Positions 1 through 33,277 of a DNA stretch of 33,277 nt are shown here, one piece after another. The stretch comes from a virus. The notes under the pieces are model-generated. The model did no database searches, was not told where the DNA came from, and was given only the letters and a program-made list of their open reading frames with translations. The stretch spans positions 1 through 33,277 of IMG/VR virus record IMGVR_UViG_3300009597_000165; one strand, given 5' to 3'. A program made the position numbers and the translations under genes. Numbering within the stretch: the first letter of the stretch is position 1; each line of letters begins with the position of its first letter.

Positions 1-2
1 AC

Positions 3-290
3 GACTTCCCTGAGGTGATCGTGGTCCGGGCCGTCAAGAACGGGTTCGAGTATCCGACGTGCCAGGTCGGCAAGGGCGGCCCGCCGCTGGTCGCCGAGGT
101 CGACCTGTGCTGCTACATCGTGCGGTCCGACGTCTTCGCGCGGCACGCGGCCGACTACGGCGCGCGCTACGAGGGCGACTTCGATCACGCGAAGGTGCTC
201 TACGACGCGGGCTACCGCCACGAGTTCTGCGACGTCCTCTGGGTGGACGGCGCGGCGAGCAACGGGCGACCGGAGACCGACTGGCCATGA
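3..290 (+). CDS. Glycosyltransferase family 2-like protein, C-terminal part (cut by window edge)
   Basis: The frame is open to the left edge, so this is the end of a longer gene; an internal GTG at 15 is probably not its start. The visible 95 residues look like the end of a GT-A fold glycosyltransferase: a beta strand leading to DLCCYIVRSDVF, then an acidic EGDFDHAKVLYDAGY segment, the usual place for the base and acceptor-loop residues in GT2 enzymes. Such enzymes transfer a sugar from a nucleotide sugar. The nucleotide-binding DxD half is outside the window, so activity cannot be judged. Its stop overlaps the next start (ATGA). A second glycosyltransferase lies 1.5 kb downstream, suggesting a shared glycosylation task, on virion protein or DNA. 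The family call is moderate. Confidence 0.6.
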   Translation, partial: DFPEVIVVRAVKNGFEYPTCQVGKGGPPLVAEVDLCCYIVRSDVFARHAADYGARYEGDFDHAKVLYDAGYRHEFCDVLWVDGAASNGRPETDWP

Positions 291-445
291 AGGGAATCGT
301 CACGGCGTTCTGGGACTTCAAGCCTGGACCGGTAGCCGCGATCTGGCGCGCGGTCTGGCGCGCGACGGGGAGGCCGGGATGCCTCTACCGCTACGGGTTC
401 ATGAAGGTGCCGATGACCGGCAGCATCGATCTGGTGTCCCGGTGA
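287..445 (+). CDS. Small protein of 52 residues, unknown function, coupled to radical SAM gene
   Basis: The ATG overlaps the previous stop by 4 bases and the stop overlaps the GTG of the radical SAM gene, so all three are translationally coupled. The product is 52 residues, rich in Trp and Arg (IWRAVWRATGR), with a single Cys and a Gly/Pro-rich middle. It has no domain I recognise and no clear membrane segment. Placement directly before a radical SAM enzyme makes a role as substrate or partner possible, but nothing in the sequence proves it. It could also be an ordinary small phage protein. Confidence 0.6.
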   Translation: MKGIVTAFWDFKPGPVAAIWRAVWRATGRPGCLYRYGFMKVPMTGSIDLVSR

Positions 446-1518
446 GCTACGTCACGCCCTCAAAGGTCTTCGCGCACCTTGACCGCCTGCACGCCTGGAA
501 GGTCGGGGCGAAGCCGGCGCCGGTGACGCTCGAGTGGGATCTCTCGAACCGCTGCGTGCTCGGGTGCCAGGACTGCCACTTCGCGCACACGCACACGCGC
601 GGCCCGTGGGTCACGAAGGACCGGCGGCTGCCGATGGCGTTCGACGCCTGCGGCGACCTCGCCGACGGGCACGTGGTCCGACGGGCGTTGCGCGAGGCCA
701 AGCTCAGCGGTGTAGAAGGCGTTATTTGGACTGGCGGCGGGGAGCCGACCACGCACCCGCAGTGGGCCGAGATCGTCGCGTATACGGCCAGCCAGGGCCT
801 ACGGCAGGGCATGTATACCCTTGGCGGCCTGCTGACGGCGGACTCAGGGGCACTCCTGGCCCGGTGCGCCGACTGGGTCGTCGTCAGTCTCGACGCGCCG
901 GACGCCGAGACCTACGGCCGGGAGAAGGGCGTCCCGGCGGAGCGGTTCGAGGCGGCCTGCGCCGGGATCCGACACCTGGTAGCCGAACCGCGATCGGGCT
1001 GCGCGGTCGGCGTCTCGTTCCTGCTCCACGGCGGCAACTGGCACCGGGCGGCGGAGATGCTGCGCCTCGCGCGCGAACTCCGCGCGACCTACGCGACCTT
1101 CCGTCCGGCGATCCGGACGTCGCCGGACCGGCCGGCCGACTGCGACGACGACCGGCGCTGGGTGACCGAGGCGATGCCGACGCTCGAGTGGCTCGCGGCC
1201 GAAGAGGACGTCGTCTGCGACCCGCCACGGTTCGCGGCCTACCGCGATTGGGCCGGGCGCGACTACGACACGTGCCACGGGATCAAGATGAGCGCGACGG
1301 TGACGCCGGACGGGCGCATGTGGGTCTGCCCGCAGAAGCGCGGCGTGCGGGACGCGCTGCTCGGCGACCTGACGACGGAGCCGTTCTCGGAGATCTGGGC
1401 GCGGCACCCCGGCAAGTGGACGGACTTCTCGCAGTGCCGCGTGATGTGCCGACTGCATCTCGTCAACCAGCAGCTCGCGCCGGTCTTCGCGGACTACGCG
1501 CACGCGGCGTTCGTATGA
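442..1518 (+). CDS. Radical SAM enzyme with C-terminal auxiliary-cluster (SPASM/twitch-like) region
   Basis: Using the GTG at 442 (GTGA overlap), the protein is 358 residues. C38-x3-C42-x2-C45 is the canonical radical SAM motif that binds a 4Fe-4S cluster and cleaves S-adenosylmethionine. GGGEP at 98-102 is the SAM-binding motif. Near the C-terminus C278, C296, C332 and C336 sit where SPASM/twitch domains hold a second Fe-S cluster, with the typical VTPDGRMWVCPQ and LGDL...EIW spacing. Related enzymes modify peptides, proteins, nucleotides or sugars; the substrate here is not evident. A longer frame from 379 exists but lacks the coupling and would overlap the previous gene. The setting between two glycosyltransferases, just ahead of tail genes, suggests work on a virion component or DNA base. 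The family call is firm; the role is open. Confidence 0.9.
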   Translation: MSYVTPSKVFAHLDRLHAWKVGAKPAPVTLEWDLSNRCVLGCQDCHFAHTHTRGPWVTKDRRLPMAFDACGDLADGHVVRRALREAKLSGVEGVIWTGGGEPTTHPQWAEIVAYTASQGLRQGMYTLGGLLTADSGALLARCADWVVVSLDAPDAETYGREKGVPAERFEAACAGIRHLVAEPRSGCAVGVSFLLHGGNWHRAAEMLRLARELRATYATFRPAIRTSPDRPADCDDDRRWVTEAMPTLEWLAAEEDVVCDPPRFAAYRDWAGRDYDTCHGIKMSATVTPDGRMWVCPQKRGVRDALLGDLTTEPFSEIWARHPGKWTDFSQCRVMCRLHLVNQQLAPVFADYAHAAFV

Positions 1519-1592
1519 GGGAGATCGCCAGGCAGCTGGCCGTCATTCTCGGTGCGACCCTCGGGCTGTTCGTGGCTGAATGGCTGCGGTGA
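1515..1592 (+). CDS. Tiny hydrophobic peptide, 25 residues, possible membrane segment
   Basis: ATG at 1515 overlaps the radical SAM stop (ATGA) and the frame ends at 1592, where the next gene begins. After a short charged start the peptide has a hydrophobic run (LAVILGATLGLFVA), long enough for a single membrane helix, and ends EWLR. Coupling on both sides supports translation. No function can be given; a membrane anchor or leader is possible, and a chance frame is not excluded at this length. Confidence 0.45.
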   Translation: MREIARQLAVILGATLGLFVAEWLR

Positions 1593-1768
1593 TGCGCTGC
1601 AAGGAATGCCGGCGGCACTGCGGGCCGGGCAATACCACGGCGACCGGGAAGTGCATCTTCTGCGCGCCGCCGGACGAGTGGAAGCCGGAGTGGACGGACT
1701 TCGGCGAGAAGGTCGTCGTGGCGCTCCACGGTCGCGAGTGCGTCATCAAGCTGAGGGATAAGGCGTGA
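1592..1768 (+). CDS. Small zinc-ribbon protein, 58 residues
   Basis: CKEC-RRHC near the start and CIFC about 14 residues later give a four-to-five cysteine zinc-ribbon knuckle. The C-terminal half (WTDFGEKVVVALHGRECVIKL) looks like a small beta structure. Start choice is uncertain: ATG 1592 overlaps the previous stop as TGATG, but ATG 1580 and GTG 1589 are in frame. The stop overlaps the GTG of the next glycosyltransferase. Many such small ribbons occur in this genome; they usually bind nucleic acid or proteins. Function unknown. Confidence 0.7.
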   Translation: MRCKECRRHCGPGNTTATGKCIFCAPPDEWKPEWTDFGEKVVVALHGRECVIKLRDKA

Positions 1769-2841
1769 GAATCCTGCTGGTGCATCCGGGCGCGTCGATG
1801 TCGACGGCAGACGTCTACAACGGCCTGCTCGCCGGGCTCAAGCCGCGCGGTCACGAGATCTACGAATACGCGCTCGACGCGCGCATCGAGCGGGCCGGCG
1901 CGTGGCTGACCTACAACTGGCGGAAGGGCGGGAAGCAGGACGAGCTGAAGCCGCAGGCGGCCGACATCCTCTACATGGCCGGCGAGGAGCTGATCGCGCG
2001 CGCGCTGCGGCTGCAGCCGGACGTCGTGTTCGTCGTCAGCGGGATGTATCTGCACCCGGACATCTTCGTGCTCCTGCGCCGCGCCGGGCTGAAGGTCGCG
2101 GTATTACTAACCGAGTCGCCCTACGACGACGAGCGGCAGGCGCGCGTCGTCGACCTCGCCGACCTGACGTGGACGAACGAGCGGCTGAGCGCGCGCACGC
2201 TCGGCGTCAGCTACATGCCGCACGCGTGGGCGCCCGAGGTGCACACGGCGGACCCTGACGTCGACGAGGGCGAGGTCCCGGCGCACGACGTCGTCTTCGT
2301 CGGGACCGGGTTCGCCGAGCGGCTCGAGACGCTGGCGGCCGTCGACTGGACCGGCATCGACCTCGGGATCTACGGCTCGTGGGACCTGATGGGATCGCGG
2401 AGCCACCTGAGGCAGTACCTGCGCGGGAGCTACGTCGAGAACAAGTTCGCGGCGGCCCTCTACCGGAAGGCGAAGATCGGCCTGAACCTCTACCGGTCGT
2501 CGAAGGGGTTCGGCAAGGACGCGCCGCGCGTCGACCACGCGGAGAGCCTGAACCCTCGCGCCTACGAACTCGCGGCGACCGGGTGCTTCACGGTGAGCGA
2601 CTACAGAGCGGAAGTCACGGAGACGTTCGGCGACCTCGTGCCGACGTTCTCGCACGCGTCCGAGATCAGGCCACTGCTCGACAGGTGGCTGACCGACGAC
2701 GCCGGACGCGAGCGCGTCAAGGCGCAACTGCCGAAGGCCGTGGCGGGGCACACGTGGCACGCACGTGCCGCACGCATCGAGTCGGATCTGCAGGCCGTGG
2801 GCATCGGGGCAGGCCAGGCAGCACACGCGGCAGCGGTCTAG
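1765..2841 (+). CDS. Glycosyltransferase, GT-B fold, CgeB-like (Glyco_trans_1_2 family)
   Basis: 358 residues from GTG 1765 (GTGA overlap). The N-terminus MRILLVHPG, followed by a long Rossmann-like half (DVVFVVSGMYLHPDIFVLLRR), and a second half starting HDVVFVGTGF and ending with KIGLNLYRSS...NPRAYELAATGCFTVSDY, form the classic CgeB/GT4-like layout. The NPRAYELAATG segment is the nucleotide-sugar binding loop of this group. The enzyme should move a sugar from a nucleotide sugar to an unknown acceptor in the cytoplasm. It closes the cassette with the upstream glycosyltransferase and radical SAM enzyme and lies 23 bases before the tail tube gene, so co-expression with structural genes is likely. 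Decoration of the tail tube, another virion protein or DNA are the main options. Confidence 0.85.
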   Translation: MRILLVHPGASMSTADVYNGLLAGLKPRGHEIYEYALDARIERAGAWLTYNWRKGGKQDELKPQAADILYMAGEELIARALRLQPDVVFVVSGMYLHPDIFVLLRRAGLKVAVLLTESPYDDERQARVVDLADLTWTNERLSARTLGVSYMPHAWAPEVHTADPDVDEGEVPAHDVVFVGTGFAERLETLAAVDWTGIDLGIYGSWDLMGSRSHLRQYLRGSYVENKFAAALYRKAKIGLNLYRSSKGFGKDAPRVDHAESLNPRAYELAATGCFTVSDYRAEVTETFGDLVPTFSHASEIRPLLDRWLTDDAGRERVKAQLPKAVAGHTWHARAARIESDLQAVGIGAGQAAHAAAV

Positions 2842-2864
2842 AACGCGCCGCGAGGAGTGCACAC

Positions 2865-3260
2865 ATGGCTCGTTATCACGGGAAGAAGGGCGTCGTCTAC
2901 ATCTCGACCAGCGGCAGTGGCAACGCCATCGCCGCGGTCGGTCTGCGGTCGTGGTCGCTGAACTCGCCGACGGACAAGATCGACGTCACGGCGTTCGGGG
3001 ATTCGAACAAGCAGTACGTTCAGGGTCTGCCTGACGCCACGGGCGATCTGGCCGGCTGGTGGGACTCGGCGTCGGACGACCTCTACGACGCGTCGCGCTC
3101 GGCCGACGGCTGCAAGCTCTATCTCTACCCGTCGAGCGACGCGCCGACGAAGTACTGGTACGGCCCGGCGTGGGTCGACTTCACGGTCAGCACCGCGAAC
3201 GACGCGGGCGTCGAGGTCTCGGCGAGCTTCGTCGCGAACGGCGCCTGGGGCCAGCTGTAG
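2865..3260 (+). CDS. Major tail tube protein
   Basis: 131 residues from ATG 2865, preceded by GAGGAG with good spacing. The sequence is almost all beta strand with the features of siphovirus tail tube proteins: an early strand pair, a SLNSPTDKIDVTAFGDSNKQYV stretch of the kind that precedes the tube-forming loop, GDLAGWWD, and a final strand ending SASFVANG. It should polymerise into hexameric rings that stack on the tape measure protein. Position before the chaperone pair and tape measure gene is the canonical siphovirus order. It is somewhat short, consistent with a single domain without an added Ig-like domain. Confidence 0.85.
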   Translation: MARYHGKKGVVYISTSGSGNAIAAVGLRSWSLNSPTDKIDVTAFGDSNKQYVQGLPDATGDLAGWWDSASDDLYDASRSADGCKLYLYPSSDAPTKYWYGPAWVDFTVSTANDAGVEVSASFVANGAWGQL

Positions 3261-3275
3261 TTAGCGCAGGGACTC

Positions 3276-3304
3276 GGCGCCTCCGCAATAGGGCGGTTGG
3301 CGCC
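3276..3304 (+). terminator. Strong hairpin between tail tube and chaperone genes
   Basis: GGCGCC (3276-3281) pairs with GGCGCC (3299-3304), and inside it CCGC (3283-3286) pairs with GCGG (3293-3296) around a short A-rich loop. It lies in the 70-base gap after the highly expressed tail tube gene. There is no U-run after the stem, so it may be a partial terminator, an attenuator or an mRNA-stabilising hairpin. Confidence 0.4.
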
Positions 3305-3330
3305 GGTCTCGCGGTTAGGGGAGAGCGATC

Positions 3331-3747
3331 ATGTTTGCGTCAAGGATCACGGGCACCGTGCAGGTCGGCGACGTCGTCGTCACGATCGCGAAGCTGTCGT
3401 GGAAGAAGCTGCGCGAGGCGTCCGAGGCGAACACCGAGAACCAGCTTGCGACCGCGCGCGCCGTCGGGCCTGAGATGATGCGCGCGTTCAGGGAGATGGG
3501 CGAGACCGCGAAGGATGAGGCCGCGAAGCCGGGCGACCGCTACAAGGGCTACGACCGCGAGAAGGTCCTGCTCGCCGGCATCCGTTCGTGGACGGCGCCG
3601 GAGAAGGTCACGCCGGACACGGTCGGCGATCTCGAGACGGCGGCGGCCGACGAGATCTTCCGCGCCATCATCGACCTCTCGGTTCCGGAGAAGGAGGTCG
3701 CCGAGGCGCAGCGGGGGGAATACTCAGGGGCGTCCACCGGCTCCTAG
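3331..3747 (+). CDS. Tail assembly chaperone, short form (lambda gpG-like)
   Basis: 138 residues from ATG 3331 with a GGGGAG ribosome binding site. It starts with a small beta domain (VQVGDVVVTIAKLSWKKLREA) and continues as an alpha-helical, charged protein, the usual look of the first tail assembly chaperone placed between tail tube and tape measure genes. These chaperones coat the tape measure protein before tube polymerisation and are not in the finished virion. The 3' end contains a run of six G at 3713-3718, eleven codons before the stop, and the -1 frame beyond it is open to 4079. The short and shifted products therefore match the G and GT pair of other siphoviruses. Confidence 0.8.
   Translation: MFASRITGTVQVGDVVVTIAKLSWKKLREASEANTENQLATARAVGPEMMRAFREMGETAKDEAAKPGDRYKGYDREKVLLAGIRSWTAPEKVTPDTVGDLETAAADEIFRAIIDLSVPEKEVAEAQRGEYSGASTGS
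3713..3719 (+). promoter_or_regulatory. Probable -1 programmed ribosomal frameshift site (GGGGGGA)
   Basis: Six G followed by A. In the zero frame the codons are CGG GGG GAA; a one-base backward slip of the GGG tRNA on the G-run puts the ribosome on GGA ATA CTC, the frame that stays open to 4079. Position in the last codons of the upstream chaperone gene and just before the tape measure gene is where tail chaperone frameshifts are found. The A-site re-pairing (GAA to GGA) is imperfect, so the slip may depend on P-site GGG alone. Confidence 0.7.
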
Positions 3748-4079
3748 ACGACGCGACGGACCCGAAGGCGCCCGGCGAGGCGCGCTGGCTGATGCTGGTA
3801 TCGCGCGTCTGCGAGGACTTCGGATGCCTGCCGTCGGTCGCCGTGCGCGAGCTGGAGGACGACCCGTCGCACATCGCGCTCGCCGTGCTCGACGTGCGCG
3901 AGTACGCGCGCTGCAAGGACGCCTACGAGACGCCAGCCGGGGAGAAGCGGGAGAAGGCGCTCGAGCGCTACTACAACGGCGTCGAGATGAGGCCGGTGCT
4001 GCAGGCGGTCGAGGCGAACGCGACGGCGCTGTTCGTGGAGCGCAACCCGAATATCAGACTGGGGCACAAGAAGGCATAG
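3714..4079 (+). CDS. Tail assembly chaperone, frameshift extension (gpGT-like C-terminal part)
   Basis: This is the -1 frame continuing the chaperone gene: about 120 residues beginning GILRGVHRLLDD and ending at the stop directly before the tape measure ATG. It has no good start codon with a ribosome binding site near its beginning; the first ATG (3792) lies well inside. The sequence (FGCLPSVAVRELEDDPSHIALAVLDVREYARC) is helical and resembles the T domain that in lambda recruits the tail tube protein to the tape measure complex. The full frameshift product would be about 249 residues. Independent translation is possible but fits the layout less well. Confidence 0.75.
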   Translation, partial: GGILRGVHRLLDDATDPKAPGEARWLMLVSRVCEDFGCLPSVAVRELEDDPSHIALAVLDVREYARCKDAYETPAGEKREKALERYYNGVEMRPVLQAVEANATALFVERNPNIRLGHKKA

Positions 4080-7000
4080 ATGGCGATCTCCATCGGCACC
4101 ATCGAGGCAGTCCTCAGGCTGCGTGACGAACTCACGCCGACGCTGAAGCGCGTCTCCGACGACATAGTCCAGCTCGGCTCGACCATGCGCCGGACCGGCA
4201 CCGAGGTGCGTGAGCTGGGCTCCGCCATGACCGTCGGCATCACGGCGCCACTTGTCGCCGGCGCTGGCGCCGCGCTGAAGTTCTCGGCCGACTTCGAGAG
4301 CGCGATGACGAAGGTCGGCACGATCACGAACATCGGCATCGACGGCATCGCCGACATGCGGCAGGAGATCCTCGACCTCGCGCCGACGGTCGGCATCGGC
4401 CCGACGCCGCTCTCCGAGGCGCTGCTCGTCGTCGCGTCGACCGGACTCAAGGGCGCCGATGCGGTCGCCGTCCTGACGGCCGCCGCGAAGGCGTCGGCGA
4501 TCGGCCTCGGCGACACGAAGGACGTCGCCCGTGCGGTCACGTCCGCCATCAAGGCCTACGGCATCGAGAACATCACCGCCGAGGAGGCCACCAACAAGCT
4601 GTTCGTCGCCGTCAAGGAAGGCGGCGCCGAGGCGACGGAGTTCGCCGGGACGCTCGGCCGCGTGGTCGGCATCGCGTCGCAGGTCGGCGTGTCCTTCGAC
4701 GAGGTCCTGGCGTCAATGGCCACGTTCACGCGCCTCGGCGTCAACGCGTCCGAGGCCGCAACCGCGCTGCGCGGCATCCTGGGCACGCTCGCCGACCCGT
4801 CAAAGGAGGCCGCCGAGGAGCTGCTCAAGGTCGGCACGTCCGTCGACGAGCTGCGCGCGTCGGTCAAGGAGAAGGGCCTGCAGGCCGCCCTCGGCGACCT
4901 CGTCGTCGCGTTCAGGGGCAACGAGGACGCGATGGCGAAGGTGTTCGGCAACGTCCGCGCCCTCGCCGGCGTCATGGGCACGGCCGGCGCGCAGGGCGAG
5001 GCCTACGCCGAGGTCCTGCGGAGCATCTCCGGCGCGAGCAACGAGGCCGACGAGGCGTTCAAGGAGACGTCGAAGACGATCGCGTTCTCGTGGAACCAGG
5101 CGATGGCGAAGGCGCAGGCGCTCGCCATCCAGTTCGGCGACGCGATCGCGCCGGTCTTCCGCGACGTCATCCCGCACGTCTCGGCTCTCGTCGACTGGCT
5201 GTCGCGGGTCGTCTCGTGGTTCTCGACGCTGCCGCCTGGCGTGCAGACGGCCGCGGTCGCGTTCCTCGCGCTCGTGGCGGCGCTGGGTCCGCTCACCTAC
5301 CTGCTCGGGAACCTGATGGCCATCGCCGGCGGCGTGACGAAAGTCATCGGCGCGGTCGCTGGCGCGTTCACCGTGCAGGCCGGCGCCGCCGGGCTCAGCA
5401 GCCGCGCGCTCGGCGCGAACGCCATCGCCGCTGGCGCCGCCGCGATCGCGCAGGACGGACTCGCGAAGGCGCTTAAGTTTGCCGCTGGTGAGCAGCTCGC
5501 GTTCAACTTCATGGCGGCGTCCGGGTCGCAGATGCTCCTGCCGCTGAGCGGCGCCATGGCCGCGACTAGCGCAGCGACGACCGCCGTCGGCACGGCCGCG
5601 GCGACAGCCTCAGTCGGCGTCGGCACGCTCGTGACCGCGCTCGGCTTCCTGATCGCGCCGCTCGCCGCCGCGGCCTACGGCCTCCACGGCCTGTTCACGA
5701 TGAGCCAGTCCGACATCGACAAGTGGGCCGAGTCTGGCGCCTTCGCGGTCGGCGAGTTCGGGACCGCCGTCGTGAGCACGACGAATAAGGTGACGTCGAG
5801 CGTCCACGGCATGTCGAGCATGCTGCAGGGCACCGCCGAGGAGGTCAACAAGCAGTGGGTCGCGATGCAGCTGGACCGCCAGGTCGCGCAGCTGACCGCC
5901 GAGTTCAACCACCTGACCGATTCGGTCCGCCCGACCGCCGAGCAGTTCAACTCCTTCTACACGCGCGCGAAGGCGCTCGCCGACCAGGGCGCGAAGCTCG
6001 GCGTGACGCTGAGCGGCGTCGTCGCCGGCGGCCTGCGCGACGTGAAGAAGGCGACCGAGGGCGTGAAGCTCGTCAAGCTGAACGAGGAGGCCCAGAAGCT
6101 CGCCGACTCGCTCGGCAAGGACATCAAGAAGGCGGCGGCGGACTACGTCTCGGCCGTCGAGAGCGTCGGCGGCATTACGCAGCTGACGCGCGACGAGCAG
6201 CTGGCCTACGCCGACGCGCTCGACGCGGCGATCGAGAAGCTGAAGCTCGCCGGCCCGACCGCCGAGAACCTGCTCCTGAAGTACCAGGCGCTGCGCTTCG
6301 AGCTGCCGCAGGTCGAGCGCGCAGAGCGCCTCCACGCGAACGCGCTCGGCCTGACGCAGATGGCGGCCGACAAGGCGGAGACCGAACTCACGCTGTTCCT
6401 GAAGACGCTGAAGGAGATCGGCCCGACGCTCGACTCGCTCAGCCACATGCCGCCGCCACCGGTCTTCTTCGACGTCAAAAATATCCGCCTGCAGTCGATG
6501 GCCGGCGCGCGCGCCGCGCAGGAGCAGTGGCTGGATGTCATGCGCGAGATTGGCGACGCGACGCCGGAGACTATCGCGCCGCCGGGCATGTGGCAGCAGG
6601 TCAAGGGCATTTTTCAGTCGAACCTCGGCAGTCTGAACGACATCTTTATGCGCGCGTTCGAGGGCGGTGGCGGTGTCGGCGGGGCGATTCAGTCGTTCGC
6701 GACGAAGGTCACGTCGAACCTGCTGAAGATGGTCCCGGTCATCGGCGAGTTTCTGTCGCAGTTCGCCGGCGCGATCGTCTCTGGCGTCAAGAAGATCTTC
6801 GGCGGCTTGTTCGGCGGCGTCAGCGAGGCGGAGAAGGCTGGGCGCAAGCTGGCCGACCAGTTTCGCAAGGGCCTCGAGGATGGCCTTAACGACAGCCAGC
6901 GCACCGAGGCCGGGAACGATCGGTGGAAGATGTCGCTGATCGCGATCCGCGACGCCTACCTCGCCGTCGGCCGGACGGCCGCAGACGCGAACGCGATTGC

Positions 7001-8537
7001 GGAGCGCCTGTGGCGCGCCGAGAAGCAGGGCGCCGACGCGGTCAGGAAGGTCATCGACGAGATCAACGTCGCGTTCGAGGAGCAGAAGCGGCTGACGGCG
7101 TTCTTTGAGGACGTGCTGCCGTCCGCGCTCGACGAGGTCGCCAAGTCTGGCGGGCTCGTGACCGCGGAGTTCCGCGACATGCTAACGACGCTCGAGCGAA
7201 TGGGTCCGGCCACGGAGGCCATTAACGAGTTCTTCCTCGGCCAGGCGAACCGCGCGTCTGGCGGGCTCGCGGCCGCGCTGAAGGCCGGCGCCGACGCGAC
7301 GCGAACGCTCAAGGACCGGACCGACGACCTGCGCAAGGCGCAAGAGGCGCTGAACGAGGCGCGCCAGCGGTTCGGCGTCGGGTCGGACGAGTACGACGAC
7401 GCGATCGACAAGGTCCGCGAGCTGACCGCCGAGATCGACAAGCAGCGCAGCATCATCGGCGGCGCCGGCGTGACGAACGCGGCCTCTGCGATGGCGTTCG
7501 GCAACGCGATCGCGGCGACCTTCGCCATAATGGTCGAGCGCGGCATGGGATTCGCCGACGCGCTTCGGGCCATCGCGCCGGCGGTCGACGACCTGCGCGC
7601 GCAGCTCGAGGCGACCGGCCTGAGTGGCGGCGCGGCGTTCGACAAGATCGCGCGCCTCGCCGAGCTGGCGGCAGGCGAGATCACCGGGCCGATTCTCGAG
7701 AGCGTCGCCGGCCTTAACGACGCGCTGATCGGGCTGAACAACACGGGCCTCCTGAGCCAGGAGATGTTCGCTGGCCTGACTGGGCAGATCCGTCAGGCAT
7801 TCGACGCGCTCGTGCAAAACGGCGCGACGGCCGAGGAGGCGCTGGCGCTGATGCAGCCGACGCTGCAGACCGTCTGGGAGCTGATGGAGGACTTCGGTCT
7901 CGAAGTCGACGCGGCGACCATGGAGCTGATCGAGCAGGCGAAGAACGCGGGCATTGTCGGCGAGGCGCACCGCGCCGCGAGCGAGAAGGCGCAGCGCGCA
8001 CAGGAGCGCCTGGCGGCCGCGATGGAGCGCGTCGCAGACGTCCTTGAGCGCGTCTTCGGCGACGCCGGCGACCAGGTCGAGGAGTTCGAGTCGCGATCGG
8101 ACATCGCGGTCAGCAACGTCACGGAGTTCTTCGACCAGCTGCGCAACGAGGTCGAGAACACCATGGACGCGGTCGACGACCTGGCCGACGCGATCGAGAA
8201 CATGGGCGGCATAAGCGGTCCGAGCCACGGCGACAACCGCAGCGACGAGGACCGCATCGCCGAGTTCCTCCGCGACAACCCTGGCGACGAGCACCGCATC
8301 GGGTCGGCCCTCGGAATCCCCGGCTACGCGGGCGGCACGCACGGGAAGTTCGTCGACTTCGGCGCCGGTCAGACCGTGCGGCTCCACGGCAAGGAGCGCG
8401 TCATGACCGAGGGCGAGTCGACCGGCGGCGGCGTGGCGCGGATCGAGGTCCCGGTCTACCTGGACGGACGCGAGGTCGCGCGCGTCGTCGCGGAGAACCT
8501 GCCGGACGTGCTGGCGAAGATGGGCGTCAGGCCGTAG
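4080..8537 (+). CDS. Tail tape measure protein (TP901 family core)
   Basis: 1485 residues, the largest gene in the window. Residues from about 70 to 260 (FSADFESAMTKVGTITNIG, LVVASTGLKGADAVAVLTAAAKASA, ASMATFTRLG) match the TP901-type tape measure core. Next come hydrophobic segments (AVAFLALVAALGPLTYLLG; LVTALGFLIAPLAAAAYG) that may enter the host membrane during DNA injection, long coiled-coil stretches, and a C-terminal GYAGGTHGKFVDFGAGQTV/HGKERVM segment common at the end of these proteins. Tape measure length sets tail length; at the usual 0.15 nm per residue the tail would be near 220 nm. The start abuts the chaperone stop (TAGATGG). No lysozyme or peptidase domain was recognised within it. 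Confidence 0.95.
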   Translation: MAISIGTIEAVLRLRDELTPTLKRVSDDIVQLGSTMRRTGTEVRELGSAMTVGITAPLVAGAGAALKFSADFESAMTKVGTITNIGIDGIADMRQEILDLAPTVGIGPTPLSEALLVVASTGLKGADAVAVLTAAAKASAIGLGDTKDVARAVTSAIKAYGIENITAEEATNKLFVAVKEGGAEATEFAGTLGRVVGIASQVGVSFDEVLASMATFTRLGVNASEAATALRGILGTLADPSKEAAEELLKVGTSVDELRASVKEKGLQAALGDLVVAFRGNEDAMAKVFGNVRALAGVMGTAGAQGEAYAEVLRSISGASNEADEAFKETSKTIAFSWNQAMAKAQALAIQFGDAIAPVFRDVIPHVSALVDWLSRVVSWFSTLPPGVQTAAVAFLALVAALGPLTYLLGNLMAIAGGVTKVIGAVAGAFTVQAGAAGLSSRALGANAIAAGAAAIAQDGLAKALKFAAGEQLAFNFMAASGSQMLLPLSGAMAATSAATTAVGTAAATASVGVGTLVTALGFLIAPLAAAAYGLHGLFTMSQSDIDKWAESGAFAVGEFGTAVVSTTNKVTSSVHGMSSMLQGTAEEVNKQWVAMQLDRQVAQLTAEFNHLTDSVRPTAEQFNSFYTRAKALADQGAKLGVTLSGVVAGGLRDVKKATEGVKLVKLNEEAQKLADSLGKDIKKAAADYVSAVESVGGITQLTRDEQLAYADALDAAIEKLKLAGPTAENLLLKYQALRFELPQVERAERLHANALGLTQMAADKAETELTLFLKTLKEIGPTLDSLSHMPPPPVFFDVKNIRLQSMAGARAAQEQWLDVMREIGDATPETIAPPGMWQQVKGIFQSNLGSLNDIFMRAFEGGGGVGGAIQSFATKVTSNLLKMVPVIGEFLSQFAGAIVSGVKKIFGGLFGGVSEAEKAGRKLADQFRKGLEDGLNDSQRTEAGNDRWKMSLIAIRDAYLAVGRTAADANAIAERLWRAEKQGADAVRKVIDEINVAFEEQKRLTAFFEDVLPSALDEVAKSGGLVTAEFRDMLTTLERMGPATEAINEFFLGQANRASGGLAAALKAGADATRTLKDRTDDLRKAQEALNEARQRFGVGSDEYDDAIDKVRELTAEIDKQRSIIGGAGVTNAASAMAFGNAIAATFAIMVERGMGFADALRAIAPAVDDLRAQLEATGLSGGAAFDKIARLAELAAGEITGPILESVAGLNDALIGLNNTGLLSQEMFAGLTGQIRQAFDALVQNGATAEEALALMQPTLQTVWELMEDFGLEVDAATMELIEQAKNAGIVGEAHRAASEKAQRAQERLAAAMERVADVLERVFGDAGDQVEEFESRSDIAVSNVTEFFDQLRNEVENTMDAVDDLADAIENMGGISGPSHGDNRSDEDRIAEFLRDNPGDEHRIGSALGIPGYAGGTHGKFVDFGAGQTVRLHGKERVMTEGESTGGGVARIEVPVYLDGREVARVVAENLPDVLAKMGVRP

Positions 8538-8540
8538 CAG

Positions 8541-10274
8541 ATGCCGTCGATCACGCTCCAAGTCGGCTCGGTCGCGCTCGCCGGCACATACGTCGGCGTC
8601 GCGTTCTCTAACGCGAGCGCCGGAGCTGTCGCGTTCTCCGGCCACGCGCCGGTCGTCTCGACAAACCTGCGGCAGATCGCTATCCCCGCTGGCGCGCTCG
8701 TCGTCTCAGGCGCGCAGGGGCTGCTCGCGGTCACGGTGAAGCGGCAGCTGCAGGTCGGCGCGGTCACGACGACCGGCCGCGTGCCGATCGTATCGATCCT
8801 TGGCGGCACCGTGTCGCCGTCGGTCGGCCCGATCCGGCTGACAATTGGCGGCGTCGAGCAGACGCGGAAGGTCCAGAAGAACTCGCTGTCGCTGACCGAC
8901 GACATGAACGCGCGGAACACGCTGACGTTCACGCTCTACGACAGGCTCGGCACGCTGCACCCTGACGTCGGCGAGGACGTCGTGCTCTACGACCAGGATG
9001 GCGTCACGCGACTGTTCGCCGGCACGATCGAAGAGCCAGAGGAGTCGTCCTACATGGCGCAGGACCAGGCGCCGATGTTCGTCCGCGTCACGGCCGTCGA
9101 CTACAACCAGGTCGCCGACCGGCACATCGTCGCCGAGTCGTACGACAACCAGACGTTCACCGCCATCGCGAGCGACATTGTGTCGTCGTACCTGGCGCAG
9201 GACGGCGTGACGGTCGAGTCGATCTCGTCGGACGGCCCGACGTTCACGCGGAAGACGTTCAACTACGTCACGGCGGCCGAGTGCCTGAACCAGCTGAGCG
9301 AGGACACCGGCTACGCCTGGTGGATCGACTACGACAAGAAGTTCTACTTTGTTCCGCGCGACTCGCTCTACTCGCCGTTCGATGTCACGCTGGACAACTC
9401 GACGGCGCGTAAGCTTACGGTCAAGACGTCGCGGTCGCGCTACCGGAACCGTCACTACGTTCGCGCAGGCAAGGACCTAACCGACCCGCTGACCGAGTCG
9501 TTCGAGGGCGACGGCACGCTGCAGACGTTCACGGTCAGCCTTCCGATCGGCACCGAGCCGACGGTGACGCTCAACGGGAGCCCGCAGACGGTCGGCATCA
9601 GGAACGTCGAGGACGAGACGGCGTTCGACTGGTACTGGAACAAGGACTCGAACGAGATCTCGCAGCGCCGTGCCGCGGCGCCGATCTCCGTCACCGACGC
9701 GCTCGTGGTCGTGTTCCGCGGGCTCTATCCCGTGCTGGTCCAGGCGCAGGACGACGTCGAGGTCGCCGCGCGCGCCGCCGTCGAGGGCGGGTCCGGGCTC
9801 TACGAGACCATCGAGGACATCCCGGAGATCGACGACGCCGACACGGCCTTCGACGCCGCGCTCGCCAAGCTGCGGCGCGAGGGCCGCATTCAGCAGACGA
9901 TCACTGTCGAGACCGACATGCGCGGGCTCAGGTCCGGCTATCTGCTGCGCATCGACGCGACGAAGCACAACGTCTCCGGCTACTACCTGATCCAGGCCGT
10001 ACGCGCGCGCGACGTGGACGCGCAGTTCCTGCGCTACACGGCGACCGTCATCGACGGTGACGCCGTCGGCGGATGGATCGCGTTCTACCAGAAGCTGATG
10101 GCGCTCAGGCGGCAGAGCGTGTCGACCGACAACGAGCTGCTCCAAATGCTGCGTATGCATAGGGACGACGTCGCCGCCGCCGAGGCGATCGTGACCGACG
10201 CCGCGACGTACGCCAAGGAGACGCGCGTCGGCTTCGCGCTGGTCGGCCTCAGCGAGACAGGAGTGACGCCGTGA
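8541..10274 (+). CDS. Tail hub / baseplate protein
   Basis: 577 residues, starting 3 bases after the tape measure stop. The first 90 residues contain four short beta repeats of the form VGxVxxxGxxPxV (VGSVALAG, GAVAFSGHAPVV, GALVVSG, GAVTTTGRVPIV), a repeat seen in tail proteins. Then comes a hub-like part: LTDDMNARNTLTFTLYD, a YDQDGVTRLFAGTIEE barrel, and VTAVDYNQVADRHIVAESY...AIASDIVSSYL, which resembles gp27/Tal-type tail hub domains that close the tail tube. The end is alpha-helical. The protein probably forms the trimeric or hexameric tail tip to which fibres attach. No enzymatic domain is visible. The exact subfamily (Dit versus Tal) is not certain. Confidence 0.75.
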   Translation: MPSITLQVGSVALAGTYVGVAFSNASAGAVAFSGHAPVVSTNLRQIAIPAGALVVSGAQGLLAVTVKRQLQVGAVTTTGRVPIVSILGGTVSPSVGPIRLTIGGVEQTRKVQKNSLSLTDDMNARNTLTFTLYDRLGTLHPDVGEDVVLYDQDGVTRLFAGTIEEPEESSYMAQDQAPMFVRVTAVDYNQVADRHIVAESYDNQTFTAIASDIVSSYLAQDGVTVESISSDGPTFTRKTFNYVTAAECLNQLSEDTGYAWWIDYDKKFYFVPRDSLYSPFDVTLDNSTARKLTVKTSRSRYRNRHYVRAGKDLTDPLTESFEGDGTLQTFTVSLPIGTEPTVTLNGSPQTVGIRNVEDETAFDWYWNKDSNEISQRRAAAPISVTDALVVVFRGLYPVLVQAQDDVEVAARAAVEGGSGLYETIEDIPEIDDADTAFDAALAKLRREGRIQQTITVETDMRGLRSGYLLRIDATKHNVSGYYLIQAVRARDVDAQFLRYTATVIDGDAVGGWIAFYQKLMALRRQSVSTDNELLQMLRMHRDDVAAAEAIVTDAATYAKETRVGFALVGLSETGVTP

Positions 10275-10711
10275 CGGCAGCGAGGGGAGAGGTCGACGTC
10301 TTCGTACTCGACGCCGCGACCGGCGCGCTGCTGCGCCACCAGCGCGTCGCGAACCGCGTCGTTACGACCGGGCGGAACCAGATCAGAGACGCCGTCTACG
10401 ACGGCACGATCTCGCCGCCGATTCGGTTCGCGCTCGGGACCGGGAACACCGCCGTCGCGGACGGCGATACGTCGCTCGTCAACGAGATCTGGCGCGACGT
10501 GTTCGCGACGAAATCGAAGAGCACCGCCTCCGTCGAATACAAGTACTTCCTGACGTCAGTGACCGCGAACGGCTACACGCTCAGCGAGGCCGGGCTGTTC
10601 GATGCCGCGGTCTCAGGCACGATGCACGCGCGCGTCCTGCTCGACCCTATCGTCAAGACGTCAGGCATCGCCGTTCTGTTCGTCTGGACGCTTACATGGA
10701 GTGCCGCCTGA
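10271..10711 (+). CDS. Distal tail / tail fibre-associated protein
   Basis: 146 residues from GTG 10271 (GTGA overlap with the hub gene). The sequence has the pattern of proteins at the phage tail tip: LGTGNTAVADGDTSLVNEIWRD, then the YTLSEAGLFDAAVSGTMHARVLLDPI motif and a final hydrophobic strand VLFVWTLTW. The LSEAGLFD motif with a following M-AR is frequent in tail fibre and baseplate wedge-like proteins. It likely sits between hub and receptor-binding parts. Subfunction is not resolved. Confidence 0.65.
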   Translation: MTAARGEVDVFVLDAATGALLRHQRVANRVVTTGRNQIRDAVYDGTISPPIRFALGTGNTAVADGDTSLVNEIWRDVFATKSKSTASVEYKYFLTSVTANGYTLSEAGLFDAAVSGTMHARVLLDPIVKTSGIAVLFVWTLTWSAA

Positions 10712-11505
10712 TGGCTGGATGGGCAACCGGCGACAACCACACCGAGAAGCGCCGCAACCGCGAGTGGGGGCCGCTCCGCCTGCTGATGCCGGTGTTCGAC
10801 ATCGCGAACGGCGGCAGCGTCACGGCCTCGGCCGCGCCGGCAGACGGCAACTACGTCACGACCGGCGAGGCGACGCACTACACAGCAGGGTCAGGCATCT
10901 CCGTCTCGGTAATCAAGAACATCACGATTACCAACCACGAGGCCGGATCGAACACCGCCCGCGTGCACCTCGTGCCGAACGGCGGGTCACGCCAGGCCGC
11001 GAACGCCATCTACTTCGGGACGCTCTACCTGAAGGAGACGGTCAGCCTGTCGGGACCGTTCTTTATAGACCCGAGCGACACCGTTCGGTCGATCTCGTCC
11101 GACGCGAGCGGCACGGACCTCAGCCTGCGCATCGACTACGAGGAGTGGACCGGGCACCCGGCCGGCGTCACGTGCATCGTCGACGACGGCGACGCGCTGA
11201 CGACGTCGTTCGCGACCTACTACACGTGCCCGGCGTCGAATGTCCAGCACTCGAACGCGATCGTGCTCGCGTGCAACACGCACACGGCCGCCGTCGACGT
11301 GGAAATCGCGGTGATCCCGTCCGGGCAGGCGCAGGCGAACCGCTACAACATCTTCACCGGCAGCCTGCGGGCCGGCGACACGCTGTTCATGGGCGACGTG
11401 CTCGAACCGTTCATCCTCGAGCCAGGCGACTTCATTCAGGCGAAGGCGAGCACCGGCGCGGTCGTCGCGTTCCGTGTGACGCCGGTCGAATACGCGACTC
11501 CGTAG
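10711..11505 (+). CDS. Minor tail protein with two similar beta domains
   Basis: ATG 10711 overlaps the previous stop (TGATG); an in-frame ATG 15 bases earlier is less likely. The 264-residue product is beta-rich and seems to hold two related domains of about 85 residues. Each begins with a strand containing an N-T-A pair (EAGSNTARVHLVP; CNTHTAAVDVEIAVIP), then an A/N-rich turn, a Y-x-G or F-x-G strand, and ends in a GD or P-SD turn before a strand (FIDPSDTVRSISSD; ILEPGDFIQAKAS). Such duplicated jelly-roll-like domains are typical of minor structural proteins near the tail tip, possibly for host surface contact. No homologue function can be assigned. Confidence 0.65.
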   Translation: MAGWATGDNHTEKRRNREWGPLRLLMPVFDIANGGSVTASAAPADGNYVTTGEATHYTAGSGISVSVIKNITITNHEAGSNTARVHLVPNGGSRQAANAIYFGTLYLKETVSLSGPFFIDPSDTVRSISSDASGTDLSLRIDYEEWTGHPAGVTCIVDDGDALTTSFATYYTCPASNVQHSNAIVLACNTHTAAVDVEIAVIPSGQAQANRYNIFTGSLRAGDTLFMGDVLEPFILEPGDFIQAKASTGAVVAFRVTPVEYATP

Positions 11506-11524
11506 CTAGGGAGAAGGAGACAGT

Positions 11525-12133
11525 ATGGCGATCTCGCGCACAGGGCCGACGCCGGCCGACGTGGTCTTCTGGAACGGCGTCGCCGTCCCGGCCGGTCAGT
11601 ACGACGCCATGTTCACGCCAACGCTCGCCGACCTGATTAGCATGACCGGCGACCAGACATTCTGCTCGTTCACGGTGCCTGGCGGCACGTGGCGCGACGG
11701 GGAGGTCGTGATCGCCAGAATTATCGCCCTGCGGAAGAACAACACCGGCAGCCCGCAGGACACGACGATCCGCCTGTCGTTCACCGGCGCCGCGCTGACT
11801 ACGATCGGCGGGCCGAACACGTGGACGGACAGCGCGACCGAGTTCCGCAACTTCGGTCACGTCCCGATGTTCCGCGGCGGGAGCAGCGTCTACGTCCCGA
11901 CGACCGGATGGTCCGAGGGGACGGACCATCAGACCGGCTCACCGGACGACCTGATCACTAACACCCAGCGCTTCGACTCAGGGCAGGGGTTCATCGTCTT
12001 CACGCCGACGAACTTCACCAGCGACATCCTCGTGACGCTCGCGCTCAACGTGCCAGTGAATAGCGCGAACTGGTACTTCAAGCCGCGTCACGCCGCCTGC
12101 TACAAGACGATCCACTGGCCGTCGTTCGGATAA
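11525..12133 (+). CDS. Putative virion protein, beta-rich, unknown function
   Basis: 202 residues from ATG 11525, preceded by GGGAGAAGGAGA. Composition is Thr/Gly/Pro-rich with alternating strands (DTTIRLSFTGAALTTIGG; DILVTLALNVPVNSANWYF), few charged helices and few cysteines, as expected of a virion surface protein. It is the last gene of the tail operon before coiled-coil and cytoplasmic genes. A receptor-contact or decoration role is plausible; I do not recognise the family. Confidence 0.6.
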   Translation: MAISRTGPTPADVVFWNGVAVPAGQYDAMFTPTLADLISMTGDQTFCSFTVPGGTWRDGEVVIARIIALRKNNTGSPQDTTIRLSFTGAALTTIGGPNTWTDSATEFRNFGHVPMFRGGSSVYVPTTGWSEGTDHQTGSPDDLITNTQRFDSGQGFIVFTPTNFTSDILVTLALNVPVNSANWYFKPRHAACYKTIHWPSFG

Positions 12134-12159
12134 GCCGATTCTGATGGGGAGGTCCCGGC

Positions 12160-12651
12160 ATGAAGCGCGATGACGACGACGCAACGACATCGAGATTGCG
12201 CGCCACGATTCGCGAGGAGCTGGCCGCTATACACGGCCTGAAGAAGAACGGCGACACGGCGCTCGAATACATCAAGCGCATCGTGACGCCCGAGCGCGTG
12301 ATGCTGACGTTCCTGCTCGTCTACCAGCTTGGCGGCGAGGTGCGGAACGTCCGCTCGCAGCTCGACTCGCTCGCCGTGCGCGAGAAGGCGGTCACGCAGC
12401 AGCAGGCGCATCTGTCGCACCAGATGCAGTCGATGTCGACGCTGGTGCAGCAGCAGGGTGAGCTGCTCCTGTCGCAGAACGCGACCGTCGACGAACTGAT
12501 GGTGCAGACGGACACGCTACGCCGGACGACGAGCGTGCTCGACGACCGCATCAACAACACCGTGACGCGGTCCGAGTTCGCGGCCGCCGTGACGCAGCGC
12601 ATCCTGCCGCGCCTCGACCGCATCGAGCGGACGCTGGAGACGTCGAAGTAG
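12160..12651 (+). CDS. Coiled-coil protein with short hydrophobic segment
   Basis: 163 residues from ATG 12160 with GGGGAGG ahead of it. A charged N-terminus is followed by a short hydrophobic stretch (ERVMLTFLLVYQLGG, around residues 48-62) and then a long Gln/Leu/Ser coiled coil with heptad spacing (QQQAHLSHQMQSMSTLVQQQ). The layout resembles membrane-anchored coiled-coil proteins in phage lysis or tail regions, and position right after tail genes is a common site for lysis accessories. The hydrophobic run is short for a transmembrane helix, so membrane attachment is only a possibility. Confidence 0.6.
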   Translation: MKRDDDDATTSRLRATIREELAAIHGLKKNGDTALEYIKRIVTPERVMLTFLLVYQLGGEVRNVRSQLDSLAVREKAVTQQQAHLSHQMQSMSTLVQQQGELLLSQNATVDELMVQTDTLRRTTSVLDDRINNTVTRSEFAAAVTQRILPRLDRIERTLETSK

Positions 12652-12711
12652 GTGACGCGGCGACGGTGGGCGCGCCTGCCGAGGGGCAGGTGCTACAGAC
12701 GGAGGCGGTAG

Positions 12712-13032
12712 ATGGCAGCAGCAGACGCGCCGCGCCGGGACGACGCGCGCTACGCGCTCGTCCTGTGGCCTGACACGCCGAACCCGCTCTACAACGACGG
12801 CGACGAGGCGTCACCGTCGTGCATCGAGACGACCGCCGACGGGCAGGACTGCGTCGCGGTCGCGCTCGCGCGCGGCGCCGTCGTGGTCGCCGTCGAGCGC
12901 AGCGACTGGTGCACGCACACGCCGAGCCCGATCCCGTCGCAGCGCGCCGCGACGCGGACCATCCGCGCGCGCCGGCGGAAGAACTGGTGGCTCTACCGCG
13001 AGGAGCGCGCAAACGGCAAGGGCGAGACGTAG
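12712..13032 (+). CDS. Hypothetical protein, 106 residues
   Basis: ATG 12712 follows GGAGG at good spacing. The protein has a compact N-terminal half with two Cys (SCIETTADGQDCVAVALARG) and a strongly basic Trp-containing C-terminus (RARRRKNWWLYREER). A 19-codon Arg-rich frame starting at GTG 12652 ends directly before this ATG and may be a leader or chance. No family recognised. Confidence 0.6.
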   Translation: MAAADAPRRDDARYALVLWPDTPNPLYNDGDEASPSCIETTADGQDCVAVALARGAVVVAVERSDWCTHTPSPIPSQRAATRTIRARRRKNWWLYREERANGKGET

Positions 13033-13035
13033 GCC

Positions 13036-13209
13036 GTGCCGCAGCACGCGTGCCCGTCCTGCGGGCACCGAGGCGCCCACGAGCGGCTCGACTACGGGTG
13101 GGTCGTCTGCGGCCTGTGCTGGATCGCCTACCGGATCGGCGACACCGGGAAGGTCGTCGCGTGGGCGCCCACGAACAAGTCGCACCCGGCACTGAGGAGC
13201 AGACGATGA
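13036..13209 (+). CDS. Small zinc-ribbon protein, 57 residues
   Basis: From GTG 13036 the frame encodes CPSCGH, then CGLC 16 residues later: a treble-clef or ribbon zinc site. It sits 3 bases after the previous stop and overlaps the next ATG (ATGA). The ribosome binding site is weak, so expression may depend on coupling. Function unknown; likely a small nucleic-acid or protein-binding ribbon. Confidence 0.6.
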   Translation: MPQHACPSCGHRGAHERLDYGWVVCGLCWIAYRIGDTGKVVAWAPTNKSHPALRSRR

Positions 13210-13466
13210 ACGTCACGCGCCGCGCCCTGCTCGCTACGCTGATCGGCGTAACCGTTACGCCGAAGGGCGTAACGGCCGACGGCGGCGTCCACGTGGTCGG
13301 GCATCTCGGCGGCGCCGACGCCGAGGGCGGCTATTTCGAGCTGGTCAACGCCGAGGACGTCGGCGCGAAGGACCTGATTCTCGCGACTCCGATCCGCAGC
13401 CCGCTCTACCCGAACCTGAAGGCGCTCGTCGGGAAGAAGGTGCAGGTCAGCGTCTTCGAGCCGTGA
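13206..13466 (+). CDS. Putative exported protein with twin-Arg signal-like N-terminus
   Basis: 86 residues from ATG 13206, preceded by GAGGAG. The start MNVTRRALLATLIGVTVT has an RR pair and a hydrophobic stretch, like a short Tat or Sec signal, with a possible cleavage near VTADG. The remainder is a small beta domain (VHVVGHLGG...YFELVNAEDV...KKVQVSVFEP). If exported it would act in the cell envelope or outside; no catalytic motif is seen. The signal call is moderate because the hydrophobic core is short. Confidence 0.6.
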   Translation: MNVTRRALLATLIGVTVTPKGVTADGGVHVVGHLGGADAEGGYFELVNAEDVGAKDLILATPIRSPLYPNLKALVGKKVQVSVFEP

Positions 13467-13825
13467 AGGTCGCGCGAGCGTGCGTCCATTGCGGGCGCGT
13501 CACGAGCCGGCGACATCGACTTACCTGCCAGCCATGCAGGTATGCGCGTGCGGTCCGGGCGCGCGCGCAGCGATGGACGGACGGCGTCAGGAAGGCGTGT
13601 CGGGAGTGCGGGAAGCCTGTGCCGAGATACATCTGGGTCGGCCAGGGGCTGTCGTTCTGCCGTAAATGCCGCAAGGCGCGGCCCGGCATGGCGCGGTACT
13701 ACGCGAGCGCAAAAAACCGCGCGCGCGATAAGCGGTACCGCGACAAGCCGCTAACGCGGGAGCATCATAGATGGCGAAGTCGGAGCTACAGGCGCCGGCT
13801 AAGAATCTCTGCTTCGAGGATCTGA
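13463..13825 (+). CDS. Double zinc-ribbon, basic protein
   Basis: 120 residues from GTG 13463 (GTGA overlap). It has CVHC...CQPC and CREC...CRKC, two zinc-binding pairs, and a very basic C-terminus rich in Arg, Tyr and His. This fits a DNA- or RNA-binding protein; an eroded HNH-type protein is an alternative, but no complete HNH triad can be seen. Its last 55 bases overlap the next gene in another frame, a large overlap, so one of the two ends may be misjudged. The overlap holds a CCGC-TAAC-GCGG hairpin (13748-13759). Confidence 0.6.
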   Translation: MKVARACVHCGRVTSRRHRLTCQPCRYARAVRARAQRWTDGVRKACRECGKPVPRYIWVGQGLSFCRKCRKARPGMARYYASAKNRARDKRYRDKPLTREHHRWRSRSYRRRLRISASRI

Positions 13826-14667
13826 TCCAGTCGACGACGTCCTATATGGACAAGCTCGCGGCGTCGATGCCGCGCAACGAGCACCGCATGACGAGCGGGA
13901 TGCTCTACGGCGAGCAGGCGAAGTACGTCGCCTGGGATTTGCCGGCGAAGAAGTTCGACCACGTCGAGCTGCTGCAGGTGACGGACGTTCAGTTCGGCCA
14001 CGTGCACTGCAAGTACGACCGCGTCATCGAGTACCGCGACTGGATCCTGAAGGAGCCGAACCGGTTCATGCTCTGGACCGGCGACAACGTCGACGCCTGG
14101 GCTATGTGGTCGCCCGGCCGCGCGTTCGACCAGATCGCGGACCCGCAAAGCCAGGTGTTCAAGTTCTGCGAGGTCTGGGCGCCGGCACGGCACCGCATCC
14201 TCGGCTACGTCGGCGGCAACCACGAGCGGCGCGCGATCCCCGGCTTCGGCGACCTCGGTATCCTGATCGCGACGCTGCTGAAGGTGCCCTACTCGAACGG
14301 GCGGCAGTTCGTCGACATCCGGTTCGGGAAGCACCAGCCATTCAAGGTCGCGCTCTGGCACGGCGTCGGCGCGTCGCGGTCGAAGGGGGCGGTTACGAAC
14401 GTGCTGCACCGGTTCATGGGCCAGGGCGACGCGCAGCTCTACCTGATGGGCCACCTGCACCAGGCCGTGCTGCTGCCGGACTGGAAGGAGATCCGCGACA
14501 CTGACCGGCAGCGCGTCAAGCTGCAGAAGACCATCGGCGCGATCGGCACGAGCTTCCTCGAGACGTGGGGCACCTACGGCGAGGTCGCCGGCTACGCCGG
14601 GTCTGACGTGATGATGGCGCGCGCGGTCCTCGAGGCCGACGGGAAGTGGGAACTCACCCTGCGGTGA
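13771..14667 (+). CDS. Calcineurin-like metallophosphoesterase
   Basis: 298 residues. All motifs of the metallophosphoesterase fold are present in order: D72 in TDVQFGH, GDN at 104-106, GNHE at 149-152, H197 in WHG, and GHLH at 227-230. These ligands hold two metal ions that cleave phosphoesters, on nucleic acids, nucleotides or phosphoproteins. Phages encode such enzymes as nucleases (SbcD/Mre11-like, usually with a partner ATPase) or stand-alone phosphatases; no SbcC partner is nearby, so a stand-alone role seems likelier. The ATG at 13771 follows GGGAG but overlaps the previous gene; a later start (ATG 13846) would still keep every motif. Confidence 0.9.
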   Translation: MAKSELQAPAKNLCFEDLIQSTTSYMDKLAASMPRNEHRMTSGMLYGEQAKYVAWDLPAKKFDHVELLQVTDVQFGHVHCKYDRVIEYRDWILKEPNRFMLWTGDNVDAWAMWSPGRAFDQIADPQSQVFKFCEVWAPARHRILGYVGGNHERRAIPGFGDLGILIATLLKVPYSNGRQFVDIRFGKHQPFKVALWHGVGASRSKGAVTNVLHRFMGQGDAQLYLMGHLHQAVLLPDWKEIRDTDRQRVKLQKTIGAIGTSFLETWGTYGEVAGYAGSDVMMARAVLEADGKWELTLR

Positions 14668-14768
14668 GGCGCTGCTGGCTCTGCTTCGGCATCGGCGTCT
14701 ACGCGTCGAAGTGGCGGGCGGTGACGATCGGGCCGTGCTGGTGGTGCCGGCCGTGGAGGATCTGGTGA
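14664..14768 (+). CDS. Tiny zinc-ribbon peptide, 34 residues, Trp-rich
   Basis: GTG 14664 overlaps the phosphoesterase stop. The frame has CWLC and CWWC, 21 residues apart, and ends at 14768 where the next GTG overlaps. Two CxxC knuckles in a peptide this short support a real zinc-binding protein. Function unknown. Confidence 0.5.
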   Translation: MRRCWLCFGIGVYASKWRAVTIGPCWWCRPWRIW

Positions 14769-14845
14769 ACCGTTGCGAGGCCTGCGGCCGGGACATGGGC
14801 GGCGAGGAGCGCGTCTGCATTTACTGCGGGCACTGGCACGAGTGA
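14765..14845 (+). CDS. Tiny zinc-ribbon peptide, 26 residues
   Basis: GTG 14765 overlaps the previous stop and the stop overlaps the next GTG. The peptide has CEAC and CIYC with 10 residues between, followed by GHWH. It is second in a run of three coupled genes. Too short for a family call, but the cysteine spacing and tight coupling argue against chance. Confidence 0.5.
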   Translation: MNRCEACGRDMGGEERVCIYCGHWHE

Positions 14846-15303
14846 GTCAGGTCACGGCGCCTCCGGACGTCCTGCGCTGGTCGTCACGATCCGGCGACCA
14901 CGGCGACTGCGTCGTCGCCGCGCTGGAACTGGCCTGCGGCGTCAGCTATGAGACGGCGCTCGCGGCGTCGGTGCGCGTCTGCCCGAACATTCTGAGCGAG
15001 GGCATGTGGCTGACCGAGGTACCGAAGGCCGCGAAGCTGCTCGGCTACCGCGTGCGGAAGCAGCGCGCCGGGACGTTTGATCTCGACGAGTCGACCGGCA
15101 TTCTGCACGTCTACCAGTCGCACCGGCCAATACGCGAGACGAGCCACGTCGTCTATCTCTGGGGCGGACGCGTCGTCGAGCCGAAGGCCGATCGGCGCCA
15201 GCTGTGGCTCGACGCCGGGCAGTTCCTGAAGCACTACGGCTACCGCGCCGGTGCGCTGCTGACGCTTCACGGCAAGGACGACAAGGAGGACTGGTACGCA
15301 TGA
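14842..15303 (+). CDS. C39-like papain-fold cysteine peptidase domain protein
   Basis: 153 residues from GTG 14842. C23 in GDHGDCVVAALELA begins a helix, as the catalytic Cys does in C39-type and other papain-like peptidases. H102 in ETSHVVYLWGG followed by VVEPK fits the catalytic His strand and the following acidic-Pro turn, and VPKAAKLLGYRV matches the helix between them. There is no signal peptide and no ABC-transporter part, so it should act in the cytoplasm. C39 domains cut leader peptides after double Gly; stand-alone phage versions are of unknown role. A loss-of-activity variant or a different papain-like family remains possible. Confidence 0.55.
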   Translation: MSQVTAPPDVLRWSSRSGDHGDCVVAALELACGVSYETALAASVRVCPNILSEGMWLTEVPKAAKLLGYRVRKQRAGTFDLDESTGILHVYQSHRPIRETSHVVYLWGGRVVEPKADRRQLWLDAGQFLKHYGYRAGALLTLHGKDDKEDWYA

Positions 15304-15830
15304 GCACGCTCGTAATCGGGTTCACCGGCAAGGCGCGGCACGGCAAGGATCTCGCGTGCGAGCTGATCGCCAGCATTGCGCCAGGCGCGAGGCGCTACGC
15401 GTTCTCGGACGGCGTCGCCGCCTACGCGCGGGCGCTCGGCCTCATGACGGCGCGCGATCCGGTCATTCTGCAGCGCGTCGGCACCGAGATCCGCGGGCGA
15501 AACCTGACGGCCTGGATCGACGTCGTGCGCGGCGCGATCGCCGACCACGCTGCGCCGGTCGCGCTCGTCAGCGGCGTCCGCTACGCGAACGAGGCCGAGA
15601 TGGTCCGGTCGATGGGCGGCTACATTATTCGCGTCGTGCGGACCGAGGCCGACGGCTCGCCGTTCCTGTGCGGCGACCGCGACCCGCACCACGGCAGCGA
15701 GACGGCAATGGACGGCATCGCGCCGGACTACACCGTCGACAACGTCAGCGGCCAGCTCGGCGCGTTCCGCGACGCCGTGCTGCGCACCTACCGCGACATC
15801 GTCAACCGCCACAACGAGGACGGGGCATGA
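15300..15830 (+). CDS. Deoxynucleoside monophosphate kinase-like P-loop protein
   Basis: 176 residues from ATG 15300 (overlap with previous stop). A P-loop GFTGKARHGKD is at residues 7-17. Further on, QRVGTEIRG...AWIDVV and VALVSGVRYANEAEMVRSMGG match the layout of T4 gp1-type dNMP kinases and related phage P-loop kinases (substrate lid, then the DVR/VRY strand). It likely phosphorylates dNMPs for phage DNA synthesis, using ATP. Neighbouring DUF4406-like and small proteins fit a nucleotide metabolism block. The substrate cannot be told from sequence. Confidence 0.75.
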   Translation: MSTLVIGFTGKARHGKDLACELIASIAPGARRYAFSDGVAAYARALGLMTARDPVILQRVGTEIRGRNLTAWIDVVRGAIADHAAPVALVSGVRYANEAEMVRSMGGYIIRVVRTEADGSPFLCGDRDPHHGSETAMDGIAPDYTVDNVSGQLGAFRDAVLRTYRDIVNRHNEDGA

Positions 15831-16183
15831 ACATAAAGACGGCGCCGAACGTTCCAGAGACCGAGTTCAGCGAGAAGTTCGCGCAAGGCATGGCCGACCG
15901 CATGACCGTGAGCTTCTGCAAATACGGCGCGGTCGCGGACGCGTATCCGCATCGCGTCGACGCGATCGCTAGCCTCAAGAAGCGGCTCGAGAAATACGAG
16001 CGCGACGGGAATACCGAGTGGCTCATGGATGTCGCGAACTTCGCGATGATCGAGTTCATGCGCCCGCGCCACCCGGACGCGCACTACAAGCCGACAGACA
16101 GCAAGGCGTCTCCTGGCAGGCAGTGGGTCGGCGAGGTCAACGCTAGCCAGCGCGGCAACAGGCCCGAAACCTGGACCGACTGA
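15827..16183 (+). CDS. Conserved phage hypothetical protein
   Basis: 118 residues from ATG 15827 (ATGA overlap). The part FCKYGAVADAYPHRVDAIASLKKRLEKY...EWLMDVANFAMIEFM looks like a helical protein I associate with phage genomes near nucleotide metabolism genes. The helical, acidic N-terminal half resembles all-alpha pyrophosphohydrolase-type helices but the E-x3-E...E-x2-D metal motif is not clear. Function unknown. Confidence 0.7.
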   Translation: MNIKTAPNVPETEFSEKFAQGMADRMTVSFCKYGAVADAYPHRVDAIASLKKRLEKYERDGNTEWLMDVANFAMIEFMRPRHPDAHYKPTDSKASPGRQWVGEVNASQRGNRPETWTD

Positions 16184-16184
16184 C

Positions 16185-16403
16185 GTGAGCATCTTCGGCT
16201 GGATCGGCAACGCGTTCATCGTCGGCGGCTTGTGGGGCATCGGCAACAAGTGGCGGCGCGCGTTCCTGCTGAGCGTCGTCGGCGAGTCGTGCTGGCTCGT
16301 CGCGTCGTGGCAGCGCGCGCAATGGGACCTGTTCGTCATCTGCATCGTGTTCGCGGCGCTCGCCGCGCGGAGCTACGCCAAGTGGGGCCAGGAGGCAGCG
16401 TGA
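16185..16403 (+). CDS. Small membrane protein with three hydrophobic segments
   Basis: 72 residues from GTG 16185. Segments IFGWIGNAFIVGGLWGIGN, AFLLSVVGESCWLVAS and LFVICIVFAALAARSY should each cross or enter the membrane. The W-G-N and GES-W pattern is known from small phage inner-membrane proteins that look like half of a PnuC-type transporter. It could be a transporter fragment, a superinfection factor or a holin; the absence of a charged C-terminal tail argues mildly against a holin. Confidence 0.7.
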   Translation: MSIFGWIGNAFIVGGLWGIGNKWRRAFLLSVVGESCWLVASWQRAQWDLFVICIVFAALAARSYAKWGQEAA

Positions 16404-16825
16404 GAGACATGAAGGTCGTCTACGTCGCTGGACCGTTCAGGGCGAAGTCGCAATACATGGAAGGCCAGCAGGACTGCTGGGAGATCCAGAAGAACGTCAT
16501 GGCGGCGATGGCGCTCGCGCTCGAGGTCTGGCGGCTCGGCGCCGCGGCGGTCTGCCCGCACGCGAACACGATGTTCTTCCAGAACGCGGCGAAGGACGAG
16601 GTCTGGCTCGACGGCGACCTCGCGATCCTCGCGAAGTGCGACGCGCTGATGATGACGCCGGACTGGCGGCGCTCGTCGGGTGCGCGCGCCGAGCACGACT
16701 TCGCCGAGGCGCGCGGCATGCGGATCTTCTACGACCTGCCGACGCTTGAGCAGTGGCTGCACCAGCCGGACTACAGCCGGCCGCAGGTCGTCGACGCGCA
16801 GGGCAACATGATCACCGGCCCGTGA
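16400..16825 (+). CDS. DUF4406 / nucleoside 2-deoxyribosyltransferase-like protein
   Basis: 141 residues from GTG 16400 with GGAGG just upstream (an ATG at 16409 would be too far from it). KVVYVAGPF at the start, NVMAAMALALEVWRLGAAAVCPHANT, then WLDGDLAILAKCDALMMTPDWRRSSGARAEHDFAEARG give the complete pattern of the DUF4406/NDT-like fold: a Gly-rich nucleotide loop, the D-L-x-I-L-x-x-C-D-A strand and the S-x-G-A-x-x-E catalytic-type motif. Members split or exchange nucleoside bases or bind nucleotides. It probably handles phage or host nucleotides. Confidence 0.85.
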   Translation: MRDMKVVYVAGPFRAKSQYMEGQQDCWEIQKNVMAAMALALEVWRLGAAAVCPHANTMFFQNAAKDEVWLDGDLAILAKCDALMMTPDWRRSSGARAEHDFAEARGMRIFYDLPTLEQWLHQPDYSRPQVVDAQGNMITGP

Positions 16826-16826
16826 C

Positions 16827-17237
16827 GTGAGCCGTGCGCGCATCGCGGCCGCACTCTGCGCTGCTGCGATGCTCTCGGCGGCCATGACCGCCGCCGAGGA
16901 GCCGCGGCGCGTCTACTTCCTGCCCTCGCGCGTCCAGTTCGTCCCGGACAGCGAGTTCGTCACCTACTACGTCAAGGTGCCGCTCGACGGCCGCAACCGG
17001 ACGCTCACCGTCGCCGCGCTCGACGGCGAGTTCCCGGTGCGGTCGAGCGAGCAGGACCTGTCGGCCGAGCGCCGCCGCACGATCTGGGACTACCGGTGGC
17101 GCCTGCCGCCCGGCGAGCTGGTTCTCGTCGCCGTCGTCCGCGAGGCCGGCGGCCGCATCGCCGGGCGGGACGAGCGGCGTGTGACGGTCTATCACACGTT
17201 GTCTTCCATTACGCAAAACAGCGTAACGGTTAATTGA
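16827..17237 (+). CDS. Exported protein with signal peptide, beta-rich
   Basis: 136 residues from GTG 16827. The N-terminus MSRARIAAALCAAAMLSAAMTAAEE is a clear Sec signal with cleavage near MTA-AEE. The mature part is a single beta domain (RVYFLPSRVQFVPDSEFVTYYVKVPLD...WDYRWRLPPGELVLVAVV) with Ig-like strand spacing. It should sit in the periplasm or outside the cell. It ends the downstream operon before the non-coding control region. A role in host surface alteration or superinfection exclusion is possible but unproven. Confidence 0.7.
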   Translation: MSRARIAAALCAAAMLSAAMTAAEEPRRVYFLPSRVQFVPDSEFVTYYVKVPLDGRNRTLTVAALDGEFPVRSSEQDLSAERRRTIWDYRWRLPPGELVLVAVVREAGGRIAGRDERRVTVYHTLSSITQNSVTVN

Positions 17238-17271
17238 AAACATTAGGAAAATCGCGTCAGGCGTGGCCTAT

Positions 17272-17302
17272 TTGACCTGCCGGTCTGAATTAATAGTATA
17301 AT
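17272..17302 (+). promoter_or_regulatory. Sigma70-type promoter
   Basis: TTGACC (17272-17277) and a perfect TATAAT (17297-17302) are separated by 19 bases, one to two longer than ideal. The stretch is AT-rich within a GC-rich genome, as expected of a promoter. Transcription would begin near 17310, giving a leader of about 600 bases before the first well supported gene at 17911. This is the best promoter match I see in the window. Confidence 0.65.
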
Positions 17303-17326
17303 TCCCTTGTAAGTAGGAAGTCAGTT

Positions 17327-17344
17327 GCGACCCTCGATGGTCGC
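17327..17344 (+). repeat. Four-copy hairpin family, copy 1
   Basis: GCGACC pairs with GGTCGC around loop CTCGAT; preceded by GTCAGTT and followed by CTTGAAAA. It lies about 20 bases downstream of the predicted transcription start, so it would form near the 5' end of the leader. Unlike the other copies it is not directly ahead of a clear ribosome binding site. Confidence 0.65.
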
Positions 17345-17692
17345 CTTGAAAACTGAATGACGCGACAGGCCGCGACAGCCAAAAGCGGCGGCCGACAGCG
17401 AAGGCAAACGAGGCGAAGCGGCCGAACCCGTAGCGCAAGACACGCGAGTGCGGTAGGCAGCAGCCAGTCGACAGCCGGACGATACGGCGCAGCGGGGTCC
17501 TCCCGCAGCGAAGACACCGAGCCGACAGAGAACGCGAGTAAGTGGCGCGACGTTGCGAAGGCATCGAAACGAGATGCCGCCTGAACGTCACGCGCCCTTC
17601 GACGTCACGTCAATGGCAGAACCGCTAACGCGGGAATGGTGACGAAGTGGCAGGGCACGTCAAACCCTGAAGCAATCGAAAATTTGAAACCG

Positions 17693-17719
17693 AAACCCGA
17701 GCGCGCGAGCGCCGGGTTT
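17693..17719 (+). other. RNA hairpin with GNRA-type loop
   Basis: AAACCCG (17693-17699) pairs with CGGGTTT (17713-17719); GCGC (17701-17704) pairs with GCGC (17709-17712) around GCGA, a GNRA tetraloop; A17700 is a single bulge. No U-run follows, so a simple terminator is unlikely. It fits a structured leader or small RNA. Confidence 0.5.
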
Positions 17720-17726
17720 GGCGTTC

Positions 17727-17777
17727 TTGAAACCGTAGGCGTTAAATACCGGCGAGCCTGGTGACGAGGGATAACAA
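17727..17777 (+). repeat. Leader repeat, copy A
   Basis: Begins TTGAAACCGTAGGC and ends TGACGAGGGATAACAA. Copy B starts 88 bases further on with the same first 12 bases and the same last 10, and both carry CCGGCG in the middle. The interior differs, as in a decayed duplication or two binding elements of one type. Confidence 0.6.
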
Positions 17778-17814
17778 CGGATCCGTGGCGGGCAACCGCG
17801 AGAATCGGTCGCCG

Positions 17815-17860
17815 TTGAAACCGTAGCCTATGCACTCCCGGCGCTGACTAGGGATAACAA
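17815..17860 (+). repeat. Leader repeat, copy B
   Basis: Begins TTGAAACCGTAGCC, has CCCGGCG in the middle and ends TGACTAGGGATAACAA, matching copy A at both ends while being 5 bases shorter. It lies about 50 bases ahead of the ATG at 17911. Confidence 0.6.
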
Positions 17861-17910
17861 GAACGTCAAACCGGACGCTCGCACGAGCGACCCTTGAAAA
17901 GGAGACAGCT

Positions 17911-18108
17911 ATGTTTAACGAACTGACACTCGACCAACTGACAGAACGCGCGCGGCTGAACGCGCTGCGCGGCATCGCGACCTCGAAGGAACTGCGCGAC
18001 GAGATCAAAGCGCGCCAGTGCCCGAACTGCGGCGGCGAGAAAGCTAGCCGGATCGCGAAATACTGCGGCGACTGCGCGCGCAGCATTAACTGCGACGATC
18101 GGTGGTAG
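17911..18108 (+). CDS. Small zinc-ribbon protein, 65 residues
   Basis: ATG 17911 follows AAAAGGAGA at ideal spacing, a strong start. A helical N-terminus (LTLDQLTERARLNALRG) leads to CPNCGG and, 15 residues later, CGDC: a complete zinc ribbon. It is the first solid gene after the predicted promoter, so probably expressed early or strongly. Zinc-ribbon proteins in this position often bind host RNA polymerase or DNA, but no partner can be read from the sequence. Confidence 0.75.
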   Translation: MFNELTLDQLTERARLNALRGIATSKELRDEIKARQCPNCGGEKASRIAKYCGDCARSINCDDRW

Positions 18109-18127
18109 CAAACAATTAACCGTCAAT

Positions 18128-18144
18128 GCGGCGCTCGTCGCCGC
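18128..18144 (+). repeat. Four-copy hairpin family, copy 2, ahead of a ribosome binding site
   Basis: GCGGCG pairs with CGCCGC around CTCGT, preceded by GTCAAT and followed by CTTAGGAG. The AGGAG ribosome binding site for the ATG at 18159 starts 4 bases after the stem. Confidence 0.7.
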
Positions 18145-18158
18145 CTTAGGAGATGGCA

Positions 18159-18779
18159 ATGACCAAGACCCAACTCCGCGCGACCTGCCCGGCCTGCTTC
18201 GCGGTGCAGGCGCTCCGCTCAGGCTGCCTCGTCGAGCACGGCTACCGTCGTCCGCAGGACTGGCACCAGAACGTCGGCACCTGTAACGGAACCGGCCAGC
18301 CGCACTTTGGCACGAAGGCCGGCCGCGACTACACAGCCTTTATCGCCGGTCGCCTTCGCGTTCAGGCGGACAACGTCGAGCAGGAAGCGGTCGCCGTCGT
18401 GACCGAAAACGCGCCGGTTCTCGCGACGAAGCGCGTCGCCTTCGGCGTCAACAGTGAAGTCGTGGTCGATAACCCGACCGCGCGCGATCGCGAGCAATAT
18501 GCCGCGCGGCTTCGACAGCGCGCCGGCAACATGCGGAAGCAGGCCGTCGAATACGACGCGCTCGCGGCCGGATGGGTGCCGACAGAGCCGGTAGCCGTGA
18601 CGGTCGAGACGAAGACCGCGCTGCTACACTGGCGGACGCAGCAGCGATGGCACGGCGGCAAGGCCTGCGCAGGTTCGGCGATGGCGGCGCACAAGGGCGC
18701 GATGACGAGCGAGACCGAGAACGTCACGTGCCCGAAGTGCCGCGCGCTAATTGCGACACTACGCACAAGGAGTGCGTAA
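18159..18779 (+). CDS. Zinc-binding phage protein, 206 residues
   Basis: ATG 18159 is chosen over ATG 18153 because AGGAG (18148-18152) is well spaced only for the former. CPAC and a later Cys (SGCLVEHGYRRP), then WHQNVGTCNGTG, form a cysteine/histidine-rich module; the HGY-RP...C-G-G sequence is recurrent in phage hypothetical proteins. A helical middle rich in Ala, Arg and Gln (ARLRQRAGNMRKQ) is followed by a C-terminal CPKC. A second zinc site probably pairs with the C-terminal cysteines. Likely nucleic-acid binding; function unknown. Confidence 0.75.
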   Translation: MTKTQLRATCPACFAVQALRSGCLVEHGYRRPQDWHQNVGTCNGTGQPHFGTKAGRDYTAFIAGRLRVQADNVEQEAVAVVTENAPVLATKRVAFGVNSEVVVDNPTARDREQYAARLRQRAGNMRKQAVEYDALAAGWVPTEPVAVTVETKTALLHWRTQQRWHGGKACAGSAMAAHKGAMTSETENVTCPKCRALIATLRTRSA

Positions 18780-18782
18780 ATC

Positions 18783-18848
18783 ATGGCCAAGAAGAAAAAG
18801 CCGAAGGGCGTGACGTTTGTGCTCCGGCCGACGTGCGGGCGACCGTAG
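18783..18848 (+). CDS. Tiny basic peptide, 21 residues
   Basis: ATG 18783 follows AAGGAG at 10 bases, the site lying in the end of the previous gene. The peptide starts MAKKKKPKG and ends CGRP. A good ribosome binding site supports translation, but a frame this short could be chance or a leader peptide for the structured stretch that follows. Confidence 0.4.
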   Translation: MAKKKKPKGVTFVLRPTCGRP

Positions 18849-18871
18849 CAGGCGGAGACGATAAACCCAGT

Positions 18872-18891
18872 GCTCGGTCACAACTCCGAGC
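18872..18891 (+). other. Hairpin in structured leader
   Basis: GCTCGG (18872-18877) pairs with CCGAGC (18886-18891) around an 8-base loop. It lies shortly after the end of the tiny basic peptide. Confidence 0.5.
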
Positions 18892-18943
18892 GAGCCGGTA
18901 GGCGGCGGCCATGTATGCGAACAGGTCATCGAAAGGGTGACGG

Positions 18944-18968
18944 CGGCCGGGACGTCAGCGTCCCGCCG
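18944..18968 (+). terminator. Strong hairpin, possible terminator or attenuator
   Basis: CGGGACG (18948-18954) pairs with CGTCCCG (18959-18965) around TCAG; CGG (18944-18946) and CCG (18966-18968) extend the stem past one bulged C. TAAACC follows instead of a U-run. The same seven-base stem recurs at 27418-27441. Confidence 0.45.
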
Positions 18969-19009
18969 TAAACCCCGAGCCCCGGTCCGAACGCCGGGCA
19001 ACGGTCATT

Positions 19010-19026
19010 GCGGTCCTCGTGGCCGC
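19010..19026 (+). repeat. Four-copy hairpin family, copy 3, ahead of a ribosome binding site
   Basis: GCGGTC pairs with GGCCGC (one G-U pair) around CTCGT, preceded by GTCATT and followed by CTAGGAG. AGGAG (19029-19033) serves the ATG at 19040. Confidence 0.7.
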
Positions 19027-19039
19027 CTAGGAGACGCAC

Positions 19040-19249
19040 ATGAACAGACACCTCGGCTTCTACCGCAACGTCGCCCGCCTCGAGGAGGCCATGATTCGCG
19101 CAGCAATGCCGCGCACGTTCGCGGTCGACATCGACCCGCTGCCAGGCTTCGCGGCGCCGACGCGCAGCGAGGTCCTCGCCAGCCGTCCCGGCTCGCGGCT
19201 CGTCCGTCCCCTGACATTCACGATCGCGGAGGTGGCCCGTGGCAACTAA
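19040..19249 (+). CDS. Hypothetical small protein, 69 residues
   Basis: ATG 19040 with AGGAG 6 bases upstream. The product is mixed helix and Pro-rich loop (LGFYRNVARLEEAMIRAAMPR; DIDPLPGFAAP) with no cysteine pair, membrane segment or known motif. It opens a coupled set of three genes; the next gene starts inside its 3' end. Confidence 0.65.
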   Translation: MNRHLGFYRNVARLEEAMIRAAMPRTFAVDIDPLPGFAAPTRSEVLASRPGSRLVRPLTFTIAEVARGN

Positions 19250-19400
19250 GACCAACAAGCCTGACGCGTGGATGCGGCTCGTGCTGCAGTCCATGAGCAA
19301 CGCAGAACTCGTAACGGAGATTAACAGCGGCAACGAGACCGGGCAGCGCCTGCAGTGGCTGCACGACGAGCTGGCGAAGCGAAAGAAAGGCGCGCGATGA
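19239..19400 (+). CDS. Hypothetical small protein, 53 residues
   Basis: GTG 19239 lies 7 bases after GGAGG and overlaps the previous gene by 11 bases. The frame ends at 19400, overlapping the next ATG. The product is helical and charged (MRLVLQSMSNAELVTEINSG; WLHDELAKRKKG), like a small DNA- or protein-binding helix pair. Family unknown. Confidence 0.6.
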   Translation: MATKTNKPDAWMRLVLQSMSNAELVTEINSGNETGQRLQWLHDELAKRKKGAR

Positions 19401-19705
19401 CCCGCAGTTTCTTTGACGAGTTCGTTAAGGACGTCGAATCGGCGATAGGCGCGTCGCCGGCCGACTTCGCCTTCCTGTGCGACGCGATGCAGCGCCTGCA
19501 CGCGAACCACTGCTTCGAGGCGTTCGGCTACTACGAGGCCGGCATGACCGCGCGCGAGTGCGCGGACGCGTTGATCGCGACGGCGTGCCCGGACTGCGGC
19601 GCGCCGCTCTACGTCGACGACTCGGTCCTGAAGTTCGACCGGGGCATGCAGTCGCGGGTTCGCGCAGCCCTTTGTTCTGGCTGCGAGTTCGTCCACGAGT
19701 TTTAA
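19397..19705 (+). CDS. Zinc-ribbon protein, 102 residues
   Basis: ATG 19397 overlaps the previous stop (ATGA). An acidic helical N-terminus (FDEFVKDVESAIGASPADFAF) leads to CPDCGAPL and, about 26 residues later, CSGCEF: a zinc ribbon with long loop. It ends the coupled trio before an intergenic hairpin. No enzyme motif. Confidence 0.7.
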   Translation: MTRSFFDEFVKDVESAIGASPADFAFLCDAMQRLHANHCFEAFGYYEAGMTARECADALIATACPDCGAPLYVDDSVLKFDRGMQSRVRAALCSGCEFVHEF

Positions 19706-19718
19706 CCGTTAATCCATT

Positions 19719-19736
19719 GCGGCCCTCCGTGGCCGC
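19719..19736 (+). repeat. Four-copy hairpin family, copy 4, ahead of a ribosome binding site
   Basis: GCGGCC pairs with GGCCGC around CTCCGT, preceded by TCCATT and followed by CTAGAAAGGA. AAAGGA (19741-19746) serves the ATG at 19752. Confidence 0.7.
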
Positions 19737-19751
19737 CTAGAAAGGATTCCA

Positions 19752-19919
19752 ATGAAAAACAACAAGAGGGCGCCGAAGCCGACCTTCTCCGGGTTCCGTA
19801 TCGCCGACCGCCTGCTCGCGTCCGGGCAGCGGCTGCGCGCCGACGAGACGCCGACGCGCCGGACGATCGCGCTCGGCTACGCGGCCAAGTGGGCGCAGGC
19901 GACGGGAGGTGCACGATGA
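19752..19919 (+). CDS. Hypothetical small basic protein, 55 residues
   Basis: ATG 19752 follows AAAGGA. The product is basic (MKNNKRAPKP start) with a helical middle (FRIADRLLASGQRLRA) and ends WAQATGGAR. The stop overlaps the next ATG. No family recognised; a small DNA-binding protein is possible. Confidence 0.55.
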   Translation: MKNNKRAPKPTFSGFRIADRLLASGQRLRADETPTRRTIALGYAAKWAQATGGAR

Positions 19920-20038
19920 CCGAGTGGCAGTGGAGACGGGTGCACGAGTCGGCCGTCACGCTGATCGACGAGCTGTGCGAGACGGAGCCCGGCCGCGCGG
20001 CGGTCGACGACTACAGGTCTGGCGGCCGCGACGTGTGA
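19916..20038 (+). CDS. Hypothetical small protein, 40 residues
   Basis: ATG 19916 overlaps the previous stop, with GGGAGG upstream. The peptide has a Trp-rich start (MTEWQWRRVHE) and an acidic helix (VTLIDELCETEPG). No motif. Coupling supports translation. Confidence 0.5.
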   Translation: MTEWQWRRVHESAVTLIDELCETEPGRAAVDDYRSGGRDV

Positions 20039-20042
20039 ACGA

Positions 20043-20067
20043 GCCCGTATAAAAGGAAAGAACGGGC
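20043..20067 (+). other. Intergenic hairpin with A-rich loop
   Basis: GCCCGT (20043-20048) pairs with ACGGGC (20062-20067) around a purine-rich 13-base loop containing TATAAAAGGAAAG. It fills the gap before the gene at 20083 and could protect the message or expose the loop for regulation. A TATAAA box in the loop has no matching -35 element. Confidence 0.4.
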
Positions 20068-20082
20068 CAAAAGGGGGCAAGC

Positions 20083-20298
20083 ATGGTGCATGAGGCCGGC
20101 GGCGTAGATGGTGACGAGAAGCAGCGATGCCGCCGGTGCGGTACGGTCCTGAAGGACCTACGGATCAGACGCTCGAATGAGCTAGACAATCGGCCGCCAC
20201 GGCAGAATGGCGGCGAGGCATACCCGGAGGGCGCGATGGTGGAAGTGCACGAGACGTGGCAGGCGATGAGCCTGTTCGGGAGGGCAACATGCCGCTGA
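20083..20298 (+). CDS. Small protein with one CxxC pair, 71 residues
   Basis: ATG 20083 follows AAGGGGG. CRRC near residue 16 forms one half of a possible ribbon; the second half is missing, so it may dimerise or be an incomplete ribbon. The rest is polar (RRSNELDNRPPRQNGGEA) with a helical C-terminus. Function unknown. Confidence 0.55.
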   Translation: MVHEAGGVDGDEKQRCRRCGTVLKDLRIRRSNELDNRPPRQNGGEAYPEGAMVEVHETWQAMSLFGRATCR

Positions 20299-20308
20299 GT
20301 GGAGAGCC

Positions 20309-20602
20309 GTGCTGACGTCGGCGTGGGTCAGCCGCGGGCGCGCGCTCGCGGCCTACAGCATCAAGGAGGACGGCACGGCGCGGTTCGTCGGCGAGTTCTC
20401 GATGCTGCCGGCGGACATCCCTGAGGGCCGGTGCGTCGCGGTCGGCGAGATCCTCGGGCTCGAGGTCAACGGCCGGGTGTTCCCGGTCGTCCTCGACACC
20501 TGCGATCACTGCCACGCGCCGGTCGAGGGCGGTGTGCGCGGCGCAGGCGGCGAGCGGTTCTGCAACGATGACTGCCGCGAGGAGTGGCGATTGAACCACT
20601 GA
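20309..20602 (+). CDS. TRASH-like zinc-finger protein, 97 residues
   Basis: GTG 20309, after GGAGA. The N-terminal 60 residues are a small beta domain. The C-terminus CDHCHAPVEGG...RFCNDDCREEW matches the TRASH/FCS-type treble-clef zinc finger (C-x2-C...F-C-x3-C). Such fingers bind metals or mediate protein contact. The gene sits just before the AAA+ module and may belong to the same transcript. Confidence 0.65.
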   Translation: MLTSAWVSRGRALAAYSIKEDGTARFVGEFSMLPADIPEGRCVAVGEILGLEVNGRVFPVVLDTCDHCHAPVEGGVRGAGGERFCNDDCREEWRLNH

Positions 20603-20622
20603 GTAATTGGGGGGACTGAGAC

Positions 20623-20847
20623 ATGGCGGAGGACACAGCACGGGACGCGCTGATCAAGCGCCTGCGTGACGCGGCAATGATCGTCGACGAGGTCATGGAG
20701 GCGCTCGACGTCAGCGAGCAGGCGTGCGACAACTGCGGCGGGCGGCACTTCCTGAACCGCAAGCAGGCGAAGGCGTTCGAGAACATAGAGTCGATCCCGA
20801 CGAAGCTGCGCCGGACGGCGACGAGCCTCGAGGGGAACAACCGGTGA
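20623..20847 (+). CDS. Small helical protein with CxxC, 74 residues
   Basis: ATG 20623 with a G-rich ribosome binding site. The N-terminal half is an acidic/basic helix (RDALIKRLRDAAMIVDEVMEALD), then CDNCGG and a Lys/Ala helix. It has one CxxC only. Its stop overlaps a GTG (20844) that could give the AAA+ protein a 16-residue longer start. Confidence 0.6.
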   Translation: MAEDTARDALIKRLRDAAMIVDEVMEALDVSEQACDNCGGRHFLNRKQAKAFENIESIPTKLRRTATSLEGNNR

Positions 20848-20891
20848 GCACTATTACGCTGGCCTCGTTGCCAGCCTCGAGGGAGACGCAC

Positions 20892-22430
20892 ATGAGCATG
20901 ATCAATCTGTTTGAGGCCGCCCGACGCGTGTCGGTGCCGATCGTTGCGATCCGCACGGCCGACCAGGCGGCGACCATCGATGCTATCGCCGCGACGCAAT
21001 CGACGGAGGCGTGCAACTTCCCGGTCGTCCAGTGGGACGCGGCGCGCGGCCTGTCCGGCGTTAACCAGAAGGGCGTGAAGGCGCTCGCCGAAGCGGCGAA
21101 GGGCGACATCAAGGGCGAGGACACGATCGGGTTCGTCGAGGCGATGCTGGCCTGCCAGCTCCTTCCGAAGGGCACGGTCGTCTGCGCGCACAACGCGCAC
21201 CGGCAGATCCTGTCGACCGAGCCGATGGCGTCGGCCTCGGCGGTGCAGGCGGTCGCGAACCTGCGGGCGACGTTCAAGACGACGTTCCGGATGCTCGTCC
21301 TGCTCGGGCCGATCTTCCAGGCGCCGCCGGAGCTGGAGCACGACGTCGTGGTGCTCGACCACGCGCTGCCGACGCCAGCGGAACTCGAGACGATGGGCAA
21401 GGAACTCTACCAGGCCAGCAAGCTGAAGGCGCCGAAGGCGGACGTGCTGGCGAAGGGCGTCGACGCGGTCAGCGGTCTCTCGCTGTTCGCGGCCGAGCAG
21501 GCGTGGGCGATGTCGATGACGCCGGACGGCGTCGACCTCGCGCAGCTGTGGGAGCGGAAGCGCGTGACGATCGGGCAGACGCAGGGCCTGAGCGTCTGGC
21601 GCGGCGGCGAGCGGTTCGACGACCTCGTCGGCCTCGACGCGATCAAGGCGAAGCTGCGGCGGCGCCTCGAGTCGAGGACGCCGATCGGTGTCGTCCTGTT
21701 CCTCGACGAGATCGACAAGGTGTTCGCGAACCTCGAGCACGACACGACCGGGGTCAAGATGGATCAGTTCCGCACCTTCCTCACGGAGATGGAGAACAAC
21801 GAGTGGCGCGGGATGGTCTGCCTCGGCGTGCCCGGCGCGGGCAAGTCGGCGATCGCGAAGTCGTTCGGCAACGAGGCCGGCGTGCCGACAATCGCGCTCG
21901 ACCTCGGCGCGATGGAGTCGCAGTTCGTCGGCGCGAGCGAGGCGCTCCTGCGGCACGCGATGCAGGTCGTCAAGGCGATCGGCCGCGACCACGCCTACGT
22001 CATCGCGACGTCGAACAACGCGAGCGTGATGCGTCCGGAGCTGCAGCGCCGGTTCACGGACGGTAACTGGTTCTTCGACCTCATGAGCGACCGTGAGCGC
22101 GCGGCGGCGCTGGCGGCCTACGCGAAGAAGTACGAGCTGACGAAGGCGCAGGTGGACATTGGCGTCTCGGGCATGCCGGGCTGGACCGGCGCCGAGATCC
22201 GGAACGCCTGCCGGGACGCGTGGGACTCGGGCTGCACGCTGAAGGAGGCGTCGCAGTTCATCGTGCCGATCGCGCGGTCGCGCGCCGACGACGTGGACGC
22301 GCTGCGGCGCTACGCGCACGGCCGTCTGCTCGACTCCACGCGCGGCGGCACCTACGAGTTCGACCGGAACGACCCGGTGCTCGAGACGGCGCTGCGCGCG
22401 ATCAACCTCGAAGGCATGGCGGTGAACTGA
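20892..22430 (+). CDS. Ycf46-like AAA+ ATPase with permuted motif order
   Basis: 512 residues from ATG 20892, after GGGAG (GTG 20844 is an alternative). The N-terminal part (NFPVVQWDAARGLSG, then LPKGTVVCAHNAHRQI, VLDHALPTPAEL) follows the Ycf46 pattern of an inactive AAA-like domain. The second part is the ATPase: VLFLDEIDK, a Walker B-type motif, at about 269-276; GVPGAGKS, Walker A, at 312-319; a sensor-1-like ATSNN at 372-376; and arginine-finger-type RPELQRRF at 381-388. In ordinary AAA+ proteins Walker B follows Walker A; here it precedes it and the usual site is empty. The protein is likely an ATP-driven remodelling factor. DUF1257- and DUF2997-like genes follow, a recurrent grouping. 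Confidence 0.85.
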   Translation: MSMINLFEAARRVSVPIVAIRTADQAATIDAIAATQSTEACNFPVVQWDAARGLSGVNQKGVKALAEAAKGDIKGEDTIGFVEAMLACQLLPKGTVVCAHNAHRQILSTEPMASASAVQAVANLRATFKTTFRMLVLLGPIFQAPPELEHDVVVLDHALPTPAELETMGKELYQASKLKAPKADVLAKGVDAVSGLSLFAAEQAWAMSMTPDGVDLAQLWERKRVTIGQTQGLSVWRGGERFDDLVGLDAIKAKLRRRLESRTPIGVVLFLDEIDKVFANLEHDTTGVKMDQFRTFLTEMENNEWRGMVCLGVPGAGKSAIAKSFGNEAGVPTIALDLGAMESQFVGASEALLRHAMQVVKAIGRDHAYVIATSNNASVMRPELQRRFTDGNWFFDLMSDRERAAALAAYAKKYELTKAQVDIGVSGMPGWTGAEIRNACRDAWDSGCTLKEASQFIVPIARSRADDVDALRRYAHGRLLDSTRGGTYEFDRNDPVLETALRAINLEGMAVN

Positions 22431-22783
22431 TGCTGCACGTGAAGCGACTGACGAACCCGGACGACGGCTACGGCTACTGGGTCTTCTTCGAGACCGGCAA
22501 CATCGCGCGCCCGGTCGCGATGCTGACGGACAGCGAGATGGACGTGCTGCTCGACGACGTCGAGGCGCAGCGCGAGGAGAAGGAAAGAAAGGAAAGAAAG
22601 AATCCGGCGCTGCAGGTAGACGGCACCGTCGCGAAGCTGCGCGCAATGGCCGGGATGCGCGAAGTCGGCACCGGAATGAGAGCGGCTATCACGGCCGCCG
22701 CCAACTTACTCGAGGCGGCGGCGGCCGGCACGCCGCTCTGGACCGATCCAGGCTGGAAACCGAAGAGGGAGGACAGGGAATGA
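22430..22783 (+). CDS. Hypothetical protein with Lys/Glu-rich helix, 117 residues
   Basis: ATG 22430 overlaps the AAA+ stop (TGATG). A small beta start (MLHVKRLTNPDDGYGYWVFFE) is followed by an acidic, strongly charged helix encoded by a purine-only tract near 22580-22600, a helical middle and a basic end. Its place inside the AAA+/DUF1257 module suggests a link to it. Family unknown. Confidence 0.6.
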   Translation: MLHVKRLTNPDDGYGYWVFFETGNIARPVAMLTDSEMDVLLDDVEAQREEKERKERKNPALQVDGTVAKLRAMAGMREVGTGMRAAITAAANLLEAAAAGTPLWTDPGWKPKREDRE

Positions 22784-23253
22784 GCCACGTAACCGACGTC
22801 AAGCTGCAGATTACGGATCTCGACGCGCTCGACGAGGCCTGCCAGGCGCTCGGCCTCGAGCTGCGGCGCGACCAGAAGACCTACGCCTGGTGGGGCGCGT
22901 TCGTCGGCGACTCGAGCGCCTACGGCGAGCACCGGCCGGCGGACATGGGCAAGTGCGAGCACGCGATCAAAGTCGCGGGTACGTCGCCGCGCAACGGGTC
23001 GAGCGGCCCGTGGGAAATCGGCGTCGTCAAGGCGAAGGACGGCAATGGCTATAAGCTGTTTTTTGACACCTACGGCAGCGCCGGACGCGCACTGGCCGAC
23101 AAGGTCGGCGCGGGCGCGGACCGGCTGCGGCGCGAGTATGCCGCGGCGGTCGCGTCGAAGAAGGCGAAGAAGGAACTCGGGCGCAAGGGATTCGTGCAGA
23201 CGCGCGAGAGCCTCGCGAACGGCGGCATCCGGCTGCGCCTGCGGCGGCGGTGA
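22780..23253 (+). CDS. DUF1257 / Ycf35-like protein
   Basis: 157 residues from ATG 22780 (overlap with previous stop). The start MSHVTDVKLQITDLDALDEA and the following LGLEL match the DUF1257 (Ycf35) signature MSHFT-V-x-I-D-LxxL. A middle strand pair (EIGVVKAKDGNGYKLFFDTYG) and a basic helical end (YAAAVASKKAKKELGRKGF...NGGIRLRL) also fit. In cyanobacteria, plastids and some phages DUF1257 proteins occur near Ycf46-type ATPases and DUF2997; the molecular role is unknown. Here the same three are within 3 kb, strengthening the call. Confidence 0.75.
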   Translation: MSHVTDVKLQITDLDALDEACQALGLELRRDQKTYAWWGAFVGDSSAYGEHRPADMGKCEHAIKVAGTSPRNGSSGPWEIGVVKAKDGNGYKLFFDTYGSAGRALADKVGAGADRLRREYAAAVASKKAKKELGRKGFVQTRESLANGGIRLRLRRR

Positions 23254-23375
23254 TGCGGCTGCTGTTCATGCTTCTGCGGATCATGGGCGACATCGCGGCG
23301 ATCGGGAACGGCCGCTACGGTCGGCGGCTCGGTCGCCGCTGGATGTCGCGCTCGCTGTTCGGGAGGCGGCGGTGA
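23253..23375 (+). CDS. Tiny basic protein, 40 residues
   Basis: ATG 23253 overlaps the previous stop (TGATG). It has a hydrophobic start (MRLLFMLLRIMGDIAAIG) and an Arg-rich end. It could be a short membrane-associated peptide. It fits tightly between the DUF1257-like gene and the next frame, which overlaps its stop. Confidence 0.45.
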   Translation: MRLLFMLLRIMGDIAAIGNGRYGRRLGRRWMSRSLFGRRR

Positions 23376-23506
23376 CGTGTGCGAACGGTCCGACGCACGA
23401 GGTCGGCAGCGATCAGTCCTGCGACCTCTGCCGGCTCTGGCTCACTCGACTACGGCCGCTAGGCGCTAACGGCGGCTTCAACTGGCTATTCTTGCGGAGA
23501 AAATAA
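23372..23506 (+). CDS. Tiny Cys/His peptide, 44 residues
   Basis: GTG 23372 overlaps the previous stop, with GGGAGG upstream. It has CDLC plus an earlier Cys and His, giving a possible single zinc site, and ends with a Phe/Trp-rich tail (FNWLFLRRK). Its stop directly precedes the DUF2997-like ATG. Function unknown. Confidence 0.5.
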   Translation: MTCANGPTHEVGSDQSCDLCRLWLTRLRPLGANGGFNWLFLRRK

Positions 23507-23695
23507 ATGGAAGAGATCGTCATCGACATCTCGCCGGACGGGAACACCGTCACGGTCGAGGGCGTCGGCATCCAGGGACCGGACTGCAAGGCCTTAACTG
23601 CGGCGATCGAGAAGGCGATCGGCACCGTCGAGTCGACGAAGAAGAAGGCTGAGTACAACCGACCGCCGTTGATTCGCCGTAAGGCAGGGGCGTAA
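23507..23695 (+). CDS. DUF2997-like protein, 62 residues
   Basis: ATG 23507 follows GGAGA. The layout fits DUF2997: an opening strand EIVIDISPDGNTVTVEG, the turn GIQGPDCKAL with the conserved-type Cys, a helix AIEKAIG and a lysine-rich stretch TKKKAEY. DUF2997 proteins are of unknown role and are found next to DUF1257 and Ycf46-like AAA+ genes, as here. The short length is normal for the family. Confidence 0.7.
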   Translation: MEEIVIDISPDGNTVTVEGVGIQGPDCKALTAAIEKAIGTVESTKKKAEYNRPPLIRRKAGA

Positions 23696-23697
23696 TT

Positions 23698-24573
23698 ATG
23701 TTCAAGCTCGGGGCGATCACGGACGCGAAGGCCGCGCGCGAGGCCGCGGCCTTCAACGAGCTGCGGAAGGGCGGGACGGTCGTCGTCGTTGACGGCTACC
23801 CGTCGCGATGGGGCGCGCTGCAGCGGAACCCGCGCGTGCACATGTGGGATGAGGACCGGCTGTCGTCGTGGCCGGACCTGCCGGCGAACGCGCGGCTGAT
23901 CATGATGGGTGGCCGCGTCGGGCGCCGACTAACGATGCCGATCGAGCGGCAGGCCGAGCGGCGCGGCGTCCACATCTACCGGGTCGCGCGCATCACGGAC
24001 GCGCGCGCTCTCGTCGAGCACGCGCTCGCCGAGCAGCCGCGACTCGTCAAGGCGAAGAAGGAGGAGCAGATGACGATGATCGATGTGGACGCCGCCCAGA
24101 AGGCGGCGGAAGAACGGAAGCCGGACGTGCCGCAGTTCGAGTTCGAGGCGCTCCCGTCAACGGACCGGCGGAGAGGCGACCTGAAGGCGTTCGTCGCCGC
24201 GCACGCGGACCTCGCGATACCGCGGATGGTCGCGGTCGAGAAGCTCTGGCCGCTCGTGCACGCGCGGTTCCCGACGACGACGAAGGAGTCGGTCGGCAAC
24301 GCCATCTACACGATCAAGAAGGAGCGCGGCCTGCCGACAGGAAGGCAGGGCGTCTCGAAGAAGCGCGGACGGGTGATCTTCTCGGCGGCGAACGTCAAGC
24401 CGGCGCCGATCGTCGAGACCAGCGCGCAAGCCGCGGCGAAGGCCGGCGACGACGACGTCGCGCGGCTGCTGGTCGACGCGATCGCGTCCTGCCAGCTCGC
24501 GCTCGCCGAGCTGCACAAGGGCGAGGAGCGGGTCAAGGCCAAGGTCCGGCAGCTGCTCGAGGACCTCAAGTGA
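23698..24573 (+). CDS. Hypothetical protein with Rossmann-like N-terminus and helical C-terminus
   Basis: 291 residues from ATG 23698, 2 bases after the previous stop. Residues 1 to about 110 contain alternating strands and helices (GGTVVVVDGYPSRWG; ARLIMMGGRVGRR; GVHIYRVARI). A linker rich in Lys/Glu/Pro follows, then a helical region (KAFVAAHADLAIPRMVAVEKLWPLVHARF...VGNAIYTIKKERG) of the type used in winged-helix DNA-binding domains, and a coiled-coil C-terminus. It could be a DNA-binding regulator or replication accessory. No enzyme motif is evident. Confidence 0.6.
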   Translation: MFKLGAITDAKAAREAAAFNELRKGGTVVVVDGYPSRWGALQRNPRVHMWDEDRLSSWPDLPANARLIMMGGRVGRRLTMPIERQAERRGVHIYRVARITDARALVEHALAEQPRLVKAKKEEQMTMIDVDAAQKAAEERKPDVPQFEFEALPSTDRRRGDLKAFVAAHADLAIPRMVAVEKLWPLVHARFPTTTKESVGNAIYTIKKERGLPTGRQGVSKKRGRVIFSAANVKPAPIVETSAQAAAKAGDDDVARLLVDAIASCQLALAELHKGEERVKAKVRQLLEDLK

Positions 24574-24854
24574 ACGACGTCGACCTGCACATCCTGATCG
24601 AGCCGGACGGGAGCGTCCGGTTCATCTACAGCGACGACCTCGCGGCGGTGTTCGCGGGCGAGCCGATGGCGACGCGGCGCATGAGCCACGTCGAGCCGGC
24701 GCGGGCCTACGGCATCGACTCCGACGGGTGGGTGGCGGACCTGTCGCCGTGCGGCGGGCCGCTCCTGACCGGTCCGAACTACGAGGGGTTCGACACGCGC
24801 GACGGCGCGCTCAAGGCGGAGACGGACTGGTTGCGGAAGGAGTTCAACCTATGA
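24570..24854 (+). CDS. Conserved phage hypothetical protein, 94 residues
   Basis: GTG 24570 overlaps the previous stop. The product has a beta start (LHILIEPDGSVRFIYSDDL), the middle RRMSHVEPARAYGIDSDGWVADLSPCGGPLL and a helical end (RDGALKAETDWLRKEFNL). This layout recurs in small proteins of unrelated phages. Function unknown. Confidence 0.65.
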   Translation: MNDVDLHILIEPDGSVRFIYSDDLAAVFAGEPMATRRMSHVEPARAYGIDSDGWVADLSPCGGPLLTGPNYEGFDTRDGALKAETDWLRKEFNL

Positions 24855-25030
24855 CGCTCACGACGACGGTCCGCGTCGCACTCGACGACGCGTGGATCAA
24901 GAAACAGATCGACAAGGGACGGCGCCTCGTCGACATCGTCGACGAGTTCGAGCGCGGCGTCGACGGCGGCGTGCGCTCGAAGGAGGGCGTGATCGCCGTC
25001 ATTGTCGGACCGACAGAGCCCGGCTACTAA
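24851..25030 (+). CDS. Hypothetical small protein, 59 residues
   Basis: ATG 24851 overlaps the previous stop (ATGA). It is a small alpha/beta protein (TTTVRVALDDAWIKKQIDKG; VDIVDEFERGVDGG; VIAVIVGP). No motif recognised. It ends 19 bases before the DUF3150-like gene's ATG. Confidence 0.6.
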   Translation: MTLTTTVRVALDDAWIKKQIDKGRRLVDIVDEFERGVDGGVRSKEGVIAVIVGPTEPGY

Positions 25031-25049
25031 GCGACGAGAGGGAGAAGCG

Positions 25050-26036
25050 ATGGACGTAATGGAAACAACGATAGACGCACAGACCACGAGCCACCAGGCC
25101 TTCACGATCCTCCAGCGCAGCGTCTGCCTGACGCTGTCCTGCCACTACCTCGGGAACACCCGCCACGTCAGCCTCGACGACCTCGACCTAATGAAGGTCG
25201 ACGCGCCCGGCTCCGAGGCGACGGCGCAGGTCGAAGTCGCGACCGACAAGGAGCAGCTGCACCTGACGAAGCGGCTCGTCAACGCGAAGACGCTGCGCGC
25301 GGCCATGCGCGTAATCTGGCAGGCGAAGTCGTTCCTGCGCTCGACGGCGATTCCTGGGCACCGGATCTTCGGTGAGCGGTCCTACCTCGTGCCGCTCGCG
25401 CTCGTCGAAGACGTCGAGCGGCGGCTGCTGAACCTGCGCGCCGAACTCCTGGTCGAGGCGCAGGCCATCGCCGACCGCTGGGCGTTCATCGTCGCCGAGC
25501 AGGCTGCGTCGCTCGGCGACCTGTTCGACGCGACGCAGTACCCGACGGCTGAGGACGTCATCGCGGCGTTCGGCCTCGACTGGGACTGGGTCTCGTTCGC
25601 CGCGCCGGAGCGGCTCGAGACCGTCGACAGCGTCCTCTACGAGCAGGCGAAGGCGCGGCACGAGAACCGGATGTCCGACGCCTACGACGAGGTCGTCCTG
25701 GCGCTGCGGAGCGAGGCGCTCGGCATCATGAACGACCTCGTTAACCGGCTCACGCCTGGCGACGACGGCAAGCCGAAGGTCCTGCGCGGCACGGCGCTGC
25801 GCGACCTCGAGGGCTACCTGGCGCTGTTGCCGAAGCGCGACCTGACCGACGACGCGCCGCTCCGCGACGCGGTCGCGCGCGTCCGGTCGCTGGCCGACGG
25901 CCTCGGCATCGACGCCCTGCGGTCCGACGACGGCCTGCGGGCGCAGCTGCGGGACGAGGCCGGCAAGGCGGCGACGGCGCTGTCCGAGCTGGTTATTTCC
26001 GGACGCCGGGCGATCTCGTTCGACGGCACGTTCTAG
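25050..26036 (+). CDS. DUF3150-like protein
   Basis: 328 residues from ATG 25050, after GAGGGAGAAG. The N-terminal third is beta-rich with a Cys (LTLSCHYLG) and continues as DKEQLHLTKRLVNAKTLRAAMRVIWQAKSFLRSTAIPGHRIFGE. Next, YLVPLALVEDVERRLLNLRAELLVEAQAIADRW begins a long helical region, the general layout of DUF3150 proteins in phages, which often accompany AAA+ ATPases. The C-terminus is helical (DAVARVRSLADGLGID). The match is by pattern only, so the family is provisional. Confidence 0.5.
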   Translation: MDVMETTIDAQTTSHQAFTILQRSVCLTLSCHYLGNTRHVSLDDLDLMKVDAPGSEATAQVEVATDKEQLHLTKRLVNAKTLRAAMRVIWQAKSFLRSTAIPGHRIFGERSYLVPLALVEDVERRLLNLRAELLVEAQAIADRWAFIVAEQAASLGDLFDATQYPTAEDVIAAFGLDWDWVSFAAPERLETVDSVLYEQAKARHENRMSDAYDEVVLALRSEALGIMNDLVNRLTPGDDGKPKVLRGTALRDLEGYLALLPKRDLTDDAPLRDAVARVRSLADGLGIDALRSDDGLRAQLRDEAGKAATALSELVISGRRAISFDGTF

Positions 26037-26080
26037 CAAGGCACGGTAACGGAACAGTAGAGAGAAGGGACACGACGACG

Positions 26081-27130
26081 ATGAGAAACCTGACAGGCGA
26101 GGCATGGCTGCGCGAGCGCGGCTTCACGTTCGACTACCGGGAAGAGGTCGCGCTCTCCGAGATCGCGATCGACGACGCGGCGGTCTACCAGATCCGGCTC
26201 GGGCACGCGGTCAACCAGGATCAGCTCGGAATGTATCGGCTCGCGTTCGAGGACGGCGCTGACTTTCCGGCACCGTTCGTCTACGCCGACAACGGCCGCT
26301 ACCCGGTGCTCGACGGCATCCACCGCGTCACGGCGGCGCGCGCGGCCGGCAAGAAGACGCTCGACGCCTACGTCGTCAACGTGTCGAACGTAGACGAGAT
26401 CGACGAGATCCGGCGGCAGTTCAACATGACGAACGGCATGAACTACTCGTCGGCCGAGCGCGTCGAGCAGGCGCTGCACCTGGTCGGCAAGGGCTGGACG
26501 GCCGTCGACGCGGGCCGGGCATTCAAGGTGTCGGACTCGGTGCTGACACTGAAGCTACGGGCGCAGCGCGGCCTGAACCGCATCATTGAGGCCGGCACGA
26601 ACCTGAACCCGGCGCATGTCATGAGCCTCATGCCGACGCAGTCGCTCGCGGCCGTCGAGTCGGTTGCGCGCAACGACGTCGTCCTGAAGGTCGTCTCGAC
26701 GGTGGCGCGGCTGAAGAAGGAGGGCGCGAAGTTCGACAGCAAGTTCATCGAGACGCTCCTGCGCGACGGCCGGCGCATCTCCACCGACGCGGGCGCGAAG
26801 GCGTTCATGGAGAAGGTTGACCGCGACTACCCGCCGCGACCGGCGCGCGTGAACGGGAACGTGTCCGAGGAGCGCGCGCTCGTCTACAGGGCGCGCGTCC
26901 AGCGGCAGAAGTTCCTCACCTACGTCGACAAGAACCTGATGAACGCGCGGCTGACGAACGCCGAGCGGCGGCAGGTCGTCAAGCTGCTGCGCGAGGCGTC
27001 GGTGGAGCTGGCCGAGAAGGCGGGGAAGATTGCGAACAAGTCTAACGACGCGACTCCAGGCGCTGGTGCTGGCCGAGGTCGCCAAGGGGCCGGTGCGGCA
27101 GCGGGTGGTGATCGCGCGGCTCTCGCCTAG
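26081..27130 (+). CDS. ParB/sulfiredoxin-fold protein with HTH region
   Basis: 349 residues from ATG 26081. Residues 60-100 hold the ParB-N/Srx signature: FPAPFVYADNGRYPVLDGIHRVTAARAAG, with D78-G79-x-H81-R82 as the nucleotide-binding loop and a following YVVN strand. Residues about 110-165 contain SSAERVEQALHLVGKGWTAVDAGRAFKVSDSVLTLKLRAQ, a ParB-like HTH. It may bind DNA at specific sites, act as a CTPase switch or cut DNA. The C-terminal Gly/Ala/Arg tail (after about 335) overlaps the next gene by 101 bases and has a low-complexity look, so the real end may differ. Confidence 0.8.
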   Translation: MRNLTGEAWLRERGFTFDYREEVALSEIAIDDAAVYQIRLGHAVNQDQLGMYRLAFEDGADFPAPFVYADNGRYPVLDGIHRVTAARAAGKKTLDAYVVNVSNVDEIDEIRRQFNMTNGMNYSSAERVEQALHLVGKGWTAVDAGRAFKVSDSVLTLKLRAQRGLNRIIEAGTNLNPAHVMSLMPTQSLAAVESVARNDVVLKVVSTVARLKKEGAKFDSKFIETLLRDGRRISTDAGAKAFMEKVDRDYPPRPARVNGNVSEERALVYRARVQRQKFLTYVDKNLMNARLTNAERRQVVKLLREASVELAEKAGKIANKSNDATPGAGAGRGRQGAGAAAGGDRAALA

Positions 27131-27386
27131 CGTCCCGCCGGAGTTCGCCGTCAGGAAGTTCCTGTCAGAGGCCGGGAAGGTCGACGGCGGCCGACGGCGG
27201 CCGCGCCGTTCGCTACCTGAGCTGGAGGTGCAGGTGCGGAGCGGCCGGTCCTATCTCATCAGGTTGGCGGTCCGGGCGCTGAAGCGGGCGGGCGTGGTCG
27301 CCACGGTTGACCTTGGCGGCGGCGACCGGCTCCTGACGTTCGTCGAGCGCAGGCAGGGCGACGGCACGGTGCCGCAGCAGGCGTAG
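27030..27386 (+). CDS. Winged-helix-like protein
   Basis: 118 residues from TTG 27030 (GTG 27066 is an alternative) and overlapping the ParB-like gene. The sequence reads as a winged helix: helices LTTRLQALVLAEVAKGPV and RQRVVIARLSPSVPPEFAVRKFLSEA, a basic loop, and a second copy-like unit RSGRSYLIRLAVRALKRAGVVATVDLGGGDRLLTFVERR ending in a two-strand wing. It is probably a DNA-binding regulator. A start this deep in the upstream gene is unusual, so coupling or a shifted boundary is likely. Confidence 0.6.
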   Translation: MRTSLTTRLQALVLAEVAKGPVRQRVVIARLSPSVPPEFAVRKFLSEAGKVDGGRRRPRRSLPELEVQVRSGRSYLIRLAVRALKRAGVVATVDLGGGDRLLTFVERRQGDGTVPQQA

Positions 27387-27417
27387 GGCTGCGCAGGCGC
27401 GCAGATCGGCGGTCGGT

Positions 27418-27441
27418 CGGGACGGGCTTACCTACGTCCCG
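27418..27441 (+). terminator. Hairpin between operons, terminator-like
   Basis: CGGGACG (27418-27424) pairs with CGTCCCG (27435-27441) around a 10-base loop. No U-run follows. The 113-base gap holds no gene. The same stem sequence is used at 18948-18965. Confidence 0.45.
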
Positions 27442-27499
27442 GCCGCGCGTCGCCCTACGGGGCGCGTAGCGGCTCAGGTTCGGAAGGGAGGGTATTTAC

Positions 27500-27814
27500 G
27501 TGAAGCGTAAATCTAAGAGGGCCGGCGCCTACGTGACGTCGGTCGAGTCCGATAGTCTGTCGGGCGAGTTCTACGACATCAGCCACGTGTCTGGCGGGTT
27601 CAGGTGCGAGTGCCTGGCCTACCGGTTCGCGCGCGGCGAGGTCGGCCGGAAGCGCTGCAAGCACATCGAGGCCTACCTGCAGACCGACACGTCGGTTGCG
27701 AGCATGGCGCACGGCGACGAGCCGCGCACGGCACCGCGGCGCGCGAAGGTCGGCGACGAGACGTTCACCGTGCAGGTGCGGCGGGCGATCACGTTCGGGG
27801 CGATCGAGCTATGA
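27500..27814 (+). CDS. SWIM zinc-finger protein, 104 residues
   Basis: GTG 27500, after AAGGGAGGG. C36-x-C38 and C53-x-H55, with the sequence FRCECLAYRFARGEVGRKRCKHI, is the SWIM motif (CxC...CxH), a zinc finger that binds DNA or proteins, found in transposases, recombination factors and RecQ-linked proteins. The rest is a small beta domain. Coupled to the next two genes by overlaps. A second SWIM gene lies at 31198. Function in the phage is unknown. Confidence 0.8.
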   Translation: MKRKSKRAGAYVTSVESDSLSGEFYDISHVSGGFRCECLAYRFARGEVGRKRCKHIEAYLQTDTSVASMAHGDEPRTAPRRAKVGDETFTVQVRRAITFGAIEL

Positions 27815-27915
27815 CGACCGTGCACGACGTGCTGGCGCTGCTGCCGTGGATCGCGATCGCGCTCGCCGCGATTACAGGAACGGTTCTCGCGTTCACCGGA
27901 CGAGGCGTGAAGTGA
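27811..27915 (+). CDS. Tiny membrane protein, 34 residues
   Basis: ATG 27811 overlaps the previous stop. After a short polar start a single hydrophobic helix (VLALLPWIAIALAAITGTVLA) ends with a basic tail (FTGRGVK), giving a typical single-pass inner-membrane peptide. Small phage membrane peptides serve as holins, antiholins or exclusion factors; no more can be said. Confidence 0.6.
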   Translation: MTTVHDVLALLPWIAIALAAITGTVLAFTGRGVK

Positions 27916-28382
27916 GCAAGCGCGTGCCGCATCCGCGATGGGAGCGCGTGCCTGGCTCCTACAAGTCGGTCAAGGGGCTCGGCCGCGAGTTCGTTCGCGA
28001 GTGCGCGAACTGCAAGCGGACCGGCCGGGAGACCGAGACGCCGACGACGATCGAGTGCAGCGGCTGCGGCAGCCACTTCTACGAGCTGGCGCTGCCGCCA
28101 TCGCGGAAGCCGAAGGCGCCGAAGCCGACGCCGCAGGAGCAGACGGACGCGAAGTCGTCGGAGATTGCCAAGCGGCTCAAGCGCGCCCGCCTGGCGCTCG
28201 ACGCGGCCGTCACCGACGCCCTGATCGCGGCAGACCGAATCAAGACGCACCGCGCCAAAATCTCTCGGCTCGAGGCGGCACTGCGGACGCCGGCCGAGGT
28301 CCGCAGCGCGCGGGCACGGAAGGCGCTAGAGACGCGGTCGCGGCCGAAGCGGCGGGCGATGGCGATAGGAGGGCAGAAGTGA
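27912..28382 (+). CDS. Zinc-ribbon plus coiled-coil protein, 156 residues
   Basis: GTG 27912 overlaps the previous stop. CANC and CSGC, 17 residues apart, form a zinc ribbon in the first 55 residues. A Lys/Pro linker (KPKAPKPTPQEQ) leads to a long charged coiled coil (AKRLKRARLALDAAVTDALIAADRIKTHR). It resembles DNA-binding adaptor proteins. Family unknown. Confidence 0.65.
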   Translation: MSKRVPHPRWERVPGSYKSVKGLGREFVRECANCKRTGRETETPTTIECSGCGSHFYELALPPSRKPKAPKPTPQEQTDAKSSEIAKRLKRARLALDAAVTDALIAADRIKTHRAKISRLEAALRTPAEVRSARARKALETRSRPKRRAMAIGGQK

Positions 28383-29080
28383 AAGACAAAGAAGTCGAGA
28401 ACGGACAGGAGCCTGTCGTAACGCGGCGTGGCGACAGGCACGACGATTCGGTCGAAACGCATCCGGCCTACGGCCAGATCGGCGCGAGCCGGGTGTCGGC
28501 CGGCGGCAAGGGCGTCGCGCTCTACGGGTCTGACTTCAGGCACCACCACTTCGTCGTAGTCACGATCCACGAGAGCGAGCTGCACCGGTCGCTCGGAAGG
28601 GACTGGCCCCACGCGCACCGTGAGCTGATCCGCGTCGCGCTGTCCGAGGCGCAGTGGGCGCGCTTCGTCTCGGCGATGAACACCGGCGACATGGCGCAGT
28701 GCACCGTCGAGCGCGTCGCCGGCGAGGGCGCGCGGCCTGACATCGTAGCGCCGAAGGAGCGGCACGCGCAGTTCAAGCGCGAACTGCTTGAGGACATGGA
28801 CGACGCGCTGCGGCGCATCGACGCGCTGCGGGCTCGCGTCGAAGACGGCAAGCTGCCGGCTAAGGAGCGGCAGCACGTGCTCGACGAGCTGCACATGATC
28901 AAAATGCGGATCGCCGACGGCGTGCCGCACACGGCCAAGAGCTTCGACGAGCACGTAGAGAAGACGACCGAGAAGGCGCGCATCGAGATCAACGCGCATC
29001 TGACGGCGACGGTGCAACGGGCGGGGCTCGACGCGCTGGGCGCGAGGCCGCCGTTCGAGCTTCCCGAGCAGGCGAAGTGA
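28379..29080 (+). CDS. Conserved phage protein, 233 residues
   Basis: GTG 28379 overlaps the previous stop. HPAYGQIGASRVSAGGKGVALYGSDFRHHHFVVVTIHESELHRSL is followed by W-PHAHRELIRVALSEAQWARFVSAMNTG, a combination I associate with phage hypothetical proteins. The C-terminus is helical with an ERQHVLDELHMIKMRIADG stretch. The repeated His residues could bind metal but no known motif is formed. Function unknown. Confidence 0.7.
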   Translation: MKDKEVENGQEPVVTRRGDRHDDSVETHPAYGQIGASRVSAGGKGVALYGSDFRHHHFVVVTIHESELHRSLGRDWPHAHRELIRVALSEAQWARFVSAMNTGDMAQCTVERVAGEGARPDIVAPKERHAQFKRELLEDMDDALRRIDALRARVEDGKLPAKERQHVLDELHMIKMRIADGVPHTAKSFDEHVEKTTEKARIEINAHLTATVQRAGLDALGARPPFELPEQAK

Positions 29081-29463
29081 ACGTCGGGTTCACCGGCACG
29101 CGCGAGGGCATGTCGCGTCGGCAGGCGAGCCAGCTGCAGTACGTCCTGGCGCTGTTTAATCATGCCGATCTGGCCATCGGGAGGGCGGCGCCGCGGCTGC
29201 ACTATGGCACGCACGAATCGGTAGGCCTGCTCGCCGACGAGGAGGCGGCGAACATGGCGGCCGGACTCTGTTACGAGACCGTGGGGCATTACGCGCGTCG
29301 CGGCGGGGAGCTGGTGCGCAATCGCGAGATCGTCCGCTGCGTCAGCGTATTGATCGCGGCGCCGCTAACAGACAAGGAGGAGCTACGAAGCGGGACGTGG
29401 GCGACAATCCGCTACGCACGGGACAAGTTCATCCCGGTCGTCATGCTGGCGCGTGGTCGGTAA
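29077..29463 (+). CDS. SLOG-fold protein (YpsA/DprA-like)
   Basis: 128 residues from GTG 29077. It begins NVGFTGTREGMSRRQASQL, the strand-loop with T-G-T-R that opens SLOG domains, then H-Y-G-T-H, RNREIVRCVSVLIAAPL, and SGTWATIRYARD, matching the D-phosphate and nucleotide-binding loops of YpsA-type proteins. SLOG domains bind nucleotides or NAD-like ligands and occur in phage-defence and counter-defence systems as well as in DprA. Last forward gene before a terminator facing the reverse-strand gene. Confidence 0.8.
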   Translation: MNVGFTGTREGMSRRQASQLQYVLALFNHADLAIGRAAPRLHYGTHESVGLLADEEAANMAAGLCYETVGHYARRGGELVRNREIVRCVSVLIAAPLTDKEELRSGTWATIRYARDKFIPVVMLARGR

Positions 29464-29474
29464 CAAGGGAACGA

Positions 29475-29502
29475 CGCCGGCAGGAGAAGGTCCCTGCCGG
29501 CG
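29475..29502 (+). terminator. Bidirectional terminator between convergent genes
   Basis: A perfect ten-base stem: CGCCGGCAGG (29475-29484) with CCTGCCGGCG (29493-29502) around an 8-base loop. It starts 11 bases after the forward SLOG gene and ends 10 bases before the stop of the reverse gene, where a shared terminator is expected. U-runs are weak. Confidence 0.7.
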
Positions 29503-29512
29503 CCCGTGGAGG

Positions 29513-30067
29513 CTAGTGCGAGGCGTGAGACGAACGATCGGCGGCGAGCTGGCGTGCGGCGTGGGCCGCGCGGCTGACGAGGCGCGGCTGGTGCGGGAGC
29601 AGGGCGACTGTCCTGGCGCGGGCGACGCGGACGCGGAAGCGCTCCATGTCGCGCGCGTGCCAGCGGGTGACGTGCTTAATCTGCGAGAGGGCGAAGTCGA
29701 GGTCGTCGGGCGGGACGGTGGATCGGACGACGGTGGCGGCGAGGTCGAGCGGCGACATTGCGGACTTCCGCGATCCGGCGCGCGTCTCGGGTGCCTCGAC
29801 GAGCCGCCGCAAGTAGCAGGCCGTCTGGAACGCCGGATGGTTCGTGTAGCCGTCCTTATCGGCCGGGACGGTCGAGTCGAGCTGCTGGACGAAGGCGACG
29901 AACGTGCGCCCGGTTTCCTTCTGCCAGATCCCGTAGGCTTTCATGAACGCGGGCGCGAAGTGGACGCGGCGGACGGATAGCGCTTTCAGCGTCGCGGTAA
30001 TTTCCGAGAAGTCGGCGCGCAGCGTCGCGAGCAGCGCGGCCAGCCGCCGGGAAGGGGCTGTCGTCAT
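29513..30067 (-). CDS. Reverse-strand protein, 184 residues, unknown function
   Basis: Starts at ATG 30067 reading left, preceded by AAGGAGAG on that strand; the longer frame to 30109 has no such site. The sequence is protein-like with helices (RRLAALLATLRADFSEITATL), a Phe/Tyr-rich middle (HFAPAFMKAYGIWQKETG; AFQTACYLRRLVEAP) and a basic tail rich in Arg, Ala and His. Lone genes facing the other way in phage genomes are often repressors, lysogeny functions or cargo such as exclusion genes. No HTH or enzyme motif is clear, so the role stays open. Confidence 0.7.
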   Translation of the reverse strand: MTTAPSRRLAALLATLRADFSEITATLKALSVRRVHFAPAFMKAYGIWQKETGRTFVAFVQQLDSTVPADKDGYTNHPAFQTACYLRRLVEAPETRAGSRKSAMSPLDLAATVVRSTVPPDDLDFALSQIKHVTRWHARDMERFRVRVARARTVALLPHQPRLVSRAAHAARQLAADRSSHASH

Positions 30068-30097
30068 TGCAGTGTTCTCTCCTTGAGTGGGGTCCCC

Positions 30098-30113
30098 GTG
30101 ATGTTGCAATCAC
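30098..30113. promoter_or_regulatory. Inverted repeat, operator candidate
   Basis: GTGATGTTGCAATCAC: GTGAT and ATCAC are inverted arms around GTTGCA, about 30 bases upstream of the reverse-strand gene's start. This is a typical place for a repressor or autoregulatory site. Confidence 0.45.
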
Positions 30114-30136
30114 CCTACGGCTTAGCTAGATCCATA

Positions 30137-30151
30137 CCGGCCCTCGGCCGG
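30137..30151. other. Perfect hairpin in divergent region
   Basis: CCGGCC (30137-30142) pairs with GGCCGG (30146-30151) around CTC. It could be a regulatory hairpin in the reverse transcript's leader. Confidence 0.45.
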
Positions 30152-30173
30152 ATGCGCTAAGCGCGCGCGAGAT

Positions 30174-30183
30174 TAACCGGTTA
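30174..30183. promoter_or_regulatory. Ten-base palindrome TAACCGGTTA
   Basis: A perfect palindrome between the divergent genes, possible operator core. Together with the inverted repeat at 30098 it suggests local control of both directions. Confidence 0.4.
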
Positions 30184-30204
30184 GGCGGAACAGCTCGGCA
30201 ATAC

Positions 30205-30233
30205 TTACGGCACGATTCGTAGGGTTCTAATAC
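30205..30233 (+). promoter_or_regulatory. Weak forward promoter candidate
   Basis: TTACGG (30205-30210) and TAATAC (30228-30233) are spaced by 17 bases, upstream of the gene at 30267. Both elements deviate from consensus in two or more positions. Confidence 0.3.
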
Positions 30234-30266
30234 GCCAGAACGTAGTAAATGAAAACGGAGGCAGCA

Positions 30267-30545
30267 GTGGATAAAGCGGTCGACAAGTGGCGCCTCTGGC
30301 GCCTGAAGGTGAAACGGAACCACGCGGCGCGGCAGGACGCGCTCGCGTCCGTCCGCGAGGCGCCGGGCGGCTACTGGCTCGCGCGCGTCGGCGGCCGGAT
30401 GCGCGGCACGACGATCGTCGCGGGCTCGCGCTCGGCGGCCGAGGCGATGGTGCACGCGCACTACAACGAGCTGTTCGCGCGGTTCAACCGGGAGGCGAAC
30501 TACAGCGAGCGATTCGCGCGGCTCGATCGGGGGACGAACGCATGA
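30267..30545 (+). CDS. Hypothetical basic protein, 92 residues
   Basis: GTG 30267 is preceded at 5 bases by GGAGG; the upstream in-frame ATG 30249 has no ribosome binding site. The product is basic and helical at the start (KAVDKWRLWRLKVKRNHAARQD), then an alpha/beta unit (GGYWLARVGGRMRGTTIVAGSRSAAEAMVHAHY) similar in outline to small phage DNA-binding proteins. First gene of the forward set after the divergent region. Confidence 0.6.
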   Translation: MDKAVDKWRLWRLKVKRNHAARQDALASVREAPGGYWLARVGGRMRGTTIVAGSRSAAEAMVHAHYNELFARFNREANYSERFARLDRGTNA

Positions 30546-30667
30546 TCGTCTGGACCGACACCGAGCAGGACACCGAGCCCGACAACCCGGCGCGCGGCGC
30601 GCTGGTCGGGCTCGCGATGTCGCTGGCGTTCTACGCGGCCGTGTTCCTGTGGTGGTGGCTGTCGTGA
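30542..30667 (+). CDS. Small membrane protein, 41 residues
   Basis: ATG 30542 overlaps the previous stop. An acidic start (DTEQDTEPD) is followed by one hydrophobic helix rich in Phe/Trp (LVGLAMSLAFYAAVFLWWWL). Single-pass topology with the N-terminus acidic fits a small inner-membrane phage protein; function unknown. Confidence 0.6.
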   Translation: MIVWTDTEQDTEPDNPARGALVGLAMSLAFYAAVFLWWWLS

Positions 30668-30786
30668 AGCCGAAGCCGAAGCTGCCGCGCGTCGCGCTGC
30701 CACGCCAGACCGGCGGCGCGCACCGCGTCGAGACGAGGCGGTTGCCGCGCAAGGTGAAGCACAAGAAGCGGGAGGTCGACGAATGA
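30664..30786 (+). CDS. Small basic phage protein, 40 residues
   Basis: GTG 30664 overlaps the previous stop. The peptide is Lys/Arg/Pro-rich (MKPKPKLPRVALPRQTGGAH) with a second basic patch (RRLPRKVKHKKRE). The LPRQTGGAH-type element occurs in small proteins of several phages. Probably nucleic-acid binding. Confidence 0.6.
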   Translation: MKPKPKLPRVALPRQTGGAHRVETRRLPRKVKHKKREVDE

Positions 30787-30977
30787 CGGACTATTACCCA
30801 AACCACGTCCCGGCGGACGCCGAGAAGTTCGAGTACATGCTCGCCGTCTTCAGGAACTGCGAGAGCCTGGTCGAGATGGAGGCGGCCGCCACGGCGTTCA
30901 TCTTCGACGTGTCCTACGCGCGGCAGGACATCGTCGTCGCGATGGGCCGCGTCGAGCGCGAGCGGGGGTGGCGATGA
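30783..30977 (+). CDS. Hypothetical protein, 64 residues
   Basis: ATG 30783 overlaps the previous stop (ATGA). It is acidic and helical (DAEKFEYMLAVFRNCESLVEME) with a hydrophobic patch (AATAFIFDVSY). No family recognised. Coupled to genes on both sides. Confidence 0.6.
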   Translation: MTDYYPNHVPADAEKFEYMLAVFRNCESLVEMEAAATAFIFDVSYARQDIVVAMGRVERERGWR

Positions 30978-31201
30978 GCGTCTTCTGTAAGGATTGCCTA
31001 TGGTATGTTCAGCCGAACACGGAGGCGATCAGCGCGCTGTGCGCGTCGCCGAGCCGCGGGCTCGACCTTGTCAGCGGCGAAGCCGACACCCGTATCGCCA
31101 AGCACGCGCGCGCCGACACAAAATCTGACTGCGGCGTGCTGGGGCTATGGTTCGTAGCCGCGCCGCCGAAGCCGCCGAAGCGACGGTGGTGGCAGCTGTG
31201 A
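30974..31201 (+). CDS. Zinc-ribbon-like protein, 75 residues
   Basis: ATG 30974 overlaps the previous stop. CKDC near the start, then Cys residues at SALCASP and KSDCGVLG, give a CxxC plus two single cysteines, which can make a four-ligand zinc site. It resembles small host-adapted ribbon proteins in phage early regions. Coupled to the SWIM gene. Confidence 0.6.
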   Translation: MSVFCKDCLWYVQPNTEAISALCASPSRGLDLVSGEADTRIAKHARADTKSDCGVLGLWFVAAPPKPPKRRWWQL

Positions 31202-31569
31202 TTCTCGCGCACGTCCCGTCGCTGTCGACGCCAGGCGTCTCGTGGGCGATTCGCCAGCACGCCGACGGGCCGACCTGCGACTGCCCGGCGTTCGACTACA
31301 GCAAGGAGCCGAAGCACTGCAAGCACACGGCGATCTACGAGGCGGCGCAGCACGCGATTAAGCGGTGCGCCGAGGCAGGCCACGGCGCCGAGGTTCACGA
31401 CGGGCTCTACGCGCTTTGTCCGCAGTGCCTGATCGACGTCCTCGCCGCCGCGGCCGTCAAGGTCCGGCGGCGCTACGTCCTCAAGGAGGCCGTCGCCGAG
31501 GTCAAGGCGAAGGCGAAGGCCAAGGTCCACGACATCCGCGCGAGGCGGAAGAAGAAGGGAGCGAAATGA
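31198..31569 (+). CDS. Second SWIM zinc-finger protein, 123 residues
   Basis: GTG 31198 overlaps the previous stop. C27-x-C29 and C41-x-H43 (CDCPAFDY...HCKHTAIY) form a SWIM motif. An additional CPQC occurs later, then a Lys/Ala-rich basic tail (VKAKAKAKVHDIRARRKKK) that should bind nucleic acid. It shares the motif but little other sequence with the SWIM protein at 27500, so they may be old duplicates or independent acquisitions. Confidence 0.8.
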   Translation: MILAHVPSLSTPGVSWAIRQHADGPTCDCPAFDYSKEPKHCKHTAIYEAAQHAIKRCAEAGHGAEVHDGLYALCPQCLIDVLAAAAVKVRRRYVLKEAVAEVKAKAKAKVHDIRARRKKKGAK

Positions 31570-31949
31570 AGGCACCGTCTCTCGCGTCTCTCGACGACAA
31601 GCTCGTCGACGTCACGGCCTACATAACCGACGAGGGCACCGGCCGCGACCACTGGCGCGCGCTCGACGTCGCGACCGGACTCGCGCCGGTCTCCGATCAC
31701 CATCGCCGCGCGCTGCTCGTCATCTGCGAGAGCGAACGCGAGCGCGACTACCTGCGCAAGCAGGTCGAGGTCGCGCTGTCGCCAGTCGAGCAGGAGGCGG
31801 CGAAGGGCGCGGAGATCTACGAGGTCTACCTGACGCAGTTCCGGCGCGATCTGAAGGAGGTCCTGCGGCGGGCGGTCAACGGCAAGCCGATGACGGCACA
31901 GGCGCGCGCGACGCTGGCGGAGATCGTCGACGCGCTGGGCGGGGAGTGA
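31566..31949 (+). CDS. Hypothetical helical protein, 127 residues
   Basis: ATG 31566 overlaps the previous stop. Mixed alpha/beta start (LDDKLVDVTAYITDEGTGRDHWRALDVATG), then long helices (SERERDYLRKQVEVALSPVEQEAAK; QFRRDLKEVLRRAVNG). It ends 8 bases before a strong terminator hairpin. No family recognised. Confidence 0.65.
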   Translation: MKAPSLASLDDKLVDVTAYITDEGTGRDHWRALDVATGLAPVSDHHRRALLVICESERERDYLRKQVEVALSPVEQEAAKGAEIYEVYLTQFRRDLKEVLRRAVNGKPMTAQARATLAEIVDALGGE

Positions 31950-31957
31950 CAGGTCGG

Positions 31958-31983
31958 GCGCCGGACCGGGGGACGTCCGGCGC
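31958..31983 (+). terminator. Bidirectional terminator between convergent genes
   Basis: A perfect nine-base stem: GCGCCGGAC (31958-31966) with GTCCGGCGC (31975-31983), loop of 8 bases, followed by TTGAT. It lies between the forward gene ending at 31949 and the reverse gene ending at 31993. Confidence 0.7.
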
Positions 31984-31992
31984 TTGATGCCG

Positions 31993-32202
31993 TTACCGCT
32001 GCGAGTCGCGCGACCGACGGCCGCCGTCAGGCAAGGGCAGGTAGTTCGGGTCGACGATGCTGATCTCGCGCATCGGCACCCACGCCGTCTTCCCGTCCTG
32101 GTCCACGATCAGGAAGCTCGGCGAGAACCCGGTGACGTCGCCGGTCGCGATGATCCGCACCGGCTCGCCCTGCAGCTCCGCGTGAATCGGGTTCGGCAGC
32201 AC
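31993..32202 (-). CDS. Reverse-strand beta-rich protein, downstream frame
   Basis: In this frame the codons from about 32202 to 31993 give a convincing beta domain (IHAELQGEPVRIIATGDVTGF, then FLIVDQDGKTAWVPMREI). The only start is GTG 32202, without a ribosome binding site. Upstream, the coding signal moves to the frame that starts at 32303. Either this is the second half of a gene with a -1 frameshift, or a coupled second gene. Small beta domains like this occur as phage hypothetical proteins. Confidence 0.55.
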   Translation of the reverse strand: MLPNPIHAELQGEPVRIIATGDVTGFSPSFLIVDQDGKTAWVPMREISIVDPNYLPLPDGGRRSRDSQR

Positions 32203-32303
32203 CGCGTCGACTGCGTGACCGACCCGTGCGGCTCGCTCGCCGTGTTGCCGCGCGTCTCGCTGCTGATGCCCTGTGACCGCTGACGCTCTTGCAATATCGC
32301 CAT
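32109..32303 (-). CDS. Reverse-strand protein, upstream frame (start of the same gene?)
   Basis: Reading left, ATG 32303 follows AGAGGAG at ideal spacing, the strongest start here. The first 33 residues (MAILQERQRSQGISSETRGN...) look protein-like; after about 32205 the frame turns into Arg/Ser/Cys-rich sequence of shadow type until its stop at 32109, while the other frame becomes coding. A single -1 shift near 32205 would join both into a protein of about 103 residues. A sequencing error, mutation or programmed shift cannot be told apart. Confidence 0.45.
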   Translation of the reverse strand: MAILQERQRSQGISSETRGNTASEPHGSVTQSTRCCRTRFTRSCRASRCGSSRPATSPGSRRAS

Positions 32304-32370
32304 AATCCGTTCTCCTCTTCGCACTCGGGGGGAGCGCGGCCGTGAATACTACTACAGATACAGGAGGAGC

Positions 32371-32682
32371 ATGACGGTCTCAGTCAGCATTAAGCGGCAG
32401 TTCGTCGGCCTCGACTTCACGCGACAGGCGCTGGCAGCCTGGCCGCCCGACGACGACACGAACTACATCCAGCAGCGCGTCAACAGTGCGACCGGCCGGT
32501 CGGCCTGGCTCGCCGAGCGCACCTACTACGTCAGGCGGCCGATCGTGATCCCGTTCGGCCTGCGCGTCGTCGGCCTCGGCTACGGCGCGCGCATCGTGTG
32601 CAGTGACAGCGCCTGCACCGCGCCGCCGGGGCACAGGCGCGTCGGCTGCTTCGTCTGGCCGGAGAGAACCCCGAGCTACTAG
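32371..32682 (+). CDS. Short beta-helix tailspike-like protein (N-terminal part)
   Basis: 103 residues from ATG 32371, with a strong AGGAGG upstream. Residues 50-90 (AWLAERTYYVRRPIVIPFGLRVVGLGYGARIVC) match the first turns of pectate-lyase-like beta helices in phage tailspikes, where a TYYVxxPIVIP strand starts the helix. Normal tailspikes are several hundred residues, so this is either a truncated gene, an exon cut by an intervening element, or a small head/anchor domain. A structured non-coding tract begins right after the stop; the stop lies in a CTACTA/TAGTAG hairpin. Confidence 0.55.
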   Translation: MTVSVSIKRQFVGLDFTRQALAAWPPDDDTNYIQQRVNSATGRSAWLAERTYYVRRPIVIPFGLRVVGLGYGARIVCSDSACTAPPGHRRVGCFVWPERTPSY

Positions 32683-32764
32683 ATGTAGTAGGTGGGAAAG
32701 TTCAAGCTACTAGGCGAATCGACGGTGCAGGGTTTCGGTTTACTATGGGGCTACCGCAAAAGGT

Positions 32765-32792
32765 GAAGGCCGCCGGTTTCCCGACGGCCTTC
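32765..32792. terminator. Hairpin at start of non-coding tract
   Basis: GAAGGCCG (32765-32772) pairs with CGGCCTTC (32785-32792). On the reverse strand it is followed by ACCTTTTGC, so it could end leftward transcription; in the forward direction it has no U-run. Confidence 0.4.
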
Positions 32793-33130
32793 TCAGCGAC
32801 CTGGGACAAGCAGGTCAGCATCCTCCGCCGCGTTGCGCGGCGCCTTGCTGATTATAACCGAACCAGGCCGCCGGGGCGTCCACAGTAGCCAGACGCGCCG
32901 AACGGCGAACAGGCTCGCACGCCGGGGTCGCACGCACGCTGCGCGACGCCCGTCCAGAGGACCACGGCCTGGGCCGTTTGAGCCGGCAAACGTGGCGCGC
33001 GGTCGCCTGAGCGATATAGGCGACAGATCCCCGTCGGGAACGCGCGGTCCGAGAACCAGTGCCGGCAACGCCACGGCGGCGACCGGTGACCTCGTAGGAC
33101 GTTAGAATCGGCCGCGCGCCGGCAAAGGGT

Positions 33131-33155
33131 ACCGCTGGTATAACCCGTCAGCGGT
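33131..33155 (+). other. Hairpin in non-coding tract
   Basis: ACCGCTG (33131-33137) pairs with CAGCGGT (33149-33155) around an 11-base loop. Confidence 0.5.
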
Positions 33156-33177
33156 CTGGCCGGTTGCGGGGGAGTGG

Positions 33178-33206
33178 GGCGCTGGGAAGGCCGACACGAC
33201 AGCGCC
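33178..33206 (+). other. Hairpin in non-coding tract
   Basis: GGCGCTG (33178-33184) pairs with CAGCGCC (33200-33206); 15-base loop. Directly follows the previous hairpin. Confidence 0.5.
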
Positions 33207-33230
33207 GGGTCGATAGGCCAGCGGGCGGTT

Positions 33231-33247
33231 CCTCGTTACCTACGAGG
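33231..33247 (+). other. Hairpin in non-coding tract
   Basis: CCTCGT (33231-33236) pairs with ACGAGG (33242-33247) around TACCT. It lies 30 bases from the window edge. Confidence 0.5.
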
Positions 33248-33277
33248 GATATAAGCCGGGGTTCTACCTAAAGCGAG

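Follow-up and report, generated by a model that had tools for sequence, protein, structure and literature searches.

Does a small hairpin that recurs ahead of gene starts in an uncultivated phage act as RNA, and what could it do there? The question was raised by a first-pass annotation of the DNA analysed here (the window, a whole IMG/VR record of 33277 bases with 68% G+C), which described four copies of such a hairpin, proposed that their structure is under selection and suggested translation control of a set of small genes. The window belongs to a tailed phage, with a tape measure protein at 4080-8537. A search with the metallophosphoesterase retrieved a single contig, a second IMG/VR record (IMGVR_UViG_3300012039_000012, 47977 bases), which is identical to the window over positions 1-16501 and stops there. 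We rejected it as an independent relative, since with a sequence identical over this length it is the same phage. It extends the phage by about 31.5 kb upstream, with the portal and major head genes and about 29 tRNA genes, and is without the hairpin region.

All four hairpins are present at the annotated coordinates with the annotated stems (Table 1); every one is intergenic and on the plus strand. In copies 2-4 an ATG follows 13-15 nt downstream (genes 18159, 19040 and 19752) with the Shine-Dalgarno sequence between stem and ATG, which bears out the earlier description of a ribosome binding site after the stem in three copies. The set was incomplete, however, as a fifth copy had been overlooked.

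Table 1. Features in and around the block of small genes (positions in the window)
Feature	Positions	Strand	Description
Sigma-70-like promoter	17272-17302	+	TTGACC ... TAGTATAAT; sole forward site of this type between 16500 and 21000
Hairpin copy 1	17327-17344	+	GCGACC-ctcgat-GGTCGC; no adjoining Shine-Dalgarno
Non-coding stretch, about 540 nt	17345-17900	+	from copy 1 to gene 17911; without coding signal
Zinc-ribbon-like protein gene	17911-18108	+	65 aa, first of the block; matches below curated cut-offs
Hairpin copy 2	18128-18144	+	GCGGCG-ctcgt-CGCCGC; Shine-Dalgarno AGGAG, ATG 18159
Gene B	18159-18779	+	206 aa; PHROG 17208 (unknown function), E 4.4e-12
Type-P5 twister ribozyme (probable)	18935-18997	+	Rfam match 18936-18997 at 32.6 bits, with E 2.9e-4 for the 3.2 kb searched
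Hairpin copy 3	19010-19026	+	GCGGTC-ctcgt-GGCCGC, one G-U pair; Shine-Dalgarno AGGAG, ATG 19040
Hairpin copy 4	19719-19736	+	GCGGCC-ctccgt-GGCCGC; Shine-Dalgarno AAAGGA, ATG 19752
Hairpin copy 5	20858-20875	+	GCTGGC-ctcgtt-GCCAGC; Shine-Dalgarno GAGGGAG, ATG 20892
AAA-type ATPase gene	20892-22430	+	512 aa; 33% to the Tunturi_3 ATPase over 96%

This fifth copy came from a covariance model built from the four copies (R1) and scanned without filters over the window and the companion contig (81 kb). The top match beyond the training set, at 20848-20894, has a weak score (13.0 bits, E 0.43) and shows a perfect stem, the loop CTCGTT, the CCT flank, a ribosome binding site and the usual spacing to an ATG, that of the AAA-ATPase gene, 16 nt downstream. 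The search for more copies before start codons, which the annotation had proposed, thus gained one. Copies scattered inside genes, the pattern it had set against its own reading, were not seen. A model retrained on the five copies (R2) scores them at 37-42 bits versus 16 bits for the next match; the phage as known therefore has five copies, all within 3.6 kb, and the covariance model finds no further copy in about 65 kb of phage. A segment resembling a short copy (L071, 776-813) was rejected, as it is coding sequence of a zinc-ribbon (it reads CKQCGYRLEKGA).

Each hairpin has a stem of 6 bp and a loop of 5-6 nt, and that of copy 1 is lengthened by the flanks CAGTT/AACTG. Constant across the five copies are the loop, CTC(G/C)..T, with CTC at the 5' side and T last, and the bases CCT 3' of the stem. 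The likeness of the copies is by itself not significant, since a cluster of at least four equally similar hairpins occurs in 12 of 60 shuffled windows. Their position is not due to chance: CTC-loop hairpins are found in 4 of the 79 regions of 50 nt ahead of gene starts, and none of 1000 shuffles had three or more; a hairpin of any one loop class at four or more upstream regions was seen in 6 of 1000 shuffles. Covariation is modest in the original four copies (2 of 6 pairs, with 39 of 500 shuffles as high) and clear with five: all 30 stem cells are paired and 4 of the 6 pairs have changed on both sides, a level equalled by 2 of 500 shuffles and reached by no slid register, the counts being small because there are only five copies, one of them detected by a model that itself includes the stem. 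Stem letters that differ and yet always pair suggest that the hairpin as such is maintained for some function.

Consecutive genes from 17911 to 20892 are separated by 50, 3, 191, -11, -4, 46, -4, 44, 10, 20 and 44 nt, and the hairpin is present in four of the five gaps of at least 40 nt and absent where genes overlap; it therefore marks those starts of translation units that coupling cannot reach. At 20039-20082, the one wide gap without the hairpin, there is instead another inverted repeat, GCCCGT...ACGGGC, whose loop is rich in purines. A scan of 16500-21000 found no intrinsic terminator (a GC stem followed by a U-run) at any copy, the bases after the copies being CTTAGG, CTAGG, CTAGAA and CTCGAG, and no promoter of the sigma-70-like type at copies 2-5. 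We also scanned 17200-20400 with the covariance models of Rfam 15 at E values up to 5; the hairpins were left unmatched, and the only match was the twister ribozyme.

We see a slightly better than even chance that these are phage-specific start-associated hairpins, cis-acting RNA elements that work at translation initiation either through a loop that is read or as insulators. One such module would have been multiplied by duplication within one small-gene block and would partition a single operon, sitting immediately upstream of the Shine-Dalgarno sequence in the gaps between translation units. The hairpin would form in the mRNA as the transcript emerges and would then influence the initiation of translation, most likely because an RNA-binding factor of the phage or its host recognises the invariant loop that the variable stem presents. 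Candidates for this reader are several small zinc-ribbon-like proteins encoded in the block itself, by the genes at 17911, 19397, 20083, 20309 and 20623, which would amount to autoregulation. One might more simply suppose that the hairpin keeps GC-rich upstream RNA off the start site. The MS2 coat-protein hairpin is a phage translational operator that overlaps a single gene's start site and has a known protein partner. The hairpins described here resemble it in being short, in their fixed loop and in lying beside a ribosome site, and differ from it in standing upstream of the start, in being repeated several times and in having no known reader.

The interpretation given in the annotation stands in its first part, as selection on RNA structure is borne out by the fixed loop and 3' flank, the varying but paired stem, the restriction to one strand, the position beside starts and the copy found by the model. 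Its second part, translation control, drew no such support from folding: in partition-function calculations the accessibility of the Shine-Dalgarno sequence is unchanged when the hairpin letters are barred from pairing. Translation control would still be the most likely job of the hairpin. In contexts of 80-140 nt other folds are preferred over copies 2, 3 and 5, an outcome that upstream translation and co-transcriptional folding could alter. The fold of copy 3 had suggested a bistable switch, with one pairing between the 5' flank and the start codon and another between the loop CTC and the GAG within the ribosome site; this was rejected, the complementarity of each flank to its own start being no better than to the other starts.

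The kind of element is known in outline. Cluster K mycobacteriophages carry start-associated sequences (SAS) and their extended form with inverted repeats (ESAS) (PMC3203893; PMC12699233). Both these and the present hairpins occur in several copies per genome, in one orientation, a few bases before the starts of non-structural genes and in intergenic gaps no shorter than about 50 bp, and the inverted repeat immediately precedes a stretch that contains AGGAG. In the ESAS, 17-bp repeats flank a variable spacer, and according to the authors the departures do not support RNA pairing (PMC3203893); here, in contrast, the stems are of 6 bp and covary, and it is the loop, the counterpart of the spacer, that is fixed. 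The 13-bp SAS, GGGATAGGAGCCC, is absent from the hairpin-associated ribosome sites, which read TTAGGAGATGG, TAGGAGACG, TAGAAAGGATT and GAGGGAGACG. What is new in this set is the combination of RNA covariation with an invariant loop. No function has been proven for the SAS/ESAS since 2011, and the pairing evidence there opposed an RNA hairpin; the present set, small enough for direct tests, is one in which the evidence speaks for RNA pairing around a constant loop.

Stem-loops at gene boundaries have also been linked to T4-like phages, whose promoter early stem-loops (PeSLs) are reportedly treated by Arbiol in 2010 and Comeau in 2014 and, going by a title, are said to be a promoter-terminator motif. 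The passages that cite them in PMC4503421 and PMC5931544 present PeSLs as stem-loops with promoters at gene boundaries, and in the first of these also as mediators of gene shuffling between T4-like phages. As far as these passages describe them, PeSLs share with the hairpins the position at gene boundaries and the repetition among small, variable genes, but they join an early promoter to the stem-loop, whereas here a sigma-70-like promoter stands ahead of copy 1 only and there is no terminator tail. By analogy, the hairpins could be boundary repeats through which cassettes of small genes are shuffled, with no further regulatory effect. All the copies are found at gene boundaries within a block of small orphan genes, and so are the twister and the non-coding stretch. 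Against this, homologous recombination needs conserved sequence, and the stems have diverged in sequence without losing their pairing; this, together with the restriction of the sigma-70-like promoter to copy 1, makes cassette shuffling unlikely.

The surroundings of copies 1 and 3 bring in a second explanation. Two sigma-70-like sites, one per strand, are found in 16500-21000 versus 0.2 expected, and copy 1 lies about 20-25 nt downstream of the predicted -10 box of the forward one. Copy 3 starts 12 nt past the twister match, which falls below the Rfam gathering score (37.6 bits). The candidate ribozyme has the U-A step, P1, P2 (GGGT/ACCC), P4 and the two pseudoknots, which we take to be T1 (CGG/CCG, 18941-18943 with 18987-18989) and T2 (CG/CG, 18976-18977 with 18992-18993). 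Neither pseudoknot is part of the Rfam model score, and both are altered on both sides relative to the family consensus. With its fold and U-A cleavage site as described for twisters (PMC6154101), the match is probably genuine, and the predicted cleavage between U18969 and A18970 would create a 5' end some 40 nt ahead of copy 3. The hairpins might be RNA processing or stability elements working alongside the twister, cut by a ribonuclease or shielding 5' ends and so setting how stable each segment of the polycistronic mRNA is, in keeping with copy 1 near a predicted transcript start and copy 3 just behind the probable ribozyme. Copies 2, 4 and 5, however, have neither a ribozyme nor a sigma-70-like promoter ahead of them, and a 6-bp stem is a short substrate for RNase III. 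We regard this explanation, too, as unlikely.

Copy 1 is separated from its gene by the non-coding stretch, in which GC3 is 0.57-0.73 in all open reading frames versus 0.75-0.95 in real genes. The stretch is moderately structured (fold z = -2.1), contains internal repeats (TTGAAACCGTAG and AGGGATAACAA) and is probably a structured leader or an inserted RNA. It has no Rfam or tRNA match, and a search of IMG/VR with the two internal repeats did not find it elsewhere. A direct repeat of nine bases, CCTTGAAAA, flanks it (17344-17352 and 17892-17900); on the plus strand of the roughly 65 kb of phage this sequence occurs only twice, at the end of copy 1 and where gene 17911 has its ribosome binding site (P about 0.02 for such a shared stretch against shuffles). 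When the flanks are joined at CCTTGAAAA, they yield the hairpin, CCTTGAAAAGGAG and an ATG, which is the layout of the other copies. This does no more than suggest a history in which copy 1 originally stood directly before gene 17911 and the non-coding stretch was inserted later. With the probable ribozyme and this stretch nearby, the block offers a compact setting in which to study RNA-level control in an uncultivated phage. It is a rather long shot that all these parts make up one coordinated control region, in which a long structured leader, a self-cleaving twister and the five start hairpins, read by protein or RNA, would split a single operon into translation units under separate control and the operon's own small zinc-ribbon proteins would be the readers.

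In a DNA operator the half-sites are fixed and the spacer is free. The hairpins show the reverse, with half-sites that vary symmetrically and a fixed, asymmetric spacer (CTC...T), and a constant loop on a variable, paired stem is the pattern expected of a hairpin read as RNA. Together with the single orientation and the lack of a sigma-70-like promoter at copies 2-5, this makes palindromic sites for a phage repressor or activator very unlikely, even though inverted repeats near phage gene starts can be operators and the ESAS have been so interpreted (PMC3203893). Least probable of all are decaying, functionless duplicates with pairing left by chance or recency, which would agree with the likeness found in shuffled windows and with the modest covariation of four copies, but not with a fifth copy, four co-changed pairs, the lack of any unpaired cell and the enrichment ahead of starts.

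Searches of IMG/VR, GTDB genomes and phage records yielded neither the element nor a homologous locus. Pattern scans of IMG/VR with the hairpin and its flanks returned 0, 22 and 43 stretches, each of which proved on inspection to be a chance match, and one of GTDB genomes gave a single match, also chance (4 of 6 pairs), the degenerate patterns used for both having demanded near-exact outer stems and flanks. Searches based on proteins (the 208-aa protein, the ATPase and the ParB-like protein) yielded no relatives, and blastn against phage records gave no match. The nearest ATPase to that of the window phage is carried by the Tunturiibacter phage Tunturi_3 (PP885686). This phage has three long hairpins of its own, at 5540, 6334 and 8720, in which stem letters are exchanged. 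In sequence and loop they are unrelated to those of the window, whose covariance model has no match on Tunturi_3, but each of them stands before an AAGGAG ribosome site and an ATG, as copies 2-5 of the window stand before theirs.

The three long hairpins of Tunturiibacter phage Tunturi_3, which shares an ATPase with the window phage, are a start-associated set independent of that in the window phage. Stem letters are exchanged among the copies while the GAGT/ACTC-like base stays constant, CTGCTATT(A/T)GCAG follows the hairpins, and a ribosome binding site lies immediately 3' of each of the three.

Coordinates of further RNA features
Feature	Positions	Location
Long hairpins (three)	5530-5610, 6325-6391, 8710-8776	Tunturi_3 (L001)
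Probable type-P5 twister ribozyme (predicted)	18935-18997	Window phage, intergenic
Inverted repeat GCCCGT-ATAAAAGGAAAGA-ACGGGC	20039-20082	Window phage, 5' of the gene at 20083

Both pseudoknots of the twister candidate are co-changed relative to the consensus. Between this ribozyme and gene B (PHROG 17208) lies a possible basic protein of 21 residues (MAKKKKPKGVTFVLRPTCGRP; 18783-18848). The inverted repeat differs from the five-copy hairpin; its loop is purine-rich and resembles a ribosome site.

The non-coding stretch at 17345-17900 (about 540 nt) is structured to a moderate degree, contains the internal repeats TTGAAACCGTAG and AGGGATAACAA, is flanked by the direct repeat CCTTGAAAA, and is possibly a large unclassified phage RNA.

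Judged by eye from the translation, one protein encoded at 379-2841 has a CxxxxCxxC-like motif and likeness to radical SAM enzymes; another, adjoining the tail genes, is glycosyltransferase-like. Neither has a PHROG match. Upstream of the window, about 29 tRNA genes are arrayed at 8032-15008 on a contig of the same phage (L070, IMGVR_UViG_3300012039_000012).
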